Shown here: in pieces, positions 1-42,757 of the stretch
How the letters are laid out: every line of letters begins with the position of its first letter
Position numbering within the stretch: the first letter of the stretch is position 1
Assembly (NCBI GenBank): GCA_023300375.1
Contig: JALZWO010000007.1
Coordinates: forward strand, 1 to 42,757
From: Granulosicoccus sp.
GTDB lineage: Bacteria; Pseudomonadota; Gammaproteobacteria; Granulosicoccales; Granulosicoccaceae
Reading direction: 5' to 3'
Length of the DNA: 42,757 bases
The notes under the pieces: generated by a model
Database searches by the model: none
The model's input: only the letters and a program-made list of their open reading frames with translations
Told to the model about the DNA's origin: nothing
Position numbers and translations under genes: made by a program

Positions 1-318
1 ACTGTCATGTTCTATCTACCCCTCAACAATGAAGAAGTCAGCCCATTGGGCGATCACGTTTTATCGGTCACGGCTGTGCCTGTGGGATTGCTATTCGGCA
101 TCGTTGTATTGTTTCCTGCCATGCTCGGACAGATCTGGGGGGCAAGGCGTATTCCCGCACCCACAGCCTCACTATTAACCATGACTGAAATAATCGTTGC
201 CACACTATCGGCTGGTTGGTTAATTGGCACCGACCTTCCGCCCATATCCATACTCGGTGGAGTCATTATCATCGCCGCCGTGTTTCTGGACCTACATGCA
301 CAGCGTAAAAATACCTAA
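1..318 (+). CDS. EamA/DMT-family transporter, C-terminal part (5' end outside window)
   Basis: The reading frame is open from the first base and ends at 318, so this is the 3' part of a gene that starts outside the window. The visible 105 or so residues contain about three hydrophobic segments separated by short loops, with the line GARRIPAPTASLLTMTEII followed by a last helix (LGGVIIIAAVFLDL). This is the usual end of an EamA-domain (drug/metabolite transporter) protein, an inner-membrane permease of ten helices. The substrate cannot be read. Its stop codon overlaps the stop of the convergent tdm gene by four bases, leaving no room for a separate terminator between them. Confidence 0.75.
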   Translation, partial: TVMFYLPLNNEEVSPLGDHVLSVTAVPVGLLFGIVVLFPAMLGQIWGARRIPAPTASLLTMTEIIVATLSAGWLIGTDLPPISILGGVIIIAAVFLDLHAQRKNT

Positions 319-2699
319 GCTGGCTTTAGGTCATAGTTACCCTTAACGCGTTCTTTGGTTGGATCAAAGTGTGGCATACGCACAACTGTTGCCGCGAGTC
401 GCTTCTGCAAGCCATCAAGTTGCCCCACTTCAAGCTGGGTACCAATATCAGCATGAGTGACATCGATGCGCGCCAGAGCTATAGTTTTACCTAGAATGGG
501 TGACTTGACTGCAGAGGTCACTTCACCTACCTGTGCTCGTCCAACTCTTACGCAGTCGCCCGATGAAGGCACCACACCGCCATCAAGTTCCAAGCCCATT
601 AACACACGTTGCGGCTGCAACTTACGTTGTTCCAGAATGGCTCTGCCGACGAAGTCATCTTCCTTCGATTTCAACGGCACAGTAAATCCTATACCTGCTT
701 CAAAAGGATCAGTTCTATCGTCGAATTCATAGCCTGCGAAAATCAAACCGCTCTCGATGCGCAGCATGTCTAATGCCGCTAACCCTAATGGTGCCATTCC
801 ATGAGGGGCGCCAGCTTTCCAGAGCGTATCGAACACCACTTTGGCATCTTTGGGATGACAGAAAATTTCATAGCCCAGCTCACCGGAATATCCTGTTCTG
901 CTGACAACCACTGCAGCTCCATGAAAATCTCCCACACGTGCCACACTAAAACGAAACCAACCAAGTTCATTTATTGTCGGCTGCGTAGGAGCAGTCCAGA
1001 AAACATCGGATAGTATCTTTCGTGAAAGCGGTCCTTGCACGGCTACATTACACAGTTGTCTGGTGCTGTCACGGACCCACGCATTCATACTGTGTTGTTG
1101 CGCCAGTTCTCGCAGCGCAAGACCACTGTCATCGTTACCACCGATCCAACGAAAGTTATCATCACCTAAACGAAATACCGTACCGTCATCAATCATCCCA
1201 CCATGCTCAAAGCACATGGCTGTATAAACCACCTGCCCCACAGCAAGTTTCTTCATATTACGTGTTACAGCCAACTGCATCAGCGCCTCCGCATCAGGAC
1301 CAGTAACCTCGTATTTACGCAAAGGTGAAAGATCCATGATAGCTGCCTTCTCCCGGCACGCCCAATACTCGGCAATAGTGCCATGCTGAGTCATGGTGTT
1401 AGCTAACCAATAGCCGTTGTACTCTATAAAGTCTCTGGTATGTTCTGCAAAGCAGGCATGGAAACCTGTTTCCTGTGTTTCTTCCACATCTGCCTCCGGG
1501 GTTTTTCTGAATCCAATGGAACGTTTAAATGATTGCTGCTTATCGTAAACACGTGTCTGTATATCTGTCGGATTCCAGCCATTGGCAGCATCCACATCAC
1601 AAGGGCAAGCCGTGGCGATACAGACCAGATCCGTCAGTGCTCGCAACAGAACAAAGTCTCCAGGGCGTGACCAGGGGTCGTCCATAAGAATGGCATTGGT
1701 ATCATCAAGCAGTGTATTAAAAAAGAAATTAATTGCTGGCCACCCACCTCTGGGTCGGATACCAAAACGATCAAATTGCTGATTTATATTGTCACTACAG
1801 TTGATGTGTCCTGGGTAACCCAAGTCTTCATAGTAACGAGCAGTGCAAGCCAAACCAAACGTATCGTGTCGACCACAGGTATCCTGCACAATCTCAACTA
1901 ATGGCTCGTGATCGCTGCTGTAGTATTTTGAGAAAATACCCGGAGCCGGGTATAAAGAGCCACCCAGAGAACGAGTCGTTGTTGGATCAATGTCTCGCTC
2001 AAGCCCTTTGTCTAATGCACGAGCCGACAGGGCTTGAAAATCAGAACACTCTCTGCCCTGAACATCCAGAATTTGCACAAATTGTCCGGCTTTAACTTCA
2101 AAAGCTACAGCATTGCCAGGTTGAATATTTTCATCTAACAAAGGATCGGCCAAGGGTGCTGGAGCTTGCAGCTTATCTGCGGTGCTTCGAACTGTCGCTC
2201 TTTCAATGAATACAATGACATCAGTTAATGTGTTCTGGGATTCTGGGCTCATAGGCTCACCATGCGCCGCTATGCACAGCAATCCAGCAGTCATAGCCGT
2301 TACCGATCGAAGCTCACCAGCCATCGATTGACCATCAAACAACGCAACACTGTCAGCGTTCGCCAAAGAAAAACCTGCAGCCTCTAGCAAACCTAACACT
2401 CGCAAGCCGCTCGCCCCTCCGTGTTTCAAGGTATTTTGCAAACCGGTCGCCACACCTTTACCAGTGGCTCCCAACACGCCTGCATCTGATGCGCCATCGG
2501 GTGCAAAATGCACTAGCTCAACAGCTTGCAGACCCGCCACATCCAAAACGTTGATAATATCTCCCGCCTCCACTTCCAGAGCACGCGACCCACCACCCGG
2601 GATAGTATGCCTTTCGACGTTGTCTGGCAGAACAGGGAGGCCTGGGACGTTAACGCCTGAGCGAGAGAACGATGCTGTAACGGTGTCAATATCAATCAT
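315..2699 (-). CDS. tdm: Trimethylamine N-oxide demethylase (DUF1989-GcvT fusion)
   Basis: Predicted cytoplasmic TMAO demethylase (aldolase), TMAO to dimethylamine plus formaldehyde, 794 residues. Residues 20-180 look like a degenerate copy of the DUF1989 fold without cysteines. Residues 185-385 are a full DUF1989 domain with candidate metal-binding cysteines at 275 (DTCGRHD) and 360/365/367 (CIATACPCD). Residues 410-790 are a GcvT-type folate-binding aminomethyltransferase domain with the family line SRTGYSGELGYEIF at 600-613. This architecture is the one described for Tdm of Methylocella and Ruegeria, where the C-terminal domain is thought to pass formaldehyde to tetrahydrofolate. The start is supported by AGGA about seven bases upstream and lies inside the end of tmoW (8-base overlap), so the genes are cotranscribed. 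A plain GcvT-like enzyme is the alternative, but the importer and dmm genes nearby favour Tdm. Confidence 0.88.
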   Translation of the reverse strand: MIDIDTVTASFSRSGVNVPGLPVLPDNVERHTIPGGGSRALEVEAGDIINVLDVAGLQAVELVHFAPDGASDAGVLGATGKGVATGLQNTLKHGGASGLRVLGLLEAAGFSLANADSVALFDGQSMAGELRSVTAMTAGLLCIAAHGEPMSPESQNTLTDVIVFIERATVRSTADKLQAPAPLADPLLDENIQPGNAVAFEVKAGQFVQILDVQGRECSDFQALSARALDKGLERDIDPTTTRSLGGSLYPAPGIFSKYYSSDHEPLVEIVQDTCGRHDTFGLACTARYYEDLGYPGHINCSDNINQQFDRFGIRPRGGWPAINFFFNTLLDDTNAILMDDPWSRPGDFVLLRALTDLVCIATACPCDVDAANGWNPTDIQTRVYDKQQSFKRSIGFRKTPEADVEETQETGFHACFAEHTRDFIEYNGYWLANTMTQHGTIAEYWACREKAAIMDLSPLRKYEVTGPDAEALMQLAVTRNMKKLAVGQVVYTAMCFEHGGMIDDGTVFRLGDDNFRWIGGNDDSGLALRELAQQHSMNAWVRDSTRQLCNVAVQGPLSRKILSDVFWTAPTQPTINELGWFRFSVARVGDFHGAAVVVSRTGYSGELGYEIFCHPKDAKVVFDTLWKAGAPHGMAPLGLAALDMLRIESGLIFAGYEFDDRTDPFEAGIGFTVPLKSKEDDFVGRAILEQRKLQPQRVLMGLELDGGVVPSSGDCVRVGRAQVGEVTSAVKSPILGKTIALARIDVTHADIGTQLEVGQLDGLQKRLAATVVRMPHFDPTKERVKGNYDLKPA

Positions 2700-4689
2700 G
2701 ATTTTCCTGCCGATAGCTGTGCTGTTTACGCCAAGCCTTAATTAAACGATCGGAGATCATGCCTAGAAACGCAATGCACAAGCCAGCTACTAGTGCACGT
2801 CCCGTTTTATTGCCCGTACGCGCTCGGTTGATTTCCGAACCAAGGTCTTGAGTTCCTATTAAGGCGGTAATAGCCACCATAAATAGCGCCATGAAGATAA
2901 CCTGATTAATACCAAGCATAATTTCTGGCGCAGCCAGAGGCAACTCTACTTTACGCAACTGCTGCCAGCGAGTTGCACCCTGCTGTATGGCTGCCTCACG
3001 AATAGAAAAAGGCACATTGCGAAAGCCCAGATTCGTGTAACGAATCATAGGCACAAGAGCAAAAGCAAGTACAGCAATGATAGCGGAGATATCACTAACC
3101 TTGAACAACATAATCACCGGTATCAGGTAAATAAACGATGGAAACGTTTGAAAGAAATCACACGTTAAAATGATGTAACGAGATAATCGTTCATTTTTAG
3201 ATGCTATTAATCCAATAGGAAAACCCACCACTATGCAAAAAACAGCAGCACTACCGATCATGTAAATTGTGATCATGGTCTCTTTCCACAGACCGGTTAG
3301 CAGTGGAAAGCTGATCATCAAACCAACAGCCAACGATAACTTCCACCCACCCAATCGATAACCCAGTAATACCACTAAGCCAATAAATGTTGGCCAAGGT
3401 ATCGACAGCATGAATTTCTTGATAGGTATCAATATATCAATCAGGACAAAATTTCTAAATCCCTGAACATTGTCGTACCAGTTGAGCAACACCCAATCAA
3501 CACCTGCATCCCACATAGGCGCGGTAGTTAAGGGCCACTCCTTTGGCAAGACTCGAAGCGCAGGTACTAGCCACGCTAACACGATGGACGCGATCACAAA
3601 CGCTGCCGCAAATACCAAATGCTTGTGCTTCGCCATCCAAGGCAGGCTTTGATCGATGTATTGTTTAGGCTTGTGTGCGTAGGCTGCACTAAGCCTATCA
3701 AGCGCTACAGCGATAACAACGATAGCGAGTCCTTGCTCAAGCGCCTTGCCTAATTTTAAGGTTTGCAGAGAGTTCAGTAATTCATTGCCTAGTCCTGAGG
3801 CTCCAATCAATGAAGCAAGCACAATCATGGCAAGCGTTTGCATAATGCCCTGATTCAAACCCACCAGCACTGTCGAGCGAGAGGTAGGGACCTTTACTCG
3901 CCACAGCATTTGCCGAGGCGTACAACCCGCCATCTCACCCGCCTCAATAACTTCATTGGGCACCGTTTTCAAACCCAGTAATATACAGCGTGCTACAGGT
4001 GGCACTGCAAATACAGAAACAGCCAACATAGCGGGTACATCGCCTATACCGAATAGCACGACTATTGGCACCATGTAGGCAAATGGGGGCATAGCCTGCA
4101 TGAGATCAAAAAACGGCGTTATGAACCGCTCAGCACGTAGGCTCTTTGACATGCGTATCGCCAATAACAAGCCGATCGTGAACACCAGCGGTACAGTCAA
4201 CAGGACCAATGAAAAGGTATCCATTGCCGGTCGCCATACACTGAACATAGATAAATAGAGAAACGAGCCACCCGCAATCATGGCCATGCGCCACCCTGCA
4301 ACCCAGTGACCTAGAATGGCCATTAATCCAACCACTGTGATCCATGGTAGGGGATCAACGCCAATTCGAAAACCATCGAAAAAAATGCCGTCGGTAAACG
4401 AGAGTTGATACTCAAATACTTTGATCATGCCGCGAGTAATATCGGTGGGCACAAATTCGTAGGACTGACCTTTGAAAAAAGTCACGCCATAAACAAGCCA
4501 TTCGAAAAAATCTGTTATCCAGTCTTTTAAGGGTATGACCCATTTGCGTGGATATTTAGCTACCCAAGCAAATTGTCCCTTAGCCAATATGCCAGCAATT
4601 ATGATTACAGCTACCAGCACGAGATAGATCAGATTCCGCTTAGCGGGCAGAGCACCAGATTGCTTGACCACTGGAGTTGAAGTATTCAT
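2692..4689 (-). CDS. tmoW: TMAO/quaternary-amine ABC transporter permease, tandem double permease
   Basis: Inner-membrane permease of 665 residues made of two complete BPD_transp_1 units in one chain, which is about twice a ProW/OpuAB protein. EAA coupling loops, which contact the ATPase, are at about residues 249-268 (EAGEMAGCTPRQMLWRVKVP) and 564-583 (REAAIQQGATRWQQLRKVEL). A hydrophobic N-terminal helix at 20-36 precedes the first unit. Because both halves sit in one polypeptide, a single copy could form the whole channel. The start shares one base with the tmoV stop (TAATG), so translation is probably coupled. Glycine betaine/proline transporters are the closest well-known relatives. The assignment to TMAO rests on tdm following directly and on the double-length form known for TmoW. 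Confidence 0.85.
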   Translation of the reverse strand: MNTSTPVVKQSGALPAKRNLIYLVLVAVIIIAGILAKGQFAWVAKYPRKWVIPLKDWITDFFEWLVYGVTFFKGQSYEFVPTDITRGMIKVFEYQLSFTDGIFFDGFRIGVDPLPWITVVGLMAILGHWVAGWRMAMIAGGSFLYLSMFSVWRPAMDTFSLVLLTVPLVFTIGLLLAIRMSKSLRAERFITPFFDLMQAMPPFAYMVPIVVLFGIGDVPAMLAVSVFAVPPVARCILLGLKTVPNEVIEAGEMAGCTPRQMLWRVKVPTSRSTVLVGLNQGIMQTLAMIVLASLIGASGLGNELLNSLQTLKLGKALEQGLAIVVIAVALDRLSAAYAHKPKQYIDQSLPWMAKHKHLVFAAAFVIASIVLAWLVPALRVLPKEWPLTTAPMWDAGVDWVLLNWYDNVQGFRNFVLIDILIPIKKFMLSIPWPTFIGLVVLLGYRLGGWKLSLAVGLMISFPLLTGLWKETMITIYMIGSAAVFCIVVGFPIGLIASKNERLSRYIILTCDFFQTFPSFIYLIPVIMLFKVSDISAIIAVLAFALVPMIRYTNLGFRNVPFSIREAAIQQGATRWQQLRKVELPLAAPEIMLGINQVIFMALFMVAITALIGTQDLGSEINRARTGNKTGRALVAGLCIAFLGMISDRLIKAWRKQHSYRQENHD

Positions 4690-5723
4690 TAGTCAGCAAA
4701 AAGAACGCTGACCAGCTTTTCTCTATCAATCGAGCCAAGCAGAGTTCCTTCCTTGTCTTTCACTGGAAGGGCCTTTTCACTCATCATTATACGTTTAGCG
4801 ACATCCTCTAAAACAGCATTAGCCATGACAGGTTCCTGGCTTGTATCTACAGCTCCGACTTCATTCATGATTCTGCCAACACTAATTAGCTTAGCTTTTG
4901 GCGCGTTCTCGACAAACGCTTTTACATAGTCAGTAGCTGGGTTGGTGACAAGCTCTTCCGGTGTGCCAATCTGAACCAGCTCGCCATCCTTCATGATGGC
5001 TATACGATCACCCAAGCGCACGGCTTCATCAAAATCGTGAGTAACGAACACGATGGATTTATTTAATTTCGATTGCAAGCGCATAAATTCATCTTGCATT
5101 TCCCTCCGAATTAACGGGTCTAGCGCAGAAAAAGGCTCATCCAAGAACCACACTTCAGGTTCAACTGCCAGGCTGCGAGCGATACCTACTCGCTGTTGCT
5201 GACCACCTGACATCTCTCGTGGAAAATAACTTTCCCGCCCTGACAATCCCACTAGCTCAATCAGCTCACGCGCCTTGGCAATACGGGTTTCGCTATCCTT
5301 GCCCTGAATTTCTAAGGGGAAGGCGATATTTTCGAGCACAGTACGGTGAGGTAGCAGGCCGAAGTGTTGGAACACCATGCCCATCTTGTGACGCCGCAGC
5401 TCACCTAATTCGCGAGCTTTGATCTTGGTAATATCTACACCATTAAAAAACACCTCACCAACTGTCGGCGTCAGCAGCTGTGTTATGCAACGCAGCATGG
5501 TGGATTTGCCTGAACCACTAAGACCCATAATCATCAGTATTTCGTTCTGATGCACATCCAGGCTGACATCCCTAACAGCACCAATCAAACCAGCGGCATC
5601 AATCTGCTCCATGGTGGGGCGATTGTTGTGCTTCTTGAGGAACTGATTAGCGCCTTTACCGAACAACTGCCACACATGCCGACATGAGATTTTGACGTTG
5701 TTGTCGTTGTCTTCTTTTCTCAT
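4689..5723 (-). CDS. tmoV: TMAO/quaternary-amine ABC transporter ATP-binding protein
   Basis: ProV/OpuAA-type ATPase of 344 residues that would energise the permease at the cytoplasmic face. Walker A LSGSGKST is at 68-75, the ABC signature MSGGQQQR at 171-178, Walker B ending in LDEP near 194-197, and the switch histidine in VTHD near 227-230. An N-terminal extension of about 50 residues (VWQLFGKGANQFLKKHN) is typical of ProV. The C-terminal 60 residues (from RIMNEVGAV) resemble a shortened CBS region, which in OpuA-type systems senses ionic conditions; only about one motif is left here. It lies 108 bases downstream of tmoX with a strong stem-loop between them, and its stop overlaps the tmoW start. 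Confidence 0.87.
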   Translation of the reverse strand: MRKEDNDNNVKISCRHVWQLFGKGANQFLKKHNNRPTMEQIDAAGLIGAVRDVSLDVHQNEILMIMGLSGSGKSTMLRCITQLLTPTVGEVFFNGVDITKIKARELGELRRHKMGMVFQHFGLLPHRTVLENIAFPLEIQGKDSETRIAKARELIELVGLSGRESYFPREMSGGQQQRVGIARSLAVEPEVWFLDEPFSALDPLIRREMQDEFMRLQSKLNKSIVFVTHDFDEAVRLGDRIAIMKDGELVQIGTPEELVTNPATDYVKAFVENAPKAKLISVGRIMNEVGAVDTSQEPVMANAVLEDVAKRIMMSEKALPVKDKEGTLLGSIDREKLVSVLFAD

Positions 5724-5764
5724 ACGACTTGCAATAGTGAACTAGAAATTGTGGACTGGAATGT

Positions 5765-5800
5765 TGGCACTTGGGCGAATCACCAGTGGCCCAAATGCCA
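5765..5800 (-). promoter_or_regulatory. Stem-loop between tmoX and tmoV
   Basis: TGGCACTTGGGC (5765-5776) and GCCCAAATGCCA (5789-5800) form a 12-pair stem with a 12-base loop. The single C/A mismatch on the plus strand becomes a G-U pair in the minus-strand RNA, so the structure is complete only in the transcript of the tmo operon. There is no U-run. Such hairpins between a binding-protein gene and its transporter genes commonly stabilise the upstream message, giving more binding protein than permease. That role is inferred here. Confidence 0.6.
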
Positions 5801-5831
5801 CAGTGCTAGCTAGAAATACTAGGCAGCTTAA

Positions 5832-6800
5832 CTAAGCAGCACACTCTGGGACCCAACTATCAGCCACTTCCTGATTGGATTCAATCCACTTAGCTGCAGC
5901 TGCATCATGATCTAGACCATCGACATCAACCATCGCCGCAGCTGCATCAATCATTGGCCCCGTAAAATCAATATTGCTAATCAGATCATTTGCACACGGG
6001 TACTTATCAGCAAATCCAGCCCAAAGACCCTTCTTCAGGTATCCACCTACCGCGGCCCCACAGTCGTTGGCCATATCAGGATTAATACCCCAAGATGGAT
6101 CCGTTACACATTTATTGTCTGCATCACGCCGTGGGAATTCAATGAATTTTCCTGGGTATGCAGCGCCAACCCAGTTAGGAGCCCAGTTGAATAAGATGAT
6201 GGGCTCTTTTCTTGCTGCCGCTGATTTCAACTCACCGAACAGTGCATCAGCAGAACCCGCATTAACGATGACAACGTCAAGACCAAGTGCTTCGATCCGC
6301 TCAACATCTTCGGGATGCCACTCTGCAGGGCCAGACAAATACCGCGCACTGGGTGAAGTTTCTGGCGTTGATAGCAATTCAGCGCAGTCATTTAACGCTG
6401 TGTAGTCAGGAAGCCCCGGGCAAAGCTCCTCGACGTAGTCTGGGTACCACCACTCTTCTCGAGTGGTCGCTTGATGGCTTCCGCCATCAATCATACGTCC
6501 AGCTTCAACTTCTTTCATAAAGCTAGCATTCATAGAGCCTTCCCAAACTTCCATTTGCAGATGCGCGTCCCCAGTGCCCATAGCCGCGAATTGGCTTTGA
6601 GTATCTAGTGTCACTAGTTCAGTGTTGTAGCCAATCTGGTCCAGCATGAGTTTGGCAACGCGCGCCAGAACCTTCTGGCTTGACCAGTTATTGTCAATGA
6701 CCTGAATTGGATCTTCTGATTCAGCCGCTACGGCGAACATGGGGGTCATGGAAGCTGCAGCGATCGCTGCAACAGTCAGTTTCATCATTCTGTTTTTCAT
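5832..6800 (-). CDS. tmoX: TMAO/quaternary-amine ABC transporter periplasmic binding protein
   Basis: OpuAC-type substrate-binding protein of 322 residues. Residues 1-26 form a Sec signal peptide (MKNRMMKLTVAAIAAA, cleavage probably after AVAA). The mature part is rich in tryptophans suited to an aromatic cage for a methylated ammonium or amine-oxide group: W39, W86, W117/W118 (EEWWYP), W206 and W210 (NWAPNWVG). An in-frame start ten codons further upstream (6830) was set aside, because the start at 6800 has a GGAG motif at proper distance and opens directly on the signal peptide. It is the first gene of the minus arm (tmoX-tmoV-tmoW-tdm), divergent from mgsA. TMAO is inferred from context; glycine betaine or choline remain possible ligands. 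Confidence 0.85.
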   Translation of the reverse strand: MKNRMMKLTVAAIAAASMTPMFAVAAESEDPIQVIDNNWSSQKVLARVAKLMLDQIGYNTELVTLDTQSQFAAMGTGDAHLQMEVWEGSMNASFMKEVEAGRMIDGGSHQATTREEWWYPDYVEELCPGLPDYTALNDCAELLSTPETSPSARYLSGPAEWHPEDVERIEALGLDVVIVNAGSADALFGELKSAAARKEPIILFNWAPNWVGAAYPGKFIEFPRRDADNKCVTDPSWGINPDMANDCGAAVGGYLKKGLWAGFADKYPCANDLISNIDFTGPMIDAAAAMVDVDGLDHDAAAAKWIESNQEVADSWVPECAA

Positions 6801-6956
6801 GGTGTATTTCTCCACTCTCAACGGGGGCAATTATTCGACAAACGTCTGCTCATCCGAATGACAGGCCCCTCTTAAGCGGGTGCTTCCATCGCTTGTTAAA
6901 ATCTTCAGGCCTCAAATGGTGTTCCACCAAGGCACAAGACCTAACCGGACGCGCTT

Positions 6957-6973
6957 GGCAAACTGTACACCAA
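6957..6973 (-). promoter_or_regulatory. Sigma-54-like -24/-12 element upstream of tmoX
   Basis: Read on the minus strand the bases are TTGGTGTACAGTTTGCC, with the GG-N10-GC spacing and the TTGG...TTGC core of sigma-54 promoters. Transcription would start about 145 bases upstream of tmoX. The match was found by eye in one place and no activator site was identified, so it is a candidate only. Confidence 0.4.
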
Positions 6974-6974
6974 T

Positions 6975-6991
6975 TTTTCATGAAATGAAAA
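6975..6991. promoter_or_regulatory. Inverted repeat (possible operator) in the tmoX-mgsA divergent region
   Basis: TTTTCAT, a 3-base spacer GAA, then ATGAAAA form a perfect 7+7 inverted repeat. It lies in the 268-base region shared by the two divergent arms, directly upstream of the sigma-54-like element, where a regulator could control both directions. The arms are AT-rich, so chance is not excluded. Confidence 0.35.
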
Positions 6992-7068
6992 TCTAATTCC
7001 TGTGTTGAAAGACGAGCCAACAGGTGATAGGGTTCATCGATCAAATTGACCAACTGCTATCGTTTGCC

Positions 7069-8037
7069 ATGTGTGGAATTGCCGGGCTGTACCTGAAAAA
7101 CCCAGATTTGTTTTCAAGCCTGGGAAAGTTGTTTAAACCCATGCTTATAGAGATGACCAGTCGCGGTCCCGATTCTGCGGGCATAGCCATCTACAGAAAC
7201 CCCGTTGCAGCTGGCAATACCAAATTTTCTCTCGCTCACGACTCAACAGAGTACGACTGGGCGTCTTTGGCAAAAGCGCTTGATGCTGAACTCAAAGGTA
7301 GCAGTTCCATCACGCGTATTGATACACATGCCCTGCTCATTAGCGATGGCGACGAGAGTCATGTGAAGCATTGGCTGTCGAACTACGATGCAACAGTTCG
7401 CCTTGTAGGCAGCGGAAACAGTGTTGAAATCTATAAAGAGACTGGCTTACCTGAAGATGTTTATGCACGCTTTAATTTGGAAGGAGCAGCCGGCCAACAC
7501 ATGATTGGACACACACGCATGGCCACAGAAAGTGCGGTCACTTCAGCTGGCTCTCACCCTTTTGCCACAGGCGCTGATCTGTGTCTGGTGCACAACGGAT
7601 CACTGTCCAATCACAACCGATTACGTGAAGAACTCAAACGCAAAGGCGTCAGTTTCGGTAGCGAAAATGACAGCGAAGTGGCGGCCGCCTACCTGACCTG
7701 GAAGCTGCGCCAAGGTATTCCATTAAAACAAGCTCTTGAAGATGCTTTGAAAGATCTGGACGGCTTTTTCACCTTTTGCATAGGCACTAGCGATGGATTT
7801 GCGGTGGTACGTGACCCCATAGCCTGCAAACACGCAGTCATGGCCGAAACTGATGACTGGGTGGCCATGGCCACAGAATTCAGAGCCATCGCTACCCTAC
7901 CTGGCGCTGATACAGCGCGTATTTGGGAACCTAAACCCGCTACGGTTTACGCTTGGGGGAATGAGTCAGTAAACGCGCAGATGGAAGCACCTATCCAATC
8001 CTCCGTCGAAGCCCCCTCTGCAGGAGCTACACATTGA
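7069..8037 (+). CDS. mgsA: N-methylglutamate synthase subunit A (class II glutamine amidotransferase)
   Basis: Ntn-type glutamine amidotransferase domain, 322 residues, corresponding to MgsA or GlxB. The chain must start at MCGIAG (7069), because after Met removal the Cys becomes the N-terminal nucleophile; the longer frame opening with GTG at 7024 would bury it. Further family residues are GHTRMATES (147-155), HNGSLSNHN (175-183) and ENDSEV (199-204). In N-methylglutamate synthase the amidotransferase, GXGXG and FMN modules of glutamate synthase are three separate polypeptides, encoded here by this gene and the next two in order. It would act on gamma-glutamylmethylamide or methylamine plus glutamate. 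Alternative name in rhizobia: glxB. No strong ribosome-binding site is visible. Confidence 0.82.
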   Translation: MCGIAGLYLKNPDLFSSLGKLFKPMLIEMTSRGPDSAGIAIYRNPVAAGNTKFSLAHDSTEYDWASLAKALDAELKGSSSITRIDTHALLISDGDESHVKHWLSNYDATVRLVGSGNSVEIYKETGLPEDVYARFNLEGAAGQHMIGHTRMATESAVTSAGSHPFATGADLCLVHNGSLSNHNRLREELKRKGVSFGSENDSEVAAAYLTWKLRQGIPLKQALEDALKDLDGFFTFCIGTSDGFAVVRDPIACKHAVMAETDDWVAMATEFRAIATLPGADTARIWEPKPATVYAWGNESVNAQMEAPIQSSVEAPSAGATH

Positions 8038-8717
8038 ACTCGCTCGATCTACAAACACTCGGTTTACGCGCTATAAATCAAAAGCTTCAATCTCTGGAAG
8101 CAAAAACTAACGAGCGTGAATGGACCATCACCAATCCGATGGGACAACACGCCATAGCGTGCGGACTCACGGTTCCGATTGAAATCACGGTGGACGGGCA
8201 TGCTGGATTCTATTGCGCAGGTATGAATCAGGAAGCGACAGTCACCATCAATGGCCATGCAGGAGTGGGTGTGGCTGAGAACATGATGAGTGGTCTAGTG
8301 CGTGTCAAAGGCAATGCAAGCCAATCAGCTGGCGCTACAGCTCACGGGGGCTTACTAGTGATAGAAGGAGATGCCTCATCTCGTTGTGGTATATCGATGA
8401 AGGGCATAGACATCGTTGTAGGCGGATCGGTTGGGCACATGTCAGGCTTCATGGCGCAATTGGGCCACATGGTCATTTGCGGTGATGCTGGAGAGGCATT
8501 AGGGGATTCAATTTACGAAGCCAAACTCTATGTAGCGGGCTCTGTAGAGAGTCTAGGCGCAGATTGTATAGAGAAAGAGATGACAGACGACCACATGAAC
8601 ACGTTGGCTGGCTTGCTTGAAAAAGCGGGTATTAACAAGGACGCACATTCATTTCGTCGTTACGGCTCAGCCAGAAAACTCTATAACTTCGATATCGATA
8701 AAGCAGACGCTTATTAG
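8034..8717 (+). CDS. mgsB: N-methylglutamate synthase subunit B (GXGXG domain)
   Basis: Protein of 227 residues matching the GXGXG beta-helix domain of glutamate synthase (MgsB/GlxC). It shows successive turns GHAG, GNAS, GDAS, GSVG and GDAG between about residues 54 and 155. It is a structural module that joins the amidotransferase and FMN subunits. The start is a TTG at 8034 overlapping the mgsA stop (TTGA), with AGGAG at 8022-8026 and an 8-base spacing; the first ATG lies far into the conserved domain. This argues for translational coupling and fixed stoichiometry with MgsA. Confidence 0.82.
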   Translation: MNSLDLQTLGLRAINQKLQSLEAKTNEREWTITNPMGQHAIACGLTVPIEITVDGHAGFYCAGMNQEATVTINGHAGVGVAENMMSGLVRVKGNASQSAGATAHGGLLVIEGDASSRCGISMKGIDIVVGGSVGHMSGFMAQLGHMVICGDAGEALGDSIYEAKLYVAGSVESLGADCIEKEMTDDHMNTLAGLLEKAGINKDAHSFRRYGSARKLYNFDIDKADAY

Positions 8718-8820
8718 AGGCCTTAACGGGTTGCCTTAGAGGCTACCTCCCTTGCTTATCGCCTTTGGTACACAGCGATTTCACACTTTAGATCACGGCT
8801 AGAATTCTTGAATAAAACCT

Positions 8821-10146
8821 ATGGACGATAAAACTCCACAAGCTTCACCCAGGCCATCAGCGACATTCGATGACTACACCATGTCAGAGATTCGCAGAGC
8901 TGCCAGCACTGGCATCTACGATATCAGAGGGTCAGGCGCCAAACGTTCGCTTCCACATTTTGACGACCTACTGTTTCTTGGTGCCTCCATTTCACGCTAT
9001 CCGCTAGAAGGCTACCGTGAGCGCTGTGGCACCGAAGTCACTCTAGGCGATCGCTATGCGTCAAAGCCACTACAGCTAAAAATTCCCATTACCATTGCCG
9101 GCATGAGCTTTGGTTCTTTGTCAGGACAAGCCAAAGAGGCGCTAGGACGTGGAGCAAACCTTGCCGGCACATCAACCACAACGGGCGATGGCGGAATGAC
9201 ACCTGAAGAACGTGGTCATTCAAAACTGTTGGTGTACCAATACCTGCCTTCTCGCTACGGCATGAATCCAGACGACTTGCGCAAAGCGGATGCCATTGAA
9301 ATTGTGGTTGGACAAGGTGCAAAACCTGGTGGTGGTGGCATGCTACTCGGCCAAAAAATAAACGATCGGGTAGCAGCAATGCGATCACTTCCAAAAGGCA
9401 TTGATCAACGCTCAGCCTGCCGCCACCCTGATTGGACAGGCCCAGATGATCTTGAAATTAAAATTCTTGAACTGCGCGAAATCACGAATTGGGAAAAACC
9501 AATTTTCGTAAAAATAGGCGGATCCAGGCCTTACTACGATACGGCACTTGCTGTTAAATCGGGTGCCGATGTCATTGTTCTAGATGGAATGCAAGGTGGT
9601 ACAGCTGCTACACAGAACGTGTTTATTGAACATGTAGGTCAACCCACATTAGCCTGTATAAGACCAGCCGTTAAAGCATTACAAGAACTGGACATGCATC
9701 GAAAAGTACAGATCATCGTTTCTGGTGGCATCAGGAATGGAGCCGATGTAGCCAAAGCTATGGCTCTGGGCGCAGACGCTGTATCCATTGGATCAGCAGC
9801 TCTCATTGCCATGGGCGACAACGACCCCTATTACGAAGACGAATACCGCAAGCTGGGCACCACCGCAGGCTCGTACGATGCATGGCATCTGGGTCGCGAC
9901 CCTGCAGGTATCACCACTCAAGACCCTGAGCTGGCGAGCCGGCTAGATCCTGTAGTTGCAGGCCAACGATTAGCTAATTATCTGAAAGTAATGACTCTTG
10001 AAGCCCAGACAATAGCAAGAGCTTGTGGCAAAAATCATGTGCATAACCTAGAACCAGAAGATCTCTGTGCACTGACAGTAGAGGCGGCAGCGATGGCTCA
10101 AGTACCATTGGCAGGAACTAGCTGGGTGCCAGGACAGGGTTATTGA
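8821..10146 (+). CDS. mgsC: N-methylglutamate synthase subunit C (FMN glutamate-synthase domain)
   Basis: Protein of 441 residues corresponding to the FMN-binding synthase domain of the glutamate synthase large subunit (MgsC/GlxD). Visible family lines are GMSFGSLSGQAKEALGRG, GQGAKPGGGGMLLGQKI, FVKIGGSRP, DVIVLDGMQGGTAATQ and VSGGIRNGADVAKAMALGADAVSIGSAAL; the last is a TIM-barrel phosphate-binding region for FMN. It would be the catalytic subunit making N-methylglutamate. It follows mgsB after 103 bases that contain two direct copies of TTAGAGGC (8714-8721 and 8736-8743) but no terminator. The start ATG has only a weak ribosome-binding site. Confidence 0.83.
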   Translation: MDDKTPQASPRPSATFDDYTMSEIRRAASTGIYDIRGSGAKRSLPHFDDLLFLGASISRYPLEGYRERCGTEVTLGDRYASKPLQLKIPITIAGMSFGSLSGQAKEALGRGANLAGTSTTTGDGGMTPEERGHSKLLVYQYLPSRYGMNPDDLRKADAIEIVVGQGAKPGGGGMLLGQKINDRVAAMRSLPKGIDQRSACRHPDWTGPDDLEIKILELREITNWEKPIFVKIGGSRPYYDTALAVKSGADVIVLDGMQGGTAATQNVFIEHVGQPTLACIRPAVKALQELDMHRKVQIIVSGGIRNGADVAKAMALGADAVSIGSAALIAMGDNDPYYEDEYRKLGTTAGSYDAWHLGRDPAGITTQDPELASRLDPVVAGQRLANYLKVMTLEAQTIARACGKNHVHNLEPEDLCALTVEAAAMAQVPLAGTSWVPGQGY

Positions 10147-10245
10147 TACAACAAGCGCCAAAGCCAAGGCAATTAAACACTAGTTGTTACAATGTTTTCA
10201 CCGACTGAATACAGCGAAAAATAGAGTAAGGAGATACAGCAGGTC

Positions 10246-11556
10246 ATGACACAGAATCTGACGGAACTGGCCAAAGAGAAGGGCATAAAATACTACCTGT
10301 TCAACTTCACTGATCTATTCGGCACCCAGCGTGCCAAATTAGTCCCAGCAGCTGCAGCTGGTGGCATGCAAAAAAGTGGAGCGGGCTTTGCAGGCTTCGC
10401 TGCATGGCTCGATTTCACGCCAGCGCACCCTGATATGTTTGTGATGCCTGATGTTAATTCAGTTATCCAACTACCTTGGAAGCCAGAGGTAGCGTGGGTT
10501 GCCGGTGACCCATGGATGAATGGAGAACCCGTAGAGCAAGGACCACGCAATGTGCTGAAGCGGCTAATGGCCGAGTCAAGTACCAAAGGCATGTTGATGA
10601 AGTCGGGGGTGGAGCCAGAGTTTCATCTCATATCTCCAGACGGACGTACCATCTCTGATGAAAAGGACACGCAAGAGAAACCTTGCTACGACCAGTCAGC
10701 AGTCATGCGGCGATACGATGTGATATCGCAGATTTGCGACACCATGATCGAACTGGGCTGGGGTCCGTACCAAAACGACCATGAAGACGCTAACGGACAG
10801 TTTGAAATAAACTGGGATTTTAATGACGCACTAACCACAGCTGATCAACTGGCCTTCTTCAAGTTTATGGTTAAGTCCATTGCAGAACTACACGGACTAC
10901 GCGCCACATTCATGCCCAAGCCTTTCTCGCATTTAACAGGTAACGGTTGTCATGTACACGTATCGGTGTGGAGCAACGACAGTAAATCTAACCGCTTTAG
11001 CGATGACAATGGAGAGCTTGGACTCTCTGACGAGGCTTACCACTTCATAGGTGGGCTACTGCATCATGGCGAAGCGCTAGCAGCGATTACCAATCCCACT
11101 GTTAATTCTTATAAAAGAATCAGCGCACCTCCCACTTTGTCTGGTGCTACTTGGGCACCGAGCTCCATAACCTTTGGTGGTAACAACCGCACCCACATGA
11201 TTCGCATACCCGATGATGGGCGAATTGAATTACGGCTACCCGATGGCGCTGCCAATCCGTACCTATTGATGGCTGTGATTCTGGCTGCTGGTATGGACGG
11301 CGTTGACAATAAGATACCCGCGGGTAAACGATTAGATAATGATATGTATGCCAACCCTGAGCTAGCAGGTTCAGATCTAAAAGAACTGCCGTTAAACCTA
11401 CTCGATGCCATCCGTCAGTATGAAAAGGACACCACGTTGACAAAGGCTATGGGCTCAGAATTTAGCAAGTCTTATTGCAAGCTCAAACGTAATGATTGGA
11501 GCAAATTCTCTAGTAGTCTTAGCCAGTGGGAACTGGACAACACCCTAGACTGCTAA
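10246..11556 (+). CDS. gmaS: Gamma-glutamylmethylamide synthetase (type III glutamine synthetase-like)
   Basis: Glutamine-synthetase family enzyme, 436 residues, cytoplasmic. Family lines include GVEPEFHLISPDG (metal and glutamate binding), NDHEDANGQFEINW, FMPKPFSHLTGNGCHVHVS, NPTVNSYKRI and NRTHMIRIPDDGRIELRLPDGAANPYLL. Relatives annotated GlnT or GMA synthetase ligate methylamine to glutamate with ATP. The position between mgsABC and the dimethylamine monooxygenase genes supports GmaS over an ammonia-assimilating enzyme. A TAAGGAG sequence lies about 12 bases upstream of the ATG, a rather long spacing. GmaS and Mgs belong to one indirect methylamine pathway; the dehydrogenase that completes it is not in this window. 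Confidence 0.78.
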   Translation: MTQNLTELAKEKGIKYYLFNFTDLFGTQRAKLVPAAAAGGMQKSGAGFAGFAAWLDFTPAHPDMFVMPDVNSVIQLPWKPEVAWVAGDPWMNGEPVEQGPRNVLKRLMAESSTKGMLMKSGVEPEFHLISPDGRTISDEKDTQEKPCYDQSAVMRRYDVISQICDTMIELGWGPYQNDHEDANGQFEINWDFNDALTTADQLAFFKFMVKSIAELHGLRATFMPKPFSHLTGNGCHVHVSVWSNDSKSNRFSDDNGELGLSDEAYHFIGGLLHHGEALAAITNPTVNSYKRISAPPTLSGATWAPSSITFGGNNRTHMIRIPDDGRIELRLPDGAANPYLLMAVILAAGMDGVDNKIPAGKRLDNDMYANPELAGSDLKELPLNLLDAIRQYEKDTTLTKAMGSEFSKSYCKLKRNDWSKFSSSLSQWELDNTLDC

Positions 11557-11628
11557 TTTCTTCAAACAAAGCAGATAACAATCTGTGTTTGAATCGATAC
11601 TTATAGACAACGGAAGAGGTATTACACC

Positions 11629-12762
11629 ATGACAGCAAGCTGGCGTTTTTCTGCACTGGCCGACAGGCACCGTGCTTTAGGTTCCAATCTGGAAGATTGG
11701 AGTGGTATGGGTACCGCCTGGACGTACGATAAGGACCAAGAGGAAGAATATCTTGCCATCCGTACTAAAGCTGGCGTAATGGATGTCTCTGGTTTAAAGA
11801 AAGTCCATATCACTGGTGCTCATGCCTCTCATGTAATAGACAGAGCCACAACTCGCAACGTCGAAAAAATCAGCCCCGGGCGTGCATCCTATGCCTGCAT
11901 GCTTAATGATGCTGGCAAGTTCGTTGATGATTGTGTTATCTACCGTACTGGCGCTAACTCTTTCATGGTGGTCCATGGCTCAGGTGCAGGTCACGAACAA
12001 CTCACGCGTGCAGCTGTAGGCCGCGATGTGTCTATTCGTTTTGATGACAACCTGCATGACATTTCTCTACAAGGCCCACTTGCTGTCGATTTTCTTGAAA
12101 AGCATGTGGAAGGCATTCGGCAACTAAACTACTTTGCCCACATGCCTACGCGTTTGTTCGGTCATCCAGTGACTATCTCAAGAACAGGATACACCGGTGA
12201 GCGAGGCTATGAAATCTTTTGCCGTGGACAAGATGCACCCAATATTTGGGACACCATCGTAGAACAAGGTGCATCAATGGGCATCATCCCCACACGCTTC
12301 ACCACCTTGGATTTGCTACGTGCCGAAAGCTACCTGTTGTTCTATCCTTACGACAATTCCGAGATGTATCCGTTTGAAGATGAAGGCCCCGGAGATACCC
12401 TATGGGAACTAGGCTTGGACTTTACCGTTAGTGAAGGCAAGACTGGATTTCGTGGAGCCGAAGAGCATTATCGTCTTCAAGGAAAAGAGCGGTTTAAAAT
12501 CTATGGACTCATCCTTGACGGAAAGGAAGCAGCTGAAGAGGGTGCGCCATTGCTACTCGATGGCAAAAAGGTAGGTGTGGCTACTATTGGTATGTATTCC
12601 CCTTTGAACAAGCACAATGTAGCCATTGCGCGTATGCCTGTGAGTTGCGCAACACCCGGCACCTCTATGCAAGTTCAAAACAGCACCGGTATGATTGATT
12701 GCACGGCAGCAGCTATGCCGTTCTACGACGTTGACAAAGAACGTCGCACCGCTAAAGGCTAA
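11629..12762 (+). CDS. dmmD: Dimethylamine monooxygenase GcvT-like (folate) subunit
   Basis: GcvT-family protein of 377 residues, with SRTGYTGERGYEIF at 184-197 and LDLLRAESYLLFYPYD at 227-242 in place of the classical GcvT lines. In the dimethylamine monooxygenase (haem-dependent oxidative N-demethylase) system a GcvT-like subunit is thought to bind tetrahydrofolate and take up the formaldehyde released from dimethylamine. The start has a good GAAGAGGT ribosome-binding site. It is the first of four dmm genes here, ordered D-C-B-A. The lettering follows published dmm usage as remembered and should be checked. It is a second folate domain besides that in Tdm. Confidence 0.78.
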   Translation: MTASWRFSALADRHRALGSNLEDWSGMGTAWTYDKDQEEEYLAIRTKAGVMDVSGLKKVHITGAHASHVIDRATTRNVEKISPGRASYACMLNDAGKFVDDCVIYRTGANSFMVVHGSGAGHEQLTRAAVGRDVSIRFDDNLHDISLQGPLAVDFLEKHVEGIRQLNYFAHMPTRLFGHPVTISRTGYTGERGYEIFCRGQDAPNIWDTIVEQGASMGIIPTRFTTLDLLRAESYLLFYPYDNSEMYPFEDEGPGDTLWELGLDFTVSEGKTGFRGAEEHYRLQGKERFKIYGLILDGKEAAEEGAPLLLDGKKVGVATIGMYSPLNKHNVAIARMPVSCATPGTSMQVQNSTGMIDCTAAAMPFYDVDKERRTAKG

Positions 12763-12790
12763 ACCGTGGACTGTAAAGGATAAATCAATA

Positions 12791-13405
12791 ATGAGTCAGC
12801 CAGACGATTCAGCCATTCTAAGCCGACCTCGATACGGCACACTATCGCCTATCGAGGCTTCGTTTCATCTGTTTTGTGCCGATGACGAAGGTGGCCAAGC
12901 CATTGTTGAGTTGGCACAAGATGTACCCGCAAATTTCTTTGATTCAGCAGAAATTATCTATGTCAATAGTCAGCCTGCGCTAAACAGCAAAACCCTGGCG
13001 GCGTTAGAGCAGCTGAATTGCCCCCGCATGTATACAGGCCCAACCATCCACGCAGCCCTACCCCGCTTATCAACCTCGATAAGCCGCATGCGTATGAACT
13101 CACAGATTTATATCAGTGGTAGCGAATCGATGCTAGGCCTTGCAACAATGACCGCAATGCAAGCTAACATTGATCATCAAGCGTTACAAACCGAACACAG
13201 AGGCTCACTGGCACGACGAGTACAGTGTGTTCATTGCAAAGGCATTACCGAACAGGTCACTACACAACCTGCCAGCTGTGAGCATTGTGGATTACTGCTA
13301 CTGGTGCGAGATCACTACTCTCGACGTGCAGCAGCCTTTCAGGGGGTCAACATTAATGCTGAAGACCCCAGCGAGATTCCTGCCAAAGAGGAGGTATTTA
13401 CATGA
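12791..13405 (+). CDS. dmmC: Dimethylamine monooxygenase small subunit with zinc ribbon
   Basis: Protein of 204 residues whose C-terminal part has a zinc-ribbon-like set of cysteines, C146-x2-C149 and C163-x2-C166 (CVHCKG and CEHCG). The N-terminal 135 residues have no recognised domain but resemble a small alpha/beta fold. The ATG at 12791 is chosen over a longer frame from 12695, because the extra residues would overlap dmmD and AAAGGA precedes this ATG. The gene ends overlapping the dmmB start by four bases (ATGA). Its identity rests mainly on its place among the dmm genes; the cysteines suggest a structural metal or electron-transfer role. Confidence 0.68.
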   Translation: MSQPDDSAILSRPRYGTLSPIEASFHLFCADDEGGQAIVELAQDVPANFFDSAEIIYVNSQPALNSKTLAALEQLNCPRMYTGPTIHAALPRLSTSISRMRMNSQIYISGSESMLGLATMTAMQANIDHQALQTEHRGSLARRVQCVHCKGITEQVTTQPASCEHCGLLLLVRDHYSRRAAAFQGVNINAEDPSEIPAKEEVFT

Positions 13406-14364
13406 GCTCCCCTGCTACTATCGACGTCATCGTTACCCATGTTGTCAACGTCAATTCACTTATTAAGCGTTTTCACTTTGCGCGCCTTGATGGTCAGCCT
13501 CTACCAGCGTTCTCTGGCGGCGCACACATTATTGTAGAGATGCAAGATGGCGAAAATCGCCGACGCACACCCTATTCCTTAATGAGTTCACCGCTAGATA
13601 CCGACGACTATCAGATCAGTGTTCGACGCGATGATCAAGGTCGCGGAGGTTCCTTGTACATGCACCAGCAAGTAAAAACTGGAATGCAAATGCGTATCGG
13701 TTATCCCACCAATCTGTTCTCGCTAGACAAACGAGCACCAAAGCATTTGATGTTTGCCGGTGGCATTGGTATCACGCCATTTCTTGCACAGATAAAACAA
13801 CTGATAGCAACCAACGGTAATTTCGAATTACATTACAGTGTAAGAAACCAAGAATTAGGTGCGTATATAAACGAGCTTGCGCAAACCATTGGCAATCGCT
13901 TGCATACATATTATGACGATAAAGAACAACGCATTGCCTTCGATACCTTGCTAAGCACACAGCCTGCAGGTACACATGTTTATGTTTGCGGTCCAACACC
14001 TATGATTGAACATGTACTAAAACGTACAGCGGCTCTGGGGTGGCCAAAGGTACACGTGCATTATGAGCATTTTGCTAAGGCATTGCCCGGTGAGCCATTC
14101 ACGGTGCAGCTGCAAGCGAGTAATAAAACAGTAGAGGTGGGGGAGAATGAATCAATGCTGGAAGCCATGGAAGCGGCCGGTGTTGATGCACCGTACCTAT
14201 GCAGAGGTGGTGCGTGCGGTCAATGCGAAACGAACGTTATAGAACACAACGGCACTCTGCTGCATGAAGATCATTGGCTTGATGAAAACGAACGCGTTAG
14301 TGGTAAAAAAATAATGCCTTGCGTATCCAGATTTTGCGGCACGCAACTTGTTCTAGACCGATAA
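13402..14364 (+). CDS. dmmB: Dimethylamine monooxygenase reductase subunit (PDR-type flavin, [2Fe-2S])
   Basis: Reductase of 320 residues in phthalate-dioxygenase-reductase order: flavin domain with R56TPYSL, NAD(P)H domain with FAGGIGITPFLAQIK (118-132) and VCGPTPMIEHV (196-206), then a plant-type [2Fe-2S] ferredoxin domain with C267, C272, C275 and C307 (LCRGGACGQC). It would pass electrons from NAD(P)H through FMN and the cluster to the haem subunit. AGGAGG lies seven bases upstream of the ATG, and the start overlaps the dmmC stop. On sequence alone it could serve any Rieske-type oxygenase; the DUF3445 gene next door makes the dmm role the better reading. Confidence 0.85.
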   Translation: MSSPATIDVIVTHVVNVNSLIKRFHFARLDGQPLPAFSGGAHIIVEMQDGENRRRTPYSLMSSPLDTDDYQISVRRDDQGRGGSLYMHQQVKTGMQMRIGYPTNLFSLDKRAPKHLMFAGGIGITPFLAQIKQLIATNGNFELHYSVRNQELGAYINELAQTIGNRLHTYYDDKEQRIAFDTLLSTQPAGTHVYVCGPTPMIEHVLKRTAALGWPKVHVHYEHFAKALPGEPFTVQLQASNKTVEVGENESMLEAMEAAGVDAPYLCRGGACGQCETNVIEHNGTLLHEDHWLDENERVSGKKIMPCVSRFCGTQLVLDR

Positions 14365-14427
14365 GAGCTGTAGTCCTAAGACAGCTGGCACACTTTAGAC
14401 AAAAACAATAGCGACAGGAAATACATC

Positions 14428-15483
14428 ATGGCAACCAAGGCCTGCGACCTGCCTTTTCGAAAAGAAACATTCCGAGACGATTTTACTTTTCGTAACTCAC
14501 CAGAGACAATCAAACGCGCGCCGTTTCCTTTTGATAAAGATTCCTACATGTATGCAGTTAATATGGAACTGCACAAGGATGGTCGTGCCGGTACCGCCTT
14601 TGAAAATCCATTTGATGTCGACGAACACTACGTCGCTGAAATGCAAGATAGAGCCTTGGTACTAAATGAAGATCCGCTCCGGTGCCAGTCACTTCCACAT
14701 ATGAAGCTAGCAGGTTGGGATGTACTTGAGCTACTCATGACACATAAAGCCTCTAGTTATCCAGAATGGTTTTCACTGACCAGAGACGGTAATCAATGGC
14801 ATTGGATCAATCGTCCTATGGGCATTGATCAGAAATTCACTTTCGGTGATGAAACAACACTCCCGTATGAGCCCTTAGAGTACATAACACGACAGGCTCA
14901 GGGAGACTTCTGTGTACTGGATGAACGTGACGGTAACTTATGGATGGATGCAGGTATTGTCACCACGCAAGCCGATTGGTCTCTGGACTTCGACATCGGT
15001 ATGAATTTTTTTGAATGGCACGCACCCGTCCCGCTAGCCCACGAAAAAGGAATATTCACGCGAGCACTGAAATACCTGCTAACCATTCAACAAGGCAACC
15101 CTGCACGCAGGCTTAACTGGACAATGACAGTCAATCCTCGGCTAGATACTAGCCCGGAAAATTATCATGTCTGGGGCCCAGAAAACATCCAGATCACTCC
15201 TGAAAATGTGGGTGAAAAACTTTTCCTGCGCATTGAATTACAAAGCTTCTGGCGTCTCCCTCGTTCCAACGCAATGCTTTTCCCTATACGTTGCTATTTA
15301 CTCAGTATGCAGGATCTATCCACTGTTCCAAAGTGGGCAACACGGATGCATCGCGTATTGCAAACCTTACCACCAGAAATTGCAAGCTATAAAGGTCTGG
15401 ACGGTTATAGAGACATCGCCATTGAATGGTTATCTCAGTTTGATAATGGGGCACCCACCAGCAGTGGTTCGTATCCAGACTAA
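14428..15483 (+). CDS. dmmA: Dimethylamine monooxygenase haem subunit (DUF3445)
   Basis: DUF3445-family protein of 351 residues, the PAS-like haem-binding catalytic subunit of oxidative N-demethylases. It would convert dimethylamine, O2 and reducing power to methylamine and formaldehyde. Typical family lines are NWTMTVNPRLDTSPENYHVW (near 230-249), LFLRIELQSFWRLPRSNAML (265-284) and FPIRCYLLSMQDL. The haem ligands cannot be assigned by eye. AGGAAA precedes the ATG. It is the last gene of the plus arm and is followed by an imperfect palindrome before the convergent regulator gene. Confidence 0.85.
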   Translation: MATKACDLPFRKETFRDDFTFRNSPETIKRAPFPFDKDSYMYAVNMELHKDGRAGTAFENPFDVDEHYVAEMQDRALVLNEDPLRCQSLPHMKLAGWDVLELLMTHKASSYPEWFSLTRDGNQWHWINRPMGIDQKFTFGDETTLPYEPLEYITRQAQGDFCVLDERDGNLWMDAGIVTTQADWSLDFDIGMNFFEWHAPVPLAHEKGIFTRALKYLLTIQQGNPARRLNWTMTVNPRLDTSPENYHVWGPENIQITPENVGEKLFLRIELQSFWRLPRSNAMLFPIRCYLLSMQDLSTVPKWATRMHRVLQTLPPEIASYKGLDGYRDIAIEWLSQFDNGAPTSSGSYPD

Positions 15484-15500
15484 TTGACTAACGGAGCACA

Positions 15501-15555
15501 CGTCATTGCTGCGAAGTCGGGAATCCAAGGTTTATTGCTGTATGGATTCCCACTT
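15501..15555. repeat. Imperfect palindrome, degenerate GTCATT...GGGAATCCA intergenic repeat; possible bidirectional terminator
   Basis: GGGAATCCA (15519-15527) and TGGATTCCC (15543-15551) are perfectly complementary, and the stem extends outward with one bulge. The left side, CGTCATT then GCGAAGTCGGGAATCCA, resembles the short CGTCATTCCCGCG...CGGGAATCCA palindromic repeat found in many proteobacterial genomes. It occupies most of the 82 bases between the convergent dmmA and the regulator. There is no clear T-run on either side. Confidence 0.5.
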
Positions 15556-15565
15556 ACGTTTAGCG

Positions 15566-16288
15566 CTACGTTTCTGAAGCTATTGTGCCTCTGGAAATCG
15601 ATTGTGGATACGAGATAATTGAGAGATATCGCGCTGGAAGTTCTATGAGTCTGACAGGCCCGTGTGGTGAATCAGCATCAAAATACAGTGAATCACCAGG
15701 TTCCATCAAAAACGTCTTGTCACCGTGTTGATACTCAACAGAACCTTCAAGAAAATACAGAAACTCTATACCATCGTGTTGAAAGGTAGGAAAGATATCG
15801 GATTTATCGGTTAGCGTGATCATATAAGGCTCGCCGATTACACCGCTTTCATTAGCGCCTAGGTATCCAAGCAACTGATACTGATGCCCTGCACGAGTGC
15901 CGCGACTCTCTATTGATCCACCTTCCCCACTCTTTACATGAACAGCAATACGCTCTTCCTCAAAGCTTTTGAGGAAATAAGAGATCGGCACCCCAAGCGC
16001 GTGTGACAACGATTGCAAAGTGGTCAAAGACGGCGATGTTAGTCCGTTCTCAATTTTGGACAACATACCAACCGACAGATCACTGTTGTCTGCCAGATCT
16101 GAAACAGTAATACCTATTTGCTTTCTTAGAGCGCGAATTTCTCGACCAATGGCGACCTCTAACTTGCGCTCAGTATTAGCTCGAACAGCGTGTGGATTCT
16201 GTTTGAGCGGTGATTTCAGAGTGCCGTCACTTACCTGAGACGCTTCGAGCGTTTTTTCCGGTGTGTGTTTTGGAACATAATTATTCAT
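15566..16288 (-). CDS. XRE-family transcriptional regulator with cupin domain
   Basis: Cytoplasmic DNA-binding regulator of about 240 residues. After an unstructured N-terminal 45 residues there is a helix-turn-helix domain (REIRALRKQIGITVSDLADN to HALGVPISYFL). A C-terminal cupin_2 barrel follows (FLEGSVEYQHGDKTFLMEPG, then YFDADSPHGP). XRE-cupin proteins such as PuuR and SutR usually control amine, amino-acid or sulfur-compound catabolism, with the cupin as ligand sensor. It is convergent with dmmA and 82 bases away, so it may control the TMAO/dimethylamine genes, but no operator links them. ATG at 16288 and GTG at 16294 are both possible; neither has a clear ribosome-binding site. Confidence 0.82.
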   Translation of the reverse strand: MNNYVPKHTPEKTLEASQVSDGTLKSPLKQNPHAVRANTERKLEVAIGREIRALRKQIGITVSDLADNSDLSVGMLSKIENGLTSPSLTTLQSLSHALGVPISYFLKSFEEERIAVHVKSGEGGSIESRGTRAGHQYQLLGYLGANESGVIGEPYMITLTDKSDIFPTFQHDGIEFLYFLEGSVEYQHGDKTFLMEPGDSLYFDADSPHGPVRLIELPARYLSIISYPQSISRGTIASET

Positions 16289-16367
16289 ATGCACACAGCG
16301 TCTAAAATGTACTCATAGCGCAAGTTTTCAACGCACCTAAATGCATTGTTCAGCCAGCAGGCAAACA

Positions 16368-17237
16368 CTAGACATTGATCAGACATTGTTGACGCATATC
16401 ATCAGGTACGCCAAATACCAAACCAGCAATACTACCTAGTGCCATTGACCTTCCACAACAATCACCACCGCAGCGAATGTTGTCGAGCACCGCTGACTTA
16501 AAATCTGTTGCATGATTCAGCAAATGCCAACATAGCGGCATTGAGTGCTTAACGTAGCAAGCCATACCAAACTGCTGTGCTGCCAATAGTGGCTCGTAAG
16601 TTTGCCGGCCCAAAGCGTCACGCATAAGCTCTCCGAGCTCGCCCTCAACTGCGCTGGCCGCAGTAGCTAATGCGGTTTTGATATCCACACCGGCAATCAA
16701 TTGTGACAACACGCTGTGCACCGCTCTAGCTGAGCTTTCAACATCCGTGTTAATCGATATAACCTTGGCCGCCTCCACGGTTTGGGTCTCGGCGATGTCC
16801 GCAGCAAACAGACCTGGAACAACACACAAACCAGGCATCTGATCATCATCCATACCCGATGGCTTAGCGATTTTCTCACCCTCGATTAATACTTTGGCGA
16901 CAAGCTGCTTTGTCGGTCTATCTGCATAGCCATGAAAGGTGCCACAAGGACCAAAGGTTGCCATGAAGACTTTCAAATGATCAGACACACTATAGTCGGC
17001 ACCCAGATCACCCACAATACGCGCTGACTCTCCATAGTGGGATAACTCGCCAGCACGCCGGGCCTTATGCACAAATGACCCACGCTTGTTTTCAAAAACA
17101 GCAGCCTCTGGATTGCGAAAAAGAAGAGATCCTGTCGCTTCTATCAGCTTTATTTGTTCCTGGTCATATAACCAATGTAGACCCATAGCTGCCGTATCGG
17201 CAACTAGTGCTCCGGTTAGGGCATCTTGTCGATTCAT
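16368..17237 (-). CDS. ADP-ribosylglycohydrolase-family protein with altered metal site
   Basis: Protein of 289 residues with the all-alpha ADP-ribosylglycohydrolase (ARH/DraG) layout. The N-terminal line is ALTGALVADTAAMGLHWLYD, and the C-terminal line RCGGDCCGRSMALGSIAGL (G257 onward) aligns with the family GGDTDT...GAIAGA motif. The usual Asp-Thr after GGD, which binds the dinuclear metal, is replaced by Cys-Cys-Gly, so classical ADP-ribose hydrolysis is doubtful. The start at 17237 matches the family N-terminus; nine more residues are possible from 17264. It sits 79 bases upstream of the regulator gene on the same strand. Relatives with HWLYD near the N-terminus occur widely and mostly lack an assigned function. 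Confidence 0.72.
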   Translation of the reverse strand: MNRQDALTGALVADTAAMGLHWLYDQEQIKLIEATGSLLFRNPEAAVFENKRGSFVHKARRAGELSHYGESARIVGDLGADYSVSDHLKVFMATFGPCGTFHGYADRPTKQLVAKVLIEGEKIAKPSGMDDDQMPGLCVVPGLFAADIAETQTVEAAKVISINTDVESSARAVHSVLSQLIAGVDIKTALATAASAVEGELGELMRDALGRQTYEPLLAAQQFGMACYVKHSMPLCWHLLNHATDFKSAVLDNIRCGGDCCGRSMALGSIAGLVFGVPDDMRQQCLINV

Positions 17238-17369
17238 ATAAGCTGTACCTGCTGTGTCGAGCAATCAATTAGATTGGGTAAAGATTCGCAATATGATAAT
17301 AGTACGTGCTTCTCAATGATAGAGGTTTGGAACTGTTGTCACACCATAGGTTTTTACGAACCTTAATGC

Positions 17370-18080
17370 TCACTGCACGTGCGATCCAGCCACGGCCTTA
17401 TCGCTGATTTTCAGCAAACGTTCAAGCTCTTGTTCCAACCACAAAGCCTGCAGTGGATCGTGGAGACCACTCAAAACGGTCATCTTACCACCGTCACGTG
17501 TTGCAGCTGCTAATCGATAGTAATTGCGCGACTGCTCCCGCCGACTGCCATGATGCCTTTGGGACTGGGAGCTTGTTGCGTACTCTGTTGCATAAAGCTG
17601 TTCGATATCTGACGCATCGAGCTTACGAGCCCCTGGCCAAGGTAATGGCACTTGCGCAACCTGCAAACCAGCTCTGTCAACACGAACACGATGCCTGTTA
17701 ACTGTTCGCACTGCGGCAAAGTACAACAGTGCAGCGCTACCCAATAATAGAAAATGTGCCTCCGATGTCAATGCTGCATTGGTAAATGCACCCGCCATGA
17801 CCAACAACACGACCCCATGAAAAACGCCACCTACCTTCCAACTGACCTCCATTGAATCTGCTCCACGCTTAACAGTAAAGCGCTTTGGCATTGGTACTTC
17901 AACGCGCTCTGTTTTTGTTGCTGGAGCGCTGGAGTTCCCTCCAAGGGATTGGCCCCTAGTAGGCTCGCTCGGAAGTTCGTGCAAGCTACCACAGTGGCTA
18001 CAGGTAGCTACCCTCAACGATACATCTATGCCGTCTGACTCTATTCCTGCGCCGCAATTGCGGCAACTCATTGCCTTCAC
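17370..18080 (-). CDS. Zinc-ribbon membrane protein of unknown function
   Basis: Protein of 236 residues not matched to a named family. The N-terminus has C6-x2-C9 and C27-x2-C30 (SCRNCG, TCSHCG), a zinc ribbon. A low-complexity linker leads to two adjacent hydrophobic segments at about 86-125 (GVVLLVMAGAFTNAALTS and FLLLGSAALLYFAAVRTV). A cytoplasmic C-terminal part follows (LDASDIEQLYATEYA, then TRDGGKMTVLSGLHDPLQAL) that recalls PH-like or DUF3137-type domains. The start is probably GTG at 18080; an ATG at 18071 is too close to its AAGG. It lies between the HSL esterase and the ADP-ribosylglycohydrolase-like gene on the same strand. Confidence 0.65.
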   Translation of the reverse strand: MKAMSCRNCGAGIESDGIDVSLRVATCSHCGSLHELPSEPTRGQSLGGNSSAPATKTERVEVPMPKRFTVKRGADSMEVSWKVGGVFHGVVLLVMAGAFTNAALTSEAHFLLLGSAALLYFAAVRTVNRHRVRVDRAGLQVAQVPLPWPGARKLDASDIEQLYATEYATSSQSQRHHGSRREQSRNYYRLAAATRDGGKMTVLSGLHDPLQALWLEQELERLLKISDKAVAGSHVQ

Positions 18081-18114
18081 ATTTCACTCACTGTAAATAT
18101 CATTCACGGATTCA

Positions 18115-19035
18115 CTAGCTTAACAATGCACCGATTAACGCGTTGACATAATCGTGGCTCATCTGTCGGCCAATGGATGTGTCATAACCCAACGACTCGC
18201 CAGCATGGAACATTCCGGGATAAGTTTGACATTTTTGCACAACTCCAGCGTCTTGCAAACGCTTTGCGTAAGCGCAAACTTCATCGAGAAATATATCGGC
18301 CTCACCAATGCATAAATAAGCTGCTGGCAAACCGGCGAGGTCACTCGCCATTGCAGGCACAGAATAGGCGGTTGCACCAGTTGCTCCTAAATACATCTCC
18401 CACGCTTTCAACGATGTTGCTCGAGGCCAACGCGGCACCTCTTTATAAGCGGCAGGATTGTCATGTAAATGATCTAACATGGGATATAACAATAGCTGAA
18501 AAGCGACAGCGGGGCCCGCCACATCGCGATTATGAATAGCAAGAGCCGCTGCGAGGCCTGCGCCTGCGCTTGCTCCACCTATAGCAACACGCGCAGGGTC
18601 AATACCCAACTTAGTACTGTGTTCAACTAACCAATGCAAAGCAATCTGGCTATCATCCAACGCTGCAGGAAAAGGATGCTCAGGCGCCAATCGGTAGTTA
18701 ACAGAAAATACGCGCACGCCTGCCATTTCAGCAAACAGCGCTCCAAACCATTCGTCTTTGCCGTGCCCCATGACATAGCCACCCCCGTGCATCCAAAGCA
18801 GAGCCGCTTCTGATTCAGGTGCTTGTGAGGGGCGGTATTCATAAATCTCAAGCGACCCGCCAGGCCCATCGATGTTGTGACAAATAGCAGGCAATGCCTG
18901 AGGGAAATAAACCGTTGAGTCGCGCACATCGGTCGGTACACGCAGCTGCGCTAAAGTCGTATGCGTGAGTAATGGACGAATCGGCGCTTGGTCCAGCAAA
19001 CATTGCAACTCAGGGTGAATATAAGGGGCAGTCAT
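18115..19035 (-). CDS. Alpha/beta hydrolase, HSL (hormone-sensitive lipase) family esterase
   Basis: Predicted cytoplasmic esterase of 306 residues. The HSL oxyanion motif HGGG is at 83-86, the nucleophile elbow GASAG at 154-158 with S156, the acid D247 in GEADIFLDE, and the base H277 in MFHAGE. The line NYRLAPEHPFPAALDD (113-128) is diagnostic for the family. All catalytic residues are present, so the enzyme should be active on short acyl esters; the natural substrate is unknown. The ATG at 19035 is preferred; a TTG five codons upstream is the alternative. It lies 34 bases upstream of the zinc-ribbon gene and downstream of the RraA gene on the same strand. Confidence 0.85.
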   Translation of the reverse strand: MTAPYIHPELQCLLDQAPIRPLLTHTTLAQLRVPTDVRDSTVYFPQALPAICHNIDGPGGSLEIYEYRPSQAPESEAALLWMHGGGYVMGHGKDEWFGALFAEMAGVRVFSVNYRLAPEHPFPAALDDSQIALHWLVEHSTKLGIDPARVAIGGASAGAGLAAALAIHNRDVAGPAVAFQLLLYPMLDHLHDNPAAYKEVPRWPRATSLKAWEMYLGATGATAYSVPAMASDLAGLPAAYLCIGEADIFLDEVCAYAKRLQDAGVVQKCQTYPGMFHAGESLGYDTSIGRQMSHDYVNALIGALLS

Positions 19036-19173
19036 GTGGCGGTTGCTCAATCAGTGTCGAATAGGTTTAAATATGACGCATTTTATAATAAGTCAACATT
19101 GCTTGAGCGTTAACAAATCACTCACTAATACTGCGCATTTTTTGAAAAATCATAAAACAGATAAAAACCCTTT

Positions 19174-19869
19174 TCACACATAGCGCGTTTGTTCACTACT
19201 CATTAATGCACTCACCGCCTCTATTGTGATCAATCCTTCGGCAACTTTTGCGTCTAGCTCTTTTTCCATCGCCTTTATGGCTATTAATTTTTCGATAACC
19301 GCATCGATTTTATCAAATGGCACCACTACAACGCCATCTCTGTCCGCAACAATCATGTCGCCACTACTTACCGCCTGTCCCCCAATATTGATAGGCAACC
19401 CCACCGCTGCAGGACCTGTCAAGAACGGAGATGCAGGGTTCAGCCCGGTACACCAAACAGGCAAACCAACATCAACAATACCTGCATAATCTCGCATTGG
19501 ACCATCACTGACCAATGCAGCACCACCAGCATTTTTTAGCATTCCCATTACACGGTCACCTGCCGCCGCAGATCCTTGAAAGCCTGAAAAACCCACCACC
19601 AGTATGTCGCTGGGAACAATCAATGAGAGCGCTGCAAATGTGCCTAATACATCCGCAGGTCCAGCGTCTACCGTAAGAGCGGGGCCTGCAGCGATGCACT
19701 TGATATCTAATCCATCACCAATCGGTTTTATATTCATGCTCATAGCACCCCCACCACCAAGAGCGTCAGCAACAAATCCAGTAGGCACCGATTGAAAGGC
19801 AGCAATTTGCTCACAACTGGGTCGTTGCCACAATTTTTTTATCGTTAGAATCTTTGGGGATTCAATCAT
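19174..19869 (-). CDS. RraA-family protein (HMG/CHA-type aldolase or oxaloacetate decarboxylase-like)
   Basis: Protein of 231 residues of the RraA/4-hydroxy-4-methyl-2-oxoglutarate aldolase family. The active-site line GDRVMGMLKNAGGAALVSDG ends in G-P-M-R126-D127, the Arg-Asp pair that binds Mg and pyruvate in family members. A later line MIVADRDGVVVVPFDKIDAV is also typical. Substrates in the family are short keto acids (aldol cleavage or decarboxylation). The protein is longer than E. coli RraA and is more likely catabolic than an RNase E inhibitor. A CAGGTAG sequence precedes the ATG. A perfect inverted repeat at 20022-20036 lies upstream. Confidence 0.8.
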   Translation of the reverse strand: MIESPKILTIKKLWQRPSCEQIAAFQSVPTGFVADALGGGGAMSMNIKPIGDGLDIKCIAAGPALTVDAGPADVLGTFAALSLIVPSDILVVGFSGFQGSAAAGDRVMGMLKNAGGAALVSDGPMRDYAGIVDVGLPVWCTGLNPASPFLTGPAAVGLPINIGGQAVSSGDMIVADRDGVVVVPFDKIDAVIEKLIAIKAMEKELDAKVAEGLITIEAVSALMSSEQTRYV

Positions 19870-20021
19870 CGTCTACCTGCACAGTTTAGTGATCTTCATC
19901 TAGTTTATTCAAAGCGTCCAGATTGTGCAAAATTAAACTAATTTACTGGTTAACACAGGGTTGCGTTCAACTTGTGGAAGTAGATCTAAAGTTCAAGAGC
20001 GTGTGTAGCGTTGTGATCGGC

Positions 20022-20036
20022 AACTAACGGTTAGTT
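20022..20036. promoter_or_regulatory. Perfect inverted repeat AACTAAC-G-GTTAGTT
   Basis: Seven-base arms around one central base give a perfect 15-base palindrome. It lies 153 bases upstream of the RraA gene on one side and 93 bases upstream of the small gene at 20129 on the other. The form is that of a dimeric repressor operator (for example GntR or TetR type). No regulator gene adjoins it, so the binding protein is unknown. Confidence 0.4.
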
Positions 20037-20128
20037 ATACCGTCGCTATTTGAACAATTGGATCAACAATTGCCGCTCAATAGCTGAGCAGACACATAAA
20101 CACCCCACACAAGACAACAGGTTCCACT

Positions 20129-20440
20129 ATGTCGATAGATAAGAATCGCCTAATCATGGAACTCGATGAGTACCGACGCACGGTTAACCGTGAACAGATA
20201 AACCCCACCCTGACGAAGGTGAATATAGAATCCCTATCGCCAGTGGTAAATATCTGCGCCAAAGCAAGGGCGAAATACATCGAGTGCTTGATGATAATTG
20301 CACAGGAAGAAAACGCTGAGGGATGCAACACCGAGCAAATAGAAAAATTGCGCCTGCACAGGGTTGCATACGAAGAGCTCGTCGCGGCAGCCAACGCGCT
20401 TGAGACCGTCATAAAGCGTGGATATGTTGATGTCAAGTAA
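20129..20440 (+). CDS. Small helical protein of unknown function
   Basis: Open frame for 103 residues starting MSIDKNRLIMELDEYRRTV. It is not recognised as a family member. It is predicted almost entirely alpha-helical, with charged heptad-like stretches (EQIEKLRLHRVAYEELVAAA) and no signal peptide or membrane helix, which fits a small helical-hairpin or coiled-coil protein. It is the only plus-strand gene between 16 and 22 kb and stands alone between two minus-strand genes. No strong ribosome-binding site precedes the ATG. The reverse frame over the same bases looks like a shadow. It is probably a real gene because of its composition and ordinary amino-acid use, but unproven. Confidence 0.5.
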   Translation: MSIDKNRLIMELDEYRRTVNREQINPTLTKVNIESLSPVVNICAKARAKYIECLMIIAQEENAEGCNTEQIEKLRLHRVAYEELVAAANALETVIKRGYVDVK

Positions 20441-20574
20441 GGTTAGACCCGACTTGGCATTGGCTCTTAAATTTTCACAATGAATAAATGCAGAGCAAAA
20501 ATCTATACGCTACACCTGCCTGCAAAACACGATTGCAGGTCTTCAGTGGCGTGGGTCACGGTATCGCGTAAAGA

Positions 20575-21006
20575 CTAAGCCCCAGTATCTGCAACAAAAC
20601 CTGCCGCTTCAATACCAGCGACTGCACACTGTTCATCATTTGGAGATGTGTCGCCCGTGACGCCTACAGCACCAATCAACTCTCCATCTTTAGTTCTAAT
20701 CAACACACCACCGGGTACAGGCACTAAGGCACCATCACACAAAGCGTTCATCGATTGAATAAAAAACGGTTCAGCTTTAGCACGTTCAAATAGCGCACGT
20801 GAGCCCATCCCTAGAGAATACGCACCATAGGCTTTACCATGAGCGATTTTAGGTCTTAGTAAACTGGTGCCATCCTGACTTTCGCTGGCGCGAATACCAC
20901 CACCTGAGCCAAGGACGACAACGGCCATCGGATTGAAACCGCGCTTCTGTTGTTCTGCAAATGCGTGCTCAATGATCACTTTTGCGTTAGCTAAAGTCAG
21001 ATTCAT
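20575..21006 (-). CDS. GlcG/HbpS-family (DUF336) protein, copy 2
   Basis: Protein of 143 residues of the GlcG/HbpS/PduO-C family (DUF336). Family lines are MNLTLANAKVIIEHAFAEQQ at the start, then GGGIRASESQDG, and PGGVLIRTKDGELIGAVGVT leading to SPNDEQCAVAGIEAAG at the end. Members bind haem or corrinoid in some cases or act as accessory proteins in glycolate, diol or aromatic degradation; the biochemical role is often unknown. The start at 21006 opens on the conserved N-terminus; a 22-residue upstream extension is not family-like. It is the third gene of a set with the hydroxyacid dehydrogenase and a second DUF336 gene. Confidence 0.8.
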   Translation of the reverse strand: MNLTLANAKVIIEHAFAEQQKRGFNPMAVVVLGSGGGIRASESQDGTSLLRPKIAHGKAYGAYSLGMGSRALFERAKAEPFFIQSMNALCDGALVPVPGGVLIRTKDGELIGAVGVTGDTSPNDEQCAVAGIEAAGFVADTGA

Positions 21007-21149
21007 AAATAGATTAGCCTTCTTTTTTGTGTTATCCGGGAAGAAAGTGAGAGGAAAGTAACCCAGCGCCAAACAATAAAAATGGGAACCCTAGATTAAT
21101 TCGAGTTCCGATCTTAAATAGTTTCAAGGCGCTGGATTCGCTCTTCGAA

Positions 21150-22028
21150 CTATTTTTGCAACTTTTTAAAGTAATCAAATATTTCAGGTACGTTGCCATC
21201 ACCTAGGCCCGAATCTAAAGCTGCTTGAAGATTCGATGCAGTGCCTTCAGCGATCTGGGCGCGAGTACCCATGTCTTCCACCATTTGCACAAAATAGCCG
21301 ATATCCTTGTTTGCATTAGCAATAGAAAATCCCAGATCGCTAACACCATCAACAGCATATTTTTTGCAGAATTGCATGAACGGTGAGTTGGATGGACCCG
21401 CAGACATGATATCAAACAGTTGCTGAGTCTCTAGACCCGCACGATCTGCAACTGCAAACGCCTGACTCATTGCACACACAGTGGTCATTCCCATAAAATT
21501 GTTGATCAATTTCGCAACGTGCCCTGCGCCCAAAGCACCAAGGTAAAATACATTCTCACCTTGAACGTCAAGGACGGGTTTAACTTTCTCAAATGTCTCC
21601 TTGTCGCCTGCTGCCATTATGTTGAGCAAACCATCTTTAGCATGTGCTGGTGTTCGACCAAGAGGCGCGTCGAGCATCCCAGCACCTTTCGCCTTCAGAT
21701 CAGCGCCAATTTTTCGTGTAGACGCAGGAATCGATGTACCGTAGTCGATAACGACAGCCCCCTCTTTAACACCAGCCAAAATACCGTCATCGCTGTAGAT
21801 AAGGCTCTCTACCACATCGGATGTGGTCACACAAAGCATGATGATATCGCTAGCTTCGGCAAGCTCTTTGGGTGTGCTTAGTTGCGTGGCTCCACGAGCG
21901 GTGACCTGCTCAAGCGCTTGTTTGTTTCGCCCCATGACGTTCAGCTTGTAACCATTGTCCAACAGGCATTGAGCCATGTTGCCGCCCATAAGACCTAAGC
22001 CGATGAAGCCGATTGTAGGTTTGTTCAT
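21150..22028 (-). CDS. Beta-hydroxyacid dehydrogenase with GRTP motif (sulfolactaldehyde reductase YihU-like subgroup)
   Basis: NAD(P)-dependent 3-hydroxyisobutyrate-dehydrogenase family enzyme of 292 residues. The nucleotide-binding line is GFIGLGLMGGNMA (7-19) and the catalytic lysine is K173 in GHVAKLINNF. At 120-130 the protein has DAPLGRTPAHA instead of the common DAPVSGG. The GRT variant is the one I recall from E. coli YihU (sulfolactaldehyde reductase, also reported as a gamma-hydroxybutyrate dehydrogenase), where the arginine helps bind the anionic end of the substrate. Tartronate semialdehyde reductase is therefore less likely. It lies between two DUF336 genes on the same strand, with a 36-base gap from the upstream one. 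Confidence 0.82.
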   Translation of the reverse strand: MNKPTIGFIGLGLMGGNMAQCLLDNGYKLNVMGRNKQALEQVTARGATQLSTPKELAEASDIIMLCVTTSDVVESLIYSDDGILAGVKEGAVVIDYGTSIPASTRKIGADLKAKGAGMLDAPLGRTPAHAKDGLLNIMAAGDKETFEKVKPVLDVQGENVFYLGALGAGHVAKLINNFMGMTTVCAMSQAFAVADRAGLETQQLFDIMSAGPSNSPFMQFCKKYAVDGVSDLGFSIANANKDIGYFVQMVEDMGTRAQIAEGTASNLQAALDSGLGDGNVPEIFDYFKKLQK

Positions 22029-22064
22029 TTCAAGTATTCTCTAGCAGTTAGTGATTGTTTTGGG

Positions 22065-22478
22065 TTATTTAAAGGCGAGCAGACCTGCTTCTGCAACCTC
22101 ATTATCTTGAGCGGGTGATCCTGAACTGACCCCAATCGCACCCACAACTTCTCCGTCTGAAAGCACCGGAAGACCACCTGCAACTACCACCATGCGGCCA
22201 CCCAATGTGGATGAAAGCCCATATGCCGATTTGCCCGGTTGACTCACCTCTCCCAGTGCTTGTGTGCTTTTTTTAACGCCCGCAGCGGCATAGCTCTTGT
22301 CGATAGCCAAGTTGATGCTGGTAATTTTTCCACCATCCATTCGTTCAAAGGCGATGAGGTTACCACTTTCGTCAGTAACAGCGATGCACATAGGCACGCC
22401 AATGTCACGAGCTTTGATTCGGGCCGCTGCAATAATCGCATGTGCCTCATCTATATCCAGACGTTTAATAGTCAGCAT
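22065..22478 (-). CDS. GlcG/HbpS-family (DUF336) protein, copy 1
   Basis: Protein of 137 residues, a second DUF336 member with the classic lines ITSINLAIDKSYAAAGVKK, GGLPVLSDGEVVGAIGVSSG and SPAQDNEVAEAGL. It has no signal peptide, so it should be cytoplasmic, unlike secreted HbpS. It differs clearly from the copy at 20575, so the two are not a recent duplication. It is the first gene of the minus-strand set and diverges from the BenE-type transporter, with 268 bases between them. Confidence 0.82.
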   Translation of the reverse strand: MLTIKRLDIDEAHAIIAAARIKARDIGVPMCIAVTDESGNLIAFERMDGGKITSINLAIDKSYAAAGVKKSTQALGEVSQPGKSAYGLSSTLGGRMVVVAGGLPVLSDGEVVGAIGVSSGSPAQDNEVAEAGLLAFK

Positions 22479-22520
22479 TGTATATTCTCAAGTCGCATGT
22501 GAAGCTCTACCCCCTCAAGT

Positions 22521-22534
22521 CGTTAATGTTAACG
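22521..22534. promoter_or_regulatory. Inverted repeat CGTTAA-TG-TTAACG in a divergent region
   Basis: Six-base perfect arms with a two-base spacer lie 43 bases upstream of the DUF336 gene and 213 bases before the BenE gene. The site could be a shared operator for the divergent transporter and catabolic genes. It is short enough to occur by chance. Confidence 0.28.
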
Positions 22535-22746
22535 CGCCTAGAGGCTGCGCGGTACGAGAGATAGCACTAGGCACAAATTAAAAGTGTAAGAAGCGACCTT
22601 AGCTTACTTGCTGAAACACACAAGTAACTCGTTGCAGCCAATTTTACGAGACCAATAATTGGGAGTGTAAAAGCGTTACCCTGTCTATTGCGCACTTAAG
22701 CAAATTGCAGTGACACTCACCATTTTCATTAAGGCCAATTTATCTG

Positions 22747-23982
22747 ATGCCTGTCACCACAGAGACAGCCAAAACGACTGCTGTCACACCTCGACTAACC
22801 GACCTCTCACCGCAGGCTGTTGGCACCGGATTACTTGCAGCCATCGTTGGTTTCACCAGCTCGTTCGCCGTCATTTTGCAAGGCTTAAGAGCTGCTGGCG
22901 CCAATGAAGCTGAAGCCACCTCTGGCCTTGTCATGCTCACTATGGGCATGGGGATATCAGGGATCATTCTGGCGCTTCGCTATAGAATGCCTATCGGTGT
23001 TGCGTGGTCGACACCAGGCGCAGCCCTACTTGTGGTGTCCGCCAATACGCTAGGTAGTGTTAATGAGGCTGTCGGTGCGTTCATCGTGAGCTCTCTCCTA
23101 TTAATTCTTGCAGGTTGGTATCGACCACTAGGCAGGTTAATCGAGGCAATTCCTACCAGCCTTGCCAATGCCATGCTTGCAGGCGTGTTACTTAACCTGT
23201 GCCTAGCGCCCATTCACGCACTAGCAGCCGATGCATGGTTAGCGACGCCCCTTTTACTCACTTGGTGGCTTGTGGGACGCATCAATCGTTATTTCGCAGT
23301 ACCTGCGGCGCTTCTTGCTCTGGTTCCTATTGTTATTTGGAAGCTAGGCTTACCCACAGATTTCAACCAGCAACTCAAAGAAAGTCTACTTCCGTCAATA
23401 GTATTTATAAAACCTGTATTTGAAGCTCAGGCGCTGATCAGTGTGGGTATACCCTTGTTTGTGGTGACCATGGCATCTCAAAATGTGCCCGGAGTTGCTG
23501 TGCTAAGAGCTGGCGGCTTTAATCCAAAAGCCGGCCCACTCATTATGAACACAGGATTTTTCTCCTTGATAACGGCGCCTTTTTGCGCGCACGGGATCAA
23601 TCTAGCTGCAATCACTGCGGCCATGATGTGCAGCACTGATGCTCATCAGAACCCAGCCCGACGATATTGGGCAGCAGTTACTGCAGGCATCGCGTACGTC
23701 GTTCTAGGCTTCACAGCAGGAATAGCGGTACTACTGATTACCCTCGTACCCAGCCTATTAATTGAAGCGATAGCCGGCCTAGCATTACTGGGGTCTTTTT
23801 CATCGGCCATCTATGCCGCATTATCGGATGTTAATCAGCGAGAGTCGGCTGCGATTACTTTTCTATTTGCAGGCTCTGGACTCGCTTTTCTCGGAATTGG
23901 TGGTGCATTTTGGGGCCTATTAGTGGGCGGGCTAATGTACTTTGCCGCTCGCTCTCAACGTAAACCCGCGTCTGACAAATAA
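22747..23982 (+). CDS. BenE-family transporter (benzoate/H+ symporter type)
   Basis: Inner-membrane permease of 411 residues with about twelve hydrophobic segments. It matches the BenE family: LSPQAVGTGLLAAIVGFTSS near the N-terminus, MPIGVAWSTPGAALL, PTSLANAMLAGVLLNLCLAP, and VVTMASQNVPGVAVLRAGGF with FCAHGINLAAITAAMM in the second half. Family members import benzoate, but many paralogues sit beside other catabolic genes and probably carry other small carboxylates. It diverges from the DUF336-dehydrogenase-DUF336 set, so its substrate may feed that set; no benzoate-degradation gene is nearby. Confidence 0.85.
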   Translation: MPVTTETAKTTAVTPRLTDLSPQAVGTGLLAAIVGFTSSFAVILQGLRAAGANEAEATSGLVMLTMGMGISGIILALRYRMPIGVAWSTPGAALLVVSANTLGSVNEAVGAFIVSSLLLILAGWYRPLGRLIEAIPTSLANAMLAGVLLNLCLAPIHALAADAWLATPLLLTWWLVGRINRYFAVPAALLALVPIVIWKLGLPTDFNQQLKESLLPSIVFIKPVFEAQALISVGIPLFVVTMASQNVPGVAVLRAGGFNPKAGPLIMNTGFFSLITAPFCAHGINLAAITAAMMCSTDAHQNPARRYWAAVTAGIAYVVLGFTAGIAVLLITLVPSLLIEAIAGLALLGSFSSAIYAALSDVNQRESAAITFLFAGSGLAFLGIGGAFWGLLVGGLMYFAARSQRKPASDK

Positions 23983-24194
23983 CTATGCCTATCCGTTAGA
24001 TAGTCTCAACAACACGAACAGACTCGTGCTTGAATTCACAAAACGAGTTTAGCAACGTCCTCCTAACAACCTTTTAGCCGTTAACCCCTCCAAGGGATCG
24101 CACGGTGTAATCGATACCTTTTCCAACAATTCCACTGCCGCGTACAGATCGCGAATGGTTTAGTGACTCAATAGGAATAAGGAACAATCGAACG

Positions 24195-25868
24195 ATGCGT
24201 CTATTTAAAATCAGGTATCTCTTCACCGCGATCGGTCTACTTGCTGCAACAGCCGGCAGTGGCAGCGCTCATGCTACAGACAATTATTGCGCAGGAGGAT
24301 CTCAGCTGCCTGTCATCAATGCGTCAAGCGATTACGAAGGCAGTAAATATGTCGCCTCAAGGGCCATCGACGATAATTTGAATAATTGGTCACGCTGGAC
24401 ATCAAAAGGACAGGGTGAGTCAATCATTTTAGATTTAGGATCAACCAAAAGCATTAACCAAGTACAAGTGCTGTGGTTAGAGCAAGGTAGCCGAACCTCA
24501 TTTTTTGATGTAGAAACATCAGCCAACGGTAGTGACTGGCAGAGAGTGTTATCGAGCGCCGAAGCTAAAGATAGCTCCAATATGCTTAACTTTAACGTGC
24601 AATCTACCGTTGCACAGTACGTCAAAATCATAGGACAAGGCAATTCATCAAATCAATGGAATGCACTCATCGAAGCAAGAGTCATAGACTGCCCCAATGA
24701 AATCCCTCCTCAGAGCTGCACAAGTTTAGACAACTTGCTAATAGATCGAGCGTTCTCAGCCTACGAGTATGATGCCAATCATTCGCCCGACAAAGCTATA
24801 GACAATTCTTTGAGTCCTGCTTCGAGATGGTCCTCAAAAGGTTTGGGTAACTCAATGACTTTTGAGCTTGCAGACGAGTCAATCGTAAGAGAAATAAGAG
24901 CCGCGTTTCTGAAAGGTGATGTTCGGCAATCATATTTTGAAATCCAGACTTCAAAAAACAATCAAGACTGGACAACGGTACTGTCAAATGGAGTTGCCGA
25001 GGGGTCTTTAGGACCACTTCGCTTTGATCTCACTGACAGCAGCGCAAAATTTGTAAAGTATATCGGCATGGGTAATTCAGCTACTCGCTGGAACAGCATC
25101 GTAGAGTTAAATATACTCGGCTGTGGCACAACTGATAACAACGTACCGAGCCCACCAGACCAACCTAGCCCTACCGAACCCAATAACCCAGGCGATAACT
25201 CCATTGAATTAATACAGCAGCTGTTTGAAATTGAAGGTGGTGAAGGCAACTTGAGTCCAATTGGCCCTGACAACACATTAGTATTTGATGCAATGAAAGC
25301 TAGACACGTCACACCAAACGGCAATGGCTGGAGACACGAATACAAGATGGCTAAAGAAAATCGTAAAGACATGTACGACACGTCTGAAGATTTTTCAGCC
25401 CGGATAACGCCAACACTATCCACTGGTTCCAAGACGATTGTTGCCCAGTATCACGGTGGCGGCTTGGGCACTTTGGTTAAAGTGTATATTTCAGATACCA
25501 ATGAATTTGGACATGATGACAGCCAATCCAGAAATGGTATTTTCGACGTCTATGCCCGATTAAAAACTAGTAGTTCGCAATCAGAGACTATCGTAAATTT
25601 TGGAACGATAAGAAGTGGCGAGAATTTCGACTTAACAATAACGAATCGAGAAGGGCTTGTTAGTGTGTCAGCCATGGGCATGGGAGACAGCCTATTAGTG
25701 TCTAACAGCGATGAAGCTTACTTCAAGTTTGGCAACTATTTGCAAGCCGAGAACCCAGACAACGGAAATAATGTTGCCGACAATTCAGACTGGGAAGACT
25801 TCTACAGTGATCAAGGCATACAGGAGAGTATTATTATCTTCTCAAATATCACCTACCTTCAGCACTGA
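24195..25868 (+). CDS. Secreted protein: two discoidin (F5/8C) domains plus PL7/alginate-lyase-like domain
   Basis: Exported protein of 557 residues. A signal peptide (about 1-27, ending SAHA) precedes two F5/8-type C (CBM32-like) domains at about 38-166 and 184-310, each with an ASRAIDDN or PDKAIDNS start and an SRWTSKG or SRWSSKG core. A Pro/Asn-rich linker (317-336) leads to a C-terminal beta-jelly-roll at about 340-557. The latter has R380-H-E-Y-K, Q418-Y-H420 and Y509FKFGNYLQ, equivalent to the PL7 alginate lyase motifs RxELR, QIH and YFKAGxYxQ. It would bind and cleave a uronate-containing polysaccharide outside the cell. AAGGA precedes the ATG. The exact substrate (alginate or another polyuronide) is inferred. 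Confidence 0.78.
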   Translation: MRLFKIRYLFTAIGLLAATAGSGSAHATDNYCAGGSQLPVINASSDYEGSKYVASRAIDDNLNNWSRWTSKGQGESIILDLGSTKSINQVQVLWLEQGSRTSFFDVETSANGSDWQRVLSSAEAKDSSNMLNFNVQSTVAQYVKIIGQGNSSNQWNALIEARVIDCPNEIPPQSCTSLDNLLIDRAFSAYEYDANHSPDKAIDNSLSPASRWSSKGLGNSMTFELADESIVREIRAAFLKGDVRQSYFEIQTSKNNQDWTTVLSNGVAEGSLGPLRFDLTDSSAKFVKYIGMGNSATRWNSIVELNILGCGTTDNNVPSPPDQPSPTEPNNPGDNSIELIQQLFEIEGGEGNLSPIGPDNTLVFDAMKARHVTPNGNGWRHEYKMAKENRKDMYDTSEDFSARITPTLSTGSKTIVAQYHGGGLGTLVKVYISDTNEFGHDDSQSRNGIFDVYARLKTSSSQSETIVNFGTIRSGENFDLTITNREGLVSVSAMGMGDSLLVSNSDEAYFKFGNYLQAENPDNGNNVADNSDWEDFYSDQGIQESIIIFSNITYLQH

Positions 25869-25926
25869 TGTAGTCGTTTTCAGCACGTTGTATTTTCGTT
25901 ACCTTCTGCGCTCAAACAATCCAAAT

Positions 25927-25957
25927 AAAAACTGCCCCAATGATGGGGCAGTTTTTT
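25927..25957. terminator. Bidirectional rho-independent terminator
   Basis: The stem ACTGCCCCA (25931-25939) pairs with TGGGGCAGT (25944-25952) around an ATGA loop, with an A-run before and a T-run after. It can terminate both the lyase-like gene (plus strand, ending 25868) and aqpZ (minus strand, ending 26022). Confidence 0.92.
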
Positions 25958-26021
25958 ACTGATAGTGCGCCAGACGTTGACGCTTTATAGAAAAGCTATC
26001 TACCTCTGGTGCTCAACTCGT

Positions 26022-26780
26022 TTAGTCTTGGACGTGGTCGTTGCTGATAAGACCACGATAAATCAAAGCACCGATGATGCCGCCCACAATGGGTGCAGCC
26101 CAGAACAACCACAATTGCTCAACAGGAGCGCTTACTGTTCCAACACCACCATCACCGAAGACGTATGCAATAACCGCAGCACCAGTGGAGCGAGCAGGAT
26201 TTACGCTCGTGTTGGTTACTGGGATACTGATCAGGTGTATGAGTGTTAAGCCCAAACCGATAGCCAGACCACCCATAGCAGGGGCTGCCTTACGTGATGT
26301 AGCTCCCATGATGATGATCAGAAAAACTGCTGTTAGGACAACTTCGCAAATCAACGCAGCGAGAACAGTATATTGGGTAGGCGAGTAGTCCCCATAACCA
26401 TTAGTTGCGAATGTTCCCGCACCATCGGCAATACTAAAGTCGGCTTGCCCAGAAGCAATAGCATACACCGTAAAAGCACCAAGCACGCCTCCAATGACCT
26501 GCGCAATAATGTATCCAGGAGCATGTGAAGCCGGAAATCGACCTCCTGCAGTCAGACCTAGAGTTACAGCCGGATTGAAGTGGCCACCAGAAACATGCCC
26601 CACTGCATACGCACCGGTAACAACAGTTAAACCGAAAGCCAAACTAACACCCACGAAACCTATGCCAAGGCTGGTACCGTTAGGAGCGACACCCCAACCC
26701 GCCGCGAGTACAGCAGCTCCACAGCCGCCCAATACGAGCCAGAATGTCCCAAATATTTCTGCAAAAAGTGATCTTGTCAT
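26022..26780 (-). CDS. aqpZ: Aquaporin Z (water channel)
   Basis: Inner-membrane major intrinsic protein of 252 residues with six helices and both NPA boxes: [11 protein letters not shown] (N69-P-A) and [12 protein letters not shown] (N194-P-A-R). The selectivity-filter positions visible are H182, T191 and R197, the pattern of water-selective AqpZ, not of glycerol facilitators. The start at 26780 opens on [19 protein letters not shown], the family N-terminus, with AGGA at proper distance; the 13-residue upstream extension is rejected. It is a single gene with a shared terminator downstream. Confidence 0.95.
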
Positions 26781-27055
26781 AATCTTATTTCCTAGACGTA
26801 AGTAACCAAAAGACAACAATAATTTGAAAGTACAGACAAAGACAAATGGCGTTTACTTGCAGAAATATTCTGTAAGTGTGATTACGATAATCAACTCCCA
26901 AACGATATTTCTCATGCAGAAGCATCGATGGTGTTAGCCGTTACTGCCGTTTGAGTCAACGTATAATGATAACACTACAGTAACAATCGCTGCCTTGTTC
27001 AAGTACTGCAAATACTATCGCAGCGTTTTAATGTTAAATGTGTGTAGATTTGTAA

Positions 27056-27111
27056 ACTAAAGATGCACTATAAAGCTAGTGCCTAGTAAAACTTATAGTT
27101 GCATCATTAGT
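27056..27111. repeat. Long imperfect palindrome (stem-loop)
   Basis: ACTAA-A-GATGCA-CTATAA (27056-27073) is complementary to TTATAG-T-TGCATC-A-TTAGT (27093-27111) with one mismatch and one bulged base, giving 17 base pairs and a 19-base loop that itself contains two CTAG tetramers. There is no T-run, so it is not a standard terminator. It could be a structured RNA element, a mobile-element remnant or a protein-binding site. Confidence 0.55.
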
Positions 27112-27312
27112 AAATACACGAATCACGAATTATTTATAGATGGTGTTTATCTTTGTAACGATTAGCAACACGACACACTTGTTAATAAATTTCTCAGTGC
27201 GTCTGCTCAACCCAAAAACTGAAGATGAGCATATAGATCAGACCTTCAAGTAATCCGATCTGTACCAAAGCTAGTGTGTACCACGAGTGAACACAATAGA
27301 GCAAACGAAATA

Positions 27313-27368
27313 GAGCACTTGAGCACTTGAGCAATAGAGCAATAGAGCAATAGAGCAATAGAGCAAGA
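27313..27368. repeat. 8-bp tandem repeat, seven units
   Basis: Seven consecutive octamers are seen: GAGCACTT twice, GAGCAATA four times, and GAGCAAGA once. A further degenerate unit (GAGCAAAC) lies at 27299-27306. The four identical central units suggest slipped-strand copying. The array is 408 bases upstream of the SDR start and lies in no gene. Confidence 0.85.
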
Positions 27369-27775
27369 TATTGAAAATCCAGGTTGCTTATGGACTAGCA
27401 AGGCGGCACGACTTGCCTCAATCTGAACACAAGCAAAAAGATTTCAACAGCAGCCACACTAGTGTGAGTATTGTCTAAACCCGAACACAGTAAATCCTGC
27501 CTTACCGGGGCTCACCCTCCTCCGACAACATCATAGGCTAATTAGCTGCATGGCTTGCACCCACATAAGCCATGTTTCCAACTGACCAGAACCTGCGAAA
27601 TGTCGTTGCAGCTTAAAAAACAGTTATTACTGTCTAGGTTAACGAATTTCGGGCACAACCTGTGATAATGGAGCAAGGCAATGTTGAAACAGTGATGGCG
27701 GATAGCTAACGCCACATCATTGCTCATCATTAATCATCTCGACAAACGAAATTTCCCAGCTATCAAGTCACCACT

Positions 27776-28660
27776 ATGAATCAAACTACGCAATCCGGGA
27801 ACGGAAGTAATGTTGTTGTTACAGGTGTATCTAGTGGCATTGGCCAAGAAACAGCACGATGCCTTGCCCAAAAGGGATATCGCGTATTCGGCAGTGTGCG
27901 AAAAAGAGCAGATGGGAAACCGTTAGAAGATGAATTAGGCGATAAATTTCACACCTTGGTATTCGATGTGTGCGACAAAGATAGCCTAGAAAGATCCTCT
28001 GATATTGTTTCGGAAATAGTTAAAGACGATGGCATCAACGCTATAGTCAATAACGCAGGTCTAGCCTTATTTGGCCCTATAGAATTACTCGACGACGACG
28101 CCTTTGAGCATATTATCAAAGTCAATCTCTTGGGGACACGGTTCGTAACAAATGCATTCTTACCGTTGTTGCGTATTGGCAATAGAGAAGATCAGAGATC
28201 AAAAATAATCAACATCAGTTCTCTATCAGGAATATTTAACACCCCTATGAATGGCGCGTATTGCATCTCCAAACATGCGATGGAAAGCTTAGGCGAAATA
28301 TATCGACGGGAATTATTTGGCGAACACATCGATGTGGTCTCTATCCGTTCAGGCCCAATACAGTCCGAGATATGGCGAAAAAACATCGATTCCACAAATG
28401 CTTATGAGGGAACTGTCTATGAGAAAATGGCAAAAAAAACTCACAAGATTATGGAACATGCTAAAAAATCTGCGTTGCCGCCATCCGTGATCGCAGAGCT
28501 GGCTTTGGACATTATTGAGGGTCGAAAGAAAAAACTCAGCTACCACATTGGAGAAGGGGCACGAATTTCGCAAATTTTGTCCTCGTCTTTGATGCCAAAA
28601 CGATGGGCTGACAAATTAATTCATAATGCGCTGAACAAGAAGAACCAAAACACGCAATGA
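27776..28660 (+). CDS. SDR-family oxidoreductase
   Basis: Classical short-chain dehydrogenase/reductase of 294 residues. The NAD(P)-binding glycine motif TGVSSGIG is at 16-23, NNAG at 92-95, and the catalytic residues are S148, Y162 and K166 (AYCISKHAMES). The arginines after the second strand (SVRKRADG) favour NADP. The C-terminal part (about 200-294) is basic and slightly longer than usual, as in retinol/steroid-dehydrogenase-like SDRs. The substrate is unknown. Its stop overlaps the start of the small membrane protein gene by four bases (ATGA), so the two are cotranslated. No clear ribosome-binding site is seen upstream. Confidence 0.88.
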   Translation: MNQTTQSGNGSNVVVTGVSSGIGQETARCLAQKGYRVFGSVRKRADGKPLEDELGDKFHTLVFDVCDKDSLERSSDIVSEIVKDDGINAIVNNAGLALFGPIELLDDDAFEHIIKVNLLGTRFVTNAFLPLLRIGNREDQRSKIINISSLSGIFNTPMNGAYCISKHAMESLGEIYRRELFGEHIDVVSIRSGPIQSEIWRKNIDSTNAYEGTVYEKMAKKTHKIMEHAKKSALPPSVIAELALDIIEGRKKKLSYHIGEGARISQILSSSLMPKRWADKLIHNALNKKNQNTQ

Positions 28661-28998
28661 CACCACATTTTTTACAATACGTTGGAGCTGCACTCGCCAT
28701 ACTTATTGGCTTAAATGGATTTTTCCGCCCTCTGCACATGGGACGCTTGGTTGGGCTTGCTGCTGACACCAAGGTGGGCCTTGTGGAAATTCGGGTTCTA
28801 TTTGGTAGCTTTCTCGTCGTCCTTCCTGCCTTGGCCATAGTATCTCAAAAAGCTGAATTGTTCGAATTTTTTGGCATGGCAGCTGTTGCTGCAGCAATAA
28901 TAAAAACGACCTTTACCTACTTGGACCAATGCCCTTTGAAAGCTATCTGGTTTGGCATAACCGTAGACGTCATCCTGGCGATTTTGCTTTTATGGTGA
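28657..28998 (+). CDS. Small four-helix membrane protein (DUF4345-like)
   Basis: Protein of 113 residues with four hydrophobic segments (about 7-22, 44-62, 70-86 and 95-113) and little outside the membrane. The lines GLNGFFRPLHMGRLVGLAAD and EIRVLFGSFLVVLPALAIV fit the DUF4345 type of small inner-membrane proteins, whose function is not known. Translation is coupled to the SDR gene through the ATGA overlap, so a role connected with the same, probably lipid-like, substrate is possible but unproven. Confidence 0.72.
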   Translation: MTPHFLQYVGAALAILIGLNGFFRPLHMGRLVGLAADTKVGLVEIRVLFGSFLVVLPALAIVSQKAELFEFFGMAAVAAAIIKTTFTYLDQCPLKAIWFGITVDVILAILLLW

Positions 28999-29046
28999 GC
29001 AGAGCTCAGTGGCACCTCGACGACTAAGCCACATCTCAGTGTGCAT

Positions 29047-30096
29047 TTAAACGTTACCAATGCGCAGGCCAGCAAGATCAAAAACGTGGCATTTCTGTGG
29101 ATCCACCCCTAATACGCAGCGATCACCCGGGCGCATATGATGTTCACCATCCAGTCTTGCCACAAGCTGCTGACCATCTTCGAGCAACAAGTGTACGAAG
29201 GCTTCTCCGCCTAAGTGCTCGAAAACTTGCACCTCACCCCGCAATTGCCCTCGCTCATCAACTCTTAAATGTTCGGGCCGGATACCAAGCGTGACATCGC
29301 CATCGGCGTGCACGCGTTTGCAAAGATGAGTCGCCCCTAAAGACACTTGCTCAGATTGACACGCCGCCTCGAGAAAATTCATCGCTGGCGAGCCAATGAA
29401 TCCTGCAACAAATCTATTAGCTGGCTCTCGATAAAGCTCCAGAGGTGTGCCTACCTGCTCTACAGATCCATCTCGAAACACCACAATACGATCTGCCAAT
29501 GTCATGGCCTCCACTTGATCATGTGTGACATAGACCATTGTGTTTTTTAACCGCTGATGCAACTTGAGTATTTCTACTCGCATGTGTACTCGCAATGCAG
29601 CATCAAGATTTGACAAGGGCTCATCGAATAGAAAGACCTGGGGCTCTCTAACAATAGCTCGACCTATGGCCACACGTTGTCGTTGCCCTCCCGATAATTC
29701 GCGTGGCTTACGACCCATCAAATCTTGCAAACCGAGAATATCGGCCGCTATATTGACGCGCTTGTCGATCTCGGATTTATCCACTTTGGCATGTTTCAGA
29801 GAAAAACCTAGATTGCCTCGCACATCTTTGTGCGGATACAACGCGTAGGACTGGAACACCATGGCAATGCCCCGATTAGAGGGAGGTTGATGATCAATGC
29901 GTTGACCATCAATATGAATTTCGCCTGCAGTGAGTGTTTCAAGCCCGGCAATCATACGTAGCAAGGTTGATTTGCCACAGCCACTAGGCCCCACAAATAC
30001 AACAAGCTCACCGTGTTCAACAGCGAGTTCCATGTTCTGAATAACCGTTGTATCACCAAACGCTTTTTTAACTGATTTTAATTCTAGTGTTGCCAT
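29047..30096 (-). CDS. Carbohydrate ABC transporter ATP-binding protein (MalK/UgpC type)
   Basis: ATPase of 349 residues for a CUT1-type sugar importer. Walker A GPSGCGKST is at 36-44, the signature LSGGQRQR at 134-141, Walker B FLFDEPLSNLD at 155-165, and the switch VTHD at 190-193. The C-terminal TOBE/OB region (from about 235, with LGIRPEHLRV) is that of MalK/UgpC. The start is set at 30096, where the ATG overlaps the stop of the upstream permease (TGATG). A longer frame from 30297 would lie inside that gene and is not family-like. It is the last gene of a four-gene importer operon. Confidence 0.9.
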   Translation of the reverse strand: MATLELKSVKKAFGDTTVIQNMELAVEHGELVVFVGPSGCGKSTLLRMIAGLETLTAGEIHIDGQRIDHQPPSNRGIAMVFQSYALYPHKDVRGNLGFSLKHAKVDKSEIDKRVNIAADILGLQDLMGRKPRELSGGQRQRVAIGRAIVREPQVFLFDEPLSNLDAALRVHMRVEILKLHQRLKNTMVYVTHDQVEAMTLADRIVVFRDGSVEQVGTPLELYREPANRFVAGFIGSPAMNFLEAACQSEQVSLGATHLCKRVHADGDVTLGIRPEHLRVDERGQLRGEVQVFEHLGGEAFVHLLLEDGQQLVARLDGEHHMRPGDRCVLGVDPQKCHVFDLAGLRIGNV

Positions 30097-30935
30097 CAGC
30101 CCTTGACCGCTCCGGTTGTAATGCCGCGAATCAATTGGCGGGAAAAAATGATGTACATAACAAGGACCGGCATGATGGCAACAGACAACGCAGCCAGAAC
30201 AGAACCCCACTTCACGGTGTATTGACCAATAAATTGTTGCACCCCAAGGGTGACAGTTCGAGTCTCCTCGCCGGGTGACAGGATTAAGGGAAACCACAGA
30301 TCGTTCCAGATTGGGATCATTGAAAAAACGGCAACAGTGGCAATGACTGGACGCACCAGTGGCAGAACAACCTCAAAAAATATTCGATATTCAGACAATC
30401 CATCAATACGAGCACTGTCTTTAATTTCTCGGGAAACAGAGCGCAGAAATTCTGTGAAAATGAAAATGGCTATAGGCAGCCCTTGAGCGGTGTAGACCAG
30501 TATTAATGCGGTCAACGTATTGGTCAGGCCTAGGCCCACAATCAGGTCAAGTAACGCCACTGTGCCCAACCTGATAGGCACCATGATGCCAACAATGAGA
30601 TAAAGGCTGATGAACGTGTTGCCTTTAAATTCATACTCAGATACAGCGTGTGCAGCCATAGCGCCAAAGAGCAATATGAAAAACAGTGACACACACGTAA
30701 CCGTCAAGCTGTTGCCAAAAAACATCGGGAAATCACTGTTTGCCATGACACTTTCATAACCCTTCAGTGACAGCGATTTACCAATAGGCAAACCCAGAGC
30801 ATCTCCAAAAATAGCTTTGCGGGTTTTGAAGCTATTGATCAGAATCAATACCAGTGGAAACACAGCTAGCAAAGTCCAGGCGAGCAATACGGCGTGTATC
30901 ACTGTACTCGATAAATGGTCTTGAACGCGTCTCAT
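30096..30935 (-). CDS. Carbohydrate ABC transporter permease (MalG type)
   Basis: Inner-membrane permease of 279 residues with six hydrophobic segments. The cytoplasmic EAA loop EIKDSARIDGLSEYRIFFEV and the following VLPLVRPVIATVAVFSM identify the MalG/UgpE type. The start at 30935 (MRRVQDHLSS) overlaps the stop of the upstream permease (ATGA), which decides against the longer frame from 30980. It pairs with the next gene to form the channel; the sugar is not evident. Confidence 0.9.
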   Translation of the reverse strand: MRRVQDHLSSTVIHAVLLAWTLLAVFPLVLILINSFKTRKAIFGDALGLPIGKSLSLKGYESVMANSDFPMFFGNSLTVTCVSLFFILLFGAMAAHAVSEYEFKGNTFISLYLIVGIMVPIRLGTVALLDLIVGLGLTNTLTALILVYTAQGLPIAIFIFTEFLRSVSREIKDSARIDGLSEYRIFFEVVLPLVRPVIATVAVFSMIPIWNDLWFPLILSPGEETRTVTLGVQQFIGQYTVKWGSVLAALSVAIMPVLVMYIIFSRQLIRGITTGAVKG

Positions 30936-31870
30936 GAGTCGTAACGCTGTAGCTTTCGCTGTACACCAAACAGATAACAACCAACACCTACAAGGATGAT
31001 GAAAAACAGCGCTGAGGCAACGGTTGCCCCCATAAATTGATCGCCTAGCTGCGCTTGAAAACCAAAGAAGGTTCTAAACAAAAAGGTACCCATGACATCG
31101 GTTGAGAAATTTGGTCCTGCCAATCCTCCCTGAATAGAGTAGATTAAGTCGAAGCTGGCTGTAAAATTACCGATGTAGGTCAGTATGGACACAAGCCCCA
31201 GTGTGGGCAGTATCATCGGGAGTTTGACCTTCCAGAATATCCACCAACCGTTGAGTCCATCTATGCGAGCCGCTTCGATGGTTTCTTCGGGAATGTTCAG
31301 CAATGCGGCGTAAAACAAAATTAACGGAATACCGACGTACTGCCAGATCGAAATAAGTGTCACGGTGACCAACGCACTACTCTCCAACCCCAGCCACGGC
31401 TTAAACCATAGGCCAAGACCAATCGCCTCCATGGCATCGGGAGTAACACCCCACAGTGGCGAGAGAATTAATTGCCAGATAAAACCTATAACTACCACTG
31501 ACAATAACGTAGGTAGAAAAAAAACAGTTCGGTAAATCGCTGCCCCCTTTAGCGTGGGTATGCTGAGCAGTGCCGCCAGTGCAAGCGCAATAGGATTTTG
31601 AATGAGCATGTGCATGATAAAAAGCACAACATTATTCTTGAACGCATTCCAAAACTGCTCAGCCCAATATGGCTCGCCGAGCAAACGCAGGTAATTGGCT
31701 AAACCCACAAACTGTGATTGCCCCTCATCGGACACGTACAACGACAATCGTAGCGATTCTACGATGGGGTAGATGGCAAAGACCGTGTAGATCAGCGTCG
31801 CGGGTGCCAGAAAAACCAAAATGTACCAACGGCGCTTTACATAATCAGGTATGGGGTTATCGGTGTGCAT
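30932..31870 (-). CDS. Carbohydrate ABC transporter permease (MalF/UgpA type)
   Basis: Inner-membrane permease of 312 residues, partner of the MalG-type protein. The EAA loop reads ETIEAARIDGLNGWWIFWKV and is followed by KLPMILPTLGLVSILTYIG. The N-terminus (MHTDNPIPDYVKRRWYILVF) leads directly into the first helix. A longer frame from 31921 exists but adds non-family residues. The 137 bases between it and the binding-protein gene show no strong structure and no clear ribosome-binding site. Confidence 0.9.
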   Translation of the reverse strand: MHTDNPIPDYVKRRWYILVFLAPATLIYTVFAIYPIVESLRLSLYVSDEGQSQFVGLANYLRLLGEPYWAEQFWNAFKNNVVLFIMHMLIQNPIALALAALLSIPTLKGAAIYRTVFFLPTLLSVVVIGFIWQLILSPLWGVTPDAMEAIGLGLWFKPWLGLESSALVTVTLISIWQYVGIPLILFYAALLNIPEETIEAARIDGLNGWWIFWKVKLPMILPTLGLVSILTYIGNFTASFDLIYSIQGGLAGPNFSTDVMGTFLFRTFFGFQAQLGDQFMGATVASALFFIILVGVGCYLFGVQRKLQRYDS

Positions 31871-32007
31871 GAGTATAAAAGATACGCGGAGCACAAATAA
31901 AAAACCGAGCAAACAGCGCAAGCTGTTGGCCCGGCCACACGTATAGATTTCCTTTGTACAGCATAGGTAAAAGATTCATCTAACCGTGTATTTTTGAATA
32001 GCGTGCC

Positions 32008-33261
32008 TTATTCGGGTTTATACCAGCCGTCCAAGTTAGCTTGCGCTTCAACAGCTGCATCTTCAGGGGACATGCTGCCGTTGATAACATTGGCCGTTAA
32101 AGTCCACAACTGATTGCCCAGTGCCGGCTCCCCTCGCGAGAGAATTTGATGAGCCACACGAATGGTGGATTCACAATTGCCACGCATAGCAACAAATTCC
32201 TGCGCCAACTCATTCTCAACATCAATATCATGATTACCCAACGAAAAGAATCCTGGTGCGGCATTGGTCAGAAGGCCCGCAAATTCAGCAGACGTTGTCC
32301 ACTCAAGAAATGTCGTCACGGCTTCCTTGTTTTCCGTAGCTGCATTCATGCCGATGCCAATATCCGTGTGGTCGCTGATATAGCACTTGCTGTTTGCATC
32401 CTTTCTAGGCGGCGCGAAAGCCCCCAATTCGAAATCTGCATTCTCCTGAAATCCTGTGATCTCCCACGAACCCGTTGGATAGATAGCAGCTCGACCCAAG
32501 GTAAACAAATTTTGGCTATCTGTGTAGCCTTGCGCCTGATAGCCATTGCCCAGATAAGAAGTCCACCTCTGCATCTGTCTGAATCCTTCAACGTAGGCAT
32601 CATCGGTTAGTTTTGCATCACCGCTGAGAATGGCAAGACGCCCTTCCTCACCACCCCAGTAGCTCGGACCTACATTGGTATAACCCATAGTGGCCGCTTC
32701 CCATTGGTCTTTCGTACCCATGGCTAGGGGTATGTAGCTGCCCTCTTCCGCTATGGAGTCCAGCACGGAATAGAATTCATCTTCCGTGGTGGGTACTTCC
32801 AGTCCAAGCTCAGCAAATGCCTCTTTGTTGTACATGAAGGCGTGGATGACTGATGCCATGGGTACGCAAAATATTGCATCTCCCGAGTCAGTGGACCAAG
32901 CAGCTTTAGCGACATCTGAAAAATTCTCAAGACCTGCCATACCCTTTATATCAGCAAGGCTGCCAGCGTCATACATAGCCAGAGAATTGTCAAAAGGACG
33001 GCAAGTGATAATATCACCTGCGGTGCCTCCTGCTATTCTTGCATTCAGCGCAGCGTTGTATTCGGTGGCCGCAGTAGGCTTGAATTCAACGTCAATTTCC
33101 GGATAGGCCGCTTCAAATACCGGCAGAATTTTTTCATCCCAAATTGCCTGGTCGTCGGCGCGCCAACTTTCAATGGTGATAACGGTTTTTTCAGCTAGCG
33201 CAACACCTGACAAACTCATCGACACCGCTAGTGCCGCAGTCTTAAGTGCAAATCTTTGCAT
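32008..33261 (-). CDS. Carbohydrate ABC transporter periplasmic binding protein
   Basis: Family 1 extracellular solute-binding protein of 417 residues. A signal peptide covers residues 1-23 (MQRFALKTAALAVSMSLSG, cleavage after VALA). The mature protein begins KTVITIESWRADDQAIWDEK and contains aromatic residues typical of sugar sites (SYWGGEEG, YPTGSWEITGF, LDGWYKPE at the end). AGGAG stands nine bases before the ATG. It is the first gene of the operon (binding protein, MalF type, MalG type, ATPase). No glycoside hydrolase or regulator adjoins, so the substrate is open. Confidence 0.9.
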   Translation of the reverse strand: MQRFALKTAALAVSMSLSGVALAEKTVITIESWRADDQAIWDEKILPVFEAAYPEIDVEFKPTAATEYNAALNARIAGGTAGDIITCRPFDNSLAMYDAGSLADIKGMAGLENFSDVAKAAWSTDSGDAIFCVPMASVIHAFMYNKEAFAELGLEVPTTEDEFYSVLDSIAEEGSYIPLAMGTKDQWEAATMGYTNVGPSYWGGEEGRLAILSGDAKLTDDAYVEGFRQMQRWTSYLGNGYQAQGYTDSQNLFTLGRAAIYPTGSWEITGFQENADFELGAFAPPRKDANSKCYISDHTDIGIGMNAATENKEAVTTFLEWTTSAEFAGLLTNAAPGFFSLGNHDIDVENELAQEFVAMRGNCESTIRVAHQILSRGEPALGNQLWTLTANVINGSMSPEDAAVEAQANLDGWYKPE

Positions 33262-33393
33262 GAATTTTCTCCTCTTATCCTCATAATCGAGTCTCCCGAT
33301 AGTATCGCCAATCGGCTCAGACGTAAAATGAAATGTGAGGCAGCGGGTGATGAATGTAAATACTGCGTGATTAAATTGCCCATGCTAATCACT

Positions 33394-33417
33394 TTGGGGC
33401 GTCGGAAGACACCCCAA
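33394..33417 (-). promoter_or_regulatory. Stable 10-bp hairpin between the DCC gene and the sugar importer
   Basis: TTGGGGCGTC (33394-33403) and GACACCCCAA (33408-33417) pair around a four-base loop. As RNA from the minus strand all ten pairs form, one as G-U. It lies just past the end of the DCC-family gene and upstream of the importer operon. There is no U-run after it, so it is an atypical terminator or another regulatory hairpin. Confidence 0.5.
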
Positions 33418-33436
33418 CATCAAGGCTTTAATATAC

Positions 33437-33850
33437 TTACAACTTTCCAGCAGTATCTTCACTGTGCTTTGCATGCCTGTTAGTAAGGCGGAGCCTGTGC
33501 TTCGCAAACACACGATACCCACCTTCCATAATTGTCAGTAAAAAAGGCGTGTGTTTTATGATGGGCACTAATCGACGGTAGTAAGGCAAATGCTTCCAGA
33601 TATTCAGAAAACCCGCGACGCCGGTGTGCATTTGCAGTGATTCATCAGCTACATGAATTCGATCCATCGCTTGTTGATGAGTAATACCTGCATCGAGCAA
33701 AGCCTGTTTGTCTTGATTAATATCTACCCATTTAATAGCGTTAGCGGCGTCCATTTTTTGCATCAATTTAACTTCTTTATTGCAAAGAGGACAATCACCG
33801 TCATGATAAACCGTGGCTTTGGGTGTGGCACTGTTGGTGTCGTTGGTCAT
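33437..33850 (-). CDS. DCC-family thiol-disulfide oxidoreductase-like protein (DUF393)
   Basis: Protein of 137 residues with the family motif at its N-terminus, VYHDGDCPLC (C20-x2-C23), and the later lines GVAGFLNIWKHLPYYRRLVP and FAKHRLRL characteristic of DUF393 (DCC) proteins. These have a thioredoxin-like fold with a CxxC pair; enzymatic function is mostly unproven. The last dozen residues are polar and not conserved. It stands alone, divergent from the DUF1801 gene. Confidence 0.88.
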   Translation of the reverse strand: MTNDTNSATPKATVYHDGDCPLCNKEVKLMQKMDAANAIKWVDINQDKQALLDAGITHQQAMDRIHVADESLQMHTGVAGFLNIWKHLPYYRRLVPIIKHTPFLLTIMEGGYRVFAKHRLRLTNRHAKHSEDTAGKL

Positions 33851-34033
33851 TAAGCAGCCTTTTATTGAATTCTTGTCAAAGGTTTGGTTTAACGCCTCAC
33901 TTGCAGACTTCCCAACCAGTACCTGTGTGATACCTCATTTTATGAATCTTGGATTAAACCACCAGACAAAATATTGGCGGAATACCGAACACTGGCACTG
34001 ATCGAAGAAGTGGCCGTTTCATTTTCAGCCATA

Positions 34034-34465
34034 ATGGAGCTACAAGTGTACGAATTTGCCAACTCGGCAGTAAAAGCGGCTTTTAATCGGTTCCCCACCT
34101 CACACAAGGCGCAACTACTTCAGTTACGCGACATGATACTGGCTACGGGGGATGCGCTGAATCTACCAGAGGGTATTGAAGAAACACTCAAATGGGGTGA
34201 GCCCAGCTATTTGCCAAATAAACCAAAGCTCGGATCAACCATCCGTATCAGTCAGTTTGACGATAACAATGTGGGGCTGTATTTCAATTGCCCAACCATG
34301 CTGGTTGAGAACTTTAGGTCTATGTATGGCGACGAACTCTCATACTCAAAAAATCGCGCGATAGTGTTCAGCACAAAGTCGCCATTGCCTGAAAACATAA
34401 TTGCAAACTGTACACGAATGGCCCTCAGATACCATCTGGACAAAGTAACGCAAGTCATCTGTTAG
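34034..34465 (+). CDS. DUF1801-family protein
   Basis: Protein of 143 residues matching DUF1801: AFNRFPTSHKAQLLQLRDMI, EETLKWGEPSYLPNKPKLGS, then VGLYFNCPTMLVENFRSMYG. The fold is YdhG/frataxin-like; the function is unknown. The start at 34034 (MELQVYEF) is preferred; the frame is open upstream to 33974, but those twenty residues are not family-like. It lies between the divergent DCC gene and the large molybdo-flavoprotein gene. Confidence 0.8.
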   Translation: MELQVYEFANSAVKAAFNRFPTSHKAQLLQLRDMILATGDALNLPEGIEETLKWGEPSYLPNKPKLGSTIRISQFDDNNVGLYFNCPTMLVENFRSMYGDELSYSKNRAIVFSTKSPLPENIIANCTRMALRYHLDKVTQVIC

Positions 34466-34711
34466 TCGGTTCCTACAACACTACACTCACCATCATCCCA
34501 CGTTGTGATGGCGCGCCTGTTGAATAGTCCTCGTCAGTTAACGATTCGGTAAACCAGCCCACCTTTTTTCGAATGCATACGGCAACGTTGTTGCATACAA
34601 TGTCCTAATATTCGATACTACAAGTATGTGGTTTCAAAAAATCCCATATCTCCTTATTTTTACTCGTCTTTTAACATTTTTATTGTAAAAGCGAACCGAC
34701 AGCACACCACC

Positions 34712-37700
34712 ATGTTAAAGCCAGAAGACCATGAGCCCAAAATGCACTACCGAGTTTGCAATTTTTGTGAGGCCATGTGTGGTATCGAAGTCCTAGTAGC
34801 ACATCAGGAAAATTCTGATCAACCAGAAATTACCGTAAAGCCTGATAAAAACGACCCCTTCAGTAAAGGCAGTATGTGTCCTAAGGCGCCGATACTCAGC
34901 GCTCTGCAATCAGACCCTGATCGTTTACGTTATCCCGTAAAACGTGTTGGCAACGAATGGGTAGACATATCGTGGGCTGATGCCTACGCAATGGTTGAAG
35001 AAAATATAAAACGGATACGTGATCAACATGGACCAGATGCCATTGCCAGTTACTTAGGTAATCCTATTGTTCACAACATGGGCATGATGCTTTTTGTAAA
35101 AAAACTGACGGCAGCCATAGGCTCAAAGAATGTCTTTTCAGCAACTAGCATGGATCAGCTTCCTCACCACTTTGCAGCACATTTCATGTTTGGCCATGAA
35201 TTTCGAATTCCAGTACCCGATGTCGATCGCACCGATTTCATGATCATCATGGGTGCTAATCCGATTGCCAGTAATGGCAGCATCATGACCTCAGCAGGTA
35301 TTCGTGAACGGCTAAAAGACATCGAGAGCCGAGGTGGCCAGTTTGTTGTGCTAGACCCAAGAGAAACTGAAACAGCCAAAATTGCCACTGCTCATCACTT
35401 TATCCGTCCGGGTACTGACGTCTATTTTTTACTGGCATTTCTTCATGTTTTGTTCAGAGACAATCACATCAAGCTTGAAGGATTAGAGCAACACCTCAAA
35501 GGTCTTGAGGCGGTAGAGTCAATAAAAGATAGCGTTACCCCCCAACAGGCAGAATCGATAACAGGTGTTGCAGCGACAGTCATCGAACAATTGGTGAAAG
35601 ACTATACCGATCAGGACAAAGCCGTTTTATATGGGCGAATGGGGCTCTCTACTCAGCGTCATGGTGGCCTGTGTCACTGGTTAATCAACATCATCAATAT
35701 TCTCTCAGGCAATTTTGACAAACCCGGTGGGATGATGTTTCCTACTCCTGCCATTGAACTAGCACGAGGTCGCGGCCAACAGAACAAATTTGGTCGCTGG
35801 AAAAGTCGCGTTCGTCAGATGCCAGAGTTTTATGGCGAATTACCAGTATCAGCAATGACAGAGGAGCTAACCACTGGCGGTGAAGGGCAGGTTCGTGCAT
35901 TCATGACCATCTGCGGCAATCCGGTTTTATCTACGCCAGGCGGAGGCAGGCTAGATAACGCACTGCCAGATATCGAGTTCATGTTTTCAATAGACAACTA
36001 CATCAACGAGACCACTCGCCATGCACACCTTATATTGCCCACGCCCAGCGGATTAGAAGTTGAACACTACGATCTGATATTCAACTTAATTTCGGTGTCC
36101 AACAACGTCAAGTACTCCGAGGCACTCTTACCGCCAGCAAAAGACCGTCCCTACGACTGGCAAGTGTTAAAAGAGCTTATCGGTCGGCTGTCAACTTCAG
36201 GTCCAGGCTTGCTGCATAAACTGGAAACACCGCGTCGCGTCATTAACGTCGGATTAATGCTTGGCGCCTATGGCAAGCTCAGCCATCCTAAGCGTTGGTT
36301 CTCAGGGCTAACACTGAACAAAGTTATTGAGTCCGGCCACGGAATTAGCTTAGGGCCACTGGTGCCACGTGTGCCAGAGGGCATGATGACCCATGACAAA
36401 AAGATCGATCTCTTGCCTGACGTGTTTTATCAACGCCTGAAAGAGGTTATTGATGAAGGCATGACCAATGACACAGCTATCAGCAACACTGATCTGGCAA
36501 ATCAACAAAAACACAGTAGAGAGGCACCTCCCGCAGAGTTCCGTCTCATTGGTCGACGCCACGTCAGCACAAACAATTCCTGGATGCATCAGTTCCGCAA
36601 GCTTAGTCAAAGCCGTCAGGTCAGGTGCACTGCCATGATAAGCAGCGTTGATGCGCAACGCCTAGCCATTGCAGATGAAGACCTGATAACGGTCAGCTCA
36701 ACAAAGGGCTCTATCACTTTGCCTGCAGAGGTCACCGCGTCCATGATGCCAGGCGTAATCTGTATTCCACACGGTTTTGGGCATACGCGCAGCGGCACCC
36801 GCATACCTAACGCAGAGGCAAAACCAGGCGTTAGCGTAAATGACATAACAGATCATGAGCATGTTGACCCGCTCACCGGTAATGCCGCTTTCTCTGGCTT
36901 GTCAGTTACCGTTGAAAGAATCAGCTCAACCAGCCGACAATCCATTGTTGAAGGCAAACCTCTAACCGTCTTGTTCGGTTCGCGTACTGGCAATGCTGAA
37001 TTCACAGCCCAGGATGTAGCCAAACGTGCAGAAAATTATGGACTAATCGCAGACCCCATTGCACTGGACGACATCAGCCTAGAAGATCTTGTCCATGCGC
37101 AGAGAATTCTTGTTATCTGCAGCACCTACGGTGAAGGGGAGCTACCCGACAATGCACAAACACTGTGGGAGGCGCTAAGTGCAACTAATGCACCACGCCT
37201 TGATCACAGTCATTTTGCAGTGCTTGCATTAGGCGATCGAAGTTACAGCACCTTTTGCGAGGCAGGTAAAACATGGGATGCAAAATTCCAAGAACTTGGA
37301 GCAACACGAATCGCCGATCGAGTAGACTGCGACGTGGATTACTTTGACACCGCTGAGCAGTGGATGGAGTCGGTTTTACCGGCGATAGGTGAAGTCGGTG
37401 ATCAGGATACGATTGTGTCGAAAACAGCCAGCAACGATTCACACGTTAGATACGACAGAAATAACCCACTAAAGGCTCAGCTCGTTGACAAATATCGACT
37501 CACTGCGCAGTCATCGTCCAAGGAAACTTACCACTACGCCTTGTCAATTGCCGGAGCTTCAGTCAGCTACCAGGTTGGCGACACCTTAAATGTACTACCT
37601 ATAAATCGTGAACCTCTAGTACAAGAACTCCTAGAACTTATTGGTAGCGATGGAAGCGAGCAAGTAGCGAGCAGCTCGAAGAGCTTGCACGAGCTACTAC

Positions 37701-38563
37701 TGACCGATCTTGAAATACGAACGCCGTCTCCAGCGCTGCTAGATACCTTGGCAGAAAGATCACCAAACTCAGCCGTACGCAACCTATTGAGTGACAGTGA
37801 TACTGCTGCAAGAGAAGAATACCTGTGGGGCCGTGACATTGTTGATCTCTTAAAAGACAACCCTGACGTTATCACCTCTGTAGAGTCGCTGCTAAAAGTA
37901 CTACGACCACTGACTCCACGCTCATATTCTATCTCTTCAAGCCTCAATTGCCATCCAGACGAGGTTCACTTAACCGTGGCAACAGTAAGATACAACACAG
38001 AGGGCAAACTACACAGTGGCGTGGGTTCAGGTTATCTGGCCGACTTGGCGGAACCCGGCGATGCTGTCAACGTCTACTTTGCACCTAACAATAGTTTCTC
38101 ATTACCCGCCGATGACAGCACACCCATTATTCTCATTGGGCCAGGTACAGGAGTTGCCCCTTTCCGTGGCTTCTTACAGGAGCGAGAACACCGTAAGGCC
38201 ACAGGAAAATCCTGGCTCTTTTTCGGTGATCGGAATGCTGTAACTGACTTTCTTTACCATGATGAGTTGAACACGTACCTGCAGCAAGGATTATTGGCGC
38301 GTCTCGATCTTGCTTTCTCACGTGATCAGGAGAAAAAAATCTACGTACAAGATCGAATGTTAGAGAACGCCACAGAATTTTTTAAGTGGCTACAAGACGG
38401 CGCCGTCGTTTACGTGTGTGGCGATGCTGGACATATGGCTGCAGATGTCGACGACATGCTACATACCATCGTTGAACAGCAGGGTAATTTGACGGCAGAC
38501 AATGCAAGTGAATACGTAAACCAACTCCGCAAGAATAAACGATACTTACGCGATGTCTACTGA
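34712..38563 (+). CDS. Molybdopterin oxidoreductase fused to a CysJ/P450-reductase-like flavoprotein
   Basis: Single chain of 1283 residues. The N-terminal molybdopterin part (to about 740) has a [4Fe-4S] motif C16-x2-C19-x3-C23...C56, the central bis-MGD domain and the C-terminal dinucleotide-binding domain (ending near LSVTVERI). It is followed by flavodoxin (749-892, FGSRTGNAE and CSTYGEGELPDN), an FAD domain (917-1130, with R1070SYS) and an NADPH domain (1137-1283, GPGTGVAPFRGFLQERE, ending RYLRDVY). This allows NADPH to FAD to FMN to Fe-S to Mo electron flow in one soluble protein. Nitrate-reductase/sulfite-reductase-flavoprotein fusions are the nearest known design. Where a Mo ligand is expected (SATSMDQLPHHFAAHFMFG, 143-161) there is no Cys or Sec. 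The ATG at 34712 is chosen; GTG at 34628 and ATG at 34742 are possible. Confidence 0.85.
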   Translation: MLKPEDHEPKMHYRVCNFCEAMCGIEVLVAHQENSDQPEITVKPDKNDPFSKGSMCPKAPILSALQSDPDRLRYPVKRVGNEWVDISWADAYAMVEENIKRIRDQHGPDAIASYLGNPIVHNMGMMLFVKKLTAAIGSKNVFSATSMDQLPHHFAAHFMFGHEFRIPVPDVDRTDFMIIMGANPIASNGSIMTSAGIRERLKDIESRGGQFVVLDPRETETAKIATAHHFIRPGTDVYFLLAFLHVLFRDNHIKLEGLEQHLKGLEAVESIKDSVTPQQAESITGVAATVIEQLVKDYTDQDKAVLYGRMGLSTQRHGGLCHWLINIINILSGNFDKPGGMMFPTPAIELARGRGQQNKFGRWKSRVRQMPEFYGELPVSAMTEELTTGGEGQVRAFMTICGNPVLSTPGGGRLDNALPDIEFMFSIDNYINETTRHAHLILPTPSGLEVEHYDLIFNLISVSNNVKYSEALLPPAKDRPYDWQVLKELIGRLSTSGPGLLHKLETPRRVINVGLMLGAYGKLSHPKRWFSGLTLNKVIESGHGISLGPLVPRVPEGMMTHDKKIDLLPDVFYQRLKEVIDEGMTNDTAISNTDLANQQKHSREAPPAEFRLIGRRHVSTNNSWMHQFRKLSQSRQVRCTAMISSVDAQRLAIADEDLITVSSTKGSITLPAEVTASMMPGVICIPHGFGHTRSGTRIPNAEAKPGVSVNDITDHEHVDPLTGNAAFSGLSVTVERISSTSRQSIVEGKPLTVLFGSRTGNAEFTAQDVAKRAENYGLIADPIALDDISLEDLVHAQRILVICSTYGEGELPDNAQTLWEALSATNAPRLDHSHFAVLALGDRSYSTFCEAGKTWDAKFQELGATRIADRVDCDVDYFDTAEQWMESVLPAIGEVGDQDTIVSKTASNDSHVRYDRNNPLKAQLVDKYRLTAQSSSKETYHYALSIAGASVSYQVGDTLNVLPINREPLVQELLELIGSDGSEQVASSSKSLHELLLTDLEIRTPSPALLDTLAERSPNSAVRNLLSDSDTAAREEYLWGRDIVDLLKDNPDVITSVESLLKVLRPLTPRSYSISSSLNCHPDEVHLTVATVRYNTEGKLHSGVGSGYLADLAEPGDAVNVYFAPNNSFSLPADDSTPIILIGPGTGVAPFRGFLQEREHRKATGKSWLFFGDRNAVTDFLYHDELNTYLQQGLLARLDLAFSRDQEKKIYVQDRMLENATEFFKWLQDGAVVYVCGDAGHMAADVDDMLHTIVEQQGNLTADNASEYVNQLRKNKRYLRDVY

Positions 38564-39311
38564 TACTCCCAACACACAGATTATTACTCCGGCATCTGAA
38601 CCGGAAACCAGTAATTTTGTACGCGCAACCATTGCTGGCGAATCTTATGTTCAGATAGATCGAATGAACGAAACAATACCGTGGTCAGAACCTGTGCACG
38701 CGCTCAATTGGTTTAACACTCGATGGTTACCACTCTATAATTTTTATAATTTTATAGCAGCACGATCAGTTGCACGAGTGGGTGGCAAGCCCATTTTCAA
38801 AGGTGAGTTAATAAAACACATTACCGGCGATACTAACGATTTACGCTCTGTATTACTTATTGTTAGATACCCATCCCCGCTGCACTTTAAGAATATGGCA
38901 GAAAACCTCTATTTCAAAGTTGTCAGTATATTGCGCAGTTTAGCAGTGAAAGAATTTACGTTTTGTCTCACTCATATTGTGAAAGAGGTCAAGGTTCCTA
39001 CCACTATTAATTCCACACTCAGCTATGCTGTACATCACTTTAGGGGATCCGTAAATACTATCGATAAAGTTCAGGCGGCTGTAAGCACATCAAATATTCA
39101 GATGGAATTTTCCAGTTGCAAAACCCATTCGCTAAGCACTGGCAATGCAAGTGGTGTCACTAAACCTATTCCAGCACTTATGAATGGCTTAATACTTCTC
39201 AGTGCAGCAGACAGTAGCGCACTAGAAACCCTTTTAACGTCAGCCGATTATCAGTGTATTGTTGACCAGACAGACAGCTCATTTATCGGATTGTTTAAGC
39301 GTGTAATGTAA
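38553..39311 (+). CDS. Partner protein of the molybdo-flavoprotein, unknown function
   Basis: Protein of 252 residues whose start lies within the last eleven bases of the preceding gene, so expression is probably coupled to it. No signal peptide or membrane helix. The stretch LRSVLLIVRYPSPLHFKNMA (about 97-116) and the next 25 residues recall DUF1330-type ferredoxin-like alpha-beta folds, and the C-terminal half (MNGLILLSAADSSALETLLT to the end) may repeat the fold. This similarity is weak. The arrangement points to a subunit, maturation factor or a second enzyme of the same pathway. Confidence 0.72.
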   Translation: MSTDTPNTQIITPASEPETSNFVRATIAGESYVQIDRMNETIPWSEPVHALNWFNTRWLPLYNFYNFIAARSVARVGGKPIFKGELIKHITGDTNDLRSVLLIVRYPSPLHFKNMAENLYFKVVSILRSLAVKEFTFCLTHIVKEVKVPTTINSTLSYAVHHFRGSVNTIDKVQAAVSTSNIQMEFSSCKTHSLSTGNASGVTKPIPALMNGLILLSAADSSALETLLTSADYQCIVDQTDSSFIGLFKRVM

Positions 39312-39350
39312 ACCGCTTTAAACGCGAGCAATTAATTTGAAGAGTAGAAT

Positions 39351-39638
39351 ATGATGCGAATTATCACGCTAATAACTGGATCAATCCTGCTTGTGCTGGG
39401 AATCTTGTCTTTAGCTACACCTATACCGGGTGGAATACTGGTACTAGCTCTTGGTGCGGGAATGGTCATCTGTACCAGTGAGACAGCAGCAAGCAAGCTC
39501 TGTGAATTCCGGACAACACATCCTCGCGCTAATCGCACTATAGTGTGGATGGAATCAAAAATGGGAGAGCGTTTGGGCGCGCCGTTGCGTGGAACCAGAC
39601 CTATCCCAGATCCTATATCGTCTAAAACTGTGCCTTAA
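39351..39638 (+). CDS. Small membrane protein, PGPGW-like
   Basis: Protein of 95 residues with two hydrophobic segments (about 4-22 and 27-45) joined by TPIPGG, and a polar basic tail. This fits the small PGPGW-type inner-membrane proteins of unknown function, although the motif itself is not exact. The gene begins ATGATG. It lies 39 bases after the partner gene and may belong to the same transcript. Its stop overlaps the stop of the convergent lipoprotein gene by four bases. Confidence 0.65.
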   Translation: MMRIITLITGSILLVLGILSLATPIPGGILVLALGAGMVICTSETAASKLCEFRTTHPRANRTIVWMESKMGERLGAPLRGTRPIPDPISSKTVP

Positions 39639-40375
39639 ATTGGTTTAACTGAATTTGAACGGCGCAATTCAACGCACTGCTCATCGGTCCAATCGGGCGC
39701 AATTTTACGGCTACCCCAATTTTTTAGTTTACAAGAAACACTCATAATGTTGTTGAAACCTGCACTGTGTTTTGCGTGATCAAACATGACATGACCGAGC
39801 TCATGCACCATGATCCAGACAAAACAACGGTCACTAACGCGATTGCTCATCCAGGATGTGCCGGCAATGTCCAGTTGAAGCGAAGGCAAATACGAGAACG
39901 CAACATCGCGTGCAGCGGTAGAGGGTACGACAAACAGCGCTGGCTTTAGGACAGCATAGTTCGCCACTAGATGTTCTTGTGTTTCTCTGTTAATTGACGT
40001 ATCCGGTGCAAGCACAACCGTACGAAGGGTTGCCTTTAATGTAATCTGACATTTCTCAAACAGTGTACTGGCAGCTGTAATCGCCGACTTCACAAAATCG
40101 ATACTGCGCGCCTCATTCACGATCACTATGTTGACGTCTATAGACTTGTCGTTCGAGGTGTATGCGGTCTCTATGCTTGCTTCGTTACTGGCATCAACAA
40201 CCACTAGATCCGTGGCACCTTTACTTGGGTTATTGTCTTCGGTTTTATTCACCTGTTGGCCAGAGTCAATGTCCACATCGCTACTGGCACAAGAGGACAA
40301 AAACACACTCAAGACAAACAACAGACAGAACACCGACGCGTAGTCATTGAATAAAGACGCCTGTTTGCCTTGCAT
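39635..40375 (-). CDS. Putative zincin-type lipoprotein (HELGH)
   Basis: Protein of 246 residues. The N-terminus has a hydrophobic stretch ending in a lipobox, LSSC with C29, so it should be membrane-anchored after processing. A polar linker follows. The C-terminal domain contains VHELGHVMFDHAKH (H191-E-L-G-H195, with H200 and H203 as possible third zinc ligands) and, about 15 residues later, NNIMS, which could act as a Met-turn. It therefore looks like a zinc metallopeptidase, but the exact metzincin spacing is not met. The start at 40375 opens on the signal and shares one base with the stop of the upstream TPR-sulfotransferase gene (TAATG). Confidence 0.72.
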   Translation of the reverse strand: MQGKQASLFNDYASVFCLLFVLSVFLSSCASSDVDIDSGQQVNKTEDNNPSKGATDLVVVDASNEASIETAYTSNDKSIDVNIVIVNEARSIDFVKSAITAASTLFEKCQITLKATLRTVVLAPDTSINRETQEHLVANYAVLKPALFVVPSTAARDVAFSYLPSLQLDIAGTSWMSNRVSDRCFVWIMVHELGHVMFDHAKHSAGFNNIMSVSCKLKNWGSRKIAPDWTDEQCVELRRSNSVKPI

Positions 40376-42414
40376 TATGCGAGCCCTCGGTACAATGGCT
40401 CTAGATTCATATCGAAACGCTTCCAAGCATCCAGAGACGCTGTTGAGATAGCTTGCCTTGCTTGAAAAAAGCTTGCAGTATTGATATCGGATACAACATC
40501 TTTTTCTAACGTAGCTATGGGAGAGTAGTTCCTACCTAAAAAATCAGCGATATCTGTAAATGCTATTTCTGGATTAGTCACCACTGCTTCATAAGAAACA
40601 TCGTACATCTGTAGTGGCAAAACTGCTTTCCAATGATGCATTAATCTATCGTACGATTTCCAAGCTCTGCCAAGCCCGTAAAGGTCATAGGTGAAGCGTA
40701 GCCCTCTGGCAAACAGATTCGTATAGCAAGAGACACAACAAGCATGAGACTCGCGCGAACAATGTAGTATTTTTGCACTTGGATACATAGCTGCAATAAT
40801 ACCTAAGCGCAAGAAATTACCCAACATTTTATCGACATAAAATGTACACAAGCCATTGCCCATCACCGCAGTAGTACTTTTATTTTTTTCACCCGCTCTA
40901 ACAGGCAACGATTGCGAATACTGCTGACGCATATAATCGCTTCCTTTTTTTTCAAGGAACTCAGCACATTCAAACGCTGGCAATTGCTGCCCTGTAATCG
41001 TTGGCAAATCCATGAACAATCGACGAATAGTAGGGTGCTCACCTAGACCAAACGCTCCCATATGCTGTGTCAAGTTGTGTTCAAGCAGGGTTGAACCTGA
41101 ACGTGGCATACCTACGATAAATACTAACCCCTCACCTCCCAGCCCCATACCTTTTGTCCGTTTAAAGTACGATGTTGAAAAATTCTTGATAATGCCGTCT
41201 ATGTAAAGATCCCACGCATCAGGGTCAAAAGGATTCATGTCAGCATGAATTCTGTTAGCTTCATCGTAGGCTGAAAATGCCTCCTCAAAGCGCTGCTCCT
41301 TATCGAGTATCCGTGCTATAGAAAAAAGAAACTGCGCACGTTGCTCACCACTCAGTTGCTTGTTATCGGCTTGTTGCCGCCAGCGACTCATTTCATCTAC
41401 AGTAATGTTTGACCGACCGTTGGCCGCTAGGCTGTAAGCTGCACGTCCCAAGGTGTTGTCAATAATCAATGCTTGTCGGTGGCTTTGCACAGCCTGTTCA
41501 AAATCACCCGCGACTTGTTCGCATAACCCACGCTGAAACGAGGTAATAGCGGACTGCTTCTCGGAGGCTAACAAAGACGTGGATGATTGAGGCTCTAACA
41601 ATTGCCGTGCATCTGCATAACGACCTAGATTGATCATAAGACCGGTTAACTGTTCAATCAGACCCGCATCTAAGTTGACATTGCCTACAGCAAAAATTGT
41701 TTGTGTCTGTGCTTGATCAAGTAGTTGAGACGCTAACTCTGATCGATCTGTATCTATTAGTGTTCTAACGGCCTGTATCAGCGTTTGCGCATCGCTGTCT
41801 ATATATTCTCTTATATCCCGAATATTATTTTCAGCCTGAGCAAAATTACCACTGCGAGCCAGCAAACTGATCAATTGCAACTTGATTGCAACAGCTGCAC
41901 CCTCTTGTCTAGCCAATAATGTCAAATGTTCAATAGCCTGCTCAAATTCGCCGATTGCTTCGAGCGAATTAGCCAGATTCAGGCGGCAGTCTCGGTCGTT
42001 TGGCGAACGCTCTATGGCCGCTTTATAACTATCAGCTGCCTCAGAATATTGGGACTGATCAAATAGCGCATTGCCCAACATAAAATAGACATCTGCCTCA
42101 TCAGAGCCTAGTGATAATGCTCTACGAAAATAATTTTCAGCTGTATTGTACTCCGCCAAGGATTGGTACAGCTCTCCTTGATGAAAGCTAATCAGGGCAT
42201 TCTTTGGGCTTAATTTTGCCGCCTTCTCCAGTAGCTGTTTCGCGTGTTCATGCTTACCGAGTTGCAGCTTGAGAACACCACGCATGTGCAGTGCTTCCAC
42301 ATGGCGCTGATCACGTGAGAGTATCTTACTGTACAGTTTTTCTGCTTTATACAAATGACCTTGCTGGTGAAATCCGATCGCTTTTTGCAGTATTAAATCA
42401 GAAGACTGGGCCAT
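40375..42414 (-). CDS. Tetratricopeptide-repeat protein with C-terminal sulfotransferase domain
   Basis: Protein of 679 residues. Residues 5-395 are TPR repeats, most regular between 5 and 160 (for example AEKLYSKILSRDQRHVEALH). From about 428 there is a sulfotransferase domain with the PAPS 5'-phosphosulfate loop GMPRSGSTLLE (435-445) and ILHCSRES near 550, where the 3'-phosphate site is expected. Such TPR-sulfotransferases are common in marine bacteria and are thought to sulfate proteins or glycans; targets are unknown. No signal peptide is seen. It is coupled by a TAATG overlap to the zincin-like lipoprotein gene. Confidence 0.85.
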   Translation of the reverse strand: MAQSSDLILQKAIGFHQQGHLYKAEKLYSKILSRDQRHVEALHMRGVLKLQLGKHEHAKQLLEKAAKLSPKNALISFHQGELYQSLAEYNTAENYFRRALSLGSDEADVYFMLGNALFDQSQYSEAADSYKAAIERSPNDRDCRLNLANSLEAIGEFEQAIEHLTLLARQEGAAVAIKLQLISLLARSGNFAQAENNIRDIREYIDSDAQTLIQAVRTLIDTDRSELASQLLDQAQTQTIFAVGNVNLDAGLIEQLTGLMINLGRYADARQLLEPQSSTSLLASEKQSAITSFQRGLCEQVAGDFEQAVQSHRQALIIDNTLGRAAYSLAANGRSNITVDEMSRWRQQADNKQLSGEQRAQFLFSIARILDKEQRFEEAFSAYDEANRIHADMNPFDPDAWDLYIDGIIKNFSTSYFKRTKGMGLGGEGLVFIVGMPRSGSTLLEHNLTQHMGAFGLGEHPTIRRLFMDLPTITGQQLPAFECAEFLEKKGSDYMRQQYSQSLPVRAGEKNKSTTAVMGNGLCTFYVDKMLGNFLRLGIIAAMYPSAKILHCSRESHACCVSCYTNLFARGLRFTYDLYGLGRAWKSYDRLMHHWKAVLPLQMYDVSYEAVVTNPEIAFTDIADFLGRNYSPIATLEKDVVSDINTASFFQARQAISTASLDAWKRFDMNLEPLYRGLA

Positions 42415-42474
42415 TCAAATCACTTGATGCATACCTATAGGATGCCTGTTAGCGTACACCAGTTAGCCTGCCCT

Positions 42475-42524
42475 GAAAACAAAAAAGCCACTGAATCATT
42501 CTAGTGAAATGATACAGCGGCTTT
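42475..42524 (-). terminator. Rho-independent terminator after the porin gene
   Basis: On the minus strand AAAGCCGCTGTATCATT pairs with AATGATTCAGTGGCTTT around a short loop (two internal mismatches), followed by a T-rich run at the 42486-42475 side. It stands about 57 bases after the porin stop and before the TPR-sulfotransferase start. Confidence 0.82.
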
Positions 42525-42580
42525 ATGCCAAAAGTAGACAGTTTATCTGTCGTCAATCATTAACCCTGAGGGCTTGATGT

Positions 42581-42757
42581 TTAGAAATTCAACTGAGCAC
42601 CAAACGCTATCCGAGTGGCATCACCATCAGAGCCATCGGCATTTTCGAGGAAACCTTGAATTACCTCAACGCCGAAGGAGGATCGTGGGTAAGGAGAGAA
42701 TTGATAATTGAGATGGACAGTTTGTAGATTGTCAATTCCATTAGATCTGTCTGGATC
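42581..42757 (-). CDS. Outer-membrane porin, DcaP-like, C-terminal part (5' end outside window)
   Basis: On the minus strand the frame is open from the window edge to TAA at 42583-42581. The last 58 residues show alternating polar and hydrophobic strands (NLQTVHLNYQFSPYPRSSFG, GVEVIQGFLENADGSDGDAT) and end RIAFGAQLNF. A terminal Phe is the BAM recognition signal of outer-membrane beta-barrels. The NADGSDGDA turn followed by the last strand is like that of DcaP-type trimeric porins, which pass small negatively charged solutes. Only this fragment can be seen. Confidence 0.75.
   Translation of the reverse strand, partial: DPDRSNGIDNLQTVHLNYQFSPYPRSSFGVEVIQGFLENADGSDGDATRIAFGAQLNF

Follow-up and report, generated by a model that had tools for sequence, protein, structure and literature searches.

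By its domain content, one open reading frame in a 42,757-nucleotide stretch of Granulosicoccus sp. DNA (GenBank assembly GCA_023300375.1, contig JALZWO010000007.1; hereafter the window) is a molybdoenzyme of the [4Fe-4S]/bis-MGD type joined to a complete CysJ-like diflavin reductase, and the gene that follows it encodes a partner protein. We consider it reasonably probable that the fusion is a soluble cytoplasmic NADPH-dependent Mo reductase working as one chain, with an Asp148-ligated bis-MGD that would reduce an oxyanion, N-oxide or S-oxide, that it has a single origin independent of NasN, and that its partner is a barrel protein. The features discussed below are the following.

34712..38563, + strand: fusion gene, 1283 aa; Mo half residues 1-740, diflavin half residues 745-1283 (ORF and Pfam)
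34712..36931, + strand: Mo half, residues 1-740, with Fe4S4, Molybdopterin and Molydop_binding domains (Pfam; clade placement by tree)
34757..34879, + strand: predicted [4Fe-4S] cysteines C16, C19, C23 and C56 (CNFCEAMC ... MCPK), kept in 37/37 aligned clade members
35138..35194, + strand: ligand loop SATSMDQLPHHFAAHFMFG, residues 143-161 (translation, alignment)
35153..35155, + strand: Asp148 codon GAT, proposed Mo ligand (invariance; HMMER alignment to Sec/Cys)
36944..38560, + strand: diflavin half, residues 745-1283 (TIGR01931 cysJ, 602 bits)
36968..37339, + strand: FMN (flavodoxin) domain, residues 753-876 (Pfam)
37454..38035, + strand: FAD-binding domain, residues 915-1108 (Pfam)
38132..38449, + strand: NADPH-binding domain, residues 1141-1246, with GPGTGVAPFR and SRDQEKKIYVQ (Pfam, motifs)
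38553..38563, + strand: 11 bases shared by the end of the fusion gene and the start of the partner gene
38553..39311, + strand: partner gene for a 252-aa protein in which two tandem ferredoxin-like / DUF1330-type domains are predicted (~48-140 and 157-250; profiles, model)

The fusion ORF starts with ATG, and an alternative GTG lies upstream at 34628, which would give a product of 1311 aa. Six Pfam domains, all over their cut-offs, follow one another in the order Molybdop_Fe4S4, Molybdopterin, Molydop_binding, Flavodoxin_1, FAD_binding_1 and NAD_binding_1. This bears out an earlier note on this DNA, which had described a CysJ-like diflavin reductase and a molybdopterin oxidoreductase in one ORF and, at the level of domain content, also its one-chain electron path from NADPH to Mo. 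Since orthologous pairs are present in four further genomes and dN/dS against the ortholog at locus L012 is low (0.049 for the Mo half, 0.091 for the flavin half and 0.138 for the partner), the gene pair appears to be beyond chance. PADLOC returned zero matches for the fusion protein and one chance-level match for the partner (MTase_II, 15 bits, E 0.00098).

Phylogenetic analysis placed the Mo half in a deep clade whose members outside the fusions are stand-alone molybdoenzymes of ~700 aa (support 100), and the fusion carries the features of SATSxDQ-clade membership, namely the clade grouping, the invariant loop and the Fe-S cysteines. Among the matches listed, at least 31 of the 397 other genomes sampled from the phylum hold a Mo-half match of the same kind; the catalytic half is not rare in this sample, and orphan molybdoenzymes of the clade are common there. 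We found no known activity for any clade member, and all four stand-alone members scanned against NCBIfam fell below every cut-off. PA3768, considered as a possible clade member, was dropped for lack of literature support. Across 28 stand-alone loci (flanking stretches of 4 kb up to about 10 kb) there was no informative recurring neighbour, a recurring neighbour being a family found in at least three lineage labels, a definition that neighbours confined to one lineage escape. The families that recurred to this extent were either fragments of the Mo gene and shadow frames or widespread families, whose distance and strand varied; by eye, the widespread families near these genes included ABC ATPase, SDR, aminotransferase, helicase and GGDEF/EAL-like proteins. 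With no informative gene neighbourhood, the stand-alone enzymes give no clue to their donor or substrate. The fusion points to a probable donor and to a partner, which would open the whole clade to substrate screens that follow NADPH oxidation.

The region expected to supply the Mo ligand, residues 143-161, is without Cys or Sec, as the earlier note had pointed out, but the site is not empty: it holds Asp148, which is invariant in the clade. Asp148 was conserved in 40/40 clade members read (37/37 aligned members and 3/3 further rows), a count made without the Mo-half matches G569 and G534. In the printed HMMER alignments to solved proteins, it aligned with Sec/Cys in all five distinct proteins (9t1s, 1aa6, 7qv7, 2vpw and 7bkb), an X in these sequences being what we take to be the Sec position. 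In an ungapped 22-residue frame it likewise fell at the Cys place (Sec in FdhF) of 7/7 hand-picked reference proteins. By most alignments, then, Asp148 appears to stand at the Sec/Cys position of relatives, and we propose it as the Mo ligand. Not every comparison agreed: with seven small reference profiles (1-6 rows each), hhalign matched Asp148 to Cys for YdeP only, missed it by one residue in NarG and put it at other places in the remaining 5/7, which counts against the ligand register, and a MAFFT alignment with more divergent rows lost the Asp148-to-Cys register. Since an AlphaFold model built for the Mo half from a 4-row alignment (pLDDT 37) was unusable and was set aside, the case for Asp148 as ligand is one made from alignment. 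AioA binds Mo without a protein ligand, and the metal of the fusion could similarly have another protein ligand or none, with the loop merely shaping the pocket. The off-register profiles and the unusable model leave room for that arrangement, but the absolute conservation of Asp148 in the clade and its register with Sec/Cys in the HMMER alignments and the ungapped frame make us regard it as unlikely.

The highest Mo-family scores of the fusion were to formate dehydrogenases (TIGR01591, 218.7 bits; 9t1s) and electron flow through diflavin domains is reversible in principle, both of which would suit a dehydrogenase, of formate or another compound, that runs in the reverse direction and produces NADPH. 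The TIGR01591 score, however, lies far under the equivalog cut-off of 666.25. In FdhH, moreover, His141 and Arg333 have roles in formate oxidation; in the HMMER alignment they are replaced in the fusion by Q149 and P346, residues kept in 36/37 and 35/37 aligned clade rows respectively, which argues against formate oxidation. As, in addition, CysJ-type domains serve reductases, we regard the reverse direction as very improbable and favour electron flow from NADPH towards Mo.

The diflavin half (residues 745-1283) scored 602.2 bits against TIGR01931 (CysJ), related to that family but under its equivalog cut-off of 668.15. It contains the motifs RSYS, GPGTGVAPFR and SRDQEKKIYVQ, ends in RDVY at the C terminus and is matched by solved CysJ flavoproteins (6efv, 1.7e-117). 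In the flavin-half tree it nests with the diflavin reductases at L104 and L105, its sister group (support 100/99). A glutamate synthase large subunit adjoins all six stand-alone flavin-half relatives read from the top matches, a count that leaves out G770 and the Ketogulonicigenium and Sinorhizobium plasmid matches; L040 is a flavin-only locus.

The partner gene overlaps the fusion by 11 bases, exactly as the earlier note had it, and the same overlap is found at L012, L013 and L048, so that the partner starts inside the fusion end at 4/5 loci; the fifth (L014) has a 9-base gap instead. Fusion and partner are adjacent in five genomes, four of the order and one of the Woeseiaceae, and in a survey of the order both occurred in the same 4/48 genomes. 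The coupling that had been claimed for the two genes is thereby upheld, the partner being present with the fusion in 4/4 order genomes that have the fusion and in the Woeseiaceae genome. The fusion clade is monophyletic in both halves (SH-aLRT 100 for the Mo half, 100/99 for the flavin half), which points to one origin. The description of the partner as DUF1330-like fared less evenly. In the window's own protein Pfam detected no DUF1330 at E <= 0.1, but against the 23-bit cut-off of PF07045 the Woeseiaceae ortholog (L014) reached 18.3 bits, under it, and a distant homolog (L054) 31.3 bits, over it. A model of low confidence (pLDDT 53) has two beta-alpha-beta-beta-alpha-beta units per chain; its best 12 matches in the PDB had Z 10.6-11.4 and rmsd 3.4-5.2 over 178-198 aligned residues, while Foldseek gave a TM of only about 0.4-0.5. 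The partner probably consists of two tandem DUF1330-type (alpha+beta barrel) domains.

In the mechanism we favour, electrons would pass from NADPH to FAD, FMN, the [4Fe-4S] cluster at C16, C19, C23 and C56 and finally the Mo of a bis-MGD cofactor held by Asp148. Oxygen-atom transfer at this Mo would reduce a small oxidised compound, either an oxyanion or an N-oxide or S-oxide. We infer this substrate class from the electron donor and from Asp-ligated relatives rather than from gene context. The enzyme may have originated when a stand-alone molybdoenzyme of the Asp-bearing clade was joined once, independently of NasN, to a diflavin reductase of the GltB-linked type, and the partner may act on the substrate or product by binding it, delivering it or converting it further. 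A bolder reading, which we hold more tentatively, is that the SATSxDQ clade forms a class of cytosolic bis-MGD enzymes not recognised before, which exchanged the Cys/Sec ligand for Asp independently of the NarG group and act on a substrate new to molybdoenzymes. The fusion would then reveal the physiological donor, NADPH via a diflavin reductase of the glutamate synthase type, and its partner, the alpha+beta barrel protein, would be a dedicated second enzyme or carrier for the same compound. In the open-licence literature, the titles and abstract openings listed on Mo-diflavin fusions, on clades and ligands of the DMSO-reductase family, on MSMEG_6816 and MSMEG_2237 and on GltB with diflavin reductases did not name the system. 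Nothing was found there for DUF1330 together with molybdenum or for a candidate CDD name of the clade, and the genus name was absent among the matches listed for Granulosicoccus with molybdopterin.

Finally, the architecture has a precedent. Mycobacterial NasN (MSMEG_4206) is a single chain with an Fe-S/Mo half followed by a CysJ-like FMN-FAD-NADPH half, and its electron donor is NADPH (PMC7816997). The same study reports that the mycobacterial Mo proteins MSMEG_6816 and MSMEG_2237 can be lost without preventing nitrate assimilation. The domain order of the fusion equals that of NasN-type proteins ('bifunctional nitrate reductase/sulfite reductase flavoprotein subunit alpha'), so the fusion might be a second, convergent diflavin nitrate reductase that does the job of NasN with a different Mo half. 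An Asp ligand is compatible with nitrate reduction, as NarG is Asp-ligated, and a NarK-type nitrate transporter gene lies ~6 kb from one stand-alone clade member (L049), on the opposite strand. Against this, the Mo half is only 22% identical to a NasN-type protein and falls outside the NasN/NasA/NapA group, and the window's genome already has an apparently normal nitrate assimilation locus (L113). There, a NarK-type transporter and NirB, both over cut-offs, adjoin a reductase (L002) that groups with an annotated nitrate reductase (support 100), though it is under every NCBIfam cut-off. All 5/5 annotated NasN-type/nitrate reductase stretches displayed contain a gene for a nitrate transporter, nirB or a NirA-family gene, whereas the surroundings of the fusion loci showed no recognisable gene of nitrate or nitrite metabolism (ORFs by eye, part of them profile-scanned). 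We therefore consider nitrate reduction an unlikely assignment. Judged from annotation names, no partner-like gene is annotated in those five stretches. At a sixth, NasN-like place on a Klebsiella plasmid (L067), which was not read as one ORF and was left out of the trees, no CDS is annotated over the match and there is no nitrate transporter, nirB or NirA-family gene.

Compared with known systems, the NADPH-dependent Mo reductase proposed here combines familiar parts. The stand-alone 'molybdopterin-dependent oxidoreductases' of Pseudomonadota, Deinococcus and Streptomyces (~700 aa, about 36-46% identity to the Mo half) have the same SATSxDQLPHH-type loop, but the ORFs read lacked a flavin half. 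Formate dehydrogenase H and thiosulfate reductase PhsA (2vpw) share their sequence family with the Mo half, and the match to 2vpw spans positions 4-697 of 699 in the profile; both have a Sec/Cys ligand in place of Asp, and the Mo half lacks the formate residues and scores far under the NCBIfam cut-offs. The diflavin reductases beside GltB, the nearest stand-alone flavin-half relatives read (45-51% identity), are separate genes of about 580-590 aa without a fused Mo enzyme. DUF1330 and dimeric alpha+beta barrel proteins resemble the partner in the topology of its weak model and in weak profile matches, but the partner has two tandem domains in one chain. With the M. ulcerans NasN-type protein the fusion shares 22% identity in the Mo half and 42% in the flavin half, and the ligand position is Asp in the fusion but Cys in 4/4 NasN-type rows and in Methylocystis nitrate reductase. 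A phylogeny, the check that the earlier note had named, set the Mo half outside the NasA/NapA/NasN group by both tree and AU test: a joint Mo-half clade of the five fusions and four NasN rows was rejected (p-AU 1.25e-39, with 20/54 rows left out, 7 long-branch and 13 near-identical), as was a joint flavin-half clade with NasN (p-AU 0.0005). Together, the low Mo-half identity, the rejected joint clades and the nesting of the flavin half among GltB-linked diflavin reductases rule out that the fusion is NasN itself. The placement that the earlier note had named as refuting its claim to an undescribed system, inside the assimilatory nitrate reductase clade, was thus not observed, while NasN is a precedent for the architecture and the Mo half is widespread; the fusion is best described as a putative second one-chain NADPH-Mo reductase, assembled independently from parts different from those of NasN.

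The fusion gene resides on contig C7 of a 4.58-Mb genome, and the named close relatives of its locus are Granulosicoccus and Granulosicoccaceae MAGs. It encodes a single chain of 1283 residues, whose Pfam domains all score above cut-off, and the partner gene starts at 38553, so that 11 bases are common to both:

34712-38563, + strand: fusion gene
residues 15-58: Molybdop_Fe4S4
residues 71-491: Molybdopterin
residues 610-728: Molydop_binding
residues 753-876: Flavodoxin_1
residues 915-1108: FAD_binding_1
residues 1141-1246: NAD_binding_1
38553-39311, + strand: partner gene (252-aa protein)

The Fe-S cysteines of the Mo half are C16, C19, C23 and C56, and the flavin half, which among solved structures comes closest to the CysJ flavoproteins 6efv and 9c91, carries RSYS, GPGTGVAPFR, SRDQEKKIYVQ and a C-terminal RDVY. 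We take the SRDQ..K.YVQ signature to mark NADPH, not NADH. About 19 kb from the fusion, positions 315-15483 of the window hold a TMAO/methylamine breakdown cluster encoding a TMAO demethylase (NF053776, 1192.5 bits versus a cut-off of 1100), DmmA, an HODM alpha-like protein, a choline/betaine-type ABC transporter, split glutamate-synthase-like genes and a type III glutamine synthetase; a TPR and sulfotransferase protein is encoded at 40375-42414.

Complete fusions were also found in genomes G024 (locus L012, 86% identity), G008 (L013, 80-81%) and G025 (L048, 67%), and in a Woeseiaceae MAG (L014, 58% in the best segment); the window's genome and G025 share a genus with G024, from which we infer that both belong to the Granulosicoccaceae. 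Within the order, fusion and partner occur in the same four of 48 genomes, and none of the 48 holds a stand-alone Mo relative at E <= 1e-100. Three fusion loci came from a contig scan of genomes with six peptide patterns, so further fusions may exist. In a search of 397 phylum-sample genomes, scoring two candidates per genome, no other genome matched over both halves among the matches listed, and at least 31 of the 397, again among the matches listed, had a Mo-half match of the fusion kind. The 11-base overlap is found in four of the five loci, a 9-base gap replacing it in L014. Between the window and L012, dN/dS was 0.049 for the Mo half, 0.091 for the flavin half and 0.138 for the partner; against L013 the Mo half gave 0.037 and the partner 0.101, and synonymous sites were saturated in the remaining comparisons.

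The earlier note had read the loop at residues 143-161 as lacking Cys and Sec, and the translated sequence bears this out. Asp148 within this loop is invariant in all 37 aligned rows of the SATSxDQ clade, which unites the Mo half with stand-alone molybdoenzymes of about 700 aa, and in three further members examined separately (L097, L098 and L099). It lies opposite Cys or X, the latter presumably Sec, in all five distinct solved proteins with HMMER alignments displayed. In a MAFFT alignment it likewise faced Cys in the rows for NapA, the NasN type, YdeP, Methylocystis, FdhF (its Sec entered as C) and the own-genome proteins L001, L002 and L004, and an ungapped 22-residue frame kept the same register in 7/7 references, which were hand-picked from that alignment. 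In contrast, hhalign with tiny reference profiles confirmed the register for YdeP only, being one residue off for NarG and in disagreement for five further profiles; another MAFFT run with more divergent rows (the 54-row tree) lost it, and the failed structure model of the Mo half was also counted against it. Because the evidence divides in this way, we regard Asp148 as the likely, though not proven, Mo ligand. Asp is the known Mo ligand in NarG and its relatives. Q149 and P346 of the fusion occupy the places of FdhH His141 and Arg333, which argues against formate as substrate.

A 54-row tree of Mo domains united the five fusions and 32 stand-alone proteins in one group (SH-aLRT 100), within which the fusions had a single origin (support 100). 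Four NasN proteins (99) stood apart from them, joined by NapA and two NasA-type rows (95); the order of the deep outgroup rows is untrustworthy because their branches are long. With long-branch outgroup rows and near-duplicates removed (34 rows), an AU test rejected a joint Mo clade of fusions and NasN (375 log units worse, p-AU 1.25e-39). Pairwise identity of the Mo half to the M. ulcerans NasN-type protein is 22%, and plasmid relatives of the Mo half reach 44% in Deinococcus (H20, H21) and 36-40% in Streptomyces. A NasN-like match on a Klebsiella plasmid (L067, 5001-9196) has no annotated CDS over it, and the Mo-half ORF found there is 392 aa. No NCBIfam model exceeded its cut-off for the window's fusion protein (25 best of 55) or for the four stand-alone proteins scanned (E <= 1e-40). 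Among the literature matches listed, no title or abstract opening named the clade, fusion or partner. We suspect that the clade may equal an uncharacterised MopB group of CDD, for which a literature text search returned nothing.

All six stand-alone diflavin loci examined among the top matches to the flavin half (L102, L103 and L104-L107) encode CysJ-like reductases directly adjoining the gene for the large subunit of glutamate synthase (identified by Pfam in four cases and by annotation in two). This gene order suggests that such reductases donate electrons to glutamate synthase, possibly replacing GltD. The nearest, L104 (51%) and L105 (49%), nest with the fusions in a 23-row flavin tree (100/99); support for the wider group that takes in all six is weaker (91/92). 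One flavin clade of fusions and NasN was rejected (p-AU 0.0005). Both halves of the fusion are thus of different origin from NasN's.

Upstream of the fusion, L013 (895-3604) and L048 (14333-17072) share genes for an FG-GAP/UnbV_ASPIC protein, a DUF6796-type protein and a small membrane protein, and L014 and L048 share a downstream GltB-like gene; one member per pair was Pfam-scanned (both for FG-GAP) and the other matched by eye. Neither the window nor L012 showed any of these genes adjoining the fusion. The small membrane protein has no Pfam family, bears a CPxIGxxPxCY-like motif and has a relative at L014 11616-12044. Among the ORFs of the fusion loci, read by eye and in part Pfam-scanned, none was recognised as a nitrate gene. 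The window's genome does carry a nitrate assimilation locus (L113), with a NarK-type transporter and NirB above cut-offs, adjoined by the L002 reductase, which groups with an annotated nitrate reductase. Across 28 loci, stand-alone clade members had no informative recurring neighbour; one, in L049, has a NarK-type gene about 6 kb away on the opposite strand.

No Pfam family exceeded its cut-off for the partner; for DUF1330, one ortholog scored below the threshold and a remote homolog passed it. An AlphaFold model (4 rows; pLDDT 53, pTM 0.55) comprises two tandem beta-alpha-beta-beta-alpha-beta units. VIA-align ranked CT0912 first (3gn6, Z 11.4, rmsd 4.4, 198 aligned), with anthrone-oxidase-like 5f9p, sulfur oxygenase reductases and coproheme decarboxylase among the other top rows, which we take to be two-unit alpha+beta barrels, and single units of the ferredoxin-like kind lower down, designed proteins and ribosomal S6 among them. 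Foldseek (best match 2.5e-6, TM about 0.4-0.5) included chlorite dismutases and coproheme decarboxylases; this common fold is no proof of function. A DUF1330-type relative of two-domain length in genome G159 (L054) has no recognised Mo gene among the ORFs of its 20-kb stretch, so the partner family extends beyond the fusion system.

By analogy with characterised relatives, from which every step beyond domain assignment is drawn, NADPH would be oxidised at the FAD, electrons would pass via FMN and the Fe-S cluster to Mo, and an oxygen atom would there be removed from an oxidised substrate, for which our reasoned guess is an oxyanion, N-oxide or S-oxide. The NasN features used for comparison come from PMC7816997, where its characterisation is cited as J Biol Chem 2020;295:5051-66. 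The fusion resembles NasN in its wiring but differs from it by descent, ligand and context.
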